A stretch of 64,000 nt of DNA from Halococcus sediminicola (GTDB lineage Archaea > Halobacteriota > Halobacteria > Halobacteriales > Halococcaceae), in assembly GCF_000755245.1 (NCBI RefSeq), contig NZ_BBMP01000006.1:62001-126000 (forward strand), written 5' to 3'. Made by a program: the position numbers and the translations under genes. Shown here in pieces: positions 1 to 64,000 of this stretch; position 1 is the first letter of the stretch; the number at the start of each line of letters is the position of its first letter. The notes under the pieces are model-generated. The model saw nothing but the letters and a program-made list of their open reading frames with translations, did not search any database and was not told the DNA's origin.

Positions 1-65
1 AACACCCAACTTTTCTTTTTCTATTTCCAAAGATTTCTTTGTCCGCAGAACGTAGCTCTGACACA

Positions 66-323
66 ATGAGAAAAGATGAATCCCTCCAGATTCACGCATT
101 GCTCCGTGCCCTGAAACAGCACGTAGAGCACGAGCACGGGATCAGTGAGGAAGCATTCGACGAGTACGAAGAACTGGATGTGAAGCCGGAGCACGTCTAC
201 AAGAACAAAGGCAAGCACCAGGAGGCAGTTATGCTGCTATCCAAGAAGATCGCTGACGAGCTCGCCAAGGAAGGCAGCTACAGCCCAGACGAAGAAGAGG
301 AACGGGAACCAATTCCAGCGTAG
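66..323 (+). CDS. UPF0058 family small protein
   Basis: Predicted 85-residue acidic protein. It opens with MRKDESLQIHALL and contains FDEYEELDVKP..VYKNKGKHQEAV, a pattern I recognise from the haloarchaeal UPF0058 family of small proteins of unknown function. The ATG at 66 is preferred because the family begins with this methionine; a TTG at 39 would add nine atypical residues. It ends three bases before the end of the convergent HEPN gene. The role is unknown; some members are annotated as metal-binding, which I cannot confirm here. Confidence 0.75.
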   Translation: MRKDESLQIHALLRALKQHVEHEHGISEEAFDEYEELDVKPEHVYKNKGKHQEAVMLLSKKIADELAKEGSYSPDEEEEREPIPA

Positions 324-326
324 TGA

Positions 327-1208
327 TCAGGGATTACTATCTTCGTCAAACGCATCCGGTAGAACGTAGTCGTTAAAGATCGTGTAGAGTTCCAGTAACG
401 AACTTCTGAGGATATGGATGTCTTGGTCCAGTGATTTTCCGCGATGAGCTATGTTATTGCGGACCTGGTAGTAATAGTGAATTGCCTGCTCTGGGTCGAT
501 AGTCGACAGTTCTTTGGTTTCTTCGGGTTTGTGTGTTTTCCGGATGATAGCACCGTCTCGATGTTCTAAGACGTCTTCAAGTCCTTCTCTGAAACCATCT
601 TCCTCTATAGCCATCCTTTTTCGTTCATGATAGCTATTGGCTCCAAACCCGTACCTAAGTGTCACATACCGTTCTATTACAGTCCAAAGAAGAAGGTACG
701 CCATCTGTAACTCGAAATATGAGCTGAAGTCGTTGTCTTCAGCCCGTGTGTGCTGCTTTATTTTCTCCTCGACCACATCGAGTGCTTCGTTGAAGAATGG
801 GTCGTTCTTTTCGCCATCCCAGTCTTGTATGGGACTTCCGGAGTGGTCTTCCAGTTTGTGGCCGCCGTTCTTAGGGTTGATACCGACTAAGATGTTCGCG
901 TTGTACTCAGTGTCATCTGCCGTAGCAGTGGTTTGCGTACATCTGTACTGGTTGCCTGGTTCTATCTGCGTGATTTTCATGTACGCTCTTTCGGCGTCCT
1001 CTGGGTTGAACCAGAGTAATACTCCGTTGGTTCGTCCGTCTTTCTCTGTGTTCAGTAGAGGTATGCCATCTCTTTCGTAGAGTGGGTGGTCTACGCTGGC
1101 TGTTTTGGTGTCGTCAATGAAGTCCTCTAGTCTGAAATGGGCGATCTGGCCGGGTTTGAAGATGCCGTAGGTGAAGAAGGGGCGTTGGAGATTAGAGGGT
1201 CGATCCAT
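327..1208 (-). CDS. HEPN-domain protein (putative RNase or defence effector)
   Basis: 293 residues. The C-terminal third has the features of a HEPN fold: a helical LLLWTVIERYVTLRYG segment followed by YYYQVRNNIAHRGK, which holds the Rx4H motif (R250, H255) used by HEPN RNases. The N-terminal ~150 residues mix beta-rich stretches and I do not recognise them. HEPN proteins commonly act as toxins or abortive-infection RNases; that role here is inference from the motif and the mobile-element setting. It converges on the UPF0058 gene and is divergent from the surface-protein operon at 1438. Base composition is more AT-rich than the chromosomal backbone. Confidence 0.65.
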   Translation of the reverse strand: MDRPSNLQRPFFTYGIFKPGQIAHFRLEDFIDDTKTASVDHPLYERDGIPLLNTEKDGRTNGVLLWFNPEDAERAYMKITQIEPGNQYRCTQTTATADDTEYNANILVGINPKNGGHKLEDHSGSPIQDWDGEKNDPFFNEALDVVEEKIKQHTRAEDNDFSSYFELQMAYLLLWTVIERYVTLRYGFGANSYHERKRMAIEEDGFREGLEDVLEHRDGAIIRKTHKPEETKELSTIDPEQAIHYYYQVRNNIAHRGKSLDQDIHILRSSLLELYTIFNDYVLPDAFDEDSNP

Positions 1209-1437
1209 TGTACCGATCTCATAACGGTGGATGGATGTCTAAAGCTTTGCTCCGGTTCGATTGAAACCGCTGGTGCGTCTTCTGTTCAGCTGGACTGGCA
1301 GTAGAGCCGTTCATTGTATTCGACCACATGTATTTTAAGACAGCTAATCAAACTATTCTTCATGTTGTCAACTAGTTTTAGATCGGTTAGAAGCGGCGTT
1401 GAAAACCCGGATTTGAGGGATGGAGGTGTGGCATGAG
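1209..1437. promoter_or_regulatory. Divergent promoter region of the surface-protein operon
   Basis: 229 bases between the divergent HEPN and surface-protein genes. A TATA-like stretch TATTTTAAG lies near 1330, so any transcript toward the operon would carry a leader of roughly 80 bases. This agrees with a strong Shine-Dalgarno match GGAGGTG at 1422-1428. An imperfect inverted repeat (GGTT...AACC) lies near 1253-1267. Confidence 0.4.
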
Positions 1438-3072
1438 GTGCGAGCCAAACGTTTTGCAGCAGCTTTCCTTGTCCTCGGTTTGGTAGCGGCCTTCACCGGA
1501 ACAGCACTTGCTTCAGAAACATATACGTACAATAACGTAACCGACCAGCAGGAAAGCACCCATCAAATATCACAGGGCTATCCAGAGGGGCAGGTCATTC
1601 AGATGAACTCTGATGCTATCTTAAAATCGGTCGATCTTTTTGACGCATCTGAGAATGGCTACAATATTCGAGTTCACAGTTACAATGACAACAATGACAC
1701 TCTCGGCTCCAAATTAGCAGAAACTACTGCAGGGTCAGATAAAGCATACTTCGATGTGCTTCTGAAATCTGGCAAAAAATATGCGATAACTCAGAACGGT
1801 GGCGGCATGGGAGAAGCAAGCGGCTCATTCCCTCTAAGCTACGACTTAGTATCCATACAAAAGCCCTACAGCTATTCCGGATCTCATAGTGACAGCTACA
1901 TTGCGTTCCATGCGCTGACGTTTGAACTTCCTAACACAAAACCCTCGATTATAGATACCGACTATGAGCCTCAGAACCCGCAGCAAAGCGACACAGTATA
2001 TCTGAAAGCCAACGTCTCCGACCCAGACCAGAACCTGGACACAGTGACAGCGACAGTCACCGAATCAGGGAACACAGTTCTCAACAACGTGGAGATGACC
2101 CTGAACAACGGACTGTACGAAGCCTCATTCAACGTCACAAAGGAGAACAAGACCTACACAGTAACCTACACCGCCACAGACACCAAAGGCGCAACAGACA
2201 CCACACAGGAGACAATCGCCGTCCCGCTCAACAACGACGACCCAGAACTCGGCAACCTGAGCAGGACACCAAAAGAACCGAAGATCTACGACTCACTCAG
2301 CTTCTCCGCTGACGCAACAGATAGTGACACCAACCTCGCCGGACTCAACTTCACACTAACACGGAACGGCAAAGAAGTGGTCCACCGCGAACTATCCGGC
2401 AGCGGAATCTACGACCTCAACGATATCGCAACTGCAGAACCCGGCAGCTACACAGCGAAATACGTCGCCTACGACGCCAAAGGCTCCACAGACACCAAGA
2501 CACAATCATTCACGGTAGCCGACCCAACCACAGGCGTCAGCATCACACTCCGCGACGCACCCAGTACACAGAGCTTCAGCAGCATCCAGAGCAGCGACAG
2601 CACCAACATCACCGTCGAAAACGGGACTGTCAAAGAGGACGGGACGGACGCAACCTACATGACACAGCAGATCAACAGCGATCAGTTCGATCTGGCCGCA
2701 GTCCACATGTCCGGCACCGGAACGCTCGACGTCGAGAACCTGACCGGTAACGAAACCACAGCGATCACACAGAGCCTCGTGAGTGGAGCGAACACGGTCG
2801 ACCTCTCCAGCCTCGACACCGAGAAAATCCGGCTCAAAGTCAAGCTGGACTCCGATTCAGGGATCACGGGCCTGCAGGTGTACGGAGAGGATTACAGCGG
2901 TGGCTGGTTCGGCGGTATTGTCGGACCGACCGGCGGCTTCCTATCGAATGTACCGGTCTTCGGCGAGTTCCTGAACGGAGTCGCCACAGGGATCAGCAAC
3001 GCAGTGAACGCTGTGCTCTCAGTTCCGCAGCAGATGCTTGAAGGAATACTTGAGGTGTTACCGACCCTGTGA
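1438..3072 (+). CDS. Secreted Ig-like surface (spike-like) protein
   Basis: 544 residues if translation begins at the GTG at 1438. That start has GGAGGTG at 1422-1428, nine bases upstream, whereas an ATG at 1420 would overlap this ribosome-binding site. The N-terminus is a signal peptide (RAKRF, then a hydrophobic run ending TALAS). Two Ig/fibronectin-like repeats of about 90 residues follow in the middle (shared pattern SDPDxNLDTVTATV / TDSDTNLAGLNFTL and a YTATDTKGATDT / YVAYDAKGSTDT end). The C-terminus is Gly-rich and amphipathic rather than a clear membrane anchor. It begins a four-gene overlapping operon. Position and architecture resemble the spike gene of pleolipoviruses, but a plasmid-vesicle or cell-surface protein is also possible. 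Confidence 0.6.
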   Translation: MRAKRFAAAFLVLGLVAAFTGTALASETYTYNNVTDQQESTHQISQGYPEGQVIQMNSDAILKSVDLFDASENGYNIRVHSYNDNNDTLGSKLAETTAGSDKAYFDVLLKSGKKYAITQNGGGMGEASGSFPLSYDLVSIQKPYSYSGSHSDSYIAFHALTFELPNTKPSIIDTDYEPQNPQQSDTVYLKANVSDPDQNLDTVTATVTESGNTVLNNVEMTLNNGLYEASFNVTKENKTYTVTYTATDTKGATDTTQETIAVPLNNDDPELGNLSRTPKEPKIYDSLSFSADATDSDTNLAGLNFTLTRNGKEVVHRELSGSGIYDLNDIATAEPGSYTAKYVAYDAKGSTDTKTQSFTVADPTTGVSITLRDAPSTQSFSSIQSSDSTNITVENGTVKEDGTDATYMTQQINSDQFDLAAVHMSGTGTLDVENLTGNETTAITQSLVSGANTVDLSSLDTEKIRLKVKLDSDSGITGLQVYGEDYSGGWFGGIVGPTGGFLSNVPVFGEFLNGVATGISNAVNAVLSVPQQMLEGILEVLPTL

Positions 3073-3611
3073 ACACGGATGCGGTCAAAACCTTCTACCT
3101 CCTTCTCATCTTCATCTCCACCGTTTCTGTAACCTCTGCCGCCTCACCGTCTTCCCCTGATTCTACGAACCAGACCGGACCAGCAGGAAACCCGGTCGAA
3201 CTCGAATGGAGAGACGGCACCCTGCTCTACCAGCCCAACTGGACCAGCAACGGAGCCACATTCACCTTCGAATCCAAGATACCGACATCACTAACAATAG
3301 TAGACATGAACAGTATCGGCGACAGTGGTAGCGGAGACGTCGCCACCAAAACAATACGACTGACGCCTAACGAGCAGAAAACCGTGCAGATGGATCTGAA
3401 TAATGAAGCCGGTTCACTGGGCGTCACCATATCGAACGGAAAACAGATGAAATACACCTCAAACCCTCAAAAACCTCTCTTCGAACAGATCTTCCGATGG
3501 ATGCTCTACGCACCAATGATAATCATGCCAATCGAGATCGCCGCAGGCACAATCGGAATTATCTGGGCACGGAAGAGAAACCTCAAGAAAAAACCAGTAC
3601 AGGTAGTGTGA
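3069..3611 (+). CDS. Secreted or membrane protein with C-terminal transmembrane helix
   Basis: 180 residues. It starts at a GTG that overlaps the stop codon of the preceding gene by four bases (GTGA), with GAGGTG at 3051-3056 as a likely ribosome-binding site. A signal peptide (FYLLLIFISTVSVTSA) is followed by a beta-rich extracellular domain and, near residues 140-165, a transmembrane helix (MLYAPMIIMPIEIAAGTIGIIW). A short Lys/Arg-rich tail (RKRNLKKKP) is presumably cytoplasmic. The topology suggests a small partner of the surface protein. No family is recognised from the sequence alone; it would occupy the ORF6-like place in a pleolipovirus-type gene order. Confidence 0.55.
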   Translation: MNTDAVKTFYLLLIFISTVSVTSAASPSSPDSTNQTGPAGNPVELEWRDGTLLYQPNWTSNGATFTFESKIPTSLTIVDMNSIGDSGSGDVATKTIRLTPNEQKTVQMDLNNEAGSLGVTISNGKQMKYTSNPQKPLFEQIFRWMLYAPMIIMPIEIAAGTIGIIWARKRNLKKKPVQVV

Positions 3612-3620
3612 GAACCAGTA

Positions 3621-4418
3621 GTGAAAACAGAACAGATAGAACTCAAACGAGACGCAGAAACACGATCCGACAAAATCCTTCGGCTGGCGATAGCCTACAA
3701 GAACTGGGTAGGGGCCTTCGTCGTTCTATTCGCCATCGGAATCCTGATGCGGTGGATTGTGATACCGCTCGGCATCCCCAGCTGGGCAGCGATCATCGCA
3801 ATCCTCTCAGCCATCTGCGCAGCACCCTCATATCTCACAGCAAAATGGCTCGCTGACAAATTCTACGAACCAGATGTCGACTTCATGGTCGAACTTGATG
3901 GCGCATCGAAACACGCAGTCCGCGTCTACAAACAATTGAAAGGCGAATTCCTGAAACAGTACGAGAAGAAACAGCAAGAGCAGACGTGGACCAACGAACT
4001 CTCGAAGAACGTCTACATGTTCAGAGACATCGACCATGACGAGAAGGTCGCAACCGGAAACTACCCTACGGAAACTCCTGACGTTGAACTCCTACGAGAT
4101 CGGGAGCGGATAGACGCTCAGCGCTGGGAGAACAACAAATGGGTGCGCGTCGGCTGGAAACTGTTTGCCCGGTTCGAAGCCATCGAAGATAACGTCAAAG
4201 GCCGGTACTTCAAGAGCCTGGTCCGAGAGGGAATCGAGCGCAAAGCCCACAACCCCGACGAACTGCTGGCAGAGATCGAAAACGACATCGAGGAACTCAA
4301 AGAAAAGAGCGAGGAGGGAGACAGGGAGAAGCTTCAAGATATCATCAACAATGCAGACCCCGGTATCGAGATGAAAGACATCGATATAGACCAACTGCAG
4401 GGTGACAAGGAGCGGTGA
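3621..4418 (+). CDS. Membrane protein with two helices and a long charged C-terminal domain
   Basis: 265 residues. After a charged N-terminus, two hydrophobic helices are visible at about residues 28-50 and 53-75 (VGAFVVLFAIGILMRWIVI and SWAAIIAILSAICAAPSYL). A cytoplasmic domain rich in Glu/Lys follows, with probable coiled coil at 100-125 and 215-250. It lies nine bases after the previous gene and overlaps the ATPase gene by four bases, so it is probably translated with it. A membrane protein directly before an ATPase matches the ORF7-VP8 order of pleolipoviruses; its role in assembly is inferred. Confidence 0.55.
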   Translation: MKTEQIELKRDAETRSDKILRLAIAYKNWVGAFVVLFAIGILMRWIVIPLGIPSWAAIIAILSAICAAPSYLTAKWLADKFYEPDVDFMVELDGASKHAVRVYKQLKGEFLKQYEKKQQEQTWTNELSKNVYMFRDIDHDEKVATGNYPTETPDVELLRDRERIDAQRWENNKWVRVGWKLFARFEAIEDNVKGRYFKSLVREGIERKAHNPDELLAEIENDIEELKEKSEEGDREKLQDIINNADPGIEMKDIDIDQLQGDKER

Positions 4419-5515
4419 GTGATAATCAGCGCTGGGTGGCCGCTGAGTTCCGTGAAGCCCTGCTGCGCGGCGATATACCTGCACTGAAAGAAGCTGGCCT
4501 GCTCGACCAACAGGATATCAACTGGTTGCTCTCGTTCAAGCAGTCTGTACCCGAGGCAGAGGAAACCGACCGCTACGAAGAAGAACTGGAGAAAGCTGTC
4601 TCGAAGAAAGTCAGCAAAGCAGTGAAAAACGGGAATATCAGCGTGATGGCGCACGGCACGGGCGTGAACTCGCAGCGCGTGGAAGCCACTGGGTACGAAC
4701 GCCTTGTGAACGCGATCAAACCTGCCGCCCACCAGATCCTGATCAAAGGTCCGAAGGGCAGTGGAAAATCCACGAAAGCCGTCGACCTGGTAAAGCAGCT
4801 GCACGACGAGTTCGACGGCGATCTCAAGATTATGACCAACATCAAGGGGCCTGACGAACATGAGGCCGTCCGGTTCGGTGAGACGATGTCCGAGTTCCTT
4901 GAGTTTGCGAAGGAAGACGGTGAAAAGGTGATTATCGGCGACGAGTTCTCAACCGTTGCGAACGAGTGGACTGGCGGCAGCGATGTCAAGGACCAGTTCG
5001 GACGAGCGATCAATGCCCTACGTAAGTCCGAGGGTGGCTCTACACGCCTGATTATCATCGGTCACGAGCACGATACGGATGTGGCGAAGATTCTGCGTGT
5101 GCAGTCTGATGTAGTGATACGAGCGGATGGGAAGAAGCGCGAAGGAATGATTGACAAATTAACTGTATTTGAGAGTTGGAATGACTACAAGAATCACCAA
5201 GACTGGTTCCGCGTGCGTGGGATGCGCGATATACCGCAGGATTCGCCGTGGAGCTTTGACGACAAGTACTTCGCCCACTTCGAGTTCGACCTGGACAACC
5301 CTGAGAAGCAGATCGAGCGCGGGAAGCTGATTGATGACTGGGAGAAGTACCAGGAAGAGGATGCTGAGGATGATACGCCGGATTACAAGCGTATCAGATG
5401 CCGTGGTGAGAACAAGACTGGTGAGCGATGTGGCTCACTCACAGATCATGAAACAGGTTACTGCCCGGTTCACCGTGAACAAGGAGATGGCAGTATTGAT
5501 CCCCGCCGTGAATGA
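4415..5515 (+). CDS. P-loop ATPase with C-terminal zinc knuckle (VP8-like)
   Basis: 366 residues. A clear Walker A, GPKGSGKS, is at residues 112-119, and a Walker B-like KVIIGDEF ends at D176-E177. GHEHDTDVAKILR may be a sensor region. The last 45 residues hold CRGENKTGERCGS...GYCPVH, a putative C-C-C-H zinc site. The GTG start overlaps the preceding stop. ATPases in this position in pleolipoviruses are of unproven function (VP8-type NTPase); packaging or conjugation-like DNA handling are alternatives. This is the last gene of the four-gene operon. Confidence 0.6.
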   Translation: MSDNQRWVAAEFREALLRGDIPALKEAGLLDQQDINWLLSFKQSVPEAEETDRYEEELEKAVSKKVSKAVKNGNISVMAHGTGVNSQRVEATGYERLVNAIKPAAHQILIKGPKGSGKSTKAVDLVKQLHDEFDGDLKIMTNIKGPDEHEAVRFGETMSEFLEFAKEDGEKVIIGDEFSTVANEWTGGSDVKDQFGRAINALRKSEGGSTRLIIIGHEHDTDVAKILRVQSDVVIRADGKKREGMIDKLTVFESWNDYKNHQDWFRVRGMRDIPQDSPWSFDDKYFAHFEFDLDNPEKQIERGKLIDDWEKYQEEDAEDDTPDYKRIRCRGENKTGERCGSLTDHETGYCPVHREQGDGSIDPRRE

Positions 5516-5797
5516 GTTTCGGCCCTCACACGCACGCTAATATAGTGCTATTTCGACTCCCCCTCACGCGGCCTTTTACGCGCGTACACGCGCGAGCCCT
5601 GCAGAACTGATTTTCTAAACTACTGCTGTTCCGGATGTGGGGTGGTGTCGGTGATCGGCTCCCTCGGATTCATCTTGACTGCGATGGGATTCGGTCGAGG
5701 ATGTGTTTTGATCGGTGATTTCAGCTCTCACTTCGATATTGGTCTTGTTTCGGACCGGATCTTGGCCTCATGGGCATGGGTAATCGAGGAGGATACC
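5516..5797. other. Intergenic region with GC-rich hairpin
   Basis: 282 bases between the convergent ATPase and HEPN-like genes. A perfect 6-bp stem CGCGCG (5579-5584) and CGCGCG (5589-5594) closes on the loop TACA. It could act as a bidirectional terminator or as a processing or replication structure; there is no T-run to decide. I see no convincing gene here. Confidence 0.4.
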
Positions 5798-7132
5798 CTA
5801 TCCGTTATCGGAGTCATCTCCAAACTTGATACGAGGCCTTGCTCTCATTGAATAGAACCGGTCGAACGAATCATTCTCAGAACCAAGAAGCTGATTTCGT
5901 AGAATCCGCTTCAGCAGGACAAGAGTCACTTCTTGCATCTCAATCAATTCACCTGTAGACACATGAGGATCACCATGAGAAACGTAGTTCCTTCCAGGAC
6001 TCCAGAAATATGCCGGTGTATCCAATTCATCCACGTCTGGAACAACCTGCGAAGCTAAATCCTCCGTCTCTACATCAAGCTTATCAACCAAATGCTCTAT
6101 TTTCGGCCCAGTTGATGTAGACACCTCATCCTCCTGTGCGTGCTTGAGCGCAAGTAACTCGATTGCACTACATGTGCTCAACATCTTACCCTCAACTGGC
6201 CGGTCCGGATCTCTTGCATCGATATAGTACCCGAGTACCTGACGGACCCGAAGATCATCGCGTACACGAGGAGTATAGTTCTCATAGGCTTGTTTGACAT
6301 ACTCTGGAAAATCACCCCGGAGTACATGATCTGGAAATGAGCTAAATCGTCCGCCGACATTCGCCGTACTCCCTGTTTTCAGCAGTTCATAATGAACATC
6401 GAGATCATCAACTGAGATTCCGTCCATAGAGATAATCTTTGCTCGGATTAACCGAGGTGCTGTCTCTTGGATCAGCTGAGATATTTCGAGAACCTTATGA
6501 ACTGATTCTTTCGCCATTTCAACCTGATGAGCGAGATCGCCATGAATCCGCTGCTTAACACGGATTTTCCCGGTCCGGACTGGTCGACGATGCTCTTCGA
6601 TTGCTTCTGTTCTTTCTTTCGTATCTGTAAGCGGGACTCCATATATGGCTCTCTCATCAGATTCGGTATACCGGATTTCGATTTCTTTAGGGATGTCAAC
6701 ATCAGAATTGTTCTGGTTAGAGATTTGTTGAAACATATTCCGCGTTTCGGTGTCGACTTCATTCCTTGGCGGTATCTCTGGTTGAAAGCATACAACATCA
6801 AATTCGACTACAACCTCGATCTGTTTGTCCGGAGCATGATCCGGATCTTGAGTCAGAGAAACCGTGTCACCATTGATTGAGAGCAGCGAGCAATCGTGGA
6901 TATCTCCAGCTCTTACCCTTTCCATATGGACGTCGTATCCTCTTTTGTCGACACCCTCAACCGAGGCCCAAGAGCTGTAAATATCTGTAAACGGATGTAC
7001 GACTCCTTCTTCGAACTCAATTCGTAGATTTCCGCCCTCAGATAGGATAATCCGACCTGTATACGGGTCATCGCCTTCCCCGAGTTCGAGTTCACACGGT
7101 ATTTCGAGGAAAGTTTCATTTGGTCCGACCAT
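5798..7132 (-). CDS. HEPN-domain protein resembling ApeA-type defence proteins
   Basis: 444 residues. The N-terminal ~220 residues are beta-rich, with spaced glycines (YTGRIILSEGGNLRIEF, LLSINGDTVSL). The C-terminal ~130 residues are helical and include a SAIELLALKHAQ helix and GRNYVSHGDP, an Rx4H motif (R381, H386) typical of HEPN RNases. This two-part layout resembles ApeA-like abortive-infection proteins, but I cannot confirm membership without a profile search. It lies between the virion-like operon and the serine recombinase and reads opposite to both. Its start at 7132 lies about 40 bases from an AT-rich divergent promoter zone. Confidence 0.5.
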   Translation of the reverse strand: MVGPNETFLEIPCELELGEGDDPYTGRIILSEGGNLRIEFEEGVVHPFTDIYSSWASVEGVDKRGYDVHMERVRAGDIHDCSLLSINGDTVSLTQDPDHAPDKQIEVVVEFDVVCFQPEIPPRNEVDTETRNMFQQISNQNNSDVDIPKEIEIRYTESDERAIYGVPLTDTKERTEAIEEHRRPVRTGKIRVKQRIHGDLAHQVEMAKESVHKVLEISQLIQETAPRLIRAKIISMDGISVDDLDVHYELLKTGSTANVGGRFSSFPDHVLRGDFPEYVKQAYENYTPRVRDDLRVRQVLGYYIDARDPDRPVEGKMLSTCSAIELLALKHAQEDEVSTSTGPKIEHLVDKLDVETEDLASQVVPDVDELDTPAYFWSPGRNYVSHGDPHVSTGELIEMQEVTLVLLKRILRNQLLGSENDSFDRFYSMRARPRIKFGDDSDNG

Positions 7133-7260
7133 ATCCTTAACCCGGATTTTCGCCCGGACTACTTAGTAACTCTGTGAACTCGATCTTGCAGAACCCGGAA
7201 CTTCCGAAATGGATCATCGAGAAACAACTGTTTTCGGACAACCTTCGAGAACCCCTGTTC

Positions 7261-7267
7261 TTTATAA
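7261..7267 (+). promoter_or_regulatory. TATA-like box of the serine recombinase
   Basis: TTTATAA centred 27 bases before the ATG at 7291. This spacing suits a leaderless haloarchaeal transcript and supports the choice of 7291 over an in-frame upstream start at 7174. Confidence 0.5.
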
Positions 7268-7290
7268 GTAAACTTGTGGCATTCAGAAGC

Positions 7291-8055
7291 ATGGGTTTGA
7301 CCGCTATTTATGTCCGAGTTTCTACTACCAAGCAGTCAAATGATCGCCAGCTGGAAGAGTGTCAGAAAGAAGTCGAAGGTGAGCACGAAATCTATGCCGA
7401 TATCGGCTCCGGGTCCAAACCAAACCGAGATGATATCCAGAGACTGATCGAAGATATCGAAGCCGGGGAAGTCGATAGGGTAGTATGCTGGGAGATCTCC
7501 AGAATCGGGAGAAAACTCAGCTTCGTCTCACAGTTCATAGATCTCTGTACAGAGGAAGGCGTCGAACTCGACACAGTCAACGACATGTTCCCCGGAATCA
7601 GGCCCGGCAACGACATCTTCGATAACATGATCAACCAGCTGATGGCCTGGATGATGGAGTTCGAGCGCGAAATGATCAGAGAGCGTGTGCAATCCGGCGT
7701 CAACAAGGCAATTGACGAAGGAAAATGGGTGGGTAGACCGCCCTACGGCTTCACGACAAACGATGATGGCTATCTTCAAATCAAGTCGGAGGACTATCTT
7801 GCTATGCAGCAAGCGGTCGAACGAGTCGTCCTAACGGATGAATCTGTGAACAGCACCGCCACTGCGTTCAGTGTTCCCACCTCCAGCCTTCACACTATCG
7901 TAAATGACGAAAATAAAACGGAGCTGTATCTCTATGGTGCTCACGACGATAGACGACTAGCACACGCTGTTGATGAAGGAGATATTGGTCAGAAGGGTGA
8001 ACTCAATCGTCTTAAAAATCGACTGAGTGACCTAGAAGATTCTGTACAGAGATAG
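7291..8055 (+). CDS. Serine recombinase (resolvase/invertase family)
   Basis: 254 residues from the ATG at 7291. The resolvase catalytic domain is clear: AIYVRVSTTKQ with the nucleophilic Ser11, a regularly spaced R-rich core (VCWEISRIGRKLSF), and MEFEREMIRERVQSGVNKA, the long E helix. A degenerate DNA-binding helix-turn-helix follows (VNSTATAFSVPTSSLHTIV), then a short coiled coil. The size fits small resolvases rather than large serine integrases. It lies about 100 bases before a tRNA-like attachment scar, so it may resolve or integrate the element to its left. Confidence 0.85.
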   Translation: MGLTAIYVRVSTTKQSNDRQLEECQKEVEGEHEIYADIGSGSKPNRDDIQRLIEDIEAGEVDRVVCWEISRIGRKLSFVSQFIDLCTEEGVELDTVNDMFPGIRPGNDIFDNMINQLMAWMMEFEREMIRERVQSGVNKAIDEGKWVGRPPYGFTTNDDGYLQIKSEDYLAMQQAVERVVLTDESVNSTATAFSVPTSSLHTIVNDENKTELYLYGAHDDRRLAHAVDEGDIGQKGELNRLKNRLSDLEDSVQR

Positions 8056-8162
8056 CCGTAGACTAGTTTTCAATCGTTCCAGTAGGAAGATTTAAGTTGT
8101 TTCGGCTCCTACGTATGAGCGAGAATAGTTCGTCGTACGAGTGAAACAGTAAACCAGGAATC

Positions 8163-8186
8163 GTAGGTTCGACTCCTACTGAGGGC
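8163..8186 (+). other. Partial tRNA 3'-end (possible attachment-site scar)
   Basis: GTAGG (8163-8167), loop TTCGACT and CCTAC (8175-8179) form a perfect 5-bp T-stem with the tRNA B-box consensus GGTTCGANTCC. TGAGGGC (8180-8186) follows as a candidate acceptor strand. No 5' half (GCCCTCA) is present within the preceding 150 bases. A truncated tRNA beside a recombinase gene is the classic trace of integration into a tRNA gene. The intact copy, if any, would lie outside the window. Confidence 0.45.
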
Positions 8187-8242
8187 CTGAAAGCGGCTCG
8201 GAGTGTACTGCTCTGGAGCTCGTACGACAACAAATAGTAAAT

Positions 8243-8404
8243 ATGACAAAGGAAATAACGACGTCAATGATCGCAGGAGCCGTACTACAAATTGCCGACG
8301 TGGTGCCGTTGGTTATCGGAGCACTCACCGTCTGTATCGTCCTCACGTGCATCGGCGCGTGGCGAAAGAACGCTGCCCTCAATTCTCCGACCGCAATCCG
8401 CTGA
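8243..8404 (+). CDS. Small single-helix membrane protein
   Basis: 53 residues, MTKEITTSMIAGAVLQIADVV..., with one strongly hydrophobic helix (about residues 20-40, VVPLVIGALTVCIVLTCIGAW) and a positively charged RKNA after it. It opens a group of three short membrane ORFs (8243, 8488, 8710). I do not recognise the family; it could be a holin-like, coat-like or toxin-like peptide. It lies about 55 bases after the tRNA-like scar. Confidence is limited by its length. Confidence 0.4.
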   Translation: MTKEITTSMIAGAVLQIADVVPLVIGALTVCIVLTCIGAWRKNAALNSPTAIR

Positions 8405-8487
8405 GAATCATTTATTGCCAGTTTGGAAGGGGTGCCGCCTCTGTAAGCGGTATTGAGAGCCAAGAGTTGTCACGGGAAATATCGGCA

Positions 8488-8637
8488 ATGATGAATTCCT
8501 TCCTGGTGCCGTTATCATCGACCGAGGCCATGATGTCGTTGGCCGTGGCGGGCAACGTCGCAGCAGCGGTATTTGCTGCCATAGTGTGTGAAAGCGTATC
8601 ACGAGGGATAAGCGCGTCGAAGTTCTCCGGTAAATAG
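8488..8637 (+). CDS. Small hydrophobic protein
   Basis: 49 residues from the ATG at 8488. It has a hydrophobic, Ala/Val-rich centre (MMSLAVAGNVAAAVFAAIVCESV) and a short charged tail. It lies 83 bases after the preceding small membrane ORF. No family is recognised. The reading frame is open much further upstream, but earlier residues are unlike protein and lack a start. Confidence 0.35.
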   Translation: MMNSFLVPLSSTEAMMSLAVAGNVAAAVFAAIVCESVSRGISASKFSGK

Positions 8638-8709
8638 CTGTCTGAATGTGGAATTATCTCCGTCCGTTTTAGAACATCTTCAAAAGTCTAAGTTACGCAC
8701 TGCGATACA

Positions 8710-9060
8710 ATGATAACTAATCTAACAGAGAGATCGCGGTTCAACTGGGAAGTTCCGGAGTATGTCTTGCTCAGTTTGGCGATGGGATTGGTGGTTGGAT
8801 TGATCTTCGGATACATCGGTGGCGCTTCGGGTAGCCCAAGTACTGGGTACACTGCCATCAAACCGGGGGAGGCTCACATCACCGCCCGGTACGACTCTGG
8901 CAACGAAACTTTGCTGGAAGTGTTCCGCCCAGGCACTACTGGTTACACGATCTGCATGAAGGAAGAAACCATCACCAACTCATCCACGGATCAGATCGAG
9001 GCATGGGGCTGTAGCAACTATCCGAACAGGACCCACCCACTGATGCGAGAATCGAACTGA
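8710..9060 (+). CDS. Type II-topology membrane protein, unknown
   Basis: 116 residues. One transmembrane helix near residues 19-40 (YVLLSLAMGLVVGLIFGYIGG) precedes a probable extracellular domain with two cysteines (C78, C98), several Asn-Xaa-Ser/Thr sites and a Pro/Asn-rich end. This suggests a signal-anchored exported protein. It follows two smaller membrane ORFs in the same direction. I do not recognise a family. Confidence 0.5.
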   Translation: MITNLTERSRFNWEVPEYVLLSLAMGLVVGLIFGYIGGASGSPSTGYTAIKPGEAHITARYDSGNETLLEVFRPGTTGYTICMKEETITNSSTDQIEAWGCSNYPNRTHPLMRESN

Positions 9061-9186
9061 CCACCTGACTATAAAAACGACAGTTCCGCATACTCAAACG
9101 CGATCTTTGGGAGAAGCTCGCCGCATGAGCCCACGCGAGTCGTCCATTTGGCTCCGTGGGCATTTCTCGCTACCTGCAGAACGGTA

Positions 9187-10005
9187 TCAAAAGGACATAT
9201 CAGCAAAATCTCGCAAATCCGGGTCGAATGACCCTTCTGGATCGCCGGGATCAATACCGACTTCATTCAATGTCTCTACTGCAACTGAAACTAGATTCCC
9301 CATTTGGAGGATCATCTCAGACTTTGATTCCCACGACTTCTCACCGGTAAACCCCATCTCCCAACCACAAATACCATTATCTGGGGATACAGTGATAGTG
9401 TGGCCAGCAAAATTAGCATGGGTCGGCTGTCCTGCGCTGTTTTCTGGAAATGACGCAAGAATTACACGAGCACCTATCGAATTATCATTATCTCCTTGAA
9501 GTCGTCGTGTGGATGTTGAAACTACCAATTCACTAGCAGTGGGCTCTTCCAAAGTAATGCCAATAGGTATTCGCTGTTCTGAAACAAGAGAATTGACTTT
9601 TTCCTTGAGATTATCGCCTAATCGGTCAATACCATATTGCGGAGCTTCGATACCGAGAATGGAGCAGATCGTTTCAAGCTGATTTTGGCTAAGGTCGTGA
9701 TGTTCCTGAATTGTGGCGAGAAGTTCCTTAGCCTGTGGTTCTGTGAGTGATGTTTCTTCGAGTTGGTTCGGATCTGGCTCGAAGTCACCCACCTCAAGAA
9801 TTCCTGAACCGTCGGTGTAGATTAACCTCAGCAACTTCAGTGATTTGATGACATCCCAGGAGATCTCGTCCTCATGGCTGAGTCCGTACCCCTCAACGAT
9901 TGGATCACCCTCTCGCTTGATTTTGTAGTTAATATTTCCGGTTTCGGGCGTCCATGCACGGATGTAGTATCCAGAGTCGTGTTTATATTGTTTGAAGATG
10001 GGCAT
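9187..10005 (-). CDS. Hypothetical protein
   Basis: 272 residues from the ATG at 10005 (MPIFKQYKHDSGYYIRAW); an in-frame start at 10077 would add 24 less typical residues. Mixed alpha/beta composition. There is a central helix-rich stretch (LSQNQLETICSILGI, resembling a helix-turn-helix) and a C-terminal part with FAGHTITVSPDNG and a conserved-looking acidic tail. No membrane segment or catalytic motif is visible. It is divergent from the coiled-coil gene at 10051, with a 45-base shared promoter region. Function unknown. Confidence 0.5.
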   Translation of the reverse strand: MPIFKQYKHDSGYYIRAWTPETGNINYKIKREGDPIVEGYGLSHEDEISWDVIKSLKLLRLIYTDGSGILEVGDFEPDPNQLEETSLTEPQAKELLATIQEHHDLSQNQLETICSILGIEAPQYGIDRLGDNLKEKVNSLVSEQRIPIGITLEEPTASELVVSTSTRRLQGDNDNSIGARVILASFPENSAGQPTHANFAGHTITVSPDNGICGWEMGFTGEKSWESKSEMILQMGNLVSVAVETLNEVGIDPGDPEGSFDPDLRDFADMSF

Positions 10006-10050
10006 GTGGGAGAGTAATAGGTGGCAGACTAATGCCTTTCGCTGAACAGT

Positions 10051-10560
10051 GTGCGTCTGATCCAAGAATACTACCAATCACAGACATCTGTTCTGTGGTA
10101 CTGTCCTACCAGCCGTAGAGTGCCGTATGCGTATTTCAACGCCGAAAACGCACACAATCCTATGCCTGATCATTACCATGAGTCGGTCCGTATCAGCGAC
10201 GAAACCCTGGTCAACAACCTGCTGGATATCGATGTCGATGACGAAATCGCGGATAGACGGGATCGTATCACGGACCAGATCGAGGAGGTCAAACAGGAGT
10301 TGGAGCGCCGGGAGACCATTCATGAGGAGAACGAACGCGATCTCCAGAGCCAGCTTGTACGGCAGAACGAATTGATCCAGAAGGTCAATGCTGGTATCGA
10401 GCCAGATGGTGAGATGCGTGACCGGAAACAAGAACTCCACGAGGAACTGCGCCGTGAACGGAAGGAAGCGTTTCAGGACGTGAAAGAACTGAATCGGGAG
10501 TTGCGTAAGCTGCGGAAGCAGCGTGAGAAACTGGCCAGCAGTTTGCTGTTCGAAGACTAA
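10051..10560 (+). CDS. Coiled-coil protein, unknown
   Basis: 169 residues starting with GTG. Residues about 70-165 are almost entirely charged heptad-like sequence (ITDQIEEVKQELERR, LRKLRKQREKLASS), a long coiled coil probably broken near residue 115. The N-terminus contains WYCPTSRRVPYAY. It closes the accessory region; base composition rises sharply beyond it. The function is unknown. Confidence 0.5.
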   Translation: MRLIQEYYQSQTSVLWYCPTSRRVPYAYFNAENAHNPMPDHYHESVRISDETLVNNLLDIDVDDEIADRRDRITDQIEEVKQELERRETIHEENERDLQSQLVRQNELIQKVNAGIEPDGEMRDRKQELHEELRRERKEAFQDVKELNRELRKLRKQREKLASSLLFED

Positions 10561-10784
10561 TGGGGTCCGCAGGTTAGACCAGTTTGCATTGAATGTTTAA
10601 ATCCGCTCGACACAAGGTTTACTAGCCTAGCAATCGTCCAATTCTCTGATGGCGCTTGGTGCCAAAGGTATGGCCTCGGTACTCATAGGGATCGTCATCA
10701 CCGGGTGTCGAGTCCGACTCGGGACCGCGACTCGTCATCGGCCAGCGGTCCGTTGTCGGCCCAGTCGAAAAAGCATACCTCTAC

Positions 10785-11270
10785 TCAGCCGATGGTGAAC
10801 TCGTTGCCACACTCGGTGCAGGCGAACGCGAAGGCTCCCTGCTCGGTGAGGTCGAGGTCATGGACGGTTTCGGCGTCGCACTCGCGGCAGTGGACGAGCG
10901 ACTCCATCTCCTCGAAGTCGTGGCGGGCCTTCGGCGCGCCGAGGGCGAAGCCGACCACGCGCTCGTCGCTCGTGTTCTTGCCCATCTGGAACTCGCCAGG
11001 CGAAAAGCGGATGACCTCGCCCGCCGCCACCTCGTGCTCCTCGCGCTCGCGGCCCACTTCGAACGTCGCCGTGCCCTCCTCGATGTAAAAAACCTCCTCC
11101 TGGTCGTGGTGGGCGTGCAGCCCACCCGAAAAGGAGTCGCCGGGTTCGAGTTCGAAGTAGTTCATGGCGAAGTCGGTGGTGCCGAGGTCGCGCGAGACCG
11201 GCTTGCGCACCGAGTGCACTCCCAAGGGATTGTTGACGACGGGAACGTCGTCGATGGTGACCTTTTCCAT
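10785..11270 (-). CDS. Cupin-domain protein with C-terminal zinc ribbon
   Basis: 161 residues from the ATG at 11270 (MEKVTIDDVP). A cupin fold is indicated by LHAHHDQEEVFYIEEGTATF, carrying the His/His/Glu metal ligands, and by GEVIRFSPGEFQMG. The last 45 residues hold HCRECDAETVHD...FACTECG, a CxxC...CxxC zinc ribbon. Single-domain cupins of this type bind small ligands or act as isomerases or dioxygenases; the substrate cannot be told. It is the first clearly chromosomal gene after the accessory DNA and is transcribed away from the permease. Confidence 0.75.
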   Translation of the reverse strand: MEKVTIDDVPVVNNPLGVHSVRKPVSRDLGTTDFAMNYFELEPGDSFSGGLHAHHDQEEVFYIEEGTATFEVGREREEHEVAAGEVIRFSPGEFQMGKNTSDERVVGFALGAPKARHDFEEMESLVHCRECDAETVHDLDLTEQGAFAFACTECGNEFTIG

Positions 11271-11451
11271 GCGTTGGCTATCGTGGCCGCCGACAAAAAC
11301 CTTCGTTCGGCGGAGCCACGTCCCGCTCGCCAACGCCACACAGCGACGAGTCCCGTCGAACGGCCCCTGTCATACTCGCCGGTAGTGTCGGTCGGCAAAC
11401 GATTCCGCCGAACACACTATATGTCGACACAGTCGTGAGCATTGATATAGT

Positions 11452-12759
11452 ATGGCGTCCGATCGGATCACACTCAGCGAGGCACTCTCGATGGCTATCG
11501 GTGGAATGGTCGGCGGTGGGATCTTCGCCGTCCTCGGAGTCGTGGCGGCCGAGGCTGGTACCGCTACGTGGATGGCGTTCGTCGCGTCGGGCGTCGTGGC
11601 CATCTGTGCCGGCTACTCGGCGCTCCGGCTCAACGCGCAAACGGAAGAGCAGTTGAATCCGATCGCCTACATCGAGCAGTTCACCGGGAGCACGACGCTC
11701 GCGGGCATGACCGGCTGGACGTTCATCGCCGGGTACGTCGGCACGATGTCACTGTACGCCTATTCGTTCGGTGGCTACTTCGCCGAACTGATCGGTGCGG
11801 ACGCGGTCGCGGGTCTTCCGCTCCAACCGCTCATCACGCTGCTCGTCATCGTCGTGTTCGTCGGTCTCAATCTCGGCGGGGCCCACGCGTCGGGGCGCAC
11901 CGAAAACGTGCTGGTCGGTCTCAAAGTGCTCATCTTGCTCGTCTTCGGTTTCGGCGGGCTCTACTACGGGTTCCAGCGAGGACTGATCGCGTCCGGTTTC
12001 GCGGACCTGCAGGTGAGTACATTGCTGGCCGCCAGCATCGGCTTCGTCGCGTTCGAGGGCTGGGAGCTTCTCCTGTTCGATCAGGAGAACATCGAGAACC
12101 CCCAACGGACGATCTCGAAGGCGATCTACGGCTCGATCGTGTTCGCGACCGCGCTCTACGTGGTCGTCGCCGTCGTGACGACGAACCTCGTGAGTACGGC
12201 GGTCATCCAACGGAACGCAGAGACCGCGCTCGCGGTTGCCGCCGAGCCGTTCCTCGGCCAGTTCGGCTTCGCGTTGATCTCGATCGCGGCGCTGTTCTCG
12301 ACCGGGAGTGCGCTCAACGCGACGCTGTTCAGCGCGTCCCGACTGTCGCGAATGCTCGTCGCGGACGACCTGCTCCCGAGCCAACTCCGCGGTCGTAACG
12401 AGGACGAACCGATCCGTCCGCTGCTCGTTCTCGGCGTACTGACGGCGCTGCTGAGCGGTTTCGGCGGTCTCGACGGAATCAGTTCGTTCGCGTCGCTGTC
12501 GTTCATCACCATCTTCGGCGGGTTCAGCCTGCTCGCATTCTTCGAACGCACCTCCATCGTGTCGGCACTGATTCCCGCGATCGGCTTTCTGGGGGCGATC
12601 GCCACCATCGCCGGGCTACTCTACAATCTCGTCACGACCGAACCCGACGTCTTCGTCGCCGTGGTTGGCATTTCGGTTGCGGTCGTCGCCACGGAACTGC
12701 TGTATTTCGATCGGAAGCCGATCCTCGCCGAAGCACGGGACCTCGAACACCGACTGTAA
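11452..12759 (+). CDS. APC-family amino-acid permease
   Basis: 435 residues with about 12 hydrophobic helices. The first helix, ALSMAIGGMVGGGIFAVLG, has the glycine-rich substrate-binding loop typical of the amino acid-polyamine-organocation superfamily. GFVAFEGWELLLFDQENIENPQRTISKAI matches the conserved motif after helix 6. Expected role: proton- or sodium-coupled amino-acid uptake or exchange at the membrane. A TATA-like ACTATATG lies about 30 bases before the start. Confidence 0.85.
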   Translation: MASDRITLSEALSMAIGGMVGGGIFAVLGVVAAEAGTATWMAFVASGVVAICAGYSALRLNAQTEEQLNPIAYIEQFTGSTTLAGMTGWTFIAGYVGTMSLYAYSFGGYFAELIGADAVAGLPLQPLITLLVIVVFVGLNLGGAHASGRTENVLVGLKVLILLVFGFGGLYYGFQRGLIASGFADLQVSTLLAASIGFVAFEGWELLLFDQENIENPQRTISKAIYGSIVFATALYVVVAVVTTNLVSTAVIQRNAETALAVAAEPFLGQFGFALISIAALFSTGSALNATLFSASRLSRMLVADDLLPSQLRGRNEDEPIRPLLVLGVLTALLSGFGGLDGISSFASLSFITIFGGFSLLAFFERTSIVSALIPAIGFLGAIATIAGLLYNLVTTEPDVFVAVVGISVAVVATELLYFDRKPILAEARDLEHRL

Positions 12760-12800
12760 ACGAGGATGCCGCCCCATCGATACGCCGCCAGCCGTTCGGC

Positions 12801-13418
12801 CTACCCCAGGAGACCGTTCAGGGTGATGGCGACGAACAGGAGGAGGACCACCTCGCTGACGATCCAGGAGTTCGTGTTCATCCAGTCCCGGATCTTCGGG
12901 AGGGCGACCTCCGCACGCTCTCCGAGCGCTACTACGGCGAGTGAGGGGAGTGCCAGCAACAGCAGCGTGACGAGGACGAACGGGATCGCGTCCGTCAGCG
13001 GGGAGTCGTGGGCGGCGAGATAAGAACCGACGGTGACGGACGTGATGACGTCGGTCGGGAAGAATCCAAGCAGCAGGAAGCCGAGTCGGAGCGAGAATCG
13101 CGGCGTGGCCGCCTGGAGTTTCCCCATCCACTTCGGGGGTTCGGACTGCTCGCGCTTCAAGAACGTGCGGACCATGGCGATCAGAAGGAGCACGAGGATG
13201 ACGAAGTGGACTGTGTCCCCCGAAAAGCCCTGGCCGATAGCACCACCCCCGAGGAAGAACGCAGCGGCGACCACGAGGGAGATCGAGAGCGCCGCGCCCA
13301 GCACGAAGGCGGTAGAATTGCGCTGCCACCCCTCGCTCGTGGCGAGGAAGATGGCGCTCAGGATCTGTGGGCCGGAGATCATCACGAGCACCAAGGGGAG
13401 AACCGTGAGGAAACTCAC
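12801..13418 (-). CDS. GAP/Sap-family six-helix membrane protein
   Basis: 205 residues with six hydrophobic segments. The opening FLTVLPLVLVMISGPQILSAIFLATSEG and the internal GFFPTDVITSVTVGSYLA resemble the GAP (Sap, sulfolipid-1-addressing) family of LysE-like exporters. The transported substrate is unknown. It converges with the permease gene and ends 41 bases from it. Family assignment is from overall pattern. Confidence 0.6.
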   Translation of the reverse strand: MSFLTVLPLVLVMISGPQILSAIFLATSEGWQRNSTAFVLGAALSISLVVAAAFFLGGGAIGQGFSGDTVHFVILVLLLIAMVRTFLKREQSEPPKWMGKLQAATPRFSLRLGFLLLGFFPTDVITSVTVGSYLAAHDSPLTDAIPFVLVTLLLLALPSLAVVALGERAEVALPKIRDWMNTNSWIVSEVVLLLFVAITLNGLLG

Positions 13419-13620
13419 GACGGACTCCCGCGTCGCCAGCGGTCGACGGTCGACGCGACTGCCCTCGATACGTGGACCATGCGAACCAGCACGTCGTCAT
13501 GGATAATCTAGATGTTCCACTAGTTTCCTGAATTTACGGATATTTGTACTTTCCCCGAACGGAGGGCCGAACAGTCACTTTCCGGTTCGAGGACGGCGGA
13601 ACTCGACGCGGCTCGTCAAG

Positions 13621-14286
13621 CTACCGTGTCAGTCTGGCGTCGAGCCGTGCGGCCAACTGGTCCGAGATGTCTGTGAGATGTGCCGTCGCGAAGATCGCGA
13701 CGAGGACGCCACCGGCGATATCGTAGAAGAGGTCGAGCATGGTGTCCTCGAGACCGTACTGGGTGAGGACCTCCGCAGTGCCGAACGCCCGCGACGCCGC
13801 GCCGATGGAGAACTCCAGAAGTTCCCAGACGACGCCGAAGGAGACGATGAACAGGAGGAGGTAGACGAACGTGAACGCCGGCGGCATGGCGACGTACTCG
13901 GTGTGCTCTTCGAGCGCGCGCGTCGTCGCGTAGGCCACGCCCGCGACCAGCGAGGACGACAGCGCGTGCGTGACGTGATCGTACCACCAGAGCGAGCTGT
14001 AGGCGCTCGCGAAGTCGAAAAACGGCAGCGGGACCGTGCCCACGGCGTGGAGGAACATCGCGGTCGTGATCCAGAGCACGATGCCGGCGTCCATCGTGAG
14101 CGTGTAGCGGCGTTCGAGCACCGCGGGCAGGAACGTGACCGCGAGTCCGACGCCCGCGTTGACGACGAGACCGGCGTTGCCCGAAAGCGCCCCGACGAGG
14201 ACGATCCCCACCAGCACCAACTGCATCAGTCGTGCCAACTGCGCCTGTCGAGTGGGCGAGATACCGAGACGACGACGGAGTCTCAC
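13621..14286 (-). CDS. Polytopic membrane protein, DUF2238/YjdF-like
   Basis: 221 residues from a GTG at 14286 that overlaps the stop of the upstream membrane-protein gene (GTGA). Six hydrophobic segments. WWYDHVTHALSSSLVAG, VSFGVVWELLEFSIG and DTMLDLFYDIAGGVLVA carry the conserved His, Glu and Asp residues of the YjdF-like integral membrane family. Function is unknown. It forms a two-gene operon with 14283-14885. Confidence 0.6.
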   Translation of the reverse strand: MRLRRRLGISPTRQAQLARLMQLVLVGIVLVGALSGNAGLVVNAGVGLAVTFLPAVLERRYTLTMDAGIVLWITTAMFLHAVGTVPLPFFDFASAYSSLWWYDHVTHALSSSLVAGVAYATTRALEEHTEYVAMPPAFTFVYLLLFIVSFGVVWELLEFSIGAASRAFGTAEVLTQYGLEDTMLDLFYDIAGGVLVAIFATAHLTDISDQLAARLDARLTR

Positions 14287-14885
14287 GCGAGCTCTCCCGT
14301 GGGTCGTTGGGTCGCGTTCTCGCGCAGTCGCCGCCGGAAATACCACGCGAACACGCCGGCGGCGACGAGTCCGGCGACGAGTGTGCGGGCGAAAAACAGC
14401 ATCAGTTCCGTGTTCGTCGTGAAAAACACCGTCCCACCGAGATAGGTCGCCGCAGCCCACGAGCCGAACGCCCAGATGCCGGCGACGCCGAGCGTGGTGA
14501 TGACCGCAAACCAGACCGCGAAACCGGGCGTCATACGGACCGTCGTGGTCAACTGGAGTGCGACCACCACGAGCAGCGCGAGCGTGGCGACGGCGATGCT
14601 TCGCACGAAGCCGGCGACGAGCACGAGTCCCGCGGCGTTCAGCGCGAACGGGGCCACGGTGAGCGCGAGCAGCGGCCACGGAATCGTCCGCGTCCACGAC
14701 CCCGCGACCCACGCCGGAACGACGGCGACCGCGACCGCGACGCCCGCACCGACCGCCGTCACGGGTTCGCCGGCGAGGAGGTTGCCGACGGCAGTCAGCG
14801 CGAGGACGGCCACGAACAGCCACGCGATGGCGGCGTTCGTCCGCGCGTCCTTGATAAACCACTCTTCGGGAAGTTGCTGGCTCAT
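14283..14885 (-). CDS. Polytopic membrane protein, unknown
   Basis: 200 residues with about six hydrophobic segments and no recognisable catalytic motif. It begins MSQQLPEEWFIKDARTN and ends with an Arg-rich cytoplasmic tail (FRRRLREN). It is translationally coupled to the downstream YjdF-like gene by a GTGA overlap, so the two probably work together. It is divergent from the DUF1269 gene across an AT-rich promoter region (14,920-14,970). Confidence 0.6.
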   Translation of the reverse strand: MSQQLPEEWFIKDARTNAAIAWLFVAVLALTAVGNLLAGEPVTAVGAGVAVAVAVVPAWVAGSWTRTIPWPLLALTVAPFALNAAGLVLVAGFVRSIAVATLALLVVVALQLTTTVRMTPGFAVWFAVITTLGVAGIWAFGSWAAATYLGGTVFFTTNTELMLFFARTLVAGLVAAGVFAWYFRRRLRENATQRPTGELA

Positions 14886-15001
14886 TGCCTGTACTCCGGC
14901 GGCGCAGAAATATAACCTGATCTACAGTTACATATGTATGTGCATATATGAAAGCACAGATACAGTTATGTCGGTAGCGTTCGTGTGAACCGTCGAACAG
15001 C

Positions 15002-15499
15002 ATGAACGAACTGATCGTACTCGCATTCGACACCGAAGACGGCGCATTGAACGTCAGGGACAAGTTGAACGACCTCCAGAAACAGGGACTCATCACGCTG
15101 AGTGACGCGGCGGTCGTCGTCCGGAAGGGCGACGGCAAGCCGAAGGTCAAACAGGCCCAGAGCCTCGTCGGCGCGGGCGCGCTCGGCGGGAGTTTCTGGG
15201 GGCTGCTGATCGGACTCATCTTCTTCGCGCCCATCCTCGGGATGGCCGTCGGCGCGGTCACCGGTGCGCTCTCGGGTCGGTTCGCCGACATCGGGGTGGA
15301 CGACGACTTCATCGAGGAGGTCGGCGACACCATCGAGCCGGGCCACTCCGCGCTCTTCTTGCTCGTGGTCGAGGCACAGACCGACCGCGTCATCGACGAG
15401 ATCGAATCGTACAACCCGACCGTGCTCCGGACGAACCTCTCGGCCGAGGACGAGGAAAGCCTGCGCGAAGCGTTCGCCGCCGACGACATCACCGCCTGA
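15002..15499 (+). CDS. DUF1269 family membrane-associated protein
   Basis: 165 residues. The opening MNELIVLAFDTEDGALNVRDKL, the central glycine-rich hydrophobic hairpin (GAGALGGSFWGLLIGLIFFAPILGMAVGAVTG, cited in part) and the C-terminal ALFLLVVEAQTDRVIDEI are typical of DUF1269. The family is often linked to stress conditions, but its activity is unknown. The gene is monocistronic, divergent from 14885. Confidence 0.8.
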   Translation: MNELIVLAFDTEDGALNVRDKLNDLQKQGLITLSDAAVVVRKGDGKPKVKQAQSLVGAGALGGSFWGLLIGLIFFAPILGMAVGAVTGALSGRFADIGVDDDFIEEVGDTIEPGHSALFLLVVEAQTDRVIDEIESYNPTVLRTNLSAEDEESLREAFAADDITA

Positions 15500-15746
15500 G
15501 CGACGCAGTTCATTCCTATCGACGTATGTTCTCGTAGTCATTTTCGGTCGTTCCACCGGACGGGACGCCACTCTCGGGATCGCTGTGTGAGGGTACAATC
15601 GACCCGAATCCATACCGGCCTGCCAATCGCCCGGGTCAGACGCCCGTCGATCCTCGAAGCGAGGTTCCTCGATCTCGTCCATCGGGTCGAAACCGAAATC
15701 GAATCGTCGGGTCCACCCGCGACTACACCACTCGCATCGCACCCGC

Positions 15747-18700
15747 CTACTCCCCGACCGCATCCTCCACGATCTCGATTTCCTCGTCGGTCAATCCGTA
15801 CAGCTCGTAGACGATTTGGTCGATCAACTCGTCGGTGCGCTCGATTTTCGCGTCAAGTTCCGCGGCGCGCTCGCTGGCATCCACGTAGCGCTCGATGCCA
15901 CCCTCGACGTCGGCGAGTTTCGGCAGGGTCAGACTCTCCAGCCTGTCGAGCGGCGAGATCGTCGCGGTGGCGTTGTCCCGATAGCCCGCGAAGCCACCGG
16001 CCTCCGCGACCGCGTGGGGCACGAACGCCTCGACGAGCGCGGCCTCGGCCTCACTCAACCCGACGAACTCCATCGCCGGCACGGGGTCGAGTGTGGCGTA
16101 TCCCCGACTATTCGTCTCGTACTCGTCGGGATTTTCGGGCTTCACATACGGAACCGCCAGCACCCGCAGGTGGTCGCCATCGCGCTCGATTCGCGCCGCC
16201 GTCACCCGGAGTGTTGCGAACTCGCTGTCGGCTTGGGTGTCGGTCAGCACCGACTCGTGAAGGCCGCTCGCCGGCTGATAGCGCTCCCCCAGGGGCGGAC
16301 CATCCGCGTACGTGCCGAGGTAATCGAGGAGATCGAGGTTGAGACCCCGTCTCTTTTCCGAATCAGCCATTCTTTGATTACATAGTTCATTAACAAAATC
16401 GTGTGTGTATTTTGTGCGCTCACAAAGTTCATCTGGCAATTCGAGACCATTTTCAATATGGATTAGATCATATAGAATTTCTTCGAAAGAACTCGGAGCA
16501 GTGTGCTCTGAATCCTTGAAGTTAATTTCTGGAAGGGGTAGCTCTTCTACATCGTCAAGTGAGATTCTAGGAAATGAATCCGCGATGATTTTGTTGGATG
16601 TTCTGATGAAGTACCAAGACAGAAGTGAAGAATTGAGAATAGCTGTCAAGAATTGGTTGCTATACTCCGACACAGATACGATACTCAGTGTAGTCTTGTA
16701 TCCAACAAAGTCTCTATCTGTATAGGCTGCGTGTATTCTGTACTTTCCCGAATCAGTTATTTCACGGAGGACTACTCGCTCTCCCTTGAAATATTTCGAC
16801 TCTCTAGGTCGGTGTAGATGATTTCCATAGTCAACATAATTATTGCCATTCAAATTTACTGAATAGCGTGAGATATCGGTTCCGGTCGCTAACGGTAGGT
16901 GATTTTCTGTTCTCTTTTCGTTGGAATGAAAAACACGATTCTCAATTTGTTCATTTGTATGATCACTTTGTCCGTAAGCCTGAATGCCGATGGAGACGTC
17001 GGAGACAGAGCCAAATCGAACTGAGATGGAATTGATCTTCTCAATTAGCGCTATTTCATCGGATGATTGGCGTATTTCAATTCTATAATCGTCATCGTCA
17101 ACAAGATCGTCTCGTTTTCCGGTTCTCCTCTCGGTTATTCCGATGATTGAGTCGCCGACATTATGAGCAGATAGAATCGACATCTCACCTCGCGTTTTAT
17201 CCTTTGTCAGTAACATGATAATCGTGTCAACGGTGGCACCGTTAAAAACACGATTGTCGAAATCTACGATAGACCGTGGCAAACCGTTCTCAATCACATA
17301 CTTTCGAAGTAGAGATGTATTCTCAAGTGTCAACCATTGCTTCGGAATGATATACCCAAACTCTCCATCATTTCGCAGACGATTGATTGCTTGCTCTATG
17401 AACGCATGAAATAGGTCTATTTTGAATTGTGTAGATGAAAAACCTTGTTTCAGATACTTCTTCATAGTTGATTTGGCTTGGACATACGGCGGATTGCCGA
17501 CAACGGCATCGAAGCCCGCACTCGCCAGTCGGTCGCCGTCCATGTCGAAGAAGACCGCGGGGAATTCGAGTTCCCAGTGGAAAAAGCCCTCCTCGTCGGC
17601 CATCGCGCGGGCCGCACGGAACCAGTCGGTTGCTTCGAGGGCGGCCCACTCCTCGTCGTCCTCGATGGCGCGGGCCATGCGCTCGATGGCGTCCTCGGGC
17701 ACGTCGAGACCGAATTCACTGGCTGTGTGGACCGTCGCCATCGCCTGCAGGTGCTCGTAGAGCGGGTCCTCGCGCATCTCGGCGTAGATCGCCTTCATCG
17801 AGTGGATCTCGTCGAGGGTTTCGTTGTCGATGGCGAGCAACTCGCTCATCCGATTCATCACGTGGTCGAGCGCCCGTCGTCGCACCTGCTCGAAGTAGTC
17901 GAACGTCGATTGCACGGTCCCGTTCTCCTCGTTCTCGCTCGTGAGTTCGTCGCCGTCGTCGTTCGAGAGCACCTCGGTGATGTCCGACCCGACCAGGGAA
18001 TTGCCCGCCTTGAGGTGGTGGTCGAGGAAGGCGAGCGGTTGGTCCGCCGCGAGCGTTTCGAGCCACATCGAGAGTTTGGCCAACTCGGTGGCCATGCCGT
18101 TCACGTCCACGCCATAGATGCACTCGCGCGAGATCCGCCGCCGAATGTCGCTGTCGTCCTCGTCGTCGAACGCCTCGACGTTCTCGTCGACCTCCCGCAC
18201 CTCCTCCATCAACGCGTTCGTGAGATAGGCCGTCGCCTTCGTCAGGAAGTGCCCGCTACCCATCGCCGGGTCCAGAATCTTGAGGTCGGTCACGCGCTCC
18301 CAGAAGGCGACCACGTACTCCTCGGTGCCCGGCTCCAGTCCCGAAAGCTCCGCCTCGATGTCTGAAAGCAGCGGCCCGACGGTCTCCTCGACGATGTACG
18401 TCACCACGTAGTCGGGCGTGTAGTACGCCCCCGTGGCCTTGCGCTCGCCGTCGTCGTTCACCACGTAGAGTTCACCCTGTTCGACCGTCTCGACGGCCTC
18501 GGCCACACTCACCTCGTCTGCGGGCTTCCAGACCTGTCCCCCATCGCCCGCGACGGCGGCCTGCGCTTCGGGCGCGACAGCAAATTCGTGTTCGAGCAGT
18601 CCCTCGTAGATCGTCCCCAGATGGCGCGTATCGAGGTCGGCGTAGTCCGCGGCGACGTGGCCCTCGTCGGTCTCGGTCGTCGAGAGTCGATAGATCACCT

Positions 18701-18776
18701 CCGCGAGATGGCGATCCGACACCTCGTTTGCGGCGAGGAATTCGTGACTCTCCTCGTCGAACAGCCCGCCATTGTA
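15747..18776 (-). pseudogene. Type IIG restriction-modification gene, C-terminal (methylase/specificity) part, split by an element
   Basis: C-terminal two thirds of an Eco57I-like Type IIG enzyme. Frame runs from the junction TAC-AAT-GGC-GGG-CTG (18776 downward; YNGGLF) and includes an internal GTG at 18722 that could start a 991-residue protein. From that GTG: SAM-binding motif I DPAMGSGHF at 151-159, catalytic NPPY at 410-413, then a region expected to hold target recognition, and a C-terminal helical tail (SERAAELDAKIERTDELIDQIV). The missing N-terminal part lies at 28653-29780. Residues ~420-790 are strikingly AT-rich relative to both flanks. A separate methylase could still be made if a promoter at the element edge reads this way. 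Confidence 0.85.
18765..18776. other. Left attachment site of the integrative element
   Basis: CCCGCCATTGTA, identical to 28659-28670. On the minus strand this encodes the codons TAC AAT GGC GGG of the Type IIG motif YNGG. Sequence to the left is restriction-gene coding; sequence to the right is element DNA. Confidence 0.85.
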
Positions 18777-18800
18777 AGTTCCTGACTAAAGAAACACTCA

Positions 18801-18806
18801 TTATAA
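18801..18806. promoter_or_regulatory. Palindromic TATA-like box at the left edge of the element
   Basis: TTATAA reads the same on both strands. Rightward it lies about 38 bases before the RHH gene start; leftward it lies about 28 bases before the attachment site and could drive the methylase half of the split restriction gene. Confidence 0.35.
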
Positions 18807-18840
18807 CCGGCCCCGTTTGTCCGACTTGAGGGAAAGCACA

Positions 18841-19434
18841 ATGGCAAACAGCAACCGTGTATTAGTCAATCTACAAGTTGACGACGGACAGAGAGAACGA
18901 TGGAAAGTATACGCCGACGACTCGCCCGAACATGACTCACTTTCCCAACTCATTCGGTTCGCCGTCGAACGTGAGATAGGAAGTAGCAACATGACTCAGG
19001 GGAGCGATGGACTCGGCGACGGTGCAAGCGAACAACTCGCCGAACTCCGCGAAGAGAATCGACAACTCCGGGCAAAGATCGATGGACTCGCCGAGAGTGT
19101 AGAACGGATAGACGACAGGCTGGCTGAGCCGAGTGGGGAGATCAGGGAACTCGCGTCTGATATCTTCGAGGTGTTGCCAGAACGTGATTTGGTGGTCGAT
19201 GAGCAAGGTAATCCACGACTGTCTCATGGGTTCGGACTCCCTGACGACCAGAACAAGGTACATGAAGGAACACCCGAAGCCGTCGCCGAGAATATGGGCA
19301 TAGACGACTATCAGGCCCTACGTGCGCTCGATTTGCTTGAGAGAGACATGAGCATGGTCGAGAAGGGTGTTGTGTACGATGACGGTGTGACTCGATACTA
19401 CCTCGATGAAGCTCACTACGAGGAGAACCGATGA
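18841..19434 (+). CDS. Ribbon-helix-helix-like DNA-binding protein with coiled coil
   Basis: 197 residues from the ATG at 18841. The N-terminus RVLVNLQVDDGQRERWKVYA..SLSQLIRFAVEREI has the strand-helix-helix pattern of ribbon-helix-helix proteins. A coiled coil follows (LAELREENRQLRAKIDGL, about 70-100). The C-terminal ~80 residues look like a winged-helix module with GVVYDDGVTRYYL as the wing. The last four bases overlap the integrase start (ATGA), so the two are co-translated. A recombination directionality factor or integrase regulator is the natural inference. Confidence 0.6.
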   Translation: MANSNRVLVNLQVDDGQRERWKVYADDSPEHDSLSQLIRFAVEREIGSSNMTQGSDGLGDGASEQLAELREENRQLRAKIDGLAESVERIDDRLAEPSGEIRELASDIFEVLPERDLVVDEQGNPRLSHGFGLPDDQNKVHEGTPEAVAENMGIDDYQALRALDLLERDMSMVEKGVVYDDGVTRYYLDEAHYEENR

Positions 19435-20408
19435 GTCCAGCGATCACCCAGTACGAACCCTCTCCGTCGGTTGAGGCATTCCTACGGCGAGAAAAAGGTA
19501 TCAATGCAGAACAAACATGGAAAAACCGACGCACAGACCTCAAAGACTTTGAGCAGTGGTGGAGAGAGAACAACGGCGACGATATTATTCATGCTCGGCC
19601 ACTCGACATTGAGCCATTCTTTTTCGAGCGGGCGGACGATGGATACGCTGCGAAAACGATCAAAAGCCGATACAACTCACTGAGCGCGTTCTACCGATAT
19701 CTCTCCCAAAAGCGGGAGCTAATCGAAGAGTCGCCGTTTGAGAGCATGGATCGGAAAGACTACAACCGATTCATGAGCGGCACGAAAAAGTCGGAAATAA
19801 CACGGGATAAAATCTCCTACGTTACGACCGAACAAGCCGAACAGCTTGCCGAGAATGTGGCGAACCCACGACTCAGGAACGAACTCCTAATCAAACTCGC
19901 GTTTCAGACGGGGTTACGAGAGGGCGAACTCGCCTCGATAGAACTCAGTGACATCGACAGGGACGATCGGAGCATCAAGATTCGGGCGGAGAAAACCCAT
20001 GAAAATCGAACAGTGTACTACCAACCCTCCCTCGATATGTTGCTACAGCAGTGGATAAACGGGGGATACCGAGATTCGTATTCGAAAGCGGGCGAATCGC
20101 AATATCTGTTCCTGTCGATCCATGCCCCGAAGCTCGAAAGCGCGAGAGTGAACAAGGTTGTCAAACAAGCCGCCGAGAACGCTGGTATCCAAGAGACGAT
20201 GTACGTGGATATGGCCGGAAACGAACGGAAAAAGATCACATCTCACGCTCTGAGGCACGGCCACGCGGTCGAGAGTCTAAAATCTGGTATCGACGTTCGT
20301 ACCGTTCAGAAACACCTCGGCCACGCAGAACTCGATATGACGATGCGCTACCTTCAATTGATTGAGGACGATGTGAAACAGTCCTACCAACAGTTCGGGA
20401 GTCGGTGA
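19431..20408 (+). CDS. Tyrosine recombinase (integrase) of the element
   Basis: 325 residues. An N-terminal SAM-like core-binding domain occupies about 1-100 and a catalytic domain the rest. Catalytic residues visible: R163 in TGLREGEL, H272 and R275 in SHALRHGHA, H298 in KHLGHAELD and nucleophile Y307 in MTMRYLQL. The gene lies at the left edge of the inserted element beside its attachment site, and is presumably the enzyme that recombined CCCGCCATTGTA. It overlaps the upstream RHH-like gene. Confidence 0.9.
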   Translation: MSPAITQYEPSPSVEAFLRREKGINAEQTWKNRRTDLKDFEQWWRENNGDDIIHARPLDIEPFFFERADDGYAAKTIKSRYNSLSAFYRYLSQKRELIEESPFESMDRKDYNRFMSGTKKSEITRDKISYVTTEQAEQLAENVANPRLRNELLIKLAFQTGLREGELASIELSDIDRDDRSIKIRAEKTHENRTVYYQPSLDMLLQQWINGGYRDSYSKAGESQYLFLSIHAPKLESARVNKVVKQAAENAGIQETMYVDMAGNERKKITSHALRHGHAVESLKSGIDVRTVQKHLGHAELDMTMRYLQLIEDDVKQSYQQFGSR

Positions 20409-20925
20409 ACCACACTCCCCACCCTCAGAAGCCCGCTACGCCGTTTCACCCCCAATGCATCCCTTACCACTCAAAGAACATCCGCACCTCATACGGGACG
20501 AACTGTGGCCTCCTACGCGACCCTACGATGGACTGTGACGACAGGGCTTTGAGTAGAATCCGGATTGAACCGCAATTCTACTCGGTATATAGATACACCT
20601 CCTCTGGGAGGGTACAGATTTATATATTTGTAGAACCTATCTACACGCTAATGGGTCGATGGCTCAGAACTTGGTTAGCGGCGGCAGAGTCAGAGACGTG
20701 TCTATCCTATGTAGTCGAGCAGATCACACAGACGGCTCTCTCATTTCTTTTCTTGATGGTGAGGGAAAACGCACAGAGCGACTTTAGGTGTTGGACGCAC
20801 CGTGAAGGCGGAATATTGCAGTGTTGCAGGTTGGGATATGGGTCAACCAGCTAACTCTACGCTGCCGAAGGATATTAACCTTTCGGTTAGATTCATGTCC
20901 CATCTGCATACGTTATTTGTAACAG
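20409..20925. other. Intergenic region with operator-like inverted repeat
   Basis: 517 bases between integrase and replication gene. Codon usage of the open frames here is poor and none resembles a protein. TAACC (20876-20880), TTTC, GGTTA (20885-20889) forms a short inverted repeat about 40 bases before the replication-gene start, a reasonable place for an operator. An AT-rich stretch near 20,585-20,635 (TATATAGATACAC, TTTATATATTTG) could be a promoter or an origin-unwinding element. Confidence 0.4.
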
Positions 20926-22698
20926 ATGGAAAACTCACTATCTACGAGCGGACAGTATAGCAGCGCGACGATAGACGATACCCCTGAAATCAACTCAGGA
21001 ACCTCCCCGCACACGCTGGCACGGTGGAATCAGTTTACCGGCTGGAAGTATAACGGGGACAAAAAACAACCAGCAGCCTACTACAATGGCGTTCCCAATG
21101 AAGTTCGGCATTCATGGTCCGATCCACGAATGTGGACTGACTTCGAGAAAGCCCAATGGCACGGTGAGAACGTCGATAATCTCGACGGGTTTGGGTTCGT
21201 AATTCAGAGCGAGGATAGGCCCTACAACTCAAACCCGGACCCATTCACCCTACTCGACTTCGACAACGCTCGAAACCCGGATACGAAAGAAATCCACCCA
21301 TACGTTCTCGACTTCATTCGGAGAGCGAACAGTTACGCCGACGTTTCGGTTTCGATGAGTGGAGTTCACTTACTCGTTATCGGGAGGCTTCCCGACGATC
21401 TCTCGCTGATCATTATGCCCCTACCAGAGCACCCGGACTTCCCCGATGCTCAAATCGAGGTGTACGATGGAGGACGCTTCATGGCTATATCAGGCAACCA
21501 CATCGTCGGAACACCGCTTGAAATCAATGAGGGGCAGGAGCTTATCGATGAAGTAGCTCAGGACTTTCGGGAGTGGAGGAACGATACAGAGAGCGTCACA
21601 AACGACGAGAGAGCGCCCATCAAAGCGCGACAGTACGATGAGAGGGAGATACCCAATGAACGTCCGAAGTGCTACCAGCTTAGTCTCATGGCCCGACAGA
21701 ACCCACCCAGTGAAGGGGGGAGACACGAGATAAACAAACTCACCGCGATTGCTGGGATAGCTGCTGGCTATGGATACGACCAAATCATGGCCGACTTCGA
21801 GGAGTATGCCCCACCTCAAGGATTCCATGAAGAGGAAACCAGCAAACACCTCAAGGGAATGCTCGGGGAGGGAATGAAGCGGCCGAACACGGAAACGCTG
21901 TTCGGCTCTGGTATCCTCCCCACCAACTACTGTCCCTGTCCAAATCACTTCGGAGGGGCTGATATCGATGTTGCCCCCTTCCCGGTCGAAGAGGTGGATG
22001 ACGCATGGCAAATCGAGAACGAACTGGGTATGCCATTAGAAGAGGTGTGCCACGTCTCTGAGCGATTGAGGCGCACACTCGGCGATGGAGTCTTTACCCA
22101 ATACGATACGGAATATCAGCAGGATATGGCTGCTGTGCGCTCTCTGCTGTACTACCGCTTTGAAGAACAGGCGATCATGAATATCCTCTGGAACCTTCGA
22201 CAGTGGGAGGATACTACCCCGGAATATCTCACCCGGACAATCGTCAAGACCACTATCCCGTTCCCAATCGATAAGCAACTTCTTAGGGGATTGCACACAG
22301 ATACGATGGAGAACGTCGAGAACCCCAGTAAGAAGGACAGACCGTCGGTGAGTGTCGAAACCCTCCGACAAGTCAAGAACGCGCTCAAGTACAGCGAGGG
22401 AGAGATAACGACGACCGATATCGTTGATAGTTGCTGGGTGAAGTGGGACGATGCAAAGAAAAGCTCTGTTCAACGCCGAGTCCGGTGGGCTATCAGCATC
22501 CTAATCGAGGCTGGATACGTTACCAAGCATGGAGCAGGTAGGTGGACCCACTACGAAACCAGCGAAGAGATACAGGATCTCGCACTCCCCGGCGAACACG
22601 ACTGGGAGATGGCTACTACCGAACTCATGGAGGAGTACGGAACAGAACAAATCACCGCCGAGAATCAAATCGGAGAAATAGAAGTAGAACGCTTCTAA
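20926..22698 (+). CDS. Primase-polymerase-like replication protein
   Basis: 590 residues. The N-terminal ~220 residues show archaeo-eukaryotic primase-type motifs: GFGFVI..., the metal-binding DxD pair in LLDFDN (D111, D113), SGVH (145-148) and IEVYDGGRFMAISG (177-190). Residues about 260-325 (GRHEINKLTAIAGIAAGYGYDQI...HLKGMLGEG) look like a PriCT-type linker. The C-terminal ~100 residues (TTDIVDSCWVKWDDAKKSSVQRRVRWAIS) form a probable winged helix. No helicase P-loop is seen. Such proteins initiate replication of plasmids and small viruses. It is the only replication gene visible in the element. Confidence 0.65.
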   Translation: MENSLSTSGQYSSATIDDTPEINSGTSPHTLARWNQFTGWKYNGDKKQPAAYYNGVPNEVRHSWSDPRMWTDFEKAQWHGENVDNLDGFGFVIQSEDRPYNSNPDPFTLLDFDNARNPDTKEIHPYVLDFIRRANSYADVSVSMSGVHLLVIGRLPDDLSLIIMPLPEHPDFPDAQIEVYDGGRFMAISGNHIVGTPLEINEGQELIDEVAQDFREWRNDTESVTNDERAPIKARQYDEREIPNERPKCYQLSLMARQNPPSEGGRHEINKLTAIAGIAAGYGYDQIMADFEEYAPPQGFHEEETSKHLKGMLGEGMKRPNTETLFGSGILPTNYCPCPNHFGGADIDVAPFPVEEVDDAWQIENELGMPLEEVCHVSERLRRTLGDGVFTQYDTEYQQDMAAVRSLLYYRFEEQAIMNILWNLRQWEDTTPEYLTRTIVKTTIPFPIDKQLLRGLHTDTMENVENPSKKDRPSVSVETLRQVKNALKYSEGEITTTDIVDSCWVKWDDAKKSSVQRRVRWAISILIEAGYVTKHGAGRWTHYETSEEIQDLALPGEHDWEMATTELMEEYGTEQITAENQIGEIEVERF

Positions 22699-22782
22699 CT
22701 CCGATTCTCTACCGGATAATAGTACTACGGTAATGGGTGGGGTAGGTTACTCGACTTCCTTCCCCTCCGTTCGCCACTCGAT

Positions 22783-23628
22783 CTACTCAGACTCTCGCTG
22801 TTCGTCTCGAAGCTTGATGGTATCAGAATCTTTGTCGAAATCGACTATGCCACAATCCGACAGTATATCCATTTCGATGCGGATCATGGCTGGTTTTTTA
22901 TTTGAAAGTCTCGATAATTGGTCAACAGAAAGATTTCCAAAGCGCTCTATGCGGTTCAGATATTGCTTTCTCTGATATGAATCAAGAATGGCAGGTAGTT
23001 GACGACGAATGCTTGTGGCAACACCTTCGATATCGCTAATATCGTCGCTCATTGAGGAGATTTCTTCTGTGATTTTTTCCTCGTACGATTCTTCTACCCA
23101 CTCATACGAGTCCTTGCCTCTCCCCCAAATCGACTCCTCAATGTCTATACTCTCATTGAAATTATGGTTTATGTCAAATATATCCGCACAGTTTGCCTCG
23201 AAATTGAGCACCCATCCGTCATCTGGAAGAACTTCTTCAAGTCTATTAATTCCCGACATAGGAACATCATCTTCCGTCGTGATTATGAATCGGTGTTTTT
23301 CTCCGGGTGGTATCAGTGGAATATTCCATGTTCGCTTCTTGTCTTCGTTACTGAGCATCCATTCGGCGCTCACATTGTGGGCAGCACCGTTGCCAGTGTT
23401 TTGGATAGCGAAAAAGTATTCGGCGAAATTGGGGTGCTCAATAGTCGGCTTCAAGTATGGCTTAGACATTGAGCTTGTCTGCGCCTTCATCGCATCAATC
23501 TGATTACTGGTAGCTTCACTTTGACGATGGGTATAATAGGTATATACGACAGTTGCAATCAGGAGTCCAAGTGCAAAGATCGCTTGCGCTGCTGAAGCAA
23601 GGAGTTGCAGTTGATCGTTTGTCACCAT
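22783..23628 (-). CDS. Membrane-anchored protein, unknown
   Basis: 281 residues. An N-terminal transmembrane helix (residues 10-30, LASAAQAIFALGLLIATVVYTYY) is followed by a coiled linker (SEATSNQIDAMKAQT). A beta-sandwich-like domain comes next (YFFAIQNTGNGAAHNVSAEW, typical of a NEW-like fold). The cytoplasmic end, about 205-281, has the look of a winged helix (LSVDQLSRLSNKKPAMIRIEMDILSDCGIV). I do not recognise a named family. It reads opposite to the replication gene and its coding sequence is AT-rich. A sensor or superinfection-exclusion role would be speculation. Confidence 0.5.
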   Translation of the reverse strand: MVTNDQLQLLASAAQAIFALGLLIATVVYTYYTHRQSEATSNQIDAMKAQTSSMSKPYLKPTIEHPNFAEYFFAIQNTGNGAAHNVSAEWMLSNEDKKRTWNIPLIPPGEKHRFIITTEDDVPMSGINRLEEVLPDDGWVLNFEANCADIFDINHNFNESIDIEESIWGRGKDSYEWVEESYEEKITEEISSMSDDISDIEGVATSIRRQLPAILDSYQRKQYLNRIERFGNLSVDQLSRLSNKKPAMIRIEMDILSDCGIVDFDKDSDTIKLRDEQRESE

Positions 23629-24164
23629 ACTATTAGGATTTAATCAGCACAAAAAATATCTGGTGGTTCAACCCTCTTGTAGTGGCATCTGGCCTACGAC
23701 CGATGTGTGAGCGAGGGGTACTTCGCATATCTCGCTCGTAATCAGAGCAGAAATCCCGGACCACTCAGTCATTAGACCTCCTACTGATTCACCCCTATCG
23801 TCTCAATCACCCTTCACTATTCCAATCCCACTGAATATTACTGCTACTTATATCCATTACCAACACTCATACTACCCGCTCACAAAGAAATCCCCCCCCC
23901 CCCTACCTCTCGTATCAAAATCGAGAGCAGTCCACACCAGTCAAAGAACTATAACAAGTGTAATGGCATCGAACCCAACTATACTTGCCTCGGAGAGCCG
24001 TAACATCCCCACGAAGGTTGCTGTTCGGGAATAGTCTGTCATGGTTCGTCATGTCTTTTATATACTCATGTCATTCTCCTCAATAGAAGCTACGAGTTCA
24101 TGGGAGGTCTCTTTCATGTTAGTACTGGCTATGTTTATTACAAACAGTCACGTAGTACTATGAT
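23629..24164. other. Non-coding stretch with a C12 homopolymer
   Basis: 536 bases with no convincing gene. It contains a run of twelve C (23892-23903) in AT-rich, pyrimidine-rich surroundings. At 24134-24140 the box TTTATTA lies about 28 bases before the start of the next gene. Confidence 0.4.
24134..24140 (+). promoter_or_regulatory. TATA-like box of the DUF4177-like gene
   Basis: TTTATTA centred 28 bases before the ATG at 24165, consistent with leaderless transcription. Confidence 0.4.
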
Positions 24165-24413
24165 ATGGGACTACTCAGTAGCGACAACAACGAAGACGAG
24201 GATAAACCTGCATTCGACCCGCTCGCTGGAGAACATGAGCAGCGCTATGAATATGCAAGCGTTGCATGGCAGACCGGTGTTCGGAAGTCGAAACAGTCGC
24301 CCGATAAGGTGCTAAATGAGTATGCCGCAAACGGCTGGCAACTCGTCGAGCGTATCACGAACAATGGCCACACGCAGCGGCTCATCTTCGAGCGGCCTGT
24401 CGAGCAGTCCTAA
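24165..24413 (+). CDS. DUF4177-like small protein
   Basis: 82 residues. After an acidic N-terminus, YEYASVAWQTG...VLNEYAANGWQLVERITNNGHTQRLIFERP follows the DUF4177 pattern: two strands, a helix with the invariant GWxLV, and a final strand ending in a basic residue and Pro. Function of the family is unknown. It appears monocistronic inside the element. Confidence 0.6.
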   Translation: MGLLSSDNNEDEDKPAFDPLAGEHEQRYEYASVAWQTGVRKSKQSPDKVLNEYAANGWQLVERITNNGHTQRLIFERPVEQS

Positions 24414-24797
24414 TCAGTCTCTTCTTCCATTTATGAAACTTGGGCCACGGCTTCTCACCGCTCATGTTCCTCTTTTTCGCGGCTTTATACTGTGATTTTT
24501 ACGAACTGAATTGTGGCAACGCTCGATGTATCAGATTCAGATAAAGAAGAATCCCCGATGAAACTGTTTTGGCAATCGCTATATGAGAGTCGAATTTGGC
24601 AATAAATTATGGACCGTTATATTTGCTATCGCTCAGTAAAAACGTGGCTCTCCTATATTCTTCAATTATTCCTCGAAGTCCTGTGTGCCTTCTCACGACG
24701 TTTCGAGGGTGATAGGTGGTAGACTACACAATTCCAATCAAGAGCGCTCTACGGCTAATCTCAGGCCGTATACGAGGTTGTGAGACGTGTTCTGTTC
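24414..24797. other. Non-coding stretch
   Basis: 384 AT-rich bases between the DUF4177-like gene and the convergent zinc-ribbon gene. I see no gene, repeat or clear terminator apart from scattered T-runs after 24413. Confidence 0.35.
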
Positions 24798-24980
24798 TTA
24801 GTCGTCGGCCGCTTCCGGCTGATCCTCGGATTCGTCCATTTCGAGTATATCGAAGTCCTCGCATCCACAGTCCGGGCATTCGGTTACTCCCATCAAGAAT
24901 TGATCCTCATCGCCATCCACCTTCGCTGTCGTGACGCTCTCACACTCGACACATCTGGCTGCTTCTTTTTCGTATGCCAT
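24798..24980 (-). CDS. Zinc-ribbon microprotein
   Basis: 60 residues from the ATG at 24980 (MAYEKEAARCVECESV). Two cysteine pairs, CVEC and CPDCGC, spaced about 28 residues, suggest a rubredoxin-like zinc ribbon. The tail is strongly acidic (EMDESEDQPEAADD). Such proteins are common in haloarchaea and often have regulatory or RNA/DNA-binding roles. An ATG six codons upstream is possible but less likely. Confidence 0.6.
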   Translation of the reverse strand: MAYEKEAARCVECESVTTAKVDGDEDQFLMGVTECPDCGCEDFDILEMDESEDQPEAADD

Positions 24981-25510
24981 CGGTGCTTTCCCCACCACCC
25001 AGATACCAGTATTCGATAGTAGCTTTTGCGATTCTTCGTTTCAAGAACGATTTTTCTGGTATATTGGATTCTTGTATAATTTTTCAGATTGGAATTTCGA
25101 GGGAGGATCTAAAAATCGGGAATGCTGAGTATAATATTGACTCACGGACTCTGGCCCATCTGCCCGTATATGAGCGCCCTTTGCTTCACTGCTCGCCGAA
25201 GAGGGGGAGGGGGAGGGGGAAAGACGACGTGGGACTTGTCGAGTAAGCCTATCTGATTGACGCGAGTCCATCGTTCGCCACTATCCTCTGGCCCAATCAC
25301 ATCAATCATCAATCGTAATCCAAATCCCAAACACCGCTTACAAGCAATCTCTCTTTACAATTCACCACTTTAACCTCAATTCATTTCTACTTCTTTTCTC
25401 CTATACAATTCTCCTCTTCTTTGGGTGTAACAACCAGCCATCAACAGCATATCATTACCAGCACTACCAATTACAGCACCATCAACTACTACCAATAACA
25501 GCACTACCAG
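24981..25510. other. Non-coding stretch with G-tracts and low-complexity repeats
   Basis: 530 bases without a convincing gene. GGGGG-A-GGGGG-A-GGGGG lies at 25203-25219, followed nearby by a GGG: a potential four-stranded (G-quadruplex) motif. At about 25,430-25,516 the sequence is a degenerate run of CAACTACCA/ACAGCACTACCA-type units. Confidence 0.4.
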
Positions 25511-25900
25511 CTACAGGTATGGATCTACCTTCTCATCGTAGCAACTCTGTAGTACGCACTCAGCCAGATTCAGGATGTCATCGAACGATTGGCCTATGTA
25601 GTCTGAGTGTCTCTGTTCTCCCTCACAGCTACAGTGAAAGATGGCTTCATCGTGGTTGTGCTGTTCAATCGCTCTCACTAAGGCACACGCTCGATTACCA
25701 GCAGAGCATCGCCCTTCGCCGAAGCCAAACCAATTAGTTTCGAGTTGGGCGGTGACTGTCCCATCGCCGTAGATGAACCGGATGTCTGTAGTTTCTTCGC
25801 ACCCACTACCCCGAACAGCATCATGAATAAGGTAGTAGATATTCGAGACCGTACCCATCGCGTTCGATTCTGACTGTTGTAGTTCTGACCGTGTACTCAT
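25511..25900 (-). CDS. Hypothetical protein, coupled to the SWIM gene
   Basis: 129 residues from the ATG at 25900 (MSTRSELQQSES). The frame is open back to a TTG at 25951 directly after the upstream stop, so coupling with the SWIM gene is possible. The core contains IRFIYGDGTVTAQLETNWFGFGEGRCSAGNRAC and several cysteines and histidines (HCSCEGEQRHSDY) that might bind metal. No family is recognised. Confidence 0.45.
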   Translation of the reverse strand: MSTRSELQQSESNAMGTVSNIYYLIHDAVRGSGCEETTDIRFIYGDGTVTAQLETNWFGFGEGRCSAGNRACALVRAIEQHNHDEAIFHCSCEGEQRHSDYIGQSFDDILNLAECVLQSCYDEKVDPYL

Positions 25901-25951
25901 TTGGTTAGCGTCCTTACGTTTCGAATGGTAATAACTCACTATGTCTCTCAA

Positions 25952-26428
25952 TTACAGCGGTGTCTCGTCTGTCTCCCCCCTTCGCTCACACTCAGTCGAA
26001 CAGAACTCATCGGGAGTGAGCTTACTACACGCCGGACAGGGTGAGAGATCCACGACTCCTACATCGTCCTCAGAGACGTGTTTGGGGTCTTCCGGGAGTC
26101 TGAATCGGTCGTCAATGTTGTGTCCGCCGTCAGTAGCCACCTGTGCCTTCGAGAGAGCAGAGGCAGAGGATAGGATGATGGGTCTATTCTCGACGGCGAC
26201 TTGATGTTTGCAGTGAGCGCCTCGACGGGTAGCGTGCGGGCATGAGCATCCAGTTGCTTCGCTGTTCTCGACACGGACAGAGTAGACGTGGCCGGGTTCG
26301 TTGTAGTTCTTGTTCTCGACATTGACGTATCCGTTTGCACAGATAGTCATACCGTAGTTCTCTCCCTCCCATCGGGCGCGCTGTTCATCGACCGTAACGG
26401 TTTCATCCACCGGGGTGTTGTGGGTCAT
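25952..26428 (-). CDS. SWIM zinc-finger protein
   Basis: 158 residues. The SWIM signature CxCx(9)CxH is clear: C61, C63, C73, H75 in GCSCPHATRRGAHCKH. A second possible zinc site near the C-terminus reads CPAC...EFCSTECERR. Haloarchaeal SWIM proteins are frequent on plasmids and viruses; some relatives associate with recombinases. The exact role here is unknown. It is upstream of, and probably co-transcribed with, 25511-25900. Confidence 0.75.
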   Translation of the reverse strand: MTHNTPVDETVTVDEQRARWEGENYGMTICANGYVNVENKNYNEPGHVYSVRVENSEATGCSCPHATRRGAHCKHQVAVENRPIILSSASALSKAQVATDGGHNIDDRFRLPEDPKHVSEDDVGVVDLSPCPACSKLTPDEFCSTECERRGETDETPL

Positions 26429-26590
26429 TTGCTGTCTTTCCGGGCAGCACTGGTTTGGGGTGTTATCGCACCCCGAACCGTTCCTTTCGAGAACAGTCCT
26501 TTCCCAGTGCCTACTTCACACTCAGAGGGCCGTCAGCATAAGTCTTCCTACTATCGCAAGGGTTTCACCGCAAGGTTACTGTCGTAATGG

Positions 26591-26597
26591 TTTTAAA
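26591..26597 (+). promoter_or_regulatory. TATA-like box of the winged-helix regulator
   Basis: TTTTAAA centred 28 bases before the ATG at 26622, consistent with a leaderless transcript. Confidence 0.45.
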
Positions 26598-26621
26598 GAA
26601 GCATGACATAGAGAGCTTGCT

Positions 26622-27254
26622 ATGACGGAATTAGCAACCAACAAGACGGATAGGCGGATCGCCGAAGAGCTACAGAAAGGACGAAACCTCCCCTCAAATC
26701 TCGCTAAGGATTTGGGACTCACCCGACAGTACGTGCAAGATCGGATGAAGCGACTTCGAGAGCATGGCGTCGTCACGAATATCGGGAATGGACTGTACGA
26801 ATTGAACGATGAATGGAGAGCATACTTCGCGTCTCTCGAAGAGCCGCCGGCAGACTTTCCTATTGGGGGAGTTGTTGATGAGAGGCTGGCTATCCACGAT
26901 ACTACCCACGACCACGGTGCTAACGCATTCCTGATTGTCGGAACTCCCGAACAGACATACGGCGAGTGGTGTAAGGCTCATGGTACGGAACCCGGCGGAA
27001 AGTGGACTTTTGAGACAGAGAACATTCCGGGCGATAAGACTGAGATTCCGGTCGTAGAAGTAACTCAAAACAAGCTAATAGGCGAAGAGGGTGAAGGGAT
27101 GCTAACAGTCTATGGTCTCTTCCGTCAACTTGTCGATGATGGGATGAGTGTTGAAGAAGCCGCTGGGGACGCCATGAGAGACGGGGGGATTATCGGTGTT
27201 CCGGCAAGTGACATAGAGCTATACAAGGAACCACCTTCCGAGAACAATGATTAG
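26622..27254 (+). CDS. Winged-helix regulator (phiH1-repressor-like N-terminus)
   Basis: 210 residues. Residues 9-60, DRRIAEELQKGRNLPSNLA, then LTRQYVQDRMKRLREHGVV and IGNGLYEL, are a winged helix-turn-helix of the type found in phage phiH1-repressor-like haloarchaeal regulators. The C-terminal ~140 residues (VDERLAIHDTTHDHGAN..., VVEVTQNKLIGEEGEG) are unrecognised and may be a ligand or dimerisation domain. It lies immediately before the tandem hairpin array, which could be its binding region or an RNA it regulates (inference). Confidence 0.6.
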   Translation: MTELATNKTDRRIAEELQKGRNLPSNLAKDLGLTRQYVQDRMKRLREHGVVTNIGNGLYELNDEWRAYFASLEEPPADFPIGGVVDERLAIHDTTHDHGANAFLIVGTPEQTYGEWCKAHGTEPGGKWTFETENIPGDKTEIPVVEVTQNKLIGEEGEGMLTVYGLFRQLVDDGMSVEEAAGDAMRDGGIIGVPASDIELYKEPPSENND

Positions 27255-27298
27255 ACTCCTCTCCGCGCTCTTCGTGAGGTTCGTTCTGGGTATCGGCA

Positions 27299-28290
27299 CA
27301 GAGAGCTACCTTCGAGCGGGCGAGTCCGACGACTGAGCTTCTGACATATTTCTCTGAGAACGTAGGGTAGTGAGTACCGACAGCCTACGCCCTCCCCGGT
27401 CAATCGGTGGTTGATGGCTGTAACCGGGGAGTTAATCATTGGATCATAGACAAGAAATAGCTTGTGGCTGGATGCTGAGTGTTTGGGTATTCGTTCGCTC
27501 TGAAAACGTGGGGAATGAGTTCCAATTAGCTGTCGGTCCCACGTTCTCCCCCGGTCTGTGATACCATGCTCTGGGTAGCAACCGGGGATTCAGTGTAAAA
27601 TCCCGAAATACGAAGTCCTTGTGGCCGATCAACGCACAGCTAAGACAGAGAGTAGTGCCTTAGAAAACGTGGAGTAGTGAACGCTATCACCACGTTCCCC
27701 GGTAGTTGAAGCGGGTGTACCGGGATTTAACCCACAGATACCGTGTCAAAAAGAGTTCTGGCCGTGTCATTGAAGGTTTAGATTTAGCGACAGAGCTACC
27801 TTCGAGCGGGAGTGGCCAACGACTGAGTTTCGGATGTAGTTTTCTGAAAACGTGGGGGACGTGAATGGACATGGGTAGTCCCACGTTCTCCCGGCCGAAC
27901 GATGTCAGTAGCGAGACCGGGACTCAACCAATGATGTCGAAGTACCAAAAGATTATGGCCGAGTCCGATGACTGAGTTTTGAGCATAGTTCTCTGAAAAC
28001 GTGGGCGGGACAAGCGAACAGGCAACGCTTTACCCACGTTCCCCCGGTTGGACTGGGTAGCAGTAGTACCGGGGGGACTCAATTGAGGGCGGCGAAGTGC
28101 GAAAAGGTTGTGGCCGATTGACCGTTGCTGATTCTGGTATTGGTTTCAGCCTCTAAATCGAAAACGTGGGGAACTGACAGACATGACGCTCAACCCCCAC
28201 GCTTCCCCGGTCACGGTGGTTGGTGATTGTAACCGGGATTTTATAGTGGGGGTCGAAGTACGAAAATGTTGTGGCCGGAGTATTGAGTGT
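27299..28290. repeat. Tandem array of six double-hairpin units
   Basis: Six imperfect units with first-stem starts near 27359, 27505, 27666, 27849, 27998 and 28163 (spacings 146-183). Each has stem A (AACGTGGG/CCCACGTT or variant) over a 17-27-base variable loop, then stem B (CCCCGGT/ACCGGGG or variant) over a 15-25-base variable loop, then a block like GAAGTACGAAAAGGTTGTGGCCGA. Unit 1 has CGTAGG paired with CCTACG where the others have CGTGGG/CCCACG, a compensating change. AGAGCTACCTTCGAGCGGG occurs identically at 27302-27320 and 27792-27810. No ORF is shared by the units. The function is unknown: structured RNAs, replication iterons or recombination sites are candidates. Confidence 0.8.
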
Positions 28291-28382
28291 TTTTCAGATT
28301 GCAATTCATCAACATTAGTAGTAGGTTTTATTGCGAGTGAAATATACATTCATAATAGACCACGAAAGCGAGTTTGTTGGCG

Positions 28383-28556
28383 GTGCTGGTAGGCAATGGG
28401 TCGGGTAGCGTCCGATTGTTTGATCCAACCACCAACGAAACCTTCAGTTCTGACGGACTCGCCGTGAAAGTCATAGTAAATTACCATTCGATGTGGTGGT
28501 ATTCAAATCATGAAATCGAGGGCGATTCGCTCTCTGAGATTACACCCATAGAATAG
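28383..28556 (+). CDS. Possible small protein
   Basis: 57 residues if the GTG at 28383 is used; an AT-rich AATATACATTCATAATA lies about 30 bases upstream, as for a leaderless gene. The sequence (VLVGNGSGSVRLFDPTTNETF, then a WW-containing acidic end) has no recognised family. It lies between the hairpin array and the right attachment site. The rest of 28,290-28,650 holds nothing else I can identify. Confidence 0.25.
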   Translation: MLVGNGSGSVRLFDPTTNETFSSDGLAVKVIVNYHSMWWYSNHEIEGDSLSEITPIE

Positions 28557-28652
28557 AAAACGATAGGTACGTGGAGATTGACAAAGGAATACGGGCGAAT
28601 TAGCTAATTTGGACCGTCGGATTTTGTGTATAAGGTTGCTTTAACCGTCTGA

Positions 28653-29780
28653 TCACAACCCGCCATTGTACGCCGGAATCCCCAGATCGTCGTTGCCCGA
28701 ATCCACGAGCGCGAAGAGGTCCTCGAGTTGTCCCCACAGCCGGGTCGAGTGGGAGGAAAACTCCCGCTCGAAGTCCGCCTCGTCGGCGCGCTCGCCCACC
28801 TCGTCGATGACCTCACGCCGGAGCGCGTCGAGGCTGAAGTTCTCCTCGTACTCCGTCGCCGCCTGCGGGTCGTCGGGATCGATGAGACCCCGGGATTCGG
28901 CATAGAGCACGAACATCAGCCGATAGAGCAACACCAGCGAGTGTTCCTTCAGATCGCCGAGGCGCTCCTCCTCGGCGGGGTCGATTTCCAAACTATTCGT
29001 CTCGACGAACCCCTCGCCGAGCACCCGAAGGGCAGTAAAGACGTTGTCCTGAAGGTCCTCGCCCAACTCCTGAGCGGCAGTCTCGCTTTCGGACCACACC
29101 CTATCGAGAAACGTCGTCCCGCCAGATTCACGAAAGGCGGCGGGCCGGAAGAACACGTAGAAATATTTGAACACCTCGACACTTCCGGATTCGAGCAGTT
29201 CGGGCAGATCGACCTCGTAGTAGGTTTCGGTCTCGTAGTCCTTCGTGCCGTAGAGCCGCCACTTTCGCCCGTTGGTCAAAATTCCCCACGAGACGGATTC
29301 GGGCGTGTGTTCGAGGTAGTATTTGATCTGGTGGGAAGCGTCCCGATAGGAGCGCTGTTCGCCGAAGCGCGCGGTGAAGTCGGCGTCCCACTGCTTGGCT
29401 TCGAGCACCGACAGCGATTGCCCATAGATTCCGGCGTACTCGCCGTCGGCTTTCATCGCGGCGGCCCCGCGGCGGTCGTCGGCCGAGTCGTACAGCGCCC
29501 GGTCGATGGAGCCGCGCGCGTCGAGGATCGGCGTCTCCGGCAGCGATTCGTACCCCAGAATCGAGAGCACTTCGTCGATCCAGTGGCGACGGAGCGGGTC
29601 CTCGTCGTAGCTTTCGAGGGTTCCCCGTTCGGCGTCGTAGAGGTCCTGAAGCGCCTCGAAGGCGCGTTCGGCTTCTTTATGGCAGTCCCATTCGTCCAGC
29701 CCGAAGACGCGCTCGTCGAGGTAGTAGCCCGAGAAGAGATTCGAGTTGCGATATTGTCCGGAAAGCGTCGCCTGACTCAT
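28653..29780 (-). pseudogene. Type IIG restriction-modification gene, N-terminal (nuclease) part
   Basis: 375 residues from the ATG at 29780 (MSQATLSGQYRN) to a stop two codons beyond the crossover (GGG TTG TGA). The motif SVLEAKQW supplies E127 and K129 of a PD-(D/E)XK-type nuclease; helical connector sequence follows (LVLLYRLMFVLYAESRGLI), as in Eco57I-like enzymes. It ends ...LGIPAYNGGL. The rest of the protein is at 15747-18776; the restored polypeptide would be about 1,379 residues. Base composition matches the chromosomal backbone. Alone it lacks the methylase and specificity domains and is probably inactive. Confidence 0.85.
28659..28670. other. Right attachment site of the integrative element
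   Basis: CCCGCCATTGTA, identical to the left site. Restriction-gene coding sequence begins directly to its right and element sequence lies to its left. Confidence 0.85.
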
Positions 29781-29878
29781 CGTCCATTCGTCCAGCACCG
29801 TCACCCATGAAACCACGGGTCCGCCGCCACGCGCCGCGATCGGCGTGCACTTATGTCGCCCCACGACGAACGCCGGGT

Positions 29879-30055
29879 ATGCCCGTACCCGGTTACGACC
29901 CGGAGGACCTCGACGAGCAACTCGAAGCGACCGTCAGCGAAGAGGAACTCCGCGCGCGCATGACCGACGAGGAGTTCCGCCAGTACGAAAACGGCGAGCA
30001 CCTCCTCGACCTGCTCGACGAGGAGGACATCGACGAACTGCTGTCCGAGGAATAG
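29879..30055 (+). CDS. Small acidic haloarchaeal protein
   Basis: 58 residues from the ATG at 29879 (MPVPGYDPEDLDEQLEATVSEEELRARM). Almost entirely helical and very acidic, ending EEDIDELLSEE. An upstream in-frame start at 29807 would add 24 Arg-rich residues and is unlikely. It is divergent from the split restriction gene and lies upstream of the aldo-keto reductase. The function is unknown. Confidence 0.6.
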   Translation: MPVPGYDPEDLDEQLEATVSEEELRARMTDEEFRQYENGEHLLDLLDEEDIDELLSEE

Positions 30056-30098
30056 CCCGCATCCGAACGGTTTTGTCGCCGACCGTCCATCCACTGAC

Positions 30099-31091
30099 GT
30101 GGAATACAGAACTCTTGGCGCGACAGGACTGACGGTCTCTGAACTTTGTTTCGGCACGTGGCGCTTCGGCAAGCGCACCGGCGACGTGCTCGAAACCGAC
30201 GAGGAGGAGGCCCACGAACTCCTCGACCGCGTGGCCGACCACGGCATCAACTTCATCGACACCGCGAACGTCTACGGCGATCCTTCGGGCACCGCCGAGG
30301 AGTACATCGGCAACTGGCTCGACGACCGCGACCGCGACGACTACGTCCTCGCCTCGAAAGTCTACTTCGACTACGGCGACGGCCCGAACGAGAGCGGACT
30401 CGGCCGCAAACACATCCGCAATCAGATCGAGGGCACGCTCGACAGACTTGGAACTGAGTACCTCGACCTCTACTACATCCACCGCTTCGACGAGGACACA
30501 CCCATCCGCGAGACCCTCAGAACCCTGAACGACCTCGTGCGCAAGGGGAAGGTCAACTACCTCGGAGCCTCGACGATGGCCGGCTGGCAGCTCACGAAGG
30601 CACTTTGGCAGTCAGATGTCGAGAACCTCGAACGGTTCGACGTCACCCAGCCACTCTTCCACGCCGCCTACTACGAGGACGTCGAGGAGTATCTCGACGT
30701 CTGTGCCGATCAGAATCTTGCCGTGTGTCCGTACTCGCCGCTGGCTGGTGGCTTTCTCACAGGAAAATACGAACGCGCTGGCGAGGACGTCCACGACGTC
30801 GAGTCACCGGATGGTTCCAGAGGAACGTTCGACGAGTTCTTCGACGACTACTACGTCTCCGAACGCGGCTGGGACGTGCTCGATACCGTCCGCGCGGTCG
30901 CCGACGAACTCGATGCCAGCCCCGCACAGGTCGCGCTGCGCTGGCTCATCGAACGCGAACAGTTCACCTGCGTCCCCATCGTCGGCGCGCGCACGACCGA
31001 CCAACTCGACGAGAACGTCGGCGCGGTCGAGATCTCCCTCTCGGACGACCAGCGCGAGCGCATCGACGCCGCCCGCGAGGGCGAGCAGTAG
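30099..31091 (+). CDS. Aldo/keto reductase
   Basis: 330 residues starting with GTG (MEYRTLGATGLTVSELCFGTWRFG). Catalytic tetrad positions are recognisable: D in NFIDTANVYGDPSG with Y, K in VLASKVYFDYG, and H in DLYYIHRFD. NADPH-binding residues lie near the C-terminal CVPIVGARTTDQLDENV. Expected to reduce aldehydes or ketones with NADPH in the cytoplasm; the substrate is unknown. Length is typical of the family. Confidence 0.9.
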   Translation: MEYRTLGATGLTVSELCFGTWRFGKRTGDVLETDEEEAHELLDRVADHGINFIDTANVYGDPSGTAEEYIGNWLDDRDRDDYVLASKVYFDYGDGPNESGLGRKHIRNQIEGTLDRLGTEYLDLYYIHRFDEDTPIRETLRTLNDLVRKGKVNYLGASTMAGWQLTKALWQSDVENLERFDVTQPLFHAAYYEDVEEYLDVCADQNLAVCPYSPLAGGFLTGKYERAGEDVHDVESPDGSRGTFDEFFDDYYVSERGWDVLDTVRAVADELDASPAQVALRWLIEREQFTCVPIVGARTTDQLDENVGAVEISLSDDQRERIDAAREGEQ

Positions 31092-31092
31092 T

Positions 31093-31419
31093 TCAGTCTT
31101 CGGTCGCGTTCGGTGCCTGCCCGGTTTCGAGACCCTCTTGCTCTGGAACGGTCTTCGTCTCCTCGAACGGCGTCCCCGTCTCGTCGGGCGGCGCTTGTCC
31201 GGTTTCGAGCGCCTCGCCGTCCGTCGCTCCTGAACCATCGGTGCTCGCTTCGCCGTCGGTGTCTGCACTGTCGCCACCGCCGGTACCGTCGCTACCGCTG
31301 TCGGTACCGCTTTCACCGTCCGTTCCGCTTCCGCCGTCGGTGCCCGAACAGCCCGCGAGAAGGGCGAATCCGGTCGTGCTCATTGCGCCGACGCCCGCGA
31401 GGTAGTCCCGTCGATGCAT
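31093..31419 (-). CDS. Tat-exported lipoprotein with low-complexity Ser/Gly/Asp linker
   Basis: 108 residues from the ATG at 31419 (MHRRDYLAGVG). A twin-arginine motif RRDYL precedes a hydrophobic stretch and the lipobox LLAGC. After the cysteine come about 45 residues of SGTDGGSG-type linker and then a short domain with the duplicated ETGQAP motif. Likely anchored on the outer face of the membrane. Convergent with the aldo-keto reductase, ending one base after it. Confidence 0.65.
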   Translation of the reverse strand: MHRRDYLAGVGAMSTTGFALLAGCSGTDGGSGTDGESGTDSGSDGTGGGDSADTDGEASTDGSGATDGEALETGQAPPDETGTPFEETKTVPEQEGLETGQAPNATED

Positions 31420-31519
31420 GCTGTGTGCCCGGACAGATGGCGCGAACAAAAGCGTTCGGAACCTCGCGAACACCCCCATCGTCCGCACCGTTTAGTGGCT
31501 CCGCCGCCAATCGCCGCGG

Positions 31520-31942
31520 ATGCCGGTCGGCGACTACCGCGCCGTTCGTTCACTCGCCGTCCACGCCGAGGACGTGGTGACGGCCCTCGAAACGACCCGA
31601 CGGGGCGACTCCGGGACCGTACTCCGTGTGACACCGCCGTTCAGCGGGCGGATGCGCGCCCGCATCCACGTCGAGCACGCCGACGAATACGACACGAGCC
31701 CCGAACCGATCCACATCGCCCCCTCTCGACTCGTCAAAGACGTCCCCGCGTATCCGACGCCCGATGCGACCGAAGAGCGGCTTCGAGACTCCGACATCGA
31801 ATACACCGTCGAGCGCCACCACGAGCGGCACACGGCCGCGGTGTCGGACTGGCGCGAGCGCGTCGCCGACGCAATCGTCGAGTCGGTCGTGCTGGACGGC
31901 GAGTTCGGCCCCCATCGCGTCGCCGTTGCGGTGCTCGGATAG
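31520..31942 (+). CDS. Conserved haloarchaeal protein, unknown
   Basis: 140 residues (MPVGDYRAVRSLAVHAEDVVTAL). Contains VLRVTPPFSGRMRARIHV and a C-terminal helix ERVADAIVESVVLDGEF. GC-rich codon use matches the neighbours, which supports coding. No family recognised. Confidence 0.6.
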   Translation: MPVGDYRAVRSLAVHAEDVVTALETTRRGDSGTVLRVTPPFSGRMRARIHVEHADEYDTSPEPIHIAPSRLVKDVPAYPTPDATEERLRDSDIEYTVERHHERHTAAVSDWRERVADAIVESVVLDGEFGPHRVAVAVLG

Positions 31943-31981
31943 TCGGCACGTTTTATCGGCCACGCCGACTCACCTCACGAT

Positions 31982-32239
31982 ATGAGTGACGAACCGTCGA
32001 TACTCAGCCACGAAGAGCGCGCGGTCGCCGCCGCCCTCGCCGCGGGCACCGACCCGGTGACCATCGCCGACGAGCGCGACAGCTCCATCGAGGAGATCGA
32101 GGCGTCCGTCGAGCGCATCCGTGAGAAGACCGAGCGCGCGTTCGCCACGCTCGCCGAGAGTCCCTTCACGGGAGATCTCACCACCGACCTCGACCCCGAC
32201 CGTCGTGACACGCTCCGTACCGCGCTCGACGATTCCTGA
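31982..32239 (+). CDS. Small helix-turn-helix-like protein
   Basis: 85 residues. LSHEERAVAAALAAGTDPVTIADERDSSIEEIEASVERIREKTERAFATL (cited in part) follows the LuxR/sigma-4-like helix-turn-helix pattern: a helix, AxGxxxxxIA, then a recognition helix. It may be a small DNA-binding regulator. It is preceded by 40 bases of spacer after 31942 and could be in the same transcript. Confidence 0.55.
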   Translation: MSDEPSILSHEERAVAAALAAGTDPVTIADERDSSIEEIEASVERIREKTERAFATLAESPFTGDLTTDLDPDRRDTLRTALDDS

Positions 32240-32341
32240 CGATAGGGTTTGATTTTCGGTCGATTGAACGGCGCGATCGAACCCGTTCCAACTGTCGCTT
32301 TGACCACAGCGATTCCTGACGCAAACGAGAGACCGCCCCGC

Positions 32342-32440
32342 TCACATACCTCCCCAACCGATTCGCTCGTTCGTTTCACTCACTCGCTCATCCCTCGCAC
32401 GAGTCACGTGCCTTCGGCACGCTCCCGCGCGCCACCGCCC
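32342..32440 (+). repeat. Dispersed intergenic repeat, family 2, copy 1
   Basis: Consensus CACATACCTCCCCAACCGA, then a variable palindromic stretch of GCTCGTTCG/CACTCACTCG type, then GCTCATCCCTCGCAC. Other copies are at 36905-37016 (inverted) and 38501-38615. Confidence 0.55.
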
Positions 32441-32470
32441 TCCGCCATCCGTGGGATTTCGAATTCGTGT

Positions 32471-33391
32471 TCATTCGCCGGAGAGGGCGGCGCGAACCCT
32501 CGGGAGTTCGGCGGCGATGGCGCGGCGCTTCAGGAGGACGAACCCCGTGAAGATGATCACGAACCCGACGACAGTGAGGGCGTCGACGACCTCGCCCAAC
32601 AGCAGCGCGCCCGAGAGTGCGGCGAACACGGGCGCGACGTAGGAGACGAGGTTGATTTCGACCGGCCCCAACCTGTCGAGCAGATCGAAGTAGATGAGAA
32701 AGCCGATCGCACTCGACGCGACCGAGAGGTACAAGAGCGCCGCGAGTCCGGAGAGAGTGATTTCGGCATCGGCGAGCGATTCGGGCGAGAGCGCAGTCGC
32801 GGCGTGCAACACGACGGCTCCGAGGACCATCGACCACGCCTCCATCGTCGGCGCGGGCAGGGCCGCCGAGATGCGCTCGGAGGCGACGCTGCCGAGCGCG
32901 AACGAGACCGCCGCCGCAAAGACGAACAGTTTCGGGACGAGGTCGCCGCCGAGCAGGTTCTCGGGGGTTGGGCGCGTGAGAACGGCGACGCCAACCAGTC
33001 CGAGGAGGATGCCGACGACGCCGACCGCCGAGAGACGCTCGCTCGGGAGGAACGCGCGGGCGAGCGCCGGCGTCAGCACGGGCGAGAGGCTGACGATGAC
33101 CGCCGCGGTAGCGCTGGTGGTGTTCTGCTCGCCGATGAACAACAGTGCGTGATAGCCCGCGATGATGAACACGCCACCGACGGCGACCAGCAGCCACTCG
33201 TTCGTGCCCTGGGGTCGCCAGCGGTCGGTCGCATAGATCGCATACCCGAGCATGAGGAGCGCCGCGAGGTCGAAGCGCACGGCCGCGAAGAGGATGGGCG
33301 GAAAAAAGCTCAGGCCGGCCTTGATGGCCATGAACGCGGTGCCCCAGACGAACGCGAGCGCGAGAAACGCCAGCAGATTCCAATAGCGCAT
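32471..33391 (-). CDS. DMT/EamA-family transporter
   Basis: 306 residues with ten hydrophobic segments arranged as two EamA repeats. WGTAFMAIKAGLSFFPPILFAAVRF opens the first repeat, and YLSVASSAIGFLIYFDLLDRLG with SYVAPVFAALSGALLLGE marks the second. Members export metabolites or amino acids; substrate unknown. The nearest downstream feature is a family-2 repeat. Confidence 0.8.
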   Translation of the reverse strand: MRYWNLLAFLALAFVWGTAFMAIKAGLSFFPPILFAAVRFDLAALLMLGYAIYATDRWRPQGTNEWLLVAVGGVFIIAGYHALLFIGEQNTTSATAAVIVSLSPVLTPALARAFLPSERLSAVGVVGILLGLVGVAVLTRPTPENLLGGDLVPKLFVFAAAVSFALGSVASERISAALPAPTMEAWSMVLGAVVLHAATALSPESLADAEITLSGLAALLYLSVASSAIGFLIYFDLLDRLGPVEINLVSYVAPVFAALSGALLLGEVVDALTVVGFVIIFTGFVLLKRRAIAAELPRVRAALSGE

Positions 33392-33480
33392 GCCGTGGCT
33401 CGGTTCGGGGGTCGCCTGAACGTTTCGCTCCCGGCGCGCGCCGGCGTATATTTTAAGTTACGCCAGCGCCAACGAATGGC

Positions 33481-34149
33481 ATGGCCGCATACGGTCGGCC
33501 GGCGCTGCGTGACCTCTTCGACGACTCGCCCACCCCGCACATCGCCCACCCGCCGCGGACCCACCATCGGGGGTTCTACGTCGCTACTGATGGTTCCTTT
33601 CGCGCCGCGGGCGGCGGTCTCGGAGTCGTCATCGAGACCCGCGACGGCGAGCGCGTCGCCCGCCGTGCCCTGCCCGACCACGCGCCCGACAACAACGTCG
33701 CCGAGTACCGCGCGCTCCATCTCGGACTCGACGTGCTCGCCGCCAGAGCACCGCGCGACGCCCACGTCGGCGTGCTCGTCGACCACGACGCGCTCGCGGC
33801 GAACGCCAACCGAACACTGCTTGCCAGCGACGAGGGTTGGCGACCCGATGCCCCGCTCACGATACCCGAGCGCTCGCGCCACCACTGGCGTGGGATCCGC
33901 GCCCGCCTGCACGGGTTCGCCGACTGTCGGGTGGCACGCATCGACAGCGCCGAAAACCCCGCTCATCCGCTGGCGAACGCCCCCGACCGATACGGGCACG
34001 TCAACGACGAATCGGCACACTGTGTGCTCCCCACACCCCCCATCGCCGACGAACAGATTCCGCCGCCCTCGCGCGCCGACCGCCACGTTTTTACTTCGGG
34101 GAATCGCGCGCCGGAGGCGCGCTCAACCCCTCGCAAAAACCTGGACTAA
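33481..34149 (+). CDS. RNase H-like protein
   Basis: 222 residues. YVATDGSFRAAGGGLGVVI, NNVAEYRALHLGLDVL and VGVLVDHDALAAN correspond to the first Asp strand, the catalytic Glu helix and the second Asp strand of the RNase HI fold, so an active nuclease is possible. The last ~20 residues are encoded by a dispersed repeat that overlaps the 3' end, so the natural C-terminus may have been replaced. Confidence 0.7.
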   Translation: MAAYGRPALRDLFDDSPTPHIAHPPRTHHRGFYVATDGSFRAAGGGLGVVIETRDGERVARRALPDHAPDNNVAEYRALHLGLDVLAARAPRDAHVGVLVDHDALAANANRTLLASDEGWRPDAPLTIPERSRHHWRGIRARLHGFADCRVARIDSAENPAHPLANAPDRYGHVNDESAHCVLPTPPIADEQIPPPSRADRHVFTSGNRAPEARSTPRKNLD

Positions 34150-34313
34150 AAACTCCCGCTCACTCGGCTTCGCCTCGTTCACGGTGAACCGCGCTCGTTT
34201 CACTCGCGCGGATGCTACCGCTCTTCGCCAACTACCCAGCACCACACCGCAACCGCACAGCACAGCAGAAGCCCTCACTCGCTCACTCCGTTCGCTCGCT
34301 CGCCCTTCATCCA
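34087..34313 (+). repeat. Dispersed intergenic repeat, family 1, copy 1
   Basis: Shared blocks: AAAAACCTGGACTAAAAAC, CCCGCTC, GAACCGCGCTCGTTTCACTC, GCGCGGATGCT, CGCAACCGCACAGCA, GAAGCCCTC and GCCCTTCATCC. These are separated by variable palindromic stretches. Other copies are at 45875-46136 and, inverted, 56797-56998. This copy overlaps the 3' end of the RNase H-like gene. Confidence 0.7.
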
Positions 34314-34414
34314 CCGAGGGACCGCCGCACACCGCCACCGCACCGCGACCGCGGGCCGCCAAGCGGCCAGCGCCATCGCACAGCCATTTATCCCTCGACG
34401 GCCGTAGCCGCTTC

Positions 34415-35329
34415 ATGGACGACACGCGCCGTGCGGTACTCGATGCCGTCGCCGACGGGCCGGTCTCCGGACCCGCGCTCGCGGCCCGACTCGGCGTCTC
34501 GCGCGCGGCGGTCTGGAAACACGTCGAGGCACTTCGTGAATCAGGATTCGCCATCGAAAGCGATGGCGATGGCTACCGACTGGTCGAAACTCCCGACTAC
34601 GGCGGCCCGGCGATCGAGTTCGGTCTCGACGCACCCTTCGACGTCGAGTACCACGACAGCCTGCCGAGCACGAACGCCCGTGCGCGCGACCTCGCCGCCG
34701 AGGGCGAAACGGATGTCGTGGTCCTCGCGGACGAACAGACCGGCGGCCGCGGCCGACTCGACCGCACGTGGCGCTCGCCGCCCGGCGGCATCTGGCTGAG
34801 CATCCTCTGCCGACCGGACCTCCCGCCGGCCCACGCCCCCGTCCTGACGCTCGCGGCGGCGGTCGCGGTCGCCGAGACCGCCCGCGAGCACGGCGTCGAT
34901 GCGGGTATCAAGTGGCCCAACGACGTGCTCGTCGGGGGTGAAAAGCTCGCGGGCATCCTCACCGAGATGGAGGGCGAGGCCGATCGCGTCGCGTGGGTCG
35001 TCGTCGGCATCGGCATCAACGTCGACCCGAAGGGACTGCCCGACGGCGCGACCGGCCTGTGCGCCCACACCGAGGAAATCGACCGCCGAACGTTCGTCCA
35101 GCACCTGCTCGAACGGTTCGACGATCTTCGAACTGATCCCGAAAAAGCGCTCGCGGCGTGGCGCGAGCACGCGCTCACACTGGGTCGACGGGTCCGCGTC
35201 GAGACAGGTGGCGGGACGGTCGTCGGCACGGCGTGCGCGGTCGAGTTTCCGGGTACGCTGGTCGTCGAGACCGGCGACGGACCCGTTCGTGTCCACGCCG
35301 GCGACTGTGAACACCTGCGCCCCGTTTAG
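34415..35329 (+). CDS. birA: Biotin--[acetyl-CoA-carboxylase] ligase / repressor
   Basis: 304 residues from the ATG at 34415. An N-terminal helix-turn-helix (LAARLGVSRAAVWKHVEAL) precedes the ligase core: SLPSTNARARDLA, the biotinyl-AMP loop GGRGRLDRTWRSPPGG, KWPNDVLVGGEKLAGIL and VVVGIGINV. The C-terminal SH3-like domain ends HAGDCEHLRPV. It attaches biotin to carboxylase carrier proteins and may repress biotin genes. The open frame continues far upstream through repeat DNA, but only this ATG gives a BirA-like N-terminus. Confidence 0.92.
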   Translation: MDDTRRAVLDAVADGPVSGPALAARLGVSRAAVWKHVEALRESGFAIESDGDGYRLVETPDYGGPAIEFGLDAPFDVEYHDSLPSTNARARDLAAEGETDVVVLADEQTGGRGRLDRTWRSPPGGIWLSILCRPDLPPAHAPVLTLAAAVAVAETAREHGVDAGIKWPNDVLVGGEKLAGILTEMEGEADRVAWVVVGIGINVDPKGLPDGATGLCAHTEEIDRRTFVQHLLERFDDLRTDPEKALAAWREHALTLGRRVRVETGGGTVVGTACAVEFPGTLVVETGDGPVRVHAGDCEHLRPV

Positions 35330-35340
35330 CCACTCTCGGT

Positions 35341-35781
35341 TCAGTCGTCGAGCGTTCGTCCGACGCGCACAGTGAGCACCGGAACCGGCGAGGTGCGGAC
35401 GACGCGCTCGGCGACGCTTCCTAACAGAAGACGGTCGATGCCACCGCGGCCATGTGTGCCCATCACGACGAGGTCACAGTCGGCTTCCTCGGCGTAGTCG
35501 ATGATCTCCTCGCTCGGCGTCCCTTCGATCAGCACGCGCTCGGTGAGGCGCTCGCCGACGCGCTCTGCGGCCCGGTCGAGCGCCGTCTCGCCCTGTTCGT
35601 TCATCATCGCGCTCAGTCCGCCAACGGCCCCGTCACCCGGCAATCCAGCATACCCCGCCGTGTTGATGACGTACAGCGCGTGGAGGTCGGCGTCGTGGGT
35701 TGCCGCGAGGCTGGCGGCATGATCGAGGACGGCATCGACCTCCGGCGAGCCGTCGGTCGGCACGAGAATGCGCTCGTACAT
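35341..35781 (-). CDS. Universal stress protein UspA family
   Basis: 146 residues. MYERILVPTDGSPEVDAVLDHA opens a UspA fold, and MGTHGRGGIDRLLLGSVAERVVRTSPVPVLTVR (cited in part) supplies the ATP-binding Gx2Gx9GS motif. A cytoplasmic nucleotide-binding stress protein. Convergent with birA, 11 bases away. Confidence 0.92.
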   Translation of the reverse strand: MYERILVPTDGSPEVDAVLDHAASLAATHDADLHALYVINTAGYAGLPGDGAVGGLSAMMNEQGETALDRAAERVGERLTERVLIEGTPSEEIIDYAEEADCDLVVMGTHGRGGIDRLLLGSVAERVVRTSPVPVLTVRVGRTLDD

Positions 35782-35805
35782 ACCTACGGTTCGGGCCAGA
35801 TGATG

Positions 35806-36840
35806 TTAACTGTTGTCACTACCCGTCGACGGGAGTACCACCCGCTCGACATCGCTCACACCGGCTCGACGGACCACCGCCCGCACGGGGTCGCGCGCGC
35901 CAGCGAGGTTGTGCGAATCGCCGTCGAGTACGCACAGTCGTGCCGCGTTGCCCGTCTCGATAGCGACCTCGGTATCGAGGAGTGCCGCACCGTTGATCGT
36001 CGCCATCCGTAAGACCTCGTGGGCCGACAACCCTGTGAGTTTCGCGGTGAATTCCATCTCGCGGAACATCGAGGCGCTGTTGAGCATCGCGTTGTCGGTC
36101 CCGAGCGCCACCGTGGTGTGGGCGGCGAGATCCGCGATCGGTGGGAGACCGACGCCGGTCACGAGATTCGACCGGGGACAGACGACGACCGGCCAGCCCT
36201 CCGATTCGAGCCGGTCGAGGTGAGGGGGTTCGACGTAAACCATGTGAACCAGAAAGTCGGGGTCGAGCGCGAACGCCGCGTCGATGTCCGCCGCGTCGCG
36301 CTCGCCGGCGTGGATACCAAATAATTTTGCTGCCTCGCGGGTCGCCTCGCGTTCGCGCTCGAAATCGGCGTCGCGCGCGCCGCTCGCGCCGAATCCCTGG
36401 CTGACCTCCATCGCTTCGATCGATTCGCGGCCGAGCACCGTCGCCTCGACAGGCACGCCGGCCAGCGCATCCTCGATGGCGCGCACGCCCTCGACGCCGC
36501 CCTCGCGGAACTCGCAGAACGCGCCCGTGCCGCCCGCGCGCATGAACTCGATTGTGCGCTCCATCGCGGCGACGAGTTCCTCGTGGCTCGCCGCCCTGAG
36601 CAGCCGGTGTTTCAGGCCATCGGGAGGTGCGACGAGTTCGTCGAGGCTCAGCCCGCCGCCGGCCTCCTTGGCGATCGAGTCGCCGATGTGGGTGTGGGCG
36701 TTGACGAACGCCGGCAGGACGATTCGCTCCGCATCGGTCGCACTCTCCTCGATGGCCTGGATTTCGCCGTCCTCGACGACGACTCGGCCCTCGATCGGTT
36801 CGAACTCGTGGCCCCTGAGTATCGTCCCTTCGATTTCCAT
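35806..36840 (-). CDS. Amidohydrolase family metal-dependent hydrolase
   Basis: 344 residues. The HxH metal motif is in VLPAFVNAHTHIGD. Further probable ligands are in LFGIHAGERDA, LVHMVYV and ALGTDNAML. The N- and C-terminal beta segments (GRVVVEDGEIQAIEE; ARLCVLDGDSHN) form the composite domain of cytosine-deaminase/chlorohydrolase-type enzymes. A deaminase or dihydroorotase-like role is possible; the substrate is unknown. Confidence 0.8.
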   Translation of the reverse strand: MEIEGTILRGHEFEPIEGRVVVEDGEIQAIEESATDAERIVLPAFVNAHTHIGDSIAKEAGGGLSLDELVAPPDGLKHRLLRAASHEELVAAMERTIEFMRAGGTGAFCEFREGGVEGVRAIEDALAGVPVEATVLGRESIEAMEVSQGFGASGARDADFEREREATREAAKLFGIHAGERDAADIDAAFALDPDFLVHMVYVEPPHLDRLESEGWPVVVCPRSNLVTGVGLPPIADLAAHTTVALGTDNAMLNSASMFREMEFTAKLTGLSAHEVLRMATINGAALLDTEVAIETGNAARLCVLDGDSHNLAGARDPVRAVVRRAGVSDVERVVLPSTGSDNS

Positions 36841-36904
36841 GCCCGCGCTCGGTTGGCGGTCGCCTTGAATCGTACTGTCATCACCTCCCCATCATCGAGG
36901 CTGT

Positions 36905-37016
36905 CGGCACGCGCTCGCGCTCGTGTGCGAGCGACAGCGAGCACCGAGCGCTGACCGGCGTGCGAGGGATGAGCGAACGAGCGAAGCGAGTGAGCGAATC
37001 GGCTGGGGAGGGTGTG
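36905..37016 (-). repeat. Dispersed intergenic repeat, family 2, copy 2 (inverted)
   Basis: Read on the minus strand it gives CACACCCTCCCCAGCCGATT, a variable palindromic core and GCTCATCCCTCGCACGCC, matching 32342-32440. It fills most of the gap between the amidohydrolase and the HD-domain gene. Confidence 0.5.
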
Positions 37017-37126
37017 GCTTGCGGTCTCTCACTGGAGTCAGGAGTCGCCGTAGTCAAGACAGCCGATGCCCCCTCAGTCCACGACTTTTGAGCAGCTATC
37101 TCGAATCTCTCCCCCTCTCAGGAGAA

Positions 37127-38353
37127 TTATTCCTCTTGAAATTCGTCGAGCGTCGCATTGACGCCGGGCCGGACGTCCGAGACGAGCGCGCCGTCGATAT
37201 CGAGGCCGAGCACCGAGACGGCCGCCGTACCGACCCGTTCGGCGGCGTCGGCCGGCGCGTAAACCCCAAAACGCCACTGGTCGCGCTGAGTAGTTTTGAG
37301 CGCCTCGACGAGCGTCGATTGCCGCCCGAGGGGTCGAATCTCGCCGCTCACGATGACCCGCGAGGAGGATTCGGTCATGCGCGGGCGCGCCGGCACGTCG
37401 AGGATCACGCTCTCGGCAGCGACCGAGGCTCGGTCGGCGATTTCGCGCTCGTACTCACGGATGGCTTGGTGGTCGGCATCCACGAGTTCGTCCGGCGTGT
37501 CGCGGAGTTCGGCCCAGATCGCCCGTTTGTAGAGGTCACGCCGGCCGAGCCGTTCGGCGTCCCTCGCCGTGCGCTCGTCGTTCCGCAGCGTCACCAGCAG
37601 GTCGTGGTCGTCCATCCGGCGGAGTTCTGTTCCACTCAGGTCGCCGTCGAGCAGGCGCTCGGTCGCCCGGCGGAGCATCGCCTTGCCGATGCGCGCGACG
37701 GGGTGATTGTAGACGACGGGGTTCATCAGCGAGCGCGCGAGCAGCAGCGCTTCAGCCGTCTGGACGTTCCCCTCAGCGAGGACGAGTTCACCGTCGAGAA
37801 AGCGGAGTTCGCGCACTAGTCGTCCGTGGTCGATGGTCCCATATGGGACGCCCGTGTGGAGGGCGTCGCGCACCAGGTAGTCCATTCGATCGACGTCGAG
37901 TTCACCCGAGACCAGCTGACCGAGACGGCCCTCGCCGGCGACGAGGCCCGCGATGCGTGCGGGGTCGAGATCGTGGGTTTCGAGCACACCGGCGACTTCA
38001 CCACTCGAAAGGAGTTCATCCACATCGTCGTGGTAGTCGCCGGTGTTGCGGTGAATGAGATCTTCGAGGTTGTGGCTGTACGGACCGTGCCCGACGTCGT
38101 GGAGGATCGCAGCCGCGCGGACGCGCTCAGCCTGTACCCCCTCGATGCCGAGTTGCGAGAGCGCGCGGTCGGCGAGGTGATAGACCCCCAGACTGTGCTC
38201 GAACCGGGTGTGGTTGGCCGAGGGATAGACCAGATCGACGGTGCCGAGCTGGCGGACGTGGCGCAGGCGCTGGACGGGTGCGGTGTCGAGGAGGGCCTGC
38301 GCGACGCCGGCGATCTCGATGTGGTCGTGGACGCTGTCCTTGATCGTCTTCAT
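37127..38353 (-). CDS. HD-domain phosphohydrolase (dGTPase/SAMHD1-like)
   Basis: 408 residues from the ATG at 38353 ([14 protein letters not shown]). [33 protein letters not shown] is followed by [17 protein letters not shown], giving the H...HD...D metal ligands of the HD superfamily as in SAMHD1/dGTPase-like enzymes. Likely hydrolyses dNTPs or related nucleotides in the cytoplasm. A farther upstream start at 38416 adds atypical sequence. Confidence 0.85.
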
Positions 38354-38500
38354 TGGTTCTGTGTTCAACGTGTTCGGTGAAAAACTTCGGCCCTGGTCGT
38401 GTTTGGTGGTTCCCACGGCATGGATTTTCCGCTGTCATCGATTCGATGTCTACACTACGATTTCTGCCGACAGTGAGTGGCCGCAACCGCCCCACACAGC

Positions 38501-38615
38501 CCACATACCTCCCCAATCGACCGCGCTCCTCGCTCACTTCGTTCACTGCGGTGCTCATCCCTCGCGTCAATGTTTGCGCTCGCGTGCGAGCGCAAGCGCG
38601 CCAACAGCCGCTGAT
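38501..38615 (+). repeat. Dispersed intergenic repeat, family 2, copy 3
   Basis: CCACATACCTCCCCAATCGA, a variable palindromic core, GCTCATCCCTCGCG, then a GCGCTCGCGTGCGAGCGC palindrome. It lies in the 332-base gap between the HD-domain gene and cofD; nothing else is seen there. Confidence 0.5.
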
Positions 38616-38685
38616 TTGTTTTCCAACTGATTCCCTCGGCTGCGGTGAGCACAAGCGTTTACTCCGCCCGTCCTGGAGTCGGCGT

Positions 38686-39684
38686 ATGGTGACGTTTCTC
38701 TCCGGGGGCACCGGCACGCCGAAACTGCTGGCCGGGGCCAGGGAGGTCTTCGATTCGGCTGCTCTCACGGTGGTCGGAAACACCGGCGACGACGTCGAAC
38801 TCGGCGGACTGCTGATCTGTCCGGATCTCGACACCGTCCTGTTCGAGCGCGGCGGCGTCATCGACCGCGAGCGCTGGTGGGGCATCGACGGCGATAGTAC
38901 CTCTACCCACGATGAACTCCGCGAACTTTCCGAGCGGGCGGGCTTCGAGACCGGCCCTCGGTATCTCGCCGATGAGCGCCAGAAAACAGGAATGGGCCTC
39001 GCGCGTTGGCGACGCTTTTCGGGTGTCGGCGAGTTCATGACTATTGGCGACCGCGATAGAGCCGTCCACCTCCTGCGGACGAGCCTCCTCTCTGAGGGGC
39101 ACACGCTCACCGCAACCACGAACCGGCTCGCCGACGCCTTCTCGCTCGATGTCTCGCTGCTGCCGATGAGCGACGATCCGGTAGCGACGATGATTCACAC
39201 GCCCGACGGGGTGATGCACTTCCAGGAGTTCTGGGTCGCCCACGGTGGCGAGCCAGCAGTCGAGGACGTCGAGTTCCGGGGTGCAAAGCGCGCCGACCCG
39301 ACCCCCGAGGTGCTCAACGCGCTTTCGGACCCAGTAATAATCGGTCCATCGAACCCCGTGACGAGCATTGGCCCGCTACTCGCGCTCGATGGCGTGCCCG
39401 CAGCGCTCGCCGAGACTACCGTGGTCGCCGTCTCGCCGTTCGTCGGCGACGACCTCTTTTCGGGACCGGCGGCGAAGCTCATGGAGGCGACGGACACCGA
39501 AGCGAGCACCGCGGGGATGGCCGCATCGTACCCCTTCGCCGACGCGTTCGTCGTCGACGAGCGCGATCCCACCGAACTGGGTCGCCCGACGGTCACGACC
39601 GATATCGGCATCGACACTACCGAGGATTCGGTCCGAGTGATGCGGGCGGTCGCCGATGCGCTCGCCCTCGCGGAGGCGACCTGA
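38686..39684 (+). CDS. cofD: 2-phospho-L-lactate transferase (F420 biosynthesis)
   Basis: 332 residues from the ATG at 38686. The opening [17 protein letters not shown] is the CofD nucleotide-binding loop. [25 protein letters not shown] and [18 protein letters not shown] are also typical. It transfers the phospholactyl group onto the deazaflavin Fo in coenzyme F420 synthesis. It overlaps the next gene by one base (TGATG) and leads a four-gene operon. Confidence 0.92.
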
Positions 39685-40448
39685 TGTTCGACTCCCGACT
39701 CGCGCTGGCGAGTTTGAGCGGCGAGTCCGACGCCCAGTGGGCACGGAACGCCGAAACACACGCCGGCGCGGCGTTTCTCGGCGGCATCGCCATCGACGAG
39801 CCATCGAGGCGGGCCGCCCGACGACTGGTCGAGCGCGACCGCGAGGAGTTCCTCCCCGACGAACCCCTCGCGTTCATCGAGTGCGAACTCGACGCACTCG
39901 ACGACGCCCCCATTCGGCCCGGATTCAACGTCCGTAGCGCATCGCGCGCCCCCATCAGAGAGATCGCCGAGCTCTGTCGCGAGCACGACGCCATCATCGA
40001 ACTCAACGCCCACTGCCGACAGGACGAACTGTGCGCCGTCGGCTGTGGCGAGACCCTTCTTCGGGATGCTCACCGCCTCTGCGAGCAGGTCGAGACCGCC
40101 GCCGACACGGGTGCAACCGTGAGTGTGAAGGTCAGAGCGGAGGTGCCCGGCGTCTCGCTACCTGACACCGCGCGCTGGGTCGAGGAAGCTGGCGCGGACC
40201 TCATCCACGTCGATGCAATGGACTCCGAGTCCGTGATTCGTGACGTCGCGGACGCGACTGACCTGTTCGTCATCGCCAACAACGGCGTGCGCGACGGCGA
40301 CACCGCCCGGAAGTATCTCGAATACGGTGCGGACGCGGTGAGCGTCGGTCGTCCGAGCGATCGGCCCGCGATCCTCCGGCGCGTGCGCGAAGCGGTCGAC
40401 GACTGGTTCGAGGCGGAGACGGAACCGGCTGCGGGGGCGGGCGGATGA
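39684..40448 (+). CDS. tRNA-dihydrouridine synthase-like TIM-barrel protein
   Basis: 254 residues. FNVRSASRAPIREIAELCREHDAIIELNAHCRQ, VSVKVRAEV, ADLIHVDAMDSES and VIANNGVRDGDTARKYLEYGADAVSVGRP (cited in parts) follow the flavin-dependent TIM-barrel pattern of Dus enzymes. The N-terminus is shorter than in true Dus, and the archaeal MJ0144-type subgroup may have another substrate. It sits between cofD and a citG-like gene with overlaps on both sides, so a cofactor-related role is a fair inference. Confidence 0.75.
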   Translation: MFDSRLALASLSGESDAQWARNAETHAGAAFLGGIAIDEPSRRAARRLVERDREEFLPDEPLAFIECELDALDDAPIRPGFNVRSASRAPIREIAELCREHDAIIELNAHCRQDELCAVGCGETLLRDAHRLCEQVETAADTGATVSVKVRAEVPGVSLPDTARWVEEAGADLIHVDAMDSESVIRDVADATDLFVIANNGVRDGDTARKYLEYGADAVSVGRPSDRPAILRRVREAVDDWFEAETEPAAGAGG

Positions 40449-41278
40449 GAACCCCCGCAGAGAACGCTCAGATGGCACTCTTGCTCGAAGTGACGGCCAC
40501 ACCGAAACCCGGCAACGTCGATCGCGCGCGCGAGTATCCCGACCTCCGCTTCGAACACTTCATGGCCGGTGCAATCGGCGCGAGCGAGGGCCTCCGGATG
40601 GCCGCTGCGGGCGATCCCATCGGAGAATCCTTCGAGCGCGCGGTCGACGGAATGGCCGACCAGCGCGGCGGCAACACGCAGTTCGGCGCGCTGCTCCTCC
40701 TCGTCCCGCTCGTCCGGGCGAGCGCGACTGGCGAACTGACGTCCGAGCACGCGGCCGAAGTCGTCGAGGAGACGACCGTCGCCGACGCCGCCGGCTTCTA
40801 TCGCGCCTTCGAGCACGTCGACGTCGGCATCGGCGACCCGCCGGATGGGATGGAAGCGCTCGACGTGCGCCGCGGCGCGGACGCGATTCCGGAACTCGAA
40901 GCGCGCGAGTTGACCCTCGAAGACGTCCTCGCCGCGAGCGTCGAACACGATAGCGTCGCCCGCGAGTGGGTCTCGCGCTTTTCGCGGAGTTTCGAAATGG
41001 CCGAGCGCATCGCGAGCGGCGATGGGTCGGTGCCGGATCGCGCCGCACGGGCCTTCCTCGAAGCGCTCGCGAGCGAACCGGACACCTTCGTCGCAAAGCG
41101 CCACGACGAGGCGACCGCCCGCGAAGTGACCGAGGCCGCACGGGCGGCGCTGCGTGGCGACGCCGACCCCACAGCACTCGCCGAGGAACTCGTCGCCGCC
41201 GAGGTGAATCCAGGGACGACCGCCGACCTCGTCGCTGCCGGACTGTTCATCGCGCTCGAAGACGGACTCGCCGTATGA
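40445..41278 (+). CDS. CitG-like triphosphoribosyl-dephospho-CoA synthase family protein
   Basis: 277 residues. ALLLEVTATPKPGNVDRAREYPDL, HFMAGAIGASEGLRMAA and QRGGNTQFGALLLLVPLV match the CitG family metal- and nucleotide-binding segments. In bacteria CitG makes the citrate-lyase prosthetic group; no citrate-lyase genes are present here, so a different cofactor substrate is likely. Four-base overlaps (ATGA) with both neighbours. Confidence 0.8.
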   Translation: MRTPAENAQMALLLEVTATPKPGNVDRAREYPDLRFEHFMAGAIGASEGLRMAAAGDPIGESFERAVDGMADQRGGNTQFGALLLLVPLVRASATGELTSEHAAEVVEETTVADAAGFYRAFEHVDVGIGDPPDGMEALDVRRGADAIPELEARELTLEDVLAASVEHDSVAREWVSRFSRSFEMAERIASGDGSVPDRAARAFLEALASEPDTFVAKRHDEATAREVTEAARAALRGDADPTALAEELVAAEVNPGTTADLVAAGLFIALEDGLAV

Positions 41279-41865
41279 CCGACTCGCAGGGAGCGGAGTG
41301 GCCGGTCGCACTTCGCGGCGTGACCGAGTCCGTGGTGGCGACACTCGGCCCGAACGAAAAGTGGAACTTCGCGGCACTCGGCCTCCACGCCGGCGAGCCG
41401 GTCACGGCGCGGACGTGGGGACGCACGCGTACGCGGCGGAACTTCCACGAGGAGGGGGAGGGTGTCGTCCAGTTCCTGTGCGACCCGCTGGTGTTCGTCG
41501 AGAGCGCGCTCTCGATTCACGAGCGCTCCTCGCCCGTGCATCCGTCCGCGGACGCGTGGGCACGGATTTCGGTCGAACACGTCGAAGAGGGTGAGTCGGG
41601 CGGCACGGAATGGAGGGAGTGGGAACTTACACCGGTCGAGATGGGTATCGAGAATCGGATCGTGCCGACCACCAACCGGGGCTACGGCGCGGTCGTCGAG
41701 GCCACCGTCGCGGCCTCACGGCTCGATGTCGAAGCCTACGACACGGACGAACTCCGCGAGCGACTCGACTACTTCGCCGAGGTGGTCGAGACCTGTGGCG
41801 GCGAGCGCGAACGCGAGGCGATGGCTCGTATCGGTGAGCATACCGTGTGGGGCGGGGAGGACTGA
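41275..41865 (+). CDS. DUF447 family protein
   Basis: 196 residues from the ATG at 41275 overlapping the previous stop. ESVVATLGPNEKWNFAALGLHAG, ARTWGRTRTRRNF and GRVDFP-like strands (here VVQFLCDPLVFVESAL) fit DUF447, a flavin-reductase-like split-barrel family. A C-terminal helix pair follows (AVVEATVAASRLDVEAYD). It is the last gene of the cofD operon. DUF447 and CitG-like genes recur together in archaeal and methylotroph cofactor clusters; the reaction is unknown. Confidence 0.7.
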   Translation: MTDSQGAEWPVALRGVTESVVATLGPNEKWNFAALGLHAGEPVTARTWGRTRTRRNFHEEGEGVVQFLCDPLVFVESALSIHERSSPVHPSADAWARISVEHVEEGESGGTEWREWELTPVEMGIENRIVPTTNRGYGAVVEATVAASRLDVEAYDTDELRERLDYFAEVVETCGGEREREAMARIGEHTVWGGED

Positions 41866-41880
41866 GCCGAGAGCGGGTCG

Positions 41881-41887
41881 TTTATAC
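41881..41887 (+). promoter_or_regulatory. TATA-like box of rps17e
   Basis: TTTATAC centred 25 bases before the ATG at 41909, fitting a leaderless start. Confidence 0.5.
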
Positions 41888-41908
41888 GCCGGGCGAAGAA
41901 GAGTCGGT

Positions 41909-42097
41909 ATGGCGATCAAACCGGCCTACATCAAGAAGACGGGCAATCTCCTGCTCGAACAGTACCCGGAGGCGTTCTCGACGGACTTCGAGCACAACAA
42001 GGAGAGCGTCACCGCGCTGACGAACGTCGAGTCGAAGGGCGTTCGCAATCGCATCGCGGGCTACGTCGCGCGCAAGCAGCAGGGCGCGGTCGCCTAA
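41909..42097 (+). CDS. rps17e: 30S ribosomal protein S17e
   Basis: 62 residues: MAIKPAYIKKTGNLLLEQYP, DFEHNKESVTALTNVESKGVRNRIAGYV. This is the archaeal/eukaryotic S17e family, part of the small ribosomal subunit. Length is typical of archaea. It has its own TATA-like box and is followed by asd. Confidence 0.95.
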   Translation: MAIKPAYIKKTGNLLLEQYPEAFSTDFEHNKESVTALTNVESKGVRNRIAGYVARKQQGAVA

Positions 42098-42150
42098 TAG
42101 AACCTGCGCCGACCAGAACAGTTTTCATCGGGTTTGTCCTACGCGGGGCA

Positions 42151-43182
42151 ATGACACACGTTGGCGTCCTCGGCGCGACCGGCGCGGTCGGACAGCGGCT
42201 GATTCAACTGCTCGACCCCCATCCCGAATTCGAACTTACCTGCGTGACCGCGAGCGACGACAGCGCGGGGCGACCCTACCGCGAGGCAGCGAAGTGGCGC
42301 ATCGAGACACCCATCCCCGACGAGGTGGCCGATCTCGAAGTCCGCGAGACCGACCCCGCGGCGATTCCCGACGACATCGATCTGCTCTTTTCGTCGCTGC
42401 CCTCGTCGGTCGGCGAGCGCGTCGAGTCCGACCTCTGTGAGGCCGGCTTCGTGGTGTCATCGAACTCCTCGAACGCGCGGATGGCCGACGACGTGCCGCT
42501 GACGATTCCCGAGATCAATCACGACCACCTCGACTTGCTCGAAGTCCAGCGCGACGAGCGGGGCTGGGATGGGGCCTTGGTGAAGAACCCGAACTGCTCG
42601 ACCATCACCGCCGTCCCGACGCTCGCGGCGCTCGATTCTTTCGGGTTGGAGACCGCCCACGTCGCCACCCTGCAGGCGGTTTCAGGTGGTGGCTACTCCG
42701 GCGTGACCTCGATGGAGATCATCGACAACGTGCTGCCCCACATCGGCGGCGAGGAGGAGAAAATCGAGACCGAGTCCCAGAAGCTCCTCGGCGAGTTCGA
42801 CGGCGCGGAACTCACCCACCACGACGCCGACGTCGCCGCCTCCTGCAATCGCGTTCCGACCCTCGACGGCCACCTCGAAAACGTCTGGACCGGAACCCGT
42901 GAGGCTATCACCGCCGAGGACGCCGCGGCGGCCATGCGCGACGCTCCCTCGCTCGACCTGCATAGTTCTCCCGAGCAGTTCATCGAGGTCTTCGACGAGC
43001 CGGACCGCCCACAGCCCCGCCTCGACCGGATGGTCGGCGACGGAATGGGCGTCGCGGCCGGCGGCATCCGCGAGACCTCGGATGGGGTGCAGTACAACTG
43101 CCTCGCGCACAACACCCTGCGCGGGGCGGCTGGCGCGAGCGTTCTGAACGGCGAACTGCTGGTCGAAGAGGGCTGGGTCTGA
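42151..43182 (+). CDS. asd: Aspartate-semialdehyde dehydrogenase
   Basis: 343 residues. HVGVLGATGAVGQRLIQLL is the NADPH-binding Rossmann loop. LVKNPNCSTITAVPTL contains the catalytic cysteine. SGGGYSGVTSMEIIDNVLPHIGGEEEKIETE (cited in part) and CNRVPTLDGHLE continue the archaeal-type enzyme. It reduces aspartyl phosphate to aspartate semialdehyde on the path to Thr, Met and Lys. Separate from rps17e by 53 bases. Confidence 0.95.
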   Translation: MTHVGVLGATGAVGQRLIQLLDPHPEFELTCVTASDDSAGRPYREAAKWRIETPIPDEVADLEVRETDPAAIPDDIDLLFSSLPSSVGERVESDLCEAGFVVSSNSSNARMADDVPLTIPEINHDHLDLLEVQRDERGWDGALVKNPNCSTITAVPTLAALDSFGLETAHVATLQAVSGGGYSGVTSMEIIDNVLPHIGGEEEKIETESQKLLGEFDGAELTHHDADVAASCNRVPTLDGHLENVWTGTREAITAEDAAAAMRDAPSLDLHSSPEQFIEVFDEPDRPQPRLDRMVGDGMGVAAGGIRETSDGVQYNCLAHNTLRGAAGASVLNGELLVEEGWV

Positions 43183-43183
43183 G

Positions 43184-44164
43184 CTACGCGACCTGGTTTT
43201 TCAGCCCCTCGTACTCGCCCGTCTCCTCCACCCGTCGCAGGTTCTCGGCGAGGATGTCCGCGAGACGCTCGTAGTATTTCGGGGAGTTGCCGGCGTTGTG
43301 CGGCGTGATCAGGACGTTCTCGAACCCCCAGAGCGGGTGGTCTTCGGGCAGCGGTTCGGGGTCGGTCACGTCGAGGGCCGCACCCCCGATCGCGTTCGAC
43401 CGAATCGCCGAGATGAGCGCCTCCGTGTCGATGACGGGTCCGCGCGCGACGTTCACGACTATCGCATCCGGCGGCAGCGTGGTGAACTCCGATTCACCGA
43501 TCATCCCTTCGGTCTCGTCGGTCAGCGGGACCGTGAGCACGAGGTGGTCGGTGCGGGCGAGCGTTTCGTGCAGGCGGTCGGGACCCACCACCTCCTCGGT
43601 CGGCCCACCCTTCTCGGGCGAGTGACGAATCCCGATGGTGTCGACGTCGAAACCTTGTAAGCGCTCGACGACGGCGCTACCGAGTGCGCCTAGTCCCGCG
43701 ACCGTCACCGTCGAGCCGGCGAACTCGCCGACCGGATAGGCACGCCACTCGCGGTGTCGTTTGCGTCGCCAGCCCACGTGATGGCGACGGGTGAGCGCGA
43801 GCAGGTATCCCAGTACGTCCTCGGCGATGTTCGGGCCATGAACCCCCGAGGCGGTCGTCACGCTCACCCCATGACTTTCGATGGCGTCCATCGGAAGGTG
43901 GCCGTAGCCGGCGTATGAGGAGGCGAACAGCGCCAGATTTCCGGCGCGATCGAGGAGGTCCTCGTCGATGCTCGTGCCGGCGATGACCGGTGCGTTCGCG
44001 GCGAAATCGGCCTCTTCGTCGGGTGTGCGCGCCAGTCGGATGTCGTACTTCGGGAGGCGCTCGCGCAGCGCGGTCGCGTACTCGCTCGTCGGCATGCCGT
44101 GAACACCTTCTCTGCGCACCATCACGTCCGGGCCGTCGTTCGCCGCCGGTTCCGTTCGCGTCAT
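43184..44164 (-). CDS. D-isomer 2-hydroxyacid dehydrogenase
   Basis: 326 residues. GSTVTVAGLGALGSAVVERLQGFDVDTIGIRHS is the NAD-binding Rossmann segment. VVNVARGPVIDTEALISAI and LWGFENVLITPHNAGNSP supply the catalytic Arg/Glu/His region. Likely a phosphoglycerate- or glyoxylate/hydroxypyruvate-type dehydrogenase; exact substrate unknown. Convergent with asd, ending one base from it. Confidence 0.85.
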   Translation of the reverse strand: MTRTEPAANDGPDVMVRREGVHGMPTSEYATALRERLPKYDIRLARTPDEEADFAANAPVIAGTSIDEDLLDRAGNLALFASSYAGYGHLPMDAIESHGVSVTTASGVHGPNIAEDVLGYLLALTRRHHVGWRRKRHREWRAYPVGEFAGSTVTVAGLGALGSAVVERLQGFDVDTIGIRHSPEKGGPTEEVVGPDRLHETLARTDHLVLTVPLTDETEGMIGESEFTTLPPDAIVVNVARGPVIDTEALISAIRSNAIGGAALDVTDPEPLPEDHPLWGFENVLITPHNAGNSPKYYERLADILAENLRRVEETGEYEGLKNQVA

Positions 44165-44237
44165 GGCCGGCGTTCGACCCCGGGGCTATTAATATCGCTT
44201 GTCGGCGGCCCGCGACGGCGAGCGCCGAACGGGAGAC

Positions 44238-44245
44238 CTTTATCC
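44238..44245 (+). promoter_or_regulatory. TATA-like box before the flavoprotein gene
   Basis: CTTTATCC about 25 bases before the ATG at 44266. Confidence 0.4.
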
Positions 44246-44265
44246 GCGGCGCTGGCTCGACTGGT

Positions 44266-45612
44266 ATGGAGCGGATCGACGTGGCGGTCGTCGGCGGTGG
44301 CCCGGCGGGTACCTCGGCCGGGCGGGCGGCAGCACGACAGGGAGCCGACACGGTAGTGCTCGAAAAGGGCGTCCCGCGCGAGGACCGCGAGGGACTGGGC
44401 CCCGACTCGACGGACGCCGCCGGCATGCTCGATTACTGGGTCGACCTGATGGACCTCCCCGAGGCGATTCCCGAGGACGTGATCCTCCGAGAACTCGACG
44501 GGGCGACCTTCGCCGGTCCCACCGAGCGCATCACGATTCGGGAGACGGGGATGGGCAGTTCCTATCCCGATTTCGGCTTCACCTTCCACCGCGCGCGCTT
44601 CGACGACTGGCTCGGCGAGCGCTGCGTGGCCGCCGGCGCTGACTACCGCGTCGGCACGAGCGTTCGTGACGTCGACATCGACCGCCGCGGAACTCATACC
44701 CTCACCCTGCGCGATGGCCACGAAATCGAGACCGACTACCTGATTCTCGCCGACGGGCCACAGCGAACGATCACCCGTGGGGTGCTCGCCGAGTTCGTCG
44801 CGGAGCAGCGCCTCCATAACCTCGCCGCGAACCGCGCGAACCACATCGCCTATCAGGAGTATCGAGAGTTTCCGCCCGAACTGTTCGACGACGACCTCAT
44901 CAAGTTCTGGTGGGGTTCGATGCCCGGCCACACGGCCTACCCGTGGGTGTTCCCGAACGAGAACTGCGTGGCCCGCGTGGGACTGACGATGCCCATCGGT
45001 CTCGACATCGACGAGGTGCGCAATCCGGAGCGCTATCGATTGCTCGAACCCGACGACACGACCGTGCCAGCGGGCAAGGAGTACGTCGAACGGCTGCTCG
45101 AAAGCGAGTATCCCGACTACGACCTCGACGACTTCCCGCTGGTCGAGAATCGCGGCAAGCGCGGCGGGACCGAGACCTATCCCATCTCCTCGACGCGACC
45201 GATCGACTCGCCCGTGGGCGCGAACGTCGCCATCGTCGGCGGCGCGATGGGCGCAACCTCCGCGTTCCACGAGGGCGGCGACCACGTGGCGGTGCGCACG
45301 GGGAAGATCGCGGGTTCGCTCGCCGGCGCGGGCGCACTCGACGCCTACAACCGCGAGTGGAAGCGCGCGGTCGGCGACGAAATCCTCCGCAACGTCTCGA
45401 TGGCCGACGTCGTGGCCGACTTCGAACCACCCGACTGGGACGACGCCTTCCAATCGGTCGGACGCATGCTCAACGACGGTCGCTTCAGCCCGCTCCGAGT
45501 GCCGTTTTCGGGTCGTGCCGGTCTCTCGGTGCTCGCCCGCTACGGCCGCGCGAAGTTCGGCTACCGCAACGACAGATACGTGCAGATTCGGGAATCGGAG
45601 TACGCCGTCTGA
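44266..45612 (+). CDS. Geranylgeranyl-reductase-like FAD-dependent oxidoreductase
   Basis: 448 residues from the ATG at 44266. DVAVVGGGPAGTSAGRAAARQGADTVVLEKG is the FAD-binding dinucleotide fold. Further FAD contacts are in DYLILADGPQRTI and in VAIVGGAMGATSAFHEGGDHVAVRTG. The middle holds the substrate domain (FPNENCVARVGLTMPIG). The family saturates isoprenoid chains of archaeal membrane lipids or quinones; which substrate applies here is not clear. Confidence 0.8.
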   Translation: MERIDVAVVGGGPAGTSAGRAAARQGADTVVLEKGVPREDREGLGPDSTDAAGMLDYWVDLMDLPEAIPEDVILRELDGATFAGPTERITIRETGMGSSYPDFGFTFHRARFDDWLGERCVAAGADYRVGTSVRDVDIDRRGTHTLTLRDGHEIETDYLILADGPQRTITRGVLAEFVAEQRLHNLAANRANHIAYQEYREFPPELFDDDLIKFWWGSMPGHTAYPWVFPNENCVARVGLTMPIGLDIDEVRNPERYRLLEPDDTTVPAGKEYVERLLESEYPDYDLDDFPLVENRGKRGGTETYPISSTRPIDSPVGANVAIVGGAMGATSAFHEGGDHVAVRTGKIAGSLAGAGALDAYNREWKRAVGDEILRNVSMADVVADFEPPDWDDAFQSVGRMLNDGRFSPLRVPFSGRAGLSVLARYGRAKFGYRNDRYVQIRESEYAV

Positions 45613-45624
45613 GCCACGGACGGT

Positions 45625-45822
45625 TTATGGCTGTGCCACGTAGAAGAAGTGCGCGCCGTAGTCCTCGTCCGAGCACGTCCATACGGACGCGATGACGCGC
45701 GACGAACCCCGGCGTGCGACATTGGTTGCGCCACACGCGACCGACTGCGAGGCCGGCGCGAGCCGGCCGTGGATGGCCACCGACGGCCCGCCCGGCATAG
45801 GGTTTACCGGCTGAGACGGCAC
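45625..45822 (-). CDS. Possible small conserved protein
   Basis: 65 residues starting with GTG (PSQPVNPMPGGPSVAIHG) and ending CSDEDYGAHFFYVAQP. Codon third positions are strongly G/C, as in real genes nearby. It converges with the flavoprotein gene, ending 12 bases after it. No family recognised; two cysteines only. Confidence 0.35.
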   Translation of the reverse strand: MPSQPVNPMPGGPSVAIHGRLAPASQSVACGATNVARRGSSRVIASVWTCSDEDYGAHFFYVAQP

Positions 45823-45874
45823 ACCGCCTGCGATGAGGCCGGTGGTTAGTGTTCCGGGCGATACCTTCCCACCA

Positions 45875-46136
45875 TTTTACTTCGGGGTATCGCTTCACTC
45901 GCTCCGCTCGTTCGCTCAACTCCGCCAAAAATCTGGACCGAAAACGTCCGCTCACTCGGCTTCGCCTCGTTCACGGTGTTCTCGTGAACGACCGCAAGGA
46001 GTGAACGAGAGCTAGAGAGACGCTTCGTGTCTCTCGTGAACCGCACTCGTTCCACTCGCGCGGATGCTGACGCTCTCCGCAACCGCATAGCACCGCCGAA
46101 GCCCTCGCATCCCTTCGGGATGCTCGCCCTTCATCC
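45875..46136 (+). repeat. Dispersed intergenic repeat, family 1, copy 2
   Basis: Same blocks as 34087-34313, but with about 60 extra bases of hairpin-forming sequence in the centre (two palindromes, TTCTCGTGAAC and GAGAGACGCTTCGTGTCTCTC). A further hairpin-rich tail runs to about 46,200. Nothing else is seen between 45,823 and the next gene except its TATA-like box. Confidence 0.65.
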
Positions 46137-46287
46137 ACTAGGAGAGCAAACTCTCCTGTGCCTGCGGTCGCAGAGCGACCACAGACACCAGGAACCGCAC
46201 CGCAGCCGCTACCCCACTGCCTAGCTGGCGGCGAGCAAACGAAATCGAGCACAGCAGACGACAGTAGTGGACGTGCTCGATCTCGGA

Positions 46288-46295
46288 TTTATATT
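46288..46295 (+). promoter_or_regulatory. TATA-like box of the small membrane-protein gene
   Basis: TTTATATT centred 28 bases before the ATG at 46320. Confidence 0.5.
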
Positions 46296-46319
46296 CGAGA
46301 CCGCCGTACCGCCGGCCGA

Positions 46320-46532
46320 ATGAACAGGAGTGGCTTCGTGAAACTCTCGGTGCTCGCGTTCGGGCTGGTTCTGCTGAGCTTCCTGATACTCGGCTTCTCG
46401 CGGCTCGTGATTCCCTACCGCACCGCGCGCGTCCTCGCCGCGCCGACGACCCTGCTTGCGTTCGCGCTGGTCTGCTATCTCCTCGTGCGCGCGGTGCTCT
46501 CGAAACTCCACATCGTCGAAATCGAGGAGTGA
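46320..46532 (+). CDS. Two-helix small membrane protein
   Basis: 70 residues from the ATG at 46320 (MNRSGFVKLSVLAFGLVLLSFLILGF). Two transmembrane helices, at about 7-28 and 37-58, are separated by a short loop with Arg. The C-terminus (KLHIVEIEE) is probably cytoplasmic. No family recognised. It lies 41 bases before hisD and may share its transcript. Confidence 0.55.
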   Translation: MNRSGFVKLSVLAFGLVLLSFLILGFSRLVIPYRTARVLAAPTTLLAFALVCYLLVRAVLSKLHIVEIEE

Positions 46533-46573
46533 GAGACCACAAACCGTTTTCGCGCCGACTCCGAACCACCCGT

Positions 46574-47854
46574 ATGGACGTCAACACCGTTGCGGACCTC
46601 CCGCCCGACAGGCGACACGCGCTGTTCAAGCGCGACGCCGGCATCGACGCCATCGAGACGGACGTCGAGGACATCATCGAGCGCGTGCGCGAGGAGGGCG
46701 ACGCCGCGCTGCGCGCCTACGCCGAGGAGTTCGACGACACTACCGTGGGGACCATCGACGTGACCGATGCCGCAGAGCGCGCCCACGAGGACATCGACGC
46801 AGACCTTCGAGAGGCCATCGAGACCGCCGCCGAAAACATCGAGGCCTTCCACGAGCGCCAACTGCCCGACGACTGGCGCGAGTCGTTCGACGGCCGCGAA
46901 CTCGGGCGGCGCTACCGCCCGACCGAGCGCGTCGGTGCGTACGTCCCCGGTGGTGGCGCGGCCTACCCTTCAAGCGCGCTGATGACGGTCATCCCTGCGA
47001 AAGTCGCTGGCGTCGAGCAGGTGGCAGTCGCCACGCCGCCGGCCGACGACCTCAGCACGGCGACCCTCGCGGCGCTGCACGTCGCCGGCGCGGACGAAAT
47101 TCATCAAGTGGGCGGCGCACAGGCCATCGCCGCGCTCGCCTACGGCACCGAAACCGTCTCCCGCGTGCAGAAGATCGTCGGGCCGGGCAATCGGTGGGTG
47201 ACCGCGGCCAAGGCAGCAGTACGAAACGACTGTGCCATCGACTTTTTAGCTGGCCCGAGCGAGATATGTGTGCTCGCCGACGATTCAGCCAACCCCGAAT
47301 TCGTCGCGGCGGACCTCCTCGCACAGGCCGAACACGACTCGGCGGCGTCGGTCGTCGCCATCACCGACGACGAAACCCTCGCCGACGACGTCGTCGCGGC
47401 CATCGACCGGCAGATCGACGACCGTGAGCGCGCGGACGTCATCCGCGAGGCGCTCGGCAACGACGCCAGCGGCGTCTTCGTGGCGCGCTCGATGCCCGAG
47501 GCAGTCCTCTTCTGTGAGGAATACGCCGCCGAACACCTCTCGATTCAGGCCGAGGATGACGAGGCGCTGCTCGACCGTATCAGTAGTGCGGGAAGCGTCT
47601 TTCTCGGCCCCCACAGCCCTGTGGCGGCGGGCGATTACGCCGCCGGACCGAACCACGTGCTGCCGACCGGCGGCGAGGCGCGCACCACGGGTGGATTATC
47701 GGTCGAGACGTTCCTGCGCTCGACGACCGTCCAGCGGCTCCCGGCGGACGCGCTCGATGCGCTCGGCGAGACGGTGACGACGCTCGCGGAGGCCGAGGGG
47801 CTGGAAGCCCACGCCGAGAGCGTCCGGGTTCGTGAGCGGACCAGTCGGGACTGA
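46574..47854 (+). CDS. hisD: Histidinol dehydrogenase
   Basis: 426 residues from the ATG at 46574. YRPTERVGAYVPGGGAAYPSSALMTVIPAKVAGV (cited in part), HQVGGAQAIAALAYGTETV, VQKIVGPGNRWVTAAK and DFLAGPSEICVLAD are hallmark segments. C-terminal HSPVAAGDYAAGPNHVLPT holds conserved zinc/catalytic residues. It catalyses the last two oxidations of histidine synthesis (histidinol to histidine) with NAD. No other his genes are adjacent. Confidence 0.95.
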   Translation: MDVNTVADLPPDRRHALFKRDAGIDAIETDVEDIIERVREEGDAALRAYAEEFDDTTVGTIDVTDAAERAHEDIDADLREAIETAAENIEAFHERQLPDDWRESFDGRELGRRYRPTERVGAYVPGGGAAYPSSALMTVIPAKVAGVEQVAVATPPADDLSTATLAALHVAGADEIHQVGGAQAIAALAYGTETVSRVQKIVGPGNRWVTAAKAAVRNDCAIDFLAGPSEICVLADDSANPEFVAADLLAQAEHDSAASVVAITDDETLADDVVAAIDRQIDDRERADVIREALGNDASGVFVARSMPEAVLFCEEYAAEHLSIQAEDDEALLDRISSAGSVFLGPHSPVAAGDYAAGPNHVLPTGGEARTTGGLSVETFLRSTTVQRLPADALDALGETVTTLAEAEGLEAHAESVRVRERTSRD

Positions 47855-47948
47855 GAACTCGATGCGAGGAGCCGACTGGATTCGCCCGTATATGAAATCG
47901 GGTATCACTCCGGCATAGATTTTTACCGTTAGTGGACGAGACGACTGT

Positions 47949-49820
47949 ATGGACGATTCGACCGAGAGACAGGATCGACGCAGCGAGAACGGACGTTCGC
48001 GGCGGGCGTTCATGGGTGATGCGACGCTCGTCGGCGCGGGTGTGGCCGCGCTGTCGGTCGCCGGCGTCGCGGCCGCCAACGACGACAACGGCGATAGTAG
48101 CGGCGAGAACAGCGACGACGTGAGTGACGTCGACGTGTTGAACTACGCGCTCACGCTCGAACACCTCGAAGCGGCCTACTACAACGACTTCCTCGACAAC
48201 TACTCCGAAAGCGAGGTCGAGCGCTCGGAGGTCGCACGGTATTTCGCACGGCCGACACTCCAGTATTCGACCTACCAGCAGATTCAGGACGTACGCGACC
48301 ACGAAGAGGCTCACGTCGAGACGCTCACCGAAACCATCGAGGACCTCGGCGGCACCCCAGTCGAGGCCGCCGAATACGAGTTCCCGTACTCGTCGATTCA
48401 GGAGTTCGTCGCGGTCGCCGACCGCCTCGAAGCCGTCGGCGTCTCCGCTTACGCCGGTGCCGCGCCGCTGATCGATAGCGACGAGGTGCTCGCGGCCGCG
48501 CTCTCGATTCACTCCGTCGAGGCGAATCACCAGACGTATTTCCAACTCCTAAACCTCCAGCGGCCCGCACCGAACGCCTTCAACCCCGCGCGCTCGATGG
48601 ATCAGGTCCTACCGATCGCCAAGCAGTTCATCGTCGGCGAGGACGGCGGTGACGGGAACGGTCTCGTGACCGCGACGAGCGACGCGAGCGTTTCGGCGAC
48701 CGTCGAACGCATCAAGGGAATGATCGAGAAAAAGGGCTTGAAATCCATCGCAACTGTCGACCACGCCGCGAACGCCAATTCGGTGGGGATGGACCTCCGG
48801 CCGACGACGCTGCTGGTCTTCGGCAATCCCTCCATTGGAACGCCGCTGATGCAGGCGAGTCAGTCCACCGGGATCGACCTTCCCCAAAAGATGCTCGTCT
48901 ACGAGGACGAGGGCGGCCAGACGAACGTGGCCTACAACGCTCCCGAGTATCTCGCCGAACGCCACGACATCACGGGGCAGAACGGTCGCTTGGAGAAGAT
49001 CGCTACCGTGCTCGAAGCGCTCGCTGGCGGCGACGTGGAGAGTTCGAAGGCCGACCCGAGCGGTCTGCTCGCCGGCGGCGACGGTGTCGTGACCGTCGCG
49101 GGCGACGAGAGCGTCGATGCCACCGTGACGCGCATCGAGAACGCGCTCGCATCCAAGGACGCCATCTCGCTCGTGACGAGCGTCGATCACGCCGCGAACG
49201 CCGATTCAGTAGGGATGGACCTCCGGCCCACGACGCTGCTGGTCTTCGGGAACCCGAACCTCGGCACGCCGCTGATGCAGGCCAATCAGTCCATCGGCAT
49301 CGACCTTCCCCAAAAGATGCTCGTCTACGAGGACGAGGGTGGGGACGTCGAAGTCGCCTACAACGACCCCCGATTCATCGCCAAGCGCCACGGCATCACC
49401 GGGAAGGACGACGTGCTCTCGAAGATCGAGGGCGCGCTGCGATCGATCGCCACCGGTGACTCCAGCGGCGACGGCTCCAATGGCGAAGGCGAACTCGCGG
49501 TCGCGGGCCTGAGCGCCGACGCCGACGGCACCGACGCCAACAACCTGAACGACGAGTACATCACCTACGAGAACACTGGCGACGGTCCGTTGAACCTCTC
49601 GGGCTGGACGGTCGCGGACGATTCGGACACGACCTACACGTTCCCCGACGGGTTCACGCTCGAACCGGGCGCACGGGTCACGCTCTACACCGGCAGCGGC
49701 ACGGACACCGACACGGAACTGTACTGGGGGCGAGCGAACGAGGTCTGGAACAACGGGGCCGACACGATGACCGTCGAGAACGCCGACGGGGAGATCGCCC
49801 TGCAGCGTTCGTATCCCTGA
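47949..49820 (+). CDS. Tat-exported ferritin-like / double DUF302 / lamin-tail fusion protein
   Basis: 623 residues. A twin-arginine signal (SRRAFMGDATLVGAGVAAL, R18-R19) is followed by a helical ferritin-like domain, about 60-225, with LEHLEAAYYNDFL, DHEEAHVETL and HSVEANHQ as possible metal ligands. Two DUF302 copies follow, at about 235-375 and 380-510, each with SIATVDHAANANSVGMDL-like and LVFGNPxxGTPLMQxxQSxGIDLPQKML segments (cited in part). A lamin-tail domain, about 520-623 (LNDEYITYENTGDGPLNLSGWTV), ends the protein. Probably secreted or cell-surface; the role is unknown, perhaps metal or redox protection. A TTTTACC box lies 25 bases upstream. Confidence 0.7.
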   Translation: MDDSTERQDRRSENGRSRRAFMGDATLVGAGVAALSVAGVAAANDDNGDSSGENSDDVSDVDVLNYALTLEHLEAAYYNDFLDNYSESEVERSEVARYFARPTLQYSTYQQIQDVRDHEEAHVETLTETIEDLGGTPVEAAEYEFPYSSIQEFVAVADRLEAVGVSAYAGAAPLIDSDEVLAAALSIHSVEANHQTYFQLLNLQRPAPNAFNPARSMDQVLPIAKQFIVGEDGGDGNGLVTATSDASVSATVERIKGMIEKKGLKSIATVDHAANANSVGMDLRPTTLLVFGNPSIGTPLMQASQSTGIDLPQKMLVYEDEGGQTNVAYNAPEYLAERHDITGQNGRLEKIATVLEALAGGDVESSKADPSGLLAGGDGVVTVAGDESVDATVTRIENALASKDAISLVTSVDHAANADSVGMDLRPTTLLVFGNPNLGTPLMQANQSIGIDLPQKMLVYEDEGGDVEVAYNDPRFIAKRHGITGKDDVLSKIEGALRSIATGDSSGDGSNGEGELAVAGLSADADGTDANNLNDEYITYENTGDGPLNLSGWTVADDSDTTYTFPDGFTLEPGARVTLYTGSGTDTDTELYWGRANEVWNNGADTMTVENADGEIALQRSYP

Positions 49821-49901
49821 CATCCGGCCGTGACGAATCGCTATCGGGACCGACGGTCGCCCGAACCCGTCGAGAGCGATCTATCACTCGGTGAGTGGTG
49901 A

Positions 49902-50672
49902 ATGGACGACGACCGAGCCGACGACCACGGCGGGTTCGTCTTCGGCGACGAGCGGGCGGCCGACGCCGACGCGACCGACGACCGTGTTCCGCGGAGAGCC
50001 GTCGCCGCTGCCGTGTTCGTCGTCGCCCTTCTCCTGTTCGCTGCCGTCGCCTATCCGTTCGTATTGAGCGCCGTGACCGGACTGTTCGGCGGTGGCTCCG
50101 ACGATGCTGGGGCGGCGAACGGAACGACCGAACCGGGCGACACGTCCGGTGGCGAACTCGCCGGCGAGCAGACCACGACGACCGACGCGCCGGGGGAGCG
50201 AGCGGACACGACGCCCGACGTACGGACGCCGACCGATACGGCGAAAGCGACGGCGACCGCAACCGACGGATCGACACCGACTGCAACGCCCACGCCGACC
50301 CGGACGGACACGACTGAAACGGCCACGGCCGACACGGCCACATCGGCCGCACCGACGGTCGAATCGTTCACCGTCACCGACCGGTCGGCGGGTGGGACGG
50401 CGCGCTTCGACGTCGGCTGGAACGTCACCGACGCCGATAGCGACCTCGTCGCGGTCCGAGTGACGATCGTGGCCGACCCGGACGGTGAGGCGCGCACCGT
50501 CGCCCAACGCCGATTCGACGCCGGTGGGGCACGGACGGCGGGCGGGGGCAGCTTCGAGGTCCCCGAGGGGAGCGGCGCAGCCTACGAAATCGGCATCGAG
50601 GTCGCGGATGGCGGCGACAATACGGCCTTCGAACTCACGCGCGTCGTCGCCGACGGCGAGCCCGATAGCTGA
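49902..50672 (+). CDS. Signal-anchored protein with Thr-rich stalk and beta domain
   Basis: 256 residues. An acidic cytoplasmic N-terminus is followed by a transmembrane helix at about 32-58 (AVAAAVFVVALLLFAAVAYPFV). A Thr/Ala/Asp-rich linker runs from about 70 to 145, typical of heavily glycosylated stalks. A beta-sandwich-like domain fills the rest (ESFTVTDRSAGGTARFDVGWNVTDADSDL, cited in part). Likely extracellular. Located 81 bases after the ferritin-like gene and 67 before nuoJ1. No family name recognised. Confidence 0.6.
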   Translation: MDDDRADDHGGFVFGDERAADADATDDRVPRRAVAAAVFVVALLLFAAVAYPFVLSAVTGLFGGGSDDAGAANGTTEPGDTSGGELAGEQTTTTDAPGERADTTPDVRTPTDTAKATATATDGSTPTATPTPTRTDTTETATADTATSAAPTVESFTVTDRSAGGTARFDVGWNVTDADSDLVAVRVTIVADPDGEARTVAQRRFDAGGARTAGGGSFEVPEGSGAAYEIGIEVADGGDNTAFELTRVVADGEPDS

Positions 50673-50739
50673 TCGGTCGCCGCCACGCGCTCGCGCGGGT
50701 CTCGAAACCTTCAAACACCATCCCATACGAGGTGGCACA

Positions 50740-51012
50740 ATGGCAGCTTTACCGTACGAGACGGTCGCGTTTGCGCTGTTCGCGCTCGTCACCGTTGGGA
50801 GCGCCGCCGGCGTCGTCCTCATGGAGGACGTCTGGCACTCGGCGCTCATGCTCGGGGTGGCGCTTCTGAGCGTCGCCATCCACTACGTGATGATGAGCGC
50901 GGAGTTCCTCGCCGCGATGCAAATCCTCGTCTACGTCGGCGGCGTGCTCATCCTCATCACCTTCGCGGTGATGTTGACCCGCGTCGACGACCCGAAGGAG
51001 GCAGTGTCGTGA
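50740..51012 (+). CDS. nuoJ1: NADH dehydrogenase-like complex subunit J, N-terminal part
   Basis: 90 residues with three hydrophobic helices (ETVAFALFALVTVGSAAGVVL; HSALMLGVALLSVAIHYVMM; FLAAMQILVYVGGVLILITFAVML, cited in part). This matches the first half of NuoJ; haloarchaea split NuoJ into two genes. GAGGTGG at 50729-50735 is a likely ribosome-binding site. It overlaps nuoJ2 by four bases. Part of the proton-pumping membrane arm of complex I-like (Fpo/Nuo) enzyme. Confidence 0.85.
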   Translation: MAALPYETVAFALFALVTVGSAAGVVLMEDVWHSALMLGVALLSVAIHYVMMSAEFLAAMQILVYVGGVLILITFAVMLTRVDDPKEAVS

Positions 51013-51413
51013 CCTCCCGACCGAAACTGCGACTTGGCAGTCACCTCCTGCCCGGTCTCGTCGCGGTCGCGCTGTTCGTCGTCTTCGCCGCCGTCTTCCT
51101 GACGAGTTCGTTCGACGCGCCGGCGGGCTTTCCCGGTGGCGGGTCGGTGACGGCATCGATCGGCTACGCTCTGTTCAATCTCGACGGCGGGGCCTACCCG
51201 AGCGAGGGTTTCCTGGTCGCCTTCGAGATCATCGACCTCGCGCTCGTCGCGGCGCTCGCGGCCGCGGTGATGCTCGCGAAGACCGAGGAGAACGGTCGTA
51301 TCGCCGGCGCGCTCCGGTTCGTCTCGCCAGACCGCGACGCCGACGACGAATCAGAAACCGCCGCGCGCGCCGACGGTGGCCGCGACGTGGCGAGCGAGAG
51401 GGAGGGTCGCTGA
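51009..51413 (+). CDS. nuoJ2: NADH dehydrogenase-like complex subunit J, C-terminal part
   Basis: 134 residues starting with GTG, overlapping nuoJ1 (GTGA). Two helices, at about 15-33 (LPGLVAVALFVVFAAVFLT) and 68-90 (FEIIDLALVAALAAAVMLA), are followed by a charged tail. This is the second half of NuoJ as found in haloarchaea. Its stop overlaps the nuoK start by one base. Confidence 0.8.
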   Translation: MTSRPKLRLGSHLLPGLVAVALFVVFAAVFLTSSFDAPAGFPGGGSVTASIGYALFNLDGGAYPSEGFLVAFEIIDLALVAALAAAVMLAKTEENGRIAGALRFVSPDRDADDESETAARADGGRDVASEREGR

Positions 51414-51715
51414 TGGTTCCCGTCCAGTACTACCTCCTCCTGTCGGCAGGGCTGTTCTGTATCGGTCTGTTCGGGATTCTCACCCGCCGGAACGCGCTCG
51501 TCTTCCTCATGAGTGTGGAACTCATGCTCACCGCTGCCAACATCAACTTCGTTGCCTTTTCGTTCCAGCACGGGAATCTCACCGGACAGGTGTTCAGTTT
51601 GTTCACGATCGCACTCGCCGCGGCGGAGGTCGCGGTCGGCATCGGCATCGTCCTCGTCCTCTACCGCAACTTCCGCGGCGTGGACGTGACTGAAGCAGCG
51701 ACGATGAGGTGGTGA
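51413..51715 (+). CDS. nuoK: NADH dehydrogenase-like complex subunit K
   Basis: 100 residues, three helices. YYLLLSAGLFCIGLFGILTRRN, VFLMSVELMLTAANINFVAF and FTIALAAAEVAVGIGIVLVLYRNF carry the conserved Glu residues in helices 2 and 3 that belong to the proton path. It is co-translated with nuoJ2. Confidence 0.93.
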   Translation: MVPVQYYLLLSAGLFCIGLFGILTRRNALVFLMSVELMLTAANINFVAFSFQHGNLTGQVFSLFTIALAAAEVAVGIGIVLVLYRNFRGVDVTEAATMRW

Positions 51716-51717
51716 CA

Positions 51718-53718
51718 ATGGCGGCATTCGATTACGCGCCGGCGATCGCGCTCCTGCCGCTCGCCTCGTTCGTCATCGCGCTCTTCGCGGGCAAGTACAT
51801 GCCCAAACGCGGCGCGCTCGCGGGCATCCTCGCCACCGGCGGCTCGCTCGTCCTCTCGATTTGGATGGCGTTCACCGTTGCGGGCGGCAGCTCCTACAAT
51901 CAGGTGCTCTACACGTTCGTCTCGCCCGAGGCGTTCGACCTCCACCTCGGAATCCTCATTGACCCGCTCGCGGCGATGATGCTGATCATCGTTTCCTTGG
52001 TGGCCTTTCTCGTCCACGTCTTCAGTCTCGGCTACATGAACGACGAGGGCGAGATCGGTCTGCCCCGCTACTACGCCGGTCTCGGGCTGTTCACGGCGAG
52101 CATGCTCGGATTCGTCCTGGCCGACAACCTCTTCATGGCGTTCATGTTCTTCGAGATGGTCGGCCTCTGCTCGTGGCTGCTCATCGGCTTCTGGTTCCGC
52201 GACGATGCGCCGCCGAGCGCGGCGAAGAAGGCCTTCTTAGTCACTCGCTTCGGTGATTACTTCTTCCTCGTCGGCGTCGTCGCCGTCTTCGCCACCTTCG
52301 GAACGGCGACCTTCGCCGGTCCCGAGAGCTTTGTGCGACTCGCCGAGGAGGCCCTCGCCGGCAATGCGGGCGACGTCTCCACGTTCGGTTTCAGCGCACA
52401 GACGTGGTTCGCGGTTCTCGGACTGCTCGTGCTCGGCGGCGTCATCGGCAAGTCCGCCCAGTTCCCGCTGCACACGTGGTTGCCCGACGCGATGGAAGGC
52501 CCTACCCCCGTGTCGGCGCTCATCCACGCCGCGACGATGGTCGCCGCCGGTGTCTACCTCGTCGCGCGTATGTACGGTTTCTACGCGCTGCTGCCCACTG
52601 TGCTCGCCATCATCGCGTTCATCGGCGGGTTCACCGCGCTGTTCGCGGCGTCGATGGCGGTCGTCAAACGCGAGATCAAGCAGGTGCTCGCGTACTCGAC
52701 CATCTCCCAATACGGGTACATGATGCTCGGGCTCGGCGTCGGCGGCTACGTCGCCGCGACCTTCCACCTGATGACCCACGCCTTCTTCAAGGCACTCCTC
52801 TTCCTCGGCGCTGGCTCGGTCATCATCGCCATGCACCACAACGAGGACATGTGGGACATGGGTGGCCTCAAGGACCGAATGCCCGTCACCTACTGGACCT
52901 TCCTCGCCGGCTCCTTGGCGCTCGCGGGCATCTTCCCCTTTGCGGGCTTCTGGTCAAAAGACGAGGTGCTCTACGAGGCGCTCGTCCACGGCCTCAACGA
53001 CCCGCTCCTGTTGGGTGCGTACGCGATGGGCCTGCTCGCCGTGCTCTTCACCGGATTCTATACTTTCCGGATGGTCCTCTTGACCTTCCACGGCGAGCCA
53101 CGCAGCGACACCGCCAGAAACCCCCACGGCGTGGGCTGGAACGTCAAGGGTCCGCTCGCCGTGCTGGGAGTGCTCGCGGTCGTCGCCGGTTTCATCAACA
53201 TGGTGCCGGTGGCCGAACTCACGGGACTCGAAATCGAGTTCCTCCACAAGTGGCTCGAACACGGTATCACGGGCGTGAACTCCGAACACTACGGCGAACT
53301 GCTACACGACGTCGCGGGCTACACCGCGGCCGAACTCTCGCCGCTGATTCCGGCCGTAGTCTCGCTGGCGCTCGCGCTCGCCGGCGCGGGACTGGCCTAC
53401 GTCCTCTACCGTGGTCCCGCACCCGACGCACACACCGACCGACTCGGCAGTCTCAAAACGCTACTCATGAGCAATTACTACCAAGACGAGTATCAAGTCT
53501 GGCTGGCGAACGCGACCGCACGGGTCGCGCGCGCGGCCGATACGTTCGACCAGGGAGTCATCGACGGCGTCGTCAACGGCGTTTCGGGCGTGAGCCTCTT
53601 TTCGGGCAGTCGCGTCAAGCGCGTCCAAACTGGTGTCGTCACCAACTACGCCGCGCTGCTCTCGCTCGGACTGGTGGCGCTGTTGGTGGTCTTCGGCCTG
53701 CTCGGGGGGTGGTTCTGA
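51718..53718 (+). CDS. nuoL: NADH dehydrogenase-like complex subunit L
   Basis: 666 residues from the ATG at 51718, two bases after nuoK; GTG codons at 51709 and 51712 are alternatives inside nuoK. The antiporter-like core includes FFEMVGLCSWLLIGFWF, GVIGKSAQFPLHTWLPDAMEGPTPVSALIHAATMV (cited in part) and YSTISQYGYMMLGLGVGGY. The Lys/Glu of the antiporter channel are visible. A lateral helix region follows at about 470-666. Proton pumping in the membrane arm. Confidence 0.92.
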   Translation: MAAFDYAPAIALLPLASFVIALFAGKYMPKRGALAGILATGGSLVLSIWMAFTVAGGSSYNQVLYTFVSPEAFDLHLGILIDPLAAMMLIIVSLVAFLVHVFSLGYMNDEGEIGLPRYYAGLGLFTASMLGFVLADNLFMAFMFFEMVGLCSWLLIGFWFRDDAPPSAAKKAFLVTRFGDYFFLVGVVAVFATFGTATFAGPESFVRLAEEALAGNAGDVSTFGFSAQTWFAVLGLLVLGGVIGKSAQFPLHTWLPDAMEGPTPVSALIHAATMVAAGVYLVARMYGFYALLPTVLAIIAFIGGFTALFAASMAVVKREIKQVLAYSTISQYGYMMLGLGVGGYVAATFHLMTHAFFKALLFLGAGSVIIAMHHNEDMWDMGGLKDRMPVTYWTFLAGSLALAGIFPFAGFWSKDEVLYEALVHGLNDPLLLGAYAMGLLAVLFTGFYTFRMVLLTFHGEPRSDTARNPHGVGWNVKGPLAVLGVLAVVAGFINMVPVAELTGLEIEFLHKWLEHGITGVNSEHYGELLHDVAGYTAAELSPLIPAVVSLALALAGAGLAYVLYRGPAPDAHTDRLGSLKTLLMSNYYQDEYQVWLANATARVARAADTFDQGVIDGVVNGVSGVSLFSGSRVKRVQTGVVTNYAALLSLGLVALLVVFGLLGGWF

Positions 53719-55242
53719 GTGATCATCGAACTCCTGCTCGCGTTCTGTCTCGTCGGTGCGGTCGTGGTGTTCGTCCTGCCCGACGAGTACGCGCCCATGG
53801 GTGCGCTCGCGGCGAGTCTGTTCCCGCTCGTGACGAGCCTCGTCATGTGGTTCGACTTCGACGGTTCGGGCAACGCCTTCCTCGCGGGTGGCGATTTGGC
53901 CTACGAGACGATGGTCCAGTGGATATCGCTGGGACCGTATGCAATCAATTGGCACGTCGGCGTCGACGGCATCAGCATGCCGCTGGTCGTCCTCGCCACG
54001 CTGCTGACGACGCTGGCCATCCTGACGGCGTGGACGCCCATCGACGAGCGGCGCTCGCAGTTCTACGGGCTGATGCTGCTCCTCGAAGCGGGCCTGCTCG
54101 GCGTGTTCGTCGCGCTCGATTTCTTCGCGTGGCTCGTCTTCTGGGAGGTCGTGCTGGTCCCGATGTACATGCTCATCGGCGTCTGGGGCGGCCCACGGAG
54201 AAAGTACGCCGCCGTGAAGTTCTTCGTCTACACCAACCTCGCGACGCTGGTGATGTTCCTCGGGTTCATGGCGCTCGTGTTCGGACTCGGCGATTCGGTG
54301 TCGACGCTCGACATGCCGGCGATCACACAGGCGATCCGCGCCGGTGAACTCGGCTCGCTCGCTGGCGTCGCGCCGGGAACCATCAAGACCGTGGCCTTCA
54401 TCGCCATGTTCGCCGGCTTCGCGGTCAAGGTACCCATCGTCCCGGTCCACACGTGGCTGCCAGACGCTCACGTCGAAGCGCCGACGCCAGCGTCGGTGAT
54501 GCTGGCCGGTGTGTTGTTGAAGATGGGGACGTATGCCCTGCTGCGATTCAACTTCACCATGCTGCCCGACGTCGCCGCAGAGCTCGCGCCCTTCATCGCG
54601 CTGTTGGCGGCCGTCTCGGTCATCTACGGTGCGATGCTCGCGCTCGCCCAACAGGACCTCAAACGCATCGTCGCCTACTCCTCGATCTCCTCGATGGGCT
54701 TCGTCATCCTCGGATTGATCGCCTACACCGAATACGGGCTGGGCGGGGCGACCTTCCAGATGATCTCTCATGGGCTGCTCTCGGGCCTGCTCTTCGCCTG
54801 CGTCGGCGTCATCTACAACACGACGCACACGCGGATGGTCGGCGATATGTCCGGGCTCGCCGACCGCATGCCGGTCACGACCGGCATGTTCGTCGCGGGC
54901 TCGTTCGGCTACATGGGGCTGCCGTTCATGGCCGGCTTCATGGGCGAGTACTTCATCTTCCAGGGCGCGTTCGCCGCCGACTTCGCCGGGTCGATGGTCT
55001 TCACGGCGGTGTCGATGTTCGGCATCGTCATCGTCGCGGGCTACTTCCTCTACGCGATGCAGCGCACCCTCTTTGGAGAGTACCGCCTCGAAACCGACTA
55101 TCAGGTGGGGCGGGCGGCCGTCCACGACATCGTGCCGCTGGCGGTGCTGGTCGTGTTCGTCATCGTCCTTGGTACTGCGCCGAACATCTTCTTCGACATG
55201 ATCACCGATGCGGTCGGTCCGATGCTGGGGGGTGGGCTGTAG
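53719..55242 (+). CDS. nuoM: NADH dehydrogenase-like complex subunit M
   Basis: 507 residues starting with GTG directly after the nuoL stop. WHVGVDGISMPLVVLATLL, FWEVVLVPMYMLIGVWGGPRRKYAAVKFFVYTN (cited in part), VKVPIVPVHTWLPDAHVEAPTPASVMLAGVLLKMG and RIVAYSSISSMGFVILG are typical antiporter-like NuoM segments. About 14 helices. Confidence 0.93.
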   Translation: MIIELLLAFCLVGAVVVFVLPDEYAPMGALAASLFPLVTSLVMWFDFDGSGNAFLAGGDLAYETMVQWISLGPYAINWHVGVDGISMPLVVLATLLTTLAILTAWTPIDERRSQFYGLMLLLEAGLLGVFVALDFFAWLVFWEVVLVPMYMLIGVWGGPRRKYAAVKFFVYTNLATLVMFLGFMALVFGLGDSVSTLDMPAITQAIRAGELGSLAGVAPGTIKTVAFIAMFAGFAVKVPIVPVHTWLPDAHVEAPTPASVMLAGVLLKMGTYALLRFNFTMLPDVAAELAPFIALLAAVSVIYGAMLALAQQDLKRIVAYSSISSMGFVILGLIAYTEYGLGGATFQMISHGLLSGLLFACVGVIYNTTHTRMVGDMSGLADRMPVTTGMFVAGSFGYMGLPFMAGFMGEYFIFQGAFAADFAGSMVFTAVSMFGIVIVAGYFLYAMQRTLFGEYRLETDYQVGRAAVHDIVPLAVLVVFVIVLGTAPNIFFDMITDAVGPMLGGGL

Positions 55243-56718
55243 ATGGCTCCGCTTCCCGACTGGGCGACGCTCGCGCCGACGCTGCTGCTCGCGCTCACGG
55301 CGCTCGTGCTGCTGGTCATCGACAGCATCAGCCCGCACACGAAAAACCGGAACCTGCTCGCGGGCACGACGCTCGTGGGGACACTGGCCGCCCTCGCCGC
55401 GGCGGCCGGGCTGCTCGTCACCGGGACGGGCACCGATGGTGGCATCTCCATCTACGGCGGCCAGCTCATCGTCGACGGGATGAGCCTCTTCTTCACGGTG
55501 ATCTTCACGAGCGTTGCGGCGCTCGTCACGCTGGCGAGCTACGACTACCTCGCCGGCGAGACCGAGCAGGCCGAATACTACGCGCTCGTCATGCTCGCCA
55601 CCACCGGGATGGCGCTGATGGCCTCGGCGGGCAGTCTCGCGGTCGTGTTCGTGAGCTTCGAGTTGCTCTCGTTGCCCTCCTACGCGCTGGTCGCGTTCAT
55701 GAAGGACAACCGCGGCAGCGTCGAGGCCAGCCTGAAGTATCTCCTCATCGGCGCGCTCTCGTCGTCGATCCTCCTCTACGGCATCAGCCTCGTCTACGGC
55801 GTCACCGGCGGGCTGCTATTCGAGACGGTCGCCGAGAACGTTCAAAACAGTGGTCTCACAGGCATGCTCGGCATCGGCGTGCTGATGGTGCTCGGCGGGT
55901 TCGCGTTCAAGACCGCGAGCGTGCCGTTCCACTTCTGGGCACCGGAGGCTTACGAGGGCGCACCGGGACCGATCTCGGCGTTCCTCTCGTCGGCATCGAA
56001 GGCCGCCGGGTTCGTCGTTGCCTTCCGCGTGTTCACGATGGCCTTCGGCCTCGACATCGTCTCCAGCGTGGATTGGGTGCTCGCCTTCCAAGTTCTGGCC
56101 GTGGTGACGATGACGCTCGGCAACTTCGCCGCCGCGACCCAGGACAACGTCAAGCGGATGTTGGCCTACTCCTCGATCGGGCAGGCGGGCTACGTGCTCA
56201 TCGGGCTGGCGGCCCTCGGCGGCGGTCAGAACGCGCTCGTGTTGGGTATGAGCATGACCCATCTCTTGGTCTACGGGTTCATGAACACCGGTGCCTTCCT
56301 GTTCATCGCGCTCGCAGAACACTGGGAGGTCGGCCGGACCTTCGAGGACTACAACGGACTCGGCTCGCAGGCCCCGATCGCCTGTGCGGCGATGTCGGTG
56401 TTCATGCTGAGCCTCGCCGGCATCCCGCTCGGCGGTGGGTTCCTCTCGAAGTACTTCCTGTTCGGCGCGGCCGTCGGCGCGGGCTTCTGGTGGCTCGCGG
56501 GCATCGCCATCATCAACAGCGTGCTCTCGCTGTACTACTACCTGCGCGTGGTCCGCGCGCTCTGGTTCGAGGACGCGAACGGCGAGCGCACCATCGAGAG
56601 CTACCCGCTCGGTCTCTACACTGCCGTGGTCGCCGCCGCGGTCGTCACGGTGCTGCTGATTCCCGCCTTCGGATTCGTCTCACAGCCGGCCGTCGACGCG
56701 GCTGCCGCGCTGTTCTGA
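55243..56718 (+). CDS. nuoN: NADH dehydrogenase-like complex subunit N
   Basis: 491 residues, starting immediately after nuoM. VFVSFELLSLPSYALVAFMK, GFAFKTASVPFHFWAPEAYEGAPGPISAFLSSASKAAGF (cited in part) and RMLAYSSIGQAGYVLIGL identify NuoN. It ends the nuoJ1-N operon; a family-1 repeat follows. Confidence 0.93.
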   Translation: MAPLPDWATLAPTLLLALTALVLLVIDSISPHTKNRNLLAGTTLVGTLAALAAAAGLLVTGTGTDGGISIYGGQLIVDGMSLFFTVIFTSVAALVTLASYDYLAGETEQAEYYALVMLATTGMALMASAGSLAVVFVSFELLSLPSYALVAFMKDNRGSVEASLKYLLIGALSSSILLYGISLVYGVTGGLLFETVAENVQNSGLTGMLGIGVLMVLGGFAFKTASVPFHFWAPEAYEGAPGPISAFLSSASKAAGFVVAFRVFTMAFGLDIVSSVDWVLAFQVLAVVTMTLGNFAAATQDNVKRMLAYSSIGQAGYVLIGLAALGGGQNALVLGMSMTHLLVYGFMNTGAFLFIALAEHWEVGRTFEDYNGLGSQAPIACAAMSVFMLSLAGIPLGGGFLSKYFLFGAAVGAGFWWLAGIAIINSVLSLYYYLRVVRALWFEDANGERTIESYPLGLYTAVVAAAVVTVLLIPAFGFVSQPAVDAAAALF

Positions 56719-56796
56719 ATCGGTTTTCGCTTCGATCTATCCGTTATTCACGCTGCCGCCAGCGGCGGCTGTGCGGTTGCGGTAGCGGTTCCTTGC

Positions 56797-56998
56797 GGAT
56801 GAAGGGCAAGACCGTGAGCGAAGCGAGCGGTCGAGGGCTTCTGTGGTGCTGTGCGGTTTGCGGAGAGCATCAGCATCCGCGCGAGTGAAACGAGCGCGGT
56901 TCGCCGCGAGCGAAGTGAGCGAGCGGGAGTTTTTAGTCCAGGTTTTTGGACGGGGTTCGAGGCGAGCGCAAGCGAGCCGAGGATCCCGTGTAAAAAAG
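56797..56998 (-). repeat. Dispersed intergenic repeat, family 1, copy 3 (inverted)
   Basis: On the minus strand it reads AAAAACCTGGACTAAAAAC, TCCCGCTC, GAACCGCGCTCGTTTCACTC, GCGCGGATGCT, GAAGCCCTC and GCCCTTCATCC, matching 34087-34313 with different palindromic inserts. It fills the gap between nuoN and the HesB gene. Confidence 0.7.
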
Positions 56999-57005
56999 TG
57001 GGCGA

Positions 57006-57368
57006 CTATGTTCGGAACGACTCGCCGCAGCCACACTCGCTGACGACGTTCGGATTTTCGACGTGGAAGCCAGCGCCCTGGAGACCGCCCTCGAAGTCGA
57101 GGACACTGCCGCCGATGTAGTTCATGCTCGCGGGGTCGACGAACACCCGGAGGTCGTGGTGTTCGTACACTTGGTCGTCGGCTTCGGGTTCACCGTCGAA
57201 GCGCATCCCGTAGGAGAGACCCGCACAGCCACCCTGCTGGACGAACAGGCGGAGGCCAGCGACCCCGGTGTCCATGCCCTCGCCGTCGAGGAGGTCGAGC
57301 GCCTGCTCGGCGGCGGTCTCCGAGACCTCGATCGTCGGTGTCTCGTCGGCGGTTGCAGCCGTGCTCAT
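57006..57368 (-). CDS. HesB/IscA-type iron-sulfur carrier
   Basis: 120 residues. The three conserved cysteines lie in VQQGGCAGLSYGMRF and SECGCGESF, as in A-type carriers (IscA/ErpA). An N-terminal extension of about 12 residues is present. It transfers or inserts Fe-S clusters in the cytoplasm; many are needed by the Nuo complex encoded next door, though the gene reads the other way. Confidence 0.9.
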   Translation of the reverse strand: MSTAATADETPTIEVSETAAEQALDLLDGEGMDTGVAGLRLFVQQGGCAGLSYGMRFDGEPEADDQVYEHHDLRVFVDPASMNYIGGSVLDFEGGLQGAGFHVENPNVVSECGCGESFRT

Positions 57369-57464
57369 ACCGAGTACTTCGTCGCCAGCGGGTTAACGGT
57401 GACGGCGAGGGTCGTGGGTTGTCGAAGTGCTCGCCAGTCAGCCGTGGGTGGAGCGGTGGGTGAG

Positions 57465-58361
57465 CTACAGCACGCGCTTGCCGAGCGCGCTCGCGGCGAG
57501 TTCGGTGGCGAGTTCGGCGGTCTCGTTGTGCGAGTCGAGGATCGGATTCACTTCGACGACTTCGAGCGAGCGCAGCGCGTCGTCGTGGTCGGCCACCAGT
57601 TCCATCGCCGAGTGGGCCTCGCGGTAGGTGACGCCCCCTCTGACGGGAGTGCCCACGCCGGGCGCGTGGGAGGGATCAAGCCAGTCCATATCGAGGCTCA
57701 CGTGCATCCCGTCGACGCCGTCGGTGGCGACGGCGAGCGCCTCCTCGGTGACCGAGACGACGCCACGCTCGTCGATGTCGGACATCGTGAACGCCGTCAT
57801 CTCGCTGTCGCGGATGCGCTCGCGTTCTGGATCGTCGACGCTGCGCAAGCCGACGAGCGCGACGTTCTCCTCGGCGAGGTTCGAGGCGTTCGCCCACGGC
57901 GTGTCGGCGAAGCTCCCCATCCCGAGTGCGGCCGCCAGCGGCATGCCGTGGACGTTTCCTGACGGAGTGGTTGCGGGCGTGTTGACGTCGCTGTGGGCGT
58001 CGAACCAGACCGCGCCGATGTCGGCCCCCCGCGATGCGCCCGCGAGCGTGCCGATGGCGATGGAGTGGTCGCCGCCGAGGACGAGCGGCAGCGCGCCGTC
58101 GGCGAGCGTGCCGGCCACCTCGTCGGCGAGTCGCGTACAGATCGACTCGATCTCGGCGAGATACTTCGCGTTGCTCGTCTCCTCGTCCGGGTCGCGCTCC
58201 TCGGCGTGTGGCACCGTGAGATCGCCCCGCTCGACGGTCGAGCGGTCGATACCGTCGAGCGCCGCCGACAGACCGGCATACCGTATCGCCGACGGGCCCA
58301 TGTCGACGCCACGCCGGTCGGCACCGAGATCCATCGGGACGCCGATAGTCCGAATCGTCAT
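57465..58361 (-). CDS. rocF: Arginase/agmatinase family ureohydrolase
   Basis: 298 residues. Manganese-binding motifs are visible: GGDHSIAIG, VWFDAHSDVNTP, GNVHGMPLA and HVSLDMDWLDPSHAPGVGTPVRGG (cited in part). The ASNLAEENVALVGLRSVDDPE segment fits arginase rather than agmatinase. Converts arginine to ornithine and urea. The gene symbol is likely but agmatinase cannot be excluded. Confidence 0.85.
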   Translation of the reverse strand: MTIRTIGVPMDLGADRRGVDMGPSAIRYAGLSAALDGIDRSTVERGDLTVPHAEERDPDEETSNAKYLAEIESICTRLADEVAGTLADGALPLVLGGDHSIAIGTLAGASRGADIGAVWFDAHSDVNTPATTPSGNVHGMPLAAALGMGSFADTPWANASNLAEENVALVGLRSVDDPERERIRDSEMTAFTMSDIDERGVVSVTEEALAVATDGVDGMHVSLDMDWLDPSHAPGVGTPVRGGVTYREAHSAMELVADHDDALRSLEVVEVNPILDSHNETAELATELAASALGKRVL

Positions 58362-58398
58362 GGCGAACCTGTGTGTGGGCGGTATAAAAAACGACGTT

Positions 58399-59316
58399 TT
58401 ACTGGTACTGTGCGCAGACGCGCCGGATACCTTCGTCGAAGTCGATCTCGGGTTCCCAGCCGGTCGCCGCCTTCATCTTCGAGGTGTCGGCCATCGTGTC
58501 GTGGACGTAGGCGTGGTCGGGGATCGGGTTCTCGATGTATTCGGGCTCGATATCCGAATCGAGTTCGTCGGTAAGGCGCTCGACGAGCGTGTTGATGGTG
58601 TAGCTCTCTCCCGTCCCGAGGTTGTAGATGCCCGTCAGGCGCTCCTCGGCGGCACGTTCGAGGCCGCGAACGATGTCGTCGACGTGGGTGAAATCGCGCG
58701 TCTGCGTGCCGTCGCCGTAGATCACCGGCGAGTCGCCGTTGGCGATGTCGTCGGCGAACTGGGCGATGAGGTTGGCGAACTCACCCTTGTGTTCCTCGGC
58801 GCCGCCGTAGCCCTGATAGACCGAGAAGAAGCGGAGGCCGGCCATGTCCATGTCGTAGTAGTGGGCGAAGTACTCGCCGTAGCGCTCGCGGGCGAGTTTC
58901 GAAGCCTCGTACCCCGTACGAGCTTTCACCTCCATGTCTTCCGGTGAGGGTTCGGTACGGTCGCCGTAGATCGAGGAGGTCGAGGCGTAGACCACGGTGT
59001 CGCAGCCGTCGGCGCGGGCCTGCTCGACGGTGTTGACGAAGCCTTCAACGTTGACCCGTGCGCCCTTCTGGGGGTTCTCTTCGTGCATCGGGCCCGACGA
59101 GAGCGCCGCGAGGTGGAAGACGACGTCGACGTCGGTCGGGAGGTCGTCGTCAAGCACACTCGTTTCGACGAACTCGACTTCAGAATCGAGGTTCTCGGGG
59201 GTACCGAGGAAGCCGTCGTCGAGGGCGATCACGTCGTTGTCCGCCGCGAGGTGGTTCGCGAGGTTCGAACCGATGAACCCCGCACCGCCGGTGACGAGCA
59301 CGCGCTGTCCGTTCAT
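58399..59316 (-). CDS. NAD-dependent nucleotide-sugar epimerase/dehydratase
   Basis: 305 residues from the ATG at 59316 (MNGQRVLVTGGAGFIGSNLA). TGGAGFIG is the NAD loop. The catalytic triad is in YASTSSIYGD and TGYEASKLARERYG (YxxxK). FFSVYQGYGG and GDGTQTRDFTHVDDIV fit GalE-like extended short-chain dehydrogenases. Likely supplies sugars for surface glycosylation; the exact sugar is unknown. Confidence 0.88.
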   Translation of the reverse strand: MNGQRVLVTGGAGFIGSNLANHLAADNDVIALDDGFLGTPENLDSEVEFVETSVLDDDLPTDVDVVFHLAALSSGPMHEENPQKGARVNVEGFVNTVEQARADGCDTVVYASTSSIYGDRTEPSPEDMEVKARTGYEASKLARERYGEYFAHYYDMDMAGLRFFSVYQGYGGAEEHKGEFANLIAQFADDIANGDSPVIYGDGTQTRDFTHVDDIVRGLERAAEERLTGIYNLGTGESYTINTLVERLTDELDSDIEPEYIENPIPDHAYVHDTMADTSKMKAATGWEPEIDFDEGIRRVCAQYQ

Positions 59317-59451
59317 GACTCGACAGCCTCGGCGAACAGTGAAATCTCTATCGGAATTCGTGGCGACGAACCGTCCGACCTGCCCTCCCTCCCGCGGGCC
59401 ACCGAACCGGCAGCCGCCGGGTTTAAGGTCGGGTGTGACGAATGACACGAT

Positions 59452-59976
59452 ATGTCATCTATCGAACTCACCGACAGTCAGAAGAAGATTCTCCAGGAGC
59501 TCGTCGACCTCTATCGCGAGAGCGAGAGTGCGGTCAAGGGCGAAGCCATCGCCGACATGGTCGACCGCAATCCCGGCACCATCCGCAACCAGATGCAGAG
59601 CCTGAAAGCGCTCCAGCTCGTCGAAGGTGTCCCGGGACCGAAAGGCGGCTACAAACCCACGGCCAACGCCTACAGCGCGCTCGACATCGAGGAGATGGAC
59701 GAGCCCGAATCCGTCCCGCTCAGCCACAATGGCGAAGTCGTCGAGAACGTCAACGTCCAAGAGATCGACCTCCTCAGCGTCCACCACCCCGAGAAGTGCC
59801 GTGCGGAGATCCACATTCAGGGCTCCGTTCGAGATTTCCACGAGGGTGATACCGTGACCGTTGGACCGACGCCGAAATCGAGTCTTGCCATCACGGGCCG
59901 GGTCGATGGTGTGGTCGACACCGACAACACGATCATTCTCGACACACAGAACATGAAAGCGCCCGCCGAGGACTGA
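59452..59976 (+). CDS. Helix-turn-helix transcriptional regulator
   Basis: 174 residues. An N-terminal winged helix, about 1-75 (ADMVDRNPGTIRNQMQSLKAL, then VEGVPGPKGGYKPT), has the Rrf2-like GPKGGY wing. The C-terminal ~95 residues are a beta-rich domain (SVRDFHEGDTVTVGPTPKSSLAITGRVDGVV, cited in part). Probably a haloarchaeal regulator that binds a ligand; the target is unknown. Divergent from the epimerase, so epimerase control is possible. Confidence 0.7.
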   Translation: MSSIELTDSQKKILQELVDLYRESESAVKGEAIADMVDRNPGTIRNQMQSLKALQLVEGVPGPKGGYKPTANAYSALDIEEMDEPESVPLSHNGEVVENVNVQEIDLLSVHHPEKCRAEIHIQGSVRDFHEGDTVTVGPTPKSSLAITGRVDGVVDTDNTIILDTQNMKAPAED

Positions 59977-60091
59977 GACCGCTCCGACACTCCGTCATCC
60001 CTGTCCTGCGACACCTACTGCAACCGTCTCGACGGTCGACGAACAGTACCGACTCCGGTGGATAGAAGCCTCACCGACTCGTGTCGCCTCC

Positions 60092-60688
60092 ATGACCGGC
60101 CAGCAACACGATCGTGACACACTCGGACGGCGACGGTTCGTCGGAGCGGCGGCCGCGACGACTGTTTCGCTCGCTGGCTGCCTCGGCGGCGGGGCCGGTG
60201 ACGAAGCAACGGCCGGCCCGACGGATGCCGGTGACGAGACGCCGACCGACGGATCGAGCGGAGAAGCGGCCCGAACGACCACTACCGCCTCGGACCTCGA
60301 CCTGCGCGAGGCGAACGTCGTCGATGTCGCGGTCGAACCGAGCGGGGAGTCCTCCCGCTTCGCGGTGACGCTCTATCACGACGACGATGGCGAGGACGGC
60401 TACGCGAACTGGTGGCAAGTCGAAACGCTCGACGGAACGCGACTCGGCCGGCGCGAACTCAGCCATCCACACGGCACGACGCGGTTCACCCGCTCGGAAA
60501 CCGTCGAAATCCCCTCGGGAACGACTCGTGTCGTCGTTCGTGGTCACGACCAGACCCACGGCTACGGCGGCCACGCGATGGTCGTGACCCTCGACACGGG
60601 CGAAACCGAAATCGTTGCACAGGGGTCCGAACCGCGGTCGTTCGGCGGGAACGGTTCCGGATCGACGACCGCAACCAGCGGCGGATAG
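60092..60688 (+). CDS. Tat-exported lipoprotein
   Basis: 198 residues. GRRRFVGAAAATTVSLAGCLGGG supplies a twin-arginine motif and lipobox (LAGC, about residue 30). A Thr/Asp/Gly-rich linker, about 32-68, leads to a beta-sandwich domain (RFAVTLYHDDDGEDGYANWW; TRVVVRGHDQTHGYGGHAM). Anchored outside the membrane; ligand unknown. Confidence 0.7.
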   Translation: MTGQQHDRDTLGRRRFVGAAAATTVSLAGCLGGGAGDEATAGPTDAGDETPTDGSSGEAARTTTTASDLDLREANVVDVAVEPSGESSRFAVTLYHDDDGEDGYANWWQVETLDGTRLGRRELSHPHGTTRFTRSETVEIPSGTTRVVVRGHDQTHGYGGHAMVVTLDTGETEIVAQGSEPRSFGGNGSGSTTATSGG

Positions 60689-60699
60689 CGAAGCGAGAG

Positions 60700-61305
60700 A
60701 TGGCCGCAGAGAACGACGCTCGCGTAGCAGTCGACGCCGAACTCGATGATTTGGACGAACGTTTCGGCGACTTCGAACTCACCGAAACCACCGTCGAAAA
60801 CGACCCCGCGTTCTACGAGCACGGTCTCGACCGCGTCCGCGAGACCGGCATGCTCGCCGACGCCAGCGCGCTCGTCTACGATGGTCGGAATCGAGTGCTG
60901 CTCGTTCGCCACCCCGATACGCCCGAATCGTGGGTGACACCCGGTGGGGGCTACGAGGCGAGTGACGGTTCGCTCGTGACGACGGTGATTCGTGAGGTCG
61001 AGGAAGAGACCGGCGTTCGCCTTGCGGTGACGGACGTTCTCTTCGCACGGGTCGAAACCATCGAACACCGCGACGAGCAGCGGTCGTATCCGATGCTCAG
61101 GCTGCAGTTCGCGGCTCGCGGCGACAGGCCAGCATCCGCCGCGAACGACGATGAGATACTCGAAGCACGGTGGTTCGCGGATCCACCGACCGATTTCGAG
61201 AACAACGATTTAACTGCTCCTCGCCCGATGGAGACCCATGCAGAACCCGCTTGCCGCGCTCGCCGGACGACTCCGCGGAACGCGAAAAACGGACGACTAC
61301 ACTGA
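60700..61305 (+). CDS. Nudix hydrolase
   Basis: 201 residues from the ATG at 60700. WVTPGGGYEASDGSLVTTVIREVEEETGV contains REVEEETGV of the Nudix box, with a slightly altered first part. ASALVYDGRNRVLLVRHPD opens the fold. An N-terminal helical extension of about 45 residues precedes it. Its 3' end overlaps the next gene by 68 bases, and the last ~25 residues (CRARRTTPRNAKNGRLH) look non-native, so the true functional end may be earlier. Confidence 0.75.
   Translation: MAAENDARVAVDAELDDLDERFGDFELTETTVENDPAFYEHGLDRVRETGMLADASALVYDGRNRVLLVRHPDTPESWVTPGGGYEASDGSLVTTVIREVEEETGVRLAVTDVLFARVETIEHRDEQRSYPMLRLQFAARGDRPASAANDDEILEARWFADPPTDFENNDLTAPRPMETHAEPACRARRTTPRNAKNGRLH
61209..61214 (+). promoter_or_regulatory. 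TATA-like box of the hydrolase gene, inside the Nudix gene
   Basis: TTTAAC about 27 bases before the ATG at 61238, giving the hydrolase its own likely leaderless start within the upstream coding region. Confidence 0.35.
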
Positions 61306-62185
61306 TCGCCCGATGCTCGACGTGGCCCACGAGATCCGCGAGAACCCACGCACCATCGAGTGTCGGGACGGCCGGGCGCTCGGCTACGCCGACTGTGGCG
61401 ACCCCGCTGGCGACCCGCTGGTCGTCTTCCACGGCTTCCCGAACTCGCGGGTGTTCGGCGCACTCCTCGACCAAGCGGGCCGCGAGCGGGGGCTGCGAAT
61501 CATCGCGCCCGAGCGCCCCGGTCTCGGGGTCTCGGACCCCCTACCGAACCGAACGGTCGCCGACTGGCCCGCCGACGTGGCCGATCTGGCCGCGGCGCTC
61601 GACCTCGATTCGTTTCCGGTACTCGGCGTTTCCGGCGGCGGGCCCTACGCGGCCGCCTGTGCCGCCGATCTCTCTAATGTCGAGCACGCGGCCATCGTCT
61701 GCGGGCTCGCGCCGCTCGAATCGGTGGGTCTCGGCGACCGATTGCCCTTCCTGCTGGCCGAGCACGCCCGGCCGCTGGCGACGCTTTCGCTGTGTGCCGA
61801 CGGCCGCCGCGCTCGCAAGAACCCCGAAAAGTATCTCGCCTTGCGCGCCGCGGCGAGTGCCGCGGTGGACGAAAAGCGCTGGCGCGGCGAGATCGGGCAG
61901 GTATTACTCGCAAGCGGTCTGGAAGCGACGGCTCACCACGGCTACGGCCCGCTCACGACGGATCTCGCGGTGCCCGCCCGCGAGTGGGGGATCGACCTCG
62001 CGACCATCGACGTTCCCGTCTCGCTGTGGTACGGCAAGGACGACCACATCGTGCCGCTTTCGATGGGTGTTCACTACACCGAGCGGATCCCGACTGCCGA
62101 GAGCCACATCTATCCGAATCAGGGCCACCTCTCCGTCGTCGACGGCAACCAAGAGCGGATCCTCGATTCGCTCGTCGGCAGCTAG
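61238..62185 (+). CDS. Alpha/beta hydrolase
   Basis: 315 residues. VVFHGFPNSRVFG gives the HG oxyanion motif. VLGVSGGGPYAAACA holds the nucleophile Ser (GxSxG). SLWYGKDDHIVP and YPNQGHLSVVDG supply the acid and His of the triad. Substrate unknown (esterase or peptidase-like). Convergent with the epimerase gene, overlapping it by four bases. Confidence 0.88.
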   Translation: MQNPLAALAGRLRGTRKTDDYTDRPMLDVAHEIRENPRTIECRDGRALGYADCGDPAGDPLVVFHGFPNSRVFGALLDQAGRERGLRIIAPERPGLGVSDPLPNRTVADWPADVADLAAALDLDSFPVLGVSGGGPYAAACAADLSNVEHAAIVCGLAPLESVGLGDRLPFLLAEHARPLATLSLCADGRRARKNPEKYLALRAAASAAVDEKRWRGEIGQVLLASGLEATAHHGYGPLTTDLAVPAREWGIDLATIDVPVSLWYGKDDHIVPLSMGVHYTERIPTAESHIYPNQGHLSVVDGNQERILDSLVGS

Positions 62186-62565
62186 TGTTCGACCAACTCG
62201 ACGAGAATCCCGCCCGTCGATTTCGGATGCAGGAAGGCGACCTCGTGGCCCCACGCGCCCGCTCTCGGCTCCTCGTCGATGGCTTCGACGCCGTGGTCGT
62301 CCATCCTGTCGAGCGCGCCCACGATGTCGTCGGTCGCCAGCGCGAGGTGGTGGATTCCGGGACCATTGCTGTCGAGATAGCGTGCGATGGTTCCGTCCTC
62401 GACCGGCTCGAGCAGTTCGAAATAGCCGTCCTCGAAGTCGAGAAATCGAACCTCCATCCCGTCGAAGCGCTCCTCGTGGACGACCGGTGTGTCGAACAGG
62501 TCGGCATAGAGGTCGGCGAGGCCGTTGGCGTCGTCGGTGGCGATGCCGGCGTGGTCGATGTGCAT
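62182..62565 (-). CDS. mce: Methylmalonyl-CoA epimerase
   Basis: 127 residues from the ATG at 62565 (MHIDHAGIATDDANG). Two VOC repeats are visible. Metal ligands are in IDHAGIA, GIHHLALAT and ILVELVEH. It interconverts the two methylmalonyl-CoA stereoisomers. Its mutase partner lies 780 bases upstream at the window edge, on the same strand, with a globin gene on the other strand between them. Confidence 0.88.
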   Translation of the reverse strand: MHIDHAGIATDDANGLADLYADLFDTPVVHEERFDGMEVRFLDFEDGYFELLEPVEDGTIARYLDSNGPGIHHLALATDDIVGALDRMDDHGVEAIDEEPRAGAWGHEVAFLHPKSTGGILVELVEH

Positions 62566-62687
62566 ACGAGATATGGTCGGCGACGGCGGATGAGTGTGTG
62601 GATCGGCCACGACCATCGCGGACGGGACGAACGGTTGTGCGCGGCGGACGAATTTGGAGAAACAATTATTGCAGACCAATACCATGC

Positions 62688-63224
62688 ATGTCTGTGTCTG
62701 ACACAGATAGCACGGGTGCCGATTCGGAGAACAGGGAGGTCACACCGGACGATGCCGCGGCGGACGCGGAGACCAAGCCGGAAGCCGCGTCGGCCGGCGA
62801 CGGGGAGTCGCTGTATGAGCGCCTCGGCGGTGCCTACGGCATCGCCGGCGCGGTGGACGACTTGGTCGACCGCCTGTATCACAACGATGCCGCCAATCAG
62901 AACCCCGCGGTCCAGGAGTTCCACCACGAGGGCGGCGAGGCGGGGTTCAAGTATCTCGTGACGGCGTGGTCCATTGAGGCGACCGGCGGGCCGAAGGTCT
63001 ATGCGGGGCGTGACATGGAGGAGGCACACTTAGACCTCGAAGTCAGCGACCGCGAGTTCGACATCGTGTACACGGCGATCAAGCAAACCCTCCAACAGGT
63101 CGGCGTACCCGAGCGGGAGGAGACGGAGTTCATGGAGATCATCGAGAACTATCGGAACATGGTGGTCTATGACCGTGACTACGAGGACGATCCGGGCTAC
63201 GTCGAGAGTCCGGGCACCCACTGA
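62688..63224 (+). CDS. Group 1 truncated hemoglobin with acidic N-terminal extension
   Basis: 178 residues from the ATG at 62688. The first ~45 residues are a disordered Asp/Glu/Ala extension. YERLGGAYGIAGAVDDLVDRLYHNDA, FLVTAWSIE-like FKYLVTAWSIEATGGP and REFDIVYTAIKQTL follow the TrHb1 globin pattern, with F8-region His probable in DMEEAHLDLEV. Likely binds O2 or NO. AT-rich CAATTATT about 20 bases upstream may be the promoter. Confidence 0.82.
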   Translation: MSVSDTDSTGADSENREVTPDDAAADAETKPEAASAGDGESLYERLGGAYGIAGAVDDLVDRLYHNDAANQNPAVQEFHHEGGEAGFKYLVTAWSIEATGGPKVYAGRDMEEAHLDLEVSDREFDIVYTAIKQTLQQVGVPEREETEFMEIIENYRNMVVYDRDYEDDPGYVESPGTH

Positions 63225-63346
63225 CGGGGCGGGCCGATAGTCACCGGCGAGCGCTCGTCGGCCACTCGCCGCCGATACCTTTCGGCACGGAGATGTCCGA
63301 TTAGAAAGTCGGACGAAACGTGTTCGGTTCGATCAAACAGTCCACA

Positions 63347-64000
63347 TCAAAGCGTGGCCCCGCCTTGATGTTCGCCGAAGACGTCGCGCATCGCGTCGGC
63401 GATCTCGCCGGTCGTGGCTTCGGCTTTCACCGCGTCGATGATGTACGGCATCAGGTTCTCCTCGCCAGCGGCGGCGTCGTGGAGCGCGGCGAGCGCGTCC
63501 TCCACAGTCGAATCATCGCGCCCGTCCCTGACTTCCTGGAGGCGCTCGCGCTGGCGCTGTTGGTCCTCCTCGGTGACTTCCTCGATGTCGACTTCGGGTT
63601 CTTCGTCGACTTGATACTCGTTGACGCCGACGATCGTCCGTTCGCCCGACTCGATCTCGCGCTGGCGCTCGAAGGCCACGTCCTGGACCTCCCGCTGGAC
63701 CCACTGGTCGTCGATGGCCTGTAACATGCCACCCCGTTCGTCGACCGATTCGAGGATATCGAAGGCTTCTTCTTCCAGTTCGTCGGTGAGGCTCTCGACG
63801 TAGTAACTGCCCGCGAGCGGGTCGATGGTGTCGGCCGCGCCCGACTCGTGGGCGAGGATCTGCTGGGTTCTGAGCGCCGTGCGCACGCTCTCCTCGGTCG
63901 GCAGGGCGAGCGCCTCGTCTTTCCCGTTCGTATGGAGGCTCTGGGTCCCACCCAGAACGCCGGCGAGCGCCTGATACGCCACTCTGACGATGTTGTTGTC
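63347..64000 (-). CDS. Methylmalonyl-CoA mutase large subunit, C-terminal part (runs off window)
   Basis: About 217 codons visible; the 5' end is beyond the window. VAYQALAGVLGGTQSLHTNGKDEALALPTEESVRTALRTQ (cited in part) and GAADTIDPLAGSYYVESLTD are hallmark mutase sequence. The end lacks a B12-binding domain, so the cobalamin-binding part is probably a separate subunit, as is usual in archaea. It isomerises methylmalonyl-CoA to succinyl-CoA. Upstream of mce on the same strand. Confidence 0.9.
   Translation of the reverse strand, partial: DNNIVRVAYQALAGVLGGTQSLHTNGKDEALALPTEESVRTALRTQQILAHESGAADTIDPLAGSYYVESLTDELEEEAFDILESVDERGGMLQAIDDQWVQREVQDVAFERQREIESGERTIVGVNEYQVDEEPEVDIEEVTEEDQQRQRERLQEVRDGRDDSTVEDALAALHDAAAGEENLMPYIIDAVKAEATTGEIADAMRDVFGEHQGGATL

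Follow-up and report, generated by a model that had tools for sequence, protein, structure and literature searches.

What kind of element carries the four-gene block near the left edge of a stretch of the Halococcus sediminicola genome, and does the block encode the parts of a virus? The stretch analyzed (the window) is 64,000 nucleotides long and spans C6:62001-126000 of contig NZ_BBMP01000006.1 (C6). A preliminary description read the block as pleolipovirus-like, with spike, membrane, and ATPase genes and neither VP3 nor a replication gene beside it, followed by a serine recombinase. It offered a divergent virus, a satellite, or a vesicle-making plasmid as explanations. Four co-oriented genes are indeed present at 1420-5515, and the recombinase follows them (Table 1). 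The start given for the first gene, 1438, is internal, as the open reading frame begins at 1420.

Sequence left of the window was taken from flank L035, where the window position is the L035 position minus 12000. Relatives were sought in 391 haloarchaeal genomes of the class. For hhalign, two-sequence alignments (window protein and a close relative) were compared with alignments built solely from reference virus proteins, a design chosen because iterative searches may drift. Negative controls (mismatched families, and P0001 paired with the spike) did not exceed 0.5%. Trees were inferred with FastTree and midpoint rooted. IMG/VR scans respond to near-exact peptides only, and a blank result there does not mean absence.

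Table 1. Features of the predicted virion block and of the island that carries it. Positions without a prefix are window positions; C6 is the contig and L035 the left flank.
Feature	Position	Strand	Description
Left att	C6:8471-8490		Other copy of the 20-bp repeat; 53.5 kb left of window
Accessory gene	C6:8565-9059		164 aa; adjoins left att
Tyrosine integrase	C6:9062-10084		Left island end; Pfam 5.3e-20
TOPRIM primase	C6:32186-35692		In island
DUF87/HerA ATPases	among them C6:36795-38141		In island
P0007	L035:8723-9205	+	160 aa, four TM segments, VP3-like; ~3.3 kb left of window edge
P0006	L035:9166-10452	+	428 aa, secreted surface protein beside spike
P0005	L035:10449-11924	+	491 aa, signal peptide and C-terminal TM; spike; ends 76 bases left of window
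UPF0058 protein	39-323	+	Between spike and P0001; Pfam PF01893, 4.5e-18
293-aa protein	327-1208	-	Breaks virion block; HEPN_RiboL-PSP only E=0.086 (weak)
P0001	1420-3072	+	550 aa, signal peptide, Ig-like secreted surface protein
P0002	3069-3611	+	180 aa, signal and C-terminal TM; pleolipovirus ORF6-like (HRPV-1 numbering)
P0003	3621-4418	+	265 aa, two N-terminal TMs; pleolipovirus ORF7-like
P0004	4415-5515	+	366 aa, P-loop NTPase (ORF8-like), Cys/His-rich C-terminal tail
444-aa backbone gene	5798-7132	-	Also in G026 element; 26% over 382 aa, 1e-20
Serine recombinase	7174-8055	+	293 aa, small resolvase/invertase type; Pfam Resolvase 5.9e-34
Right att	10668-10687	.	20-bp direct repeat, 19/20; overlaps sR-tMet 3′ end
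sR-tMet C/D guide RNA gene	10672-10743	-	Rfam RF02163, 67.6 bits, full model; target, left intact

The pleolipovirus likeness holds for the last three genes of the block, and the block is of the pleolipovirus core kind. P0002 matches phrog_1938 (1.5e-9) and the reference ORF6-like family (hhalign 98.4%, 7e-15). P0003 matches phrog_5952 (1.3e-10) and the reference ORF7-like family (96.8%, 2.4e-10). P0004 matches phrog_1979 (7e-36) and the reference NTPases (99.7%). With tblastn, P0004 also finds the NTPases of SNJ2 (9e-8) and HRPV-3 (2e-3), and it is ~51% identical to those of proviruses in Halobiforma and Halopiger; its predicted structure is poor (mean pLDDT 39.9). The genes are tightly packed, with 4-nt overlaps between P0001 and P0002 (3069-3072) and between P0003 and P0004 (4415-4418), and 9 nt between P0002 and P0003.

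Extension to the left, which the preliminary description had proposed, recovered both a spike and a VP3-like gene, and the reported lack of VP3 is an artefact of the window edge. P0005 matches phrog_2231 (4e-49) and the reference spikes (hhalign 99.8%), finds the spikes of Halfgib1, His2, HFPV-1, and HGPV-1 with tblastn, and as a family profile matches the solved VP5 spikes 6qgi, 6j7v, and 6qgl at 4.9e-42 to 6.7e-30. The spike role had been given to the Ig-like P0001, which was rejected as a spike (hhalign 0.1%); the true spike, P0005, lies outside the window. P0007 is predicted to be VP3-like and is the least certain of the five core families (hhalign 91.8%; single sequence to reference profile, only E=0.012). 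Since profile-profile comparison, run with negative controls, matches all five, the complete core set of VP3-like, spike, ORF6-like, ORF7-like, and NTPase genes is judged present from sequence. The core order is kept from the spike start to the NTPase end over 7.07 kb, a span widened by inserted genes, and a 3.1-kb stretch splits the core block. A published screen required a collinear core with four genes at most 4.5 kb apart (PMC10599561), a rule that can be read in more than one way for a block like this and is not a taxonomic criterion.

The last ~177 aa of P0001 are shared with P0006 (42% over 177 aa, 5e-44), and the two are paralogues. P0001 has a Pfam Big_9 match below cut-off (0.0025) and, at residues 177-268, Ig-like strands in a predicted structure of low confidence (mean pLDDT 42.9). 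Elsewhere in the 391 genomes, the shared C-terminal domain was found only in a protein beside the spike of G295, a genome from another haloarchaeal family, where the N-terminal half is a WD40 propeller. Beside the spike, loci L050 and L051 each encode two PKD/Ig surface proteins with related domains. Accessory surface proteins beside the spike thus recur, since G295, L050, and L051 all have them. A WD40-like stretch of G295 recurs in a 55-kb Natronorubrum plasmid that encodes a PD40 protein; this plasmid has nothing in common with the window island. That the serine recombinase inverts the genes for the surface proteins was considered and is unsupported, as no inverted repeats were found flanking P0001 or P0006.

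The block lies in a low-GC island. Between ~8.5 kb and ~72.7 kb of C6, GC content is about 0.44-0.57, compared with ~0.65 beyond these borders, with a step at the right end from about 0.49 to above 0.63. Both ends carry a 20-bp att repeat that occurs only twice in 126 kb, and the right copy lies at the 3′ end of the sR-tMet gene. In three congeners (G044, G073, and G323), the DNA that flanks the island on the left lies near sR-tMet, on its other side, with no island between (e.g., 80% over 548 bp, 1e-140); the match in G323 begins ~125 bp from the att core. The site is uninterrupted in these congeners, and therefore ~64.2 kb was inserted. Insertion was most likely by the island's own tyrosine integrase. 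An SNJ2-type identity for this integrase was dropped because BLASTP gave no significant match. No paper linking sR-tMet with an integrase was found in the open-access literature.

Apart from the virion block, the island resembles a plasmid. It also encodes restriction-modification, SIR2, histone, and IS605-type transposase genes. Of the features of an integrative conjugative element (ICE), the island has an integrase and an RNA gene bordered by att repeats; its HerA/DUF87 ATPases may act in transfer, and no relaxase was recognized. The Pfam and PHROG matches listed for 39 island proteins include no capsid or tail genes, and the "terminase" PHROG matches are HerA-type ATPases. No RCR endonuclease, HRPV-3 ORF9, or type B polymerase was found with BLASTP against references, Pfam, or the best 25 of 35 PHROG families. 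In line with the preliminary description, the scans showed no recognized Rep of a pleolipovirus type, but the same island encodes a TOPRIM primase ~27-30 kb upstream.

A second element has the same plan. G295 carries a low-GC element of ~65.2 kb, from C1:4235215 to 5449 across the contig origin, on the assumption that the contig is circular, which is supported by an open reading frame and a low-GC region that continue from one contig end to the other. The element is bounded by an exact 18-bp att repeat at sR-tMet, with sR-tMet at the far end, and carries a full virion block. Identities to the window island are 52% for the integrase (4e-98), 42% for the accessory protein, 38.5% for HerA, 38% for a DUF932-like protein, 52.5% for the serine recombinase beside the block, 33.7% for the spike, 37% for the ORF7-like protein, and 28% for the NTPase. 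The two elements differ in that the block has the opposite orientation to the element ends in G295, the G295 surface protein has a WD40 head, and its NTPase is of another clade. The window NTPase falls in the clade of the Halobiforma and Halopiger proviruses, and its ORF7-like protein groups with G295 (0.89 support); the virion module is a mosaic.

The integrase family is found in 45 of the 391 genomes. Pleolipovirus genes lie within 80 kb of the integrase in only two of these, G000 and G295, by coordinates compared by hand and limited by contig breaks. The window integrase has 74-79% identity to its counterparts in module-free elements and only 52-55% to the one in G295. Among the former, the sR-tMet elements of G026, G239, and G004 share backbone genes with the window island, with an integrase of 79% identity, an accessory protein of 63-66%, and DUF6610, DUF932-like, and HerA genes in common; within the 80 kb covered per element, BLASTP found no pleolipovirus genes. 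The G026 element has HerA, Cdc6, FtsK, and VirB4-type genes. Because the 444-aa gene right of the NTPase also occurs in G026, the module has backbone genes to its left and to its right. In IMG/VR, the NTPase, the NTPase alignment, and the spike gave no match at near-exact peptide level, and no NTPase or spike relatives were found in PLSDB.

The island is probably an integrative plasmid-like element of ~64 kb that carries a complete, mosaic pleolipovirus virion module and sits at the sR-tMet 3′ end. Acquisition of the module by a plasmid-like element is favored because backbone genes flank it on both sides and no third att copy or flanking repeats that would delimit a smaller unit were found. 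By analogy with known pleolipoviruses, the element would excise and replicate, VP3-like and spike proteins would collect in the cell membrane, and particles would bud, with the whole island as putative cargo. By a rough estimate (64.2 kb x 0.34 nm x pi nm2), the DNA of the island would fill about 6.9e4 nm3, which at 25-50% packing calls for an inner diameter of about 64-81 nm; such particles would lie close to or beyond the upper limit of the known 50-100 nm. The NTPase and the ORF6- and ORF7-like proteins may aid assembly or DNA loading. The spike would attach to the S-layer of the next host and fuse the membranes, and P0001 and P0006 may serve as accessory adhesins whose exchangeable heads sit on a common C-terminal base. 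Several points weigh against this reading. Given the patchy distribution, with two of 45 genomes, and the closer kinship of the window integrase to module-free elements, module and carrier may move separately. The block is inverted in G295, the IMG/VR scans, insensitive as they are, gave no viral contig, and the island is far above pleolipovirus sizes.

Betapleolipoviruses SNJ2 and HRPV-3, together with HGPV-1, HFPV-1, and His2, have the same five core genes in the order VP3-like, spike, ORF6-like, ORF7-like, and NTPase. SNJ2 is likewise integrative, with a tRNA-Met gene as its site (PMC5867852), whereas the target here is the sR-tMet guide RNA gene. Pleolipovirus genomes span about 7-17 kb (PMC5867852) and average 10.4 kb for isolates and 13.5 kb for complete genomes (PMC10599561); Harhisp1 in the phage collection has 19.5 kb. 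The carrier is 64.2 kb against about 7-19 kb for these viruses, its integrase is not SNJ2-like by BLASTP, its block is split, and it has two extra surface proteins. Unlike the pleolipovirus genera, it has a TOPRIM primase in place of a recognized Beta-type Rep, Gamma-type polymerase, or Alpha-type RCR. The differences thus lie in a plasmid-like, sR-tMet-specific carrier of 64-65 kb, in the division of the block, and in the additional surface proteins. In the accessible literature, every pleolipovirus is several times smaller than this carrier.

A small pleolipovirus provirus may instead be nested in an unrelated integrative plasmid or ICE, which it would leave alone, perhaps through the serine recombinase, to pack ~10-15 kb. 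Such a genome would be of typical pleolipovirus size, the patchy occurrence of the module and the existence of closely related module-free elements leave room for nesting, and a serine recombinase stands beside the block in the window and G295, with a related one downstream of it in four other loci. We consider nesting unlikely, though it is the strongest competitor. No second integrase was found around the module, the recombinase is of the small resolvase/invertase type and not a large serine integrase, and two diverged elements with a common target both combine the block with a homologous backbone.

Less probable still is a decaying or domesticated remnant whose virion genes no longer form particles. 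The UPF0058 and opposite-strand genes that interrupt the block between the spike and P0001 and the IS605-type transposase gene would fit decay. Against it, the module reading frames are all intact at 26-52% identity to relatives, and the 4-nt overlaps are kept. Since the frames are uninterrupted despite this divergence, they were under purifying selection in the past.

The vesicle-making plasmid of the preliminary description comes close as regards the carrier, a 64-kb integrative plasmid-like element, but not as a typical pR1SE type (apHPV), which is very unlikely here. Similarities to pR1SE-like apHPVs are plasmid-sized DNA with membrane-particle genes and DUF87/HerA or VirB4-type ATPases (PMC10818511). 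pR1SE ORF6 has variable heads on a conserved C-terminus (PMC10818511), and going by that published description the P0001, P0006, and G295 surface proteins, with Ig-like or WD40 heads and a constant C-terminus, are alike. The island differs in that no S8 peptidase, the pR1SE core ORF7, was found among 39 of its proteins at E<=1e-9, and in that its virion genes are pleolipovirus homologues. The satellite proposal found no specific support. A non-viral origin as chromosomal secretion or pilus genes, which the preliminary description named as the outcome that would overturn its reading and which weak T2SSE and AAA matches of P0004 might suggest, is refuted to near certainty, as pleolipovirus profiles match far better and the genes lie in a mobile island absent from congeners.

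The results point to the sR-tMet guide RNA gene as a chromosomal entry point for elements of this kind; their integrase is found in 45 of the 391 sampled haloarchaeal genomes. Carriers with a split block may escape screens that demand close core genes and hence may be under-counted. Pleolipoviruses are thought to arise and diversify by recombination with plasmids (PMC10599561), and pR1SE indicates that plasmids can travel in membrane particles. We tentatively suggest a family of sR-tMet-specific integrative plasmids of ~64-65 kb that may use a pleolipovirus module with exchangeable heads as transfer machinery and spread whole in large membrane particles. If true, this would be a plasmid-virus intermediate of a size without precedent among the pleolipoviruses of the accessible literature. 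With a plasmid-like backbone and a predicted complete virion module in one strain, the link between plasmids and viruses becomes directly testable.

The secreted Ig-like protein P0001 and the spike P0005 share a 28-bp stretch (89% identity; window 2911-2938 and, in the flank to the left of the window, L035:11772-11799) that encodes GGIVGPTG close to both C-termini. Two related secreted PKD/Ig-domain proteins (843 and 286 aa) lie upstream of the pleolipovirus spike in locus L050, and a PKD/Ig-domain secreted pair is likewise found upstream of the spike in L051.

ORF6-like and ORF7-like proteins are fused in a single ORF of 446-501 aa in 13 proviral loci (L037-L048 and L053). Two examples examined have four hydrophobic segments, and the fused proteins form a monophyletic clade in the ORF7-like tree. 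The chromosome of G295 carries a separate second pleolipovirus-like block (L052, G295:C1:971000-991000).

Besides the island with the virion block, the window contains another low-GC stretch at 15747-29864. Methyltransferase-like pieces on both sides of an integrase and a primase-like gene suggest that this stretch is a further mobile element, within or next to a restriction-modification gene.

Coordinates of selected features
Feature	Location	Strand	Remark
Methyltransferase-like gene piece	window 15747-18722	-	by eye
Tyrosine integrase	window 19431-20408		between both methyltransferase-like pieces
Primase-like protein, 590 aa	window 20926-22698		between both methyltransferase-like pieces
Methyltransferase-like gene piece	window 28653-29864	-	by eye
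PKD/Ig-domain secreted protein pair	L050 14178-16709 and 13014-13874	both -	
Example locus, sR-tMet integrase family	L153 13981-14050		

An element in G004 with an integrase of the same family as that of the window's island has three predicted tRNA genes (L162 5171-5886), and G017 retains a short low-GC remnant with one end exactly at sR-tMet. The island's integrase family is present in 45 of 391 haloarchaeal genomes, and the 3' end of sR-tMet, a C/D guide RNA gene, appears to be the target of this widespread family.
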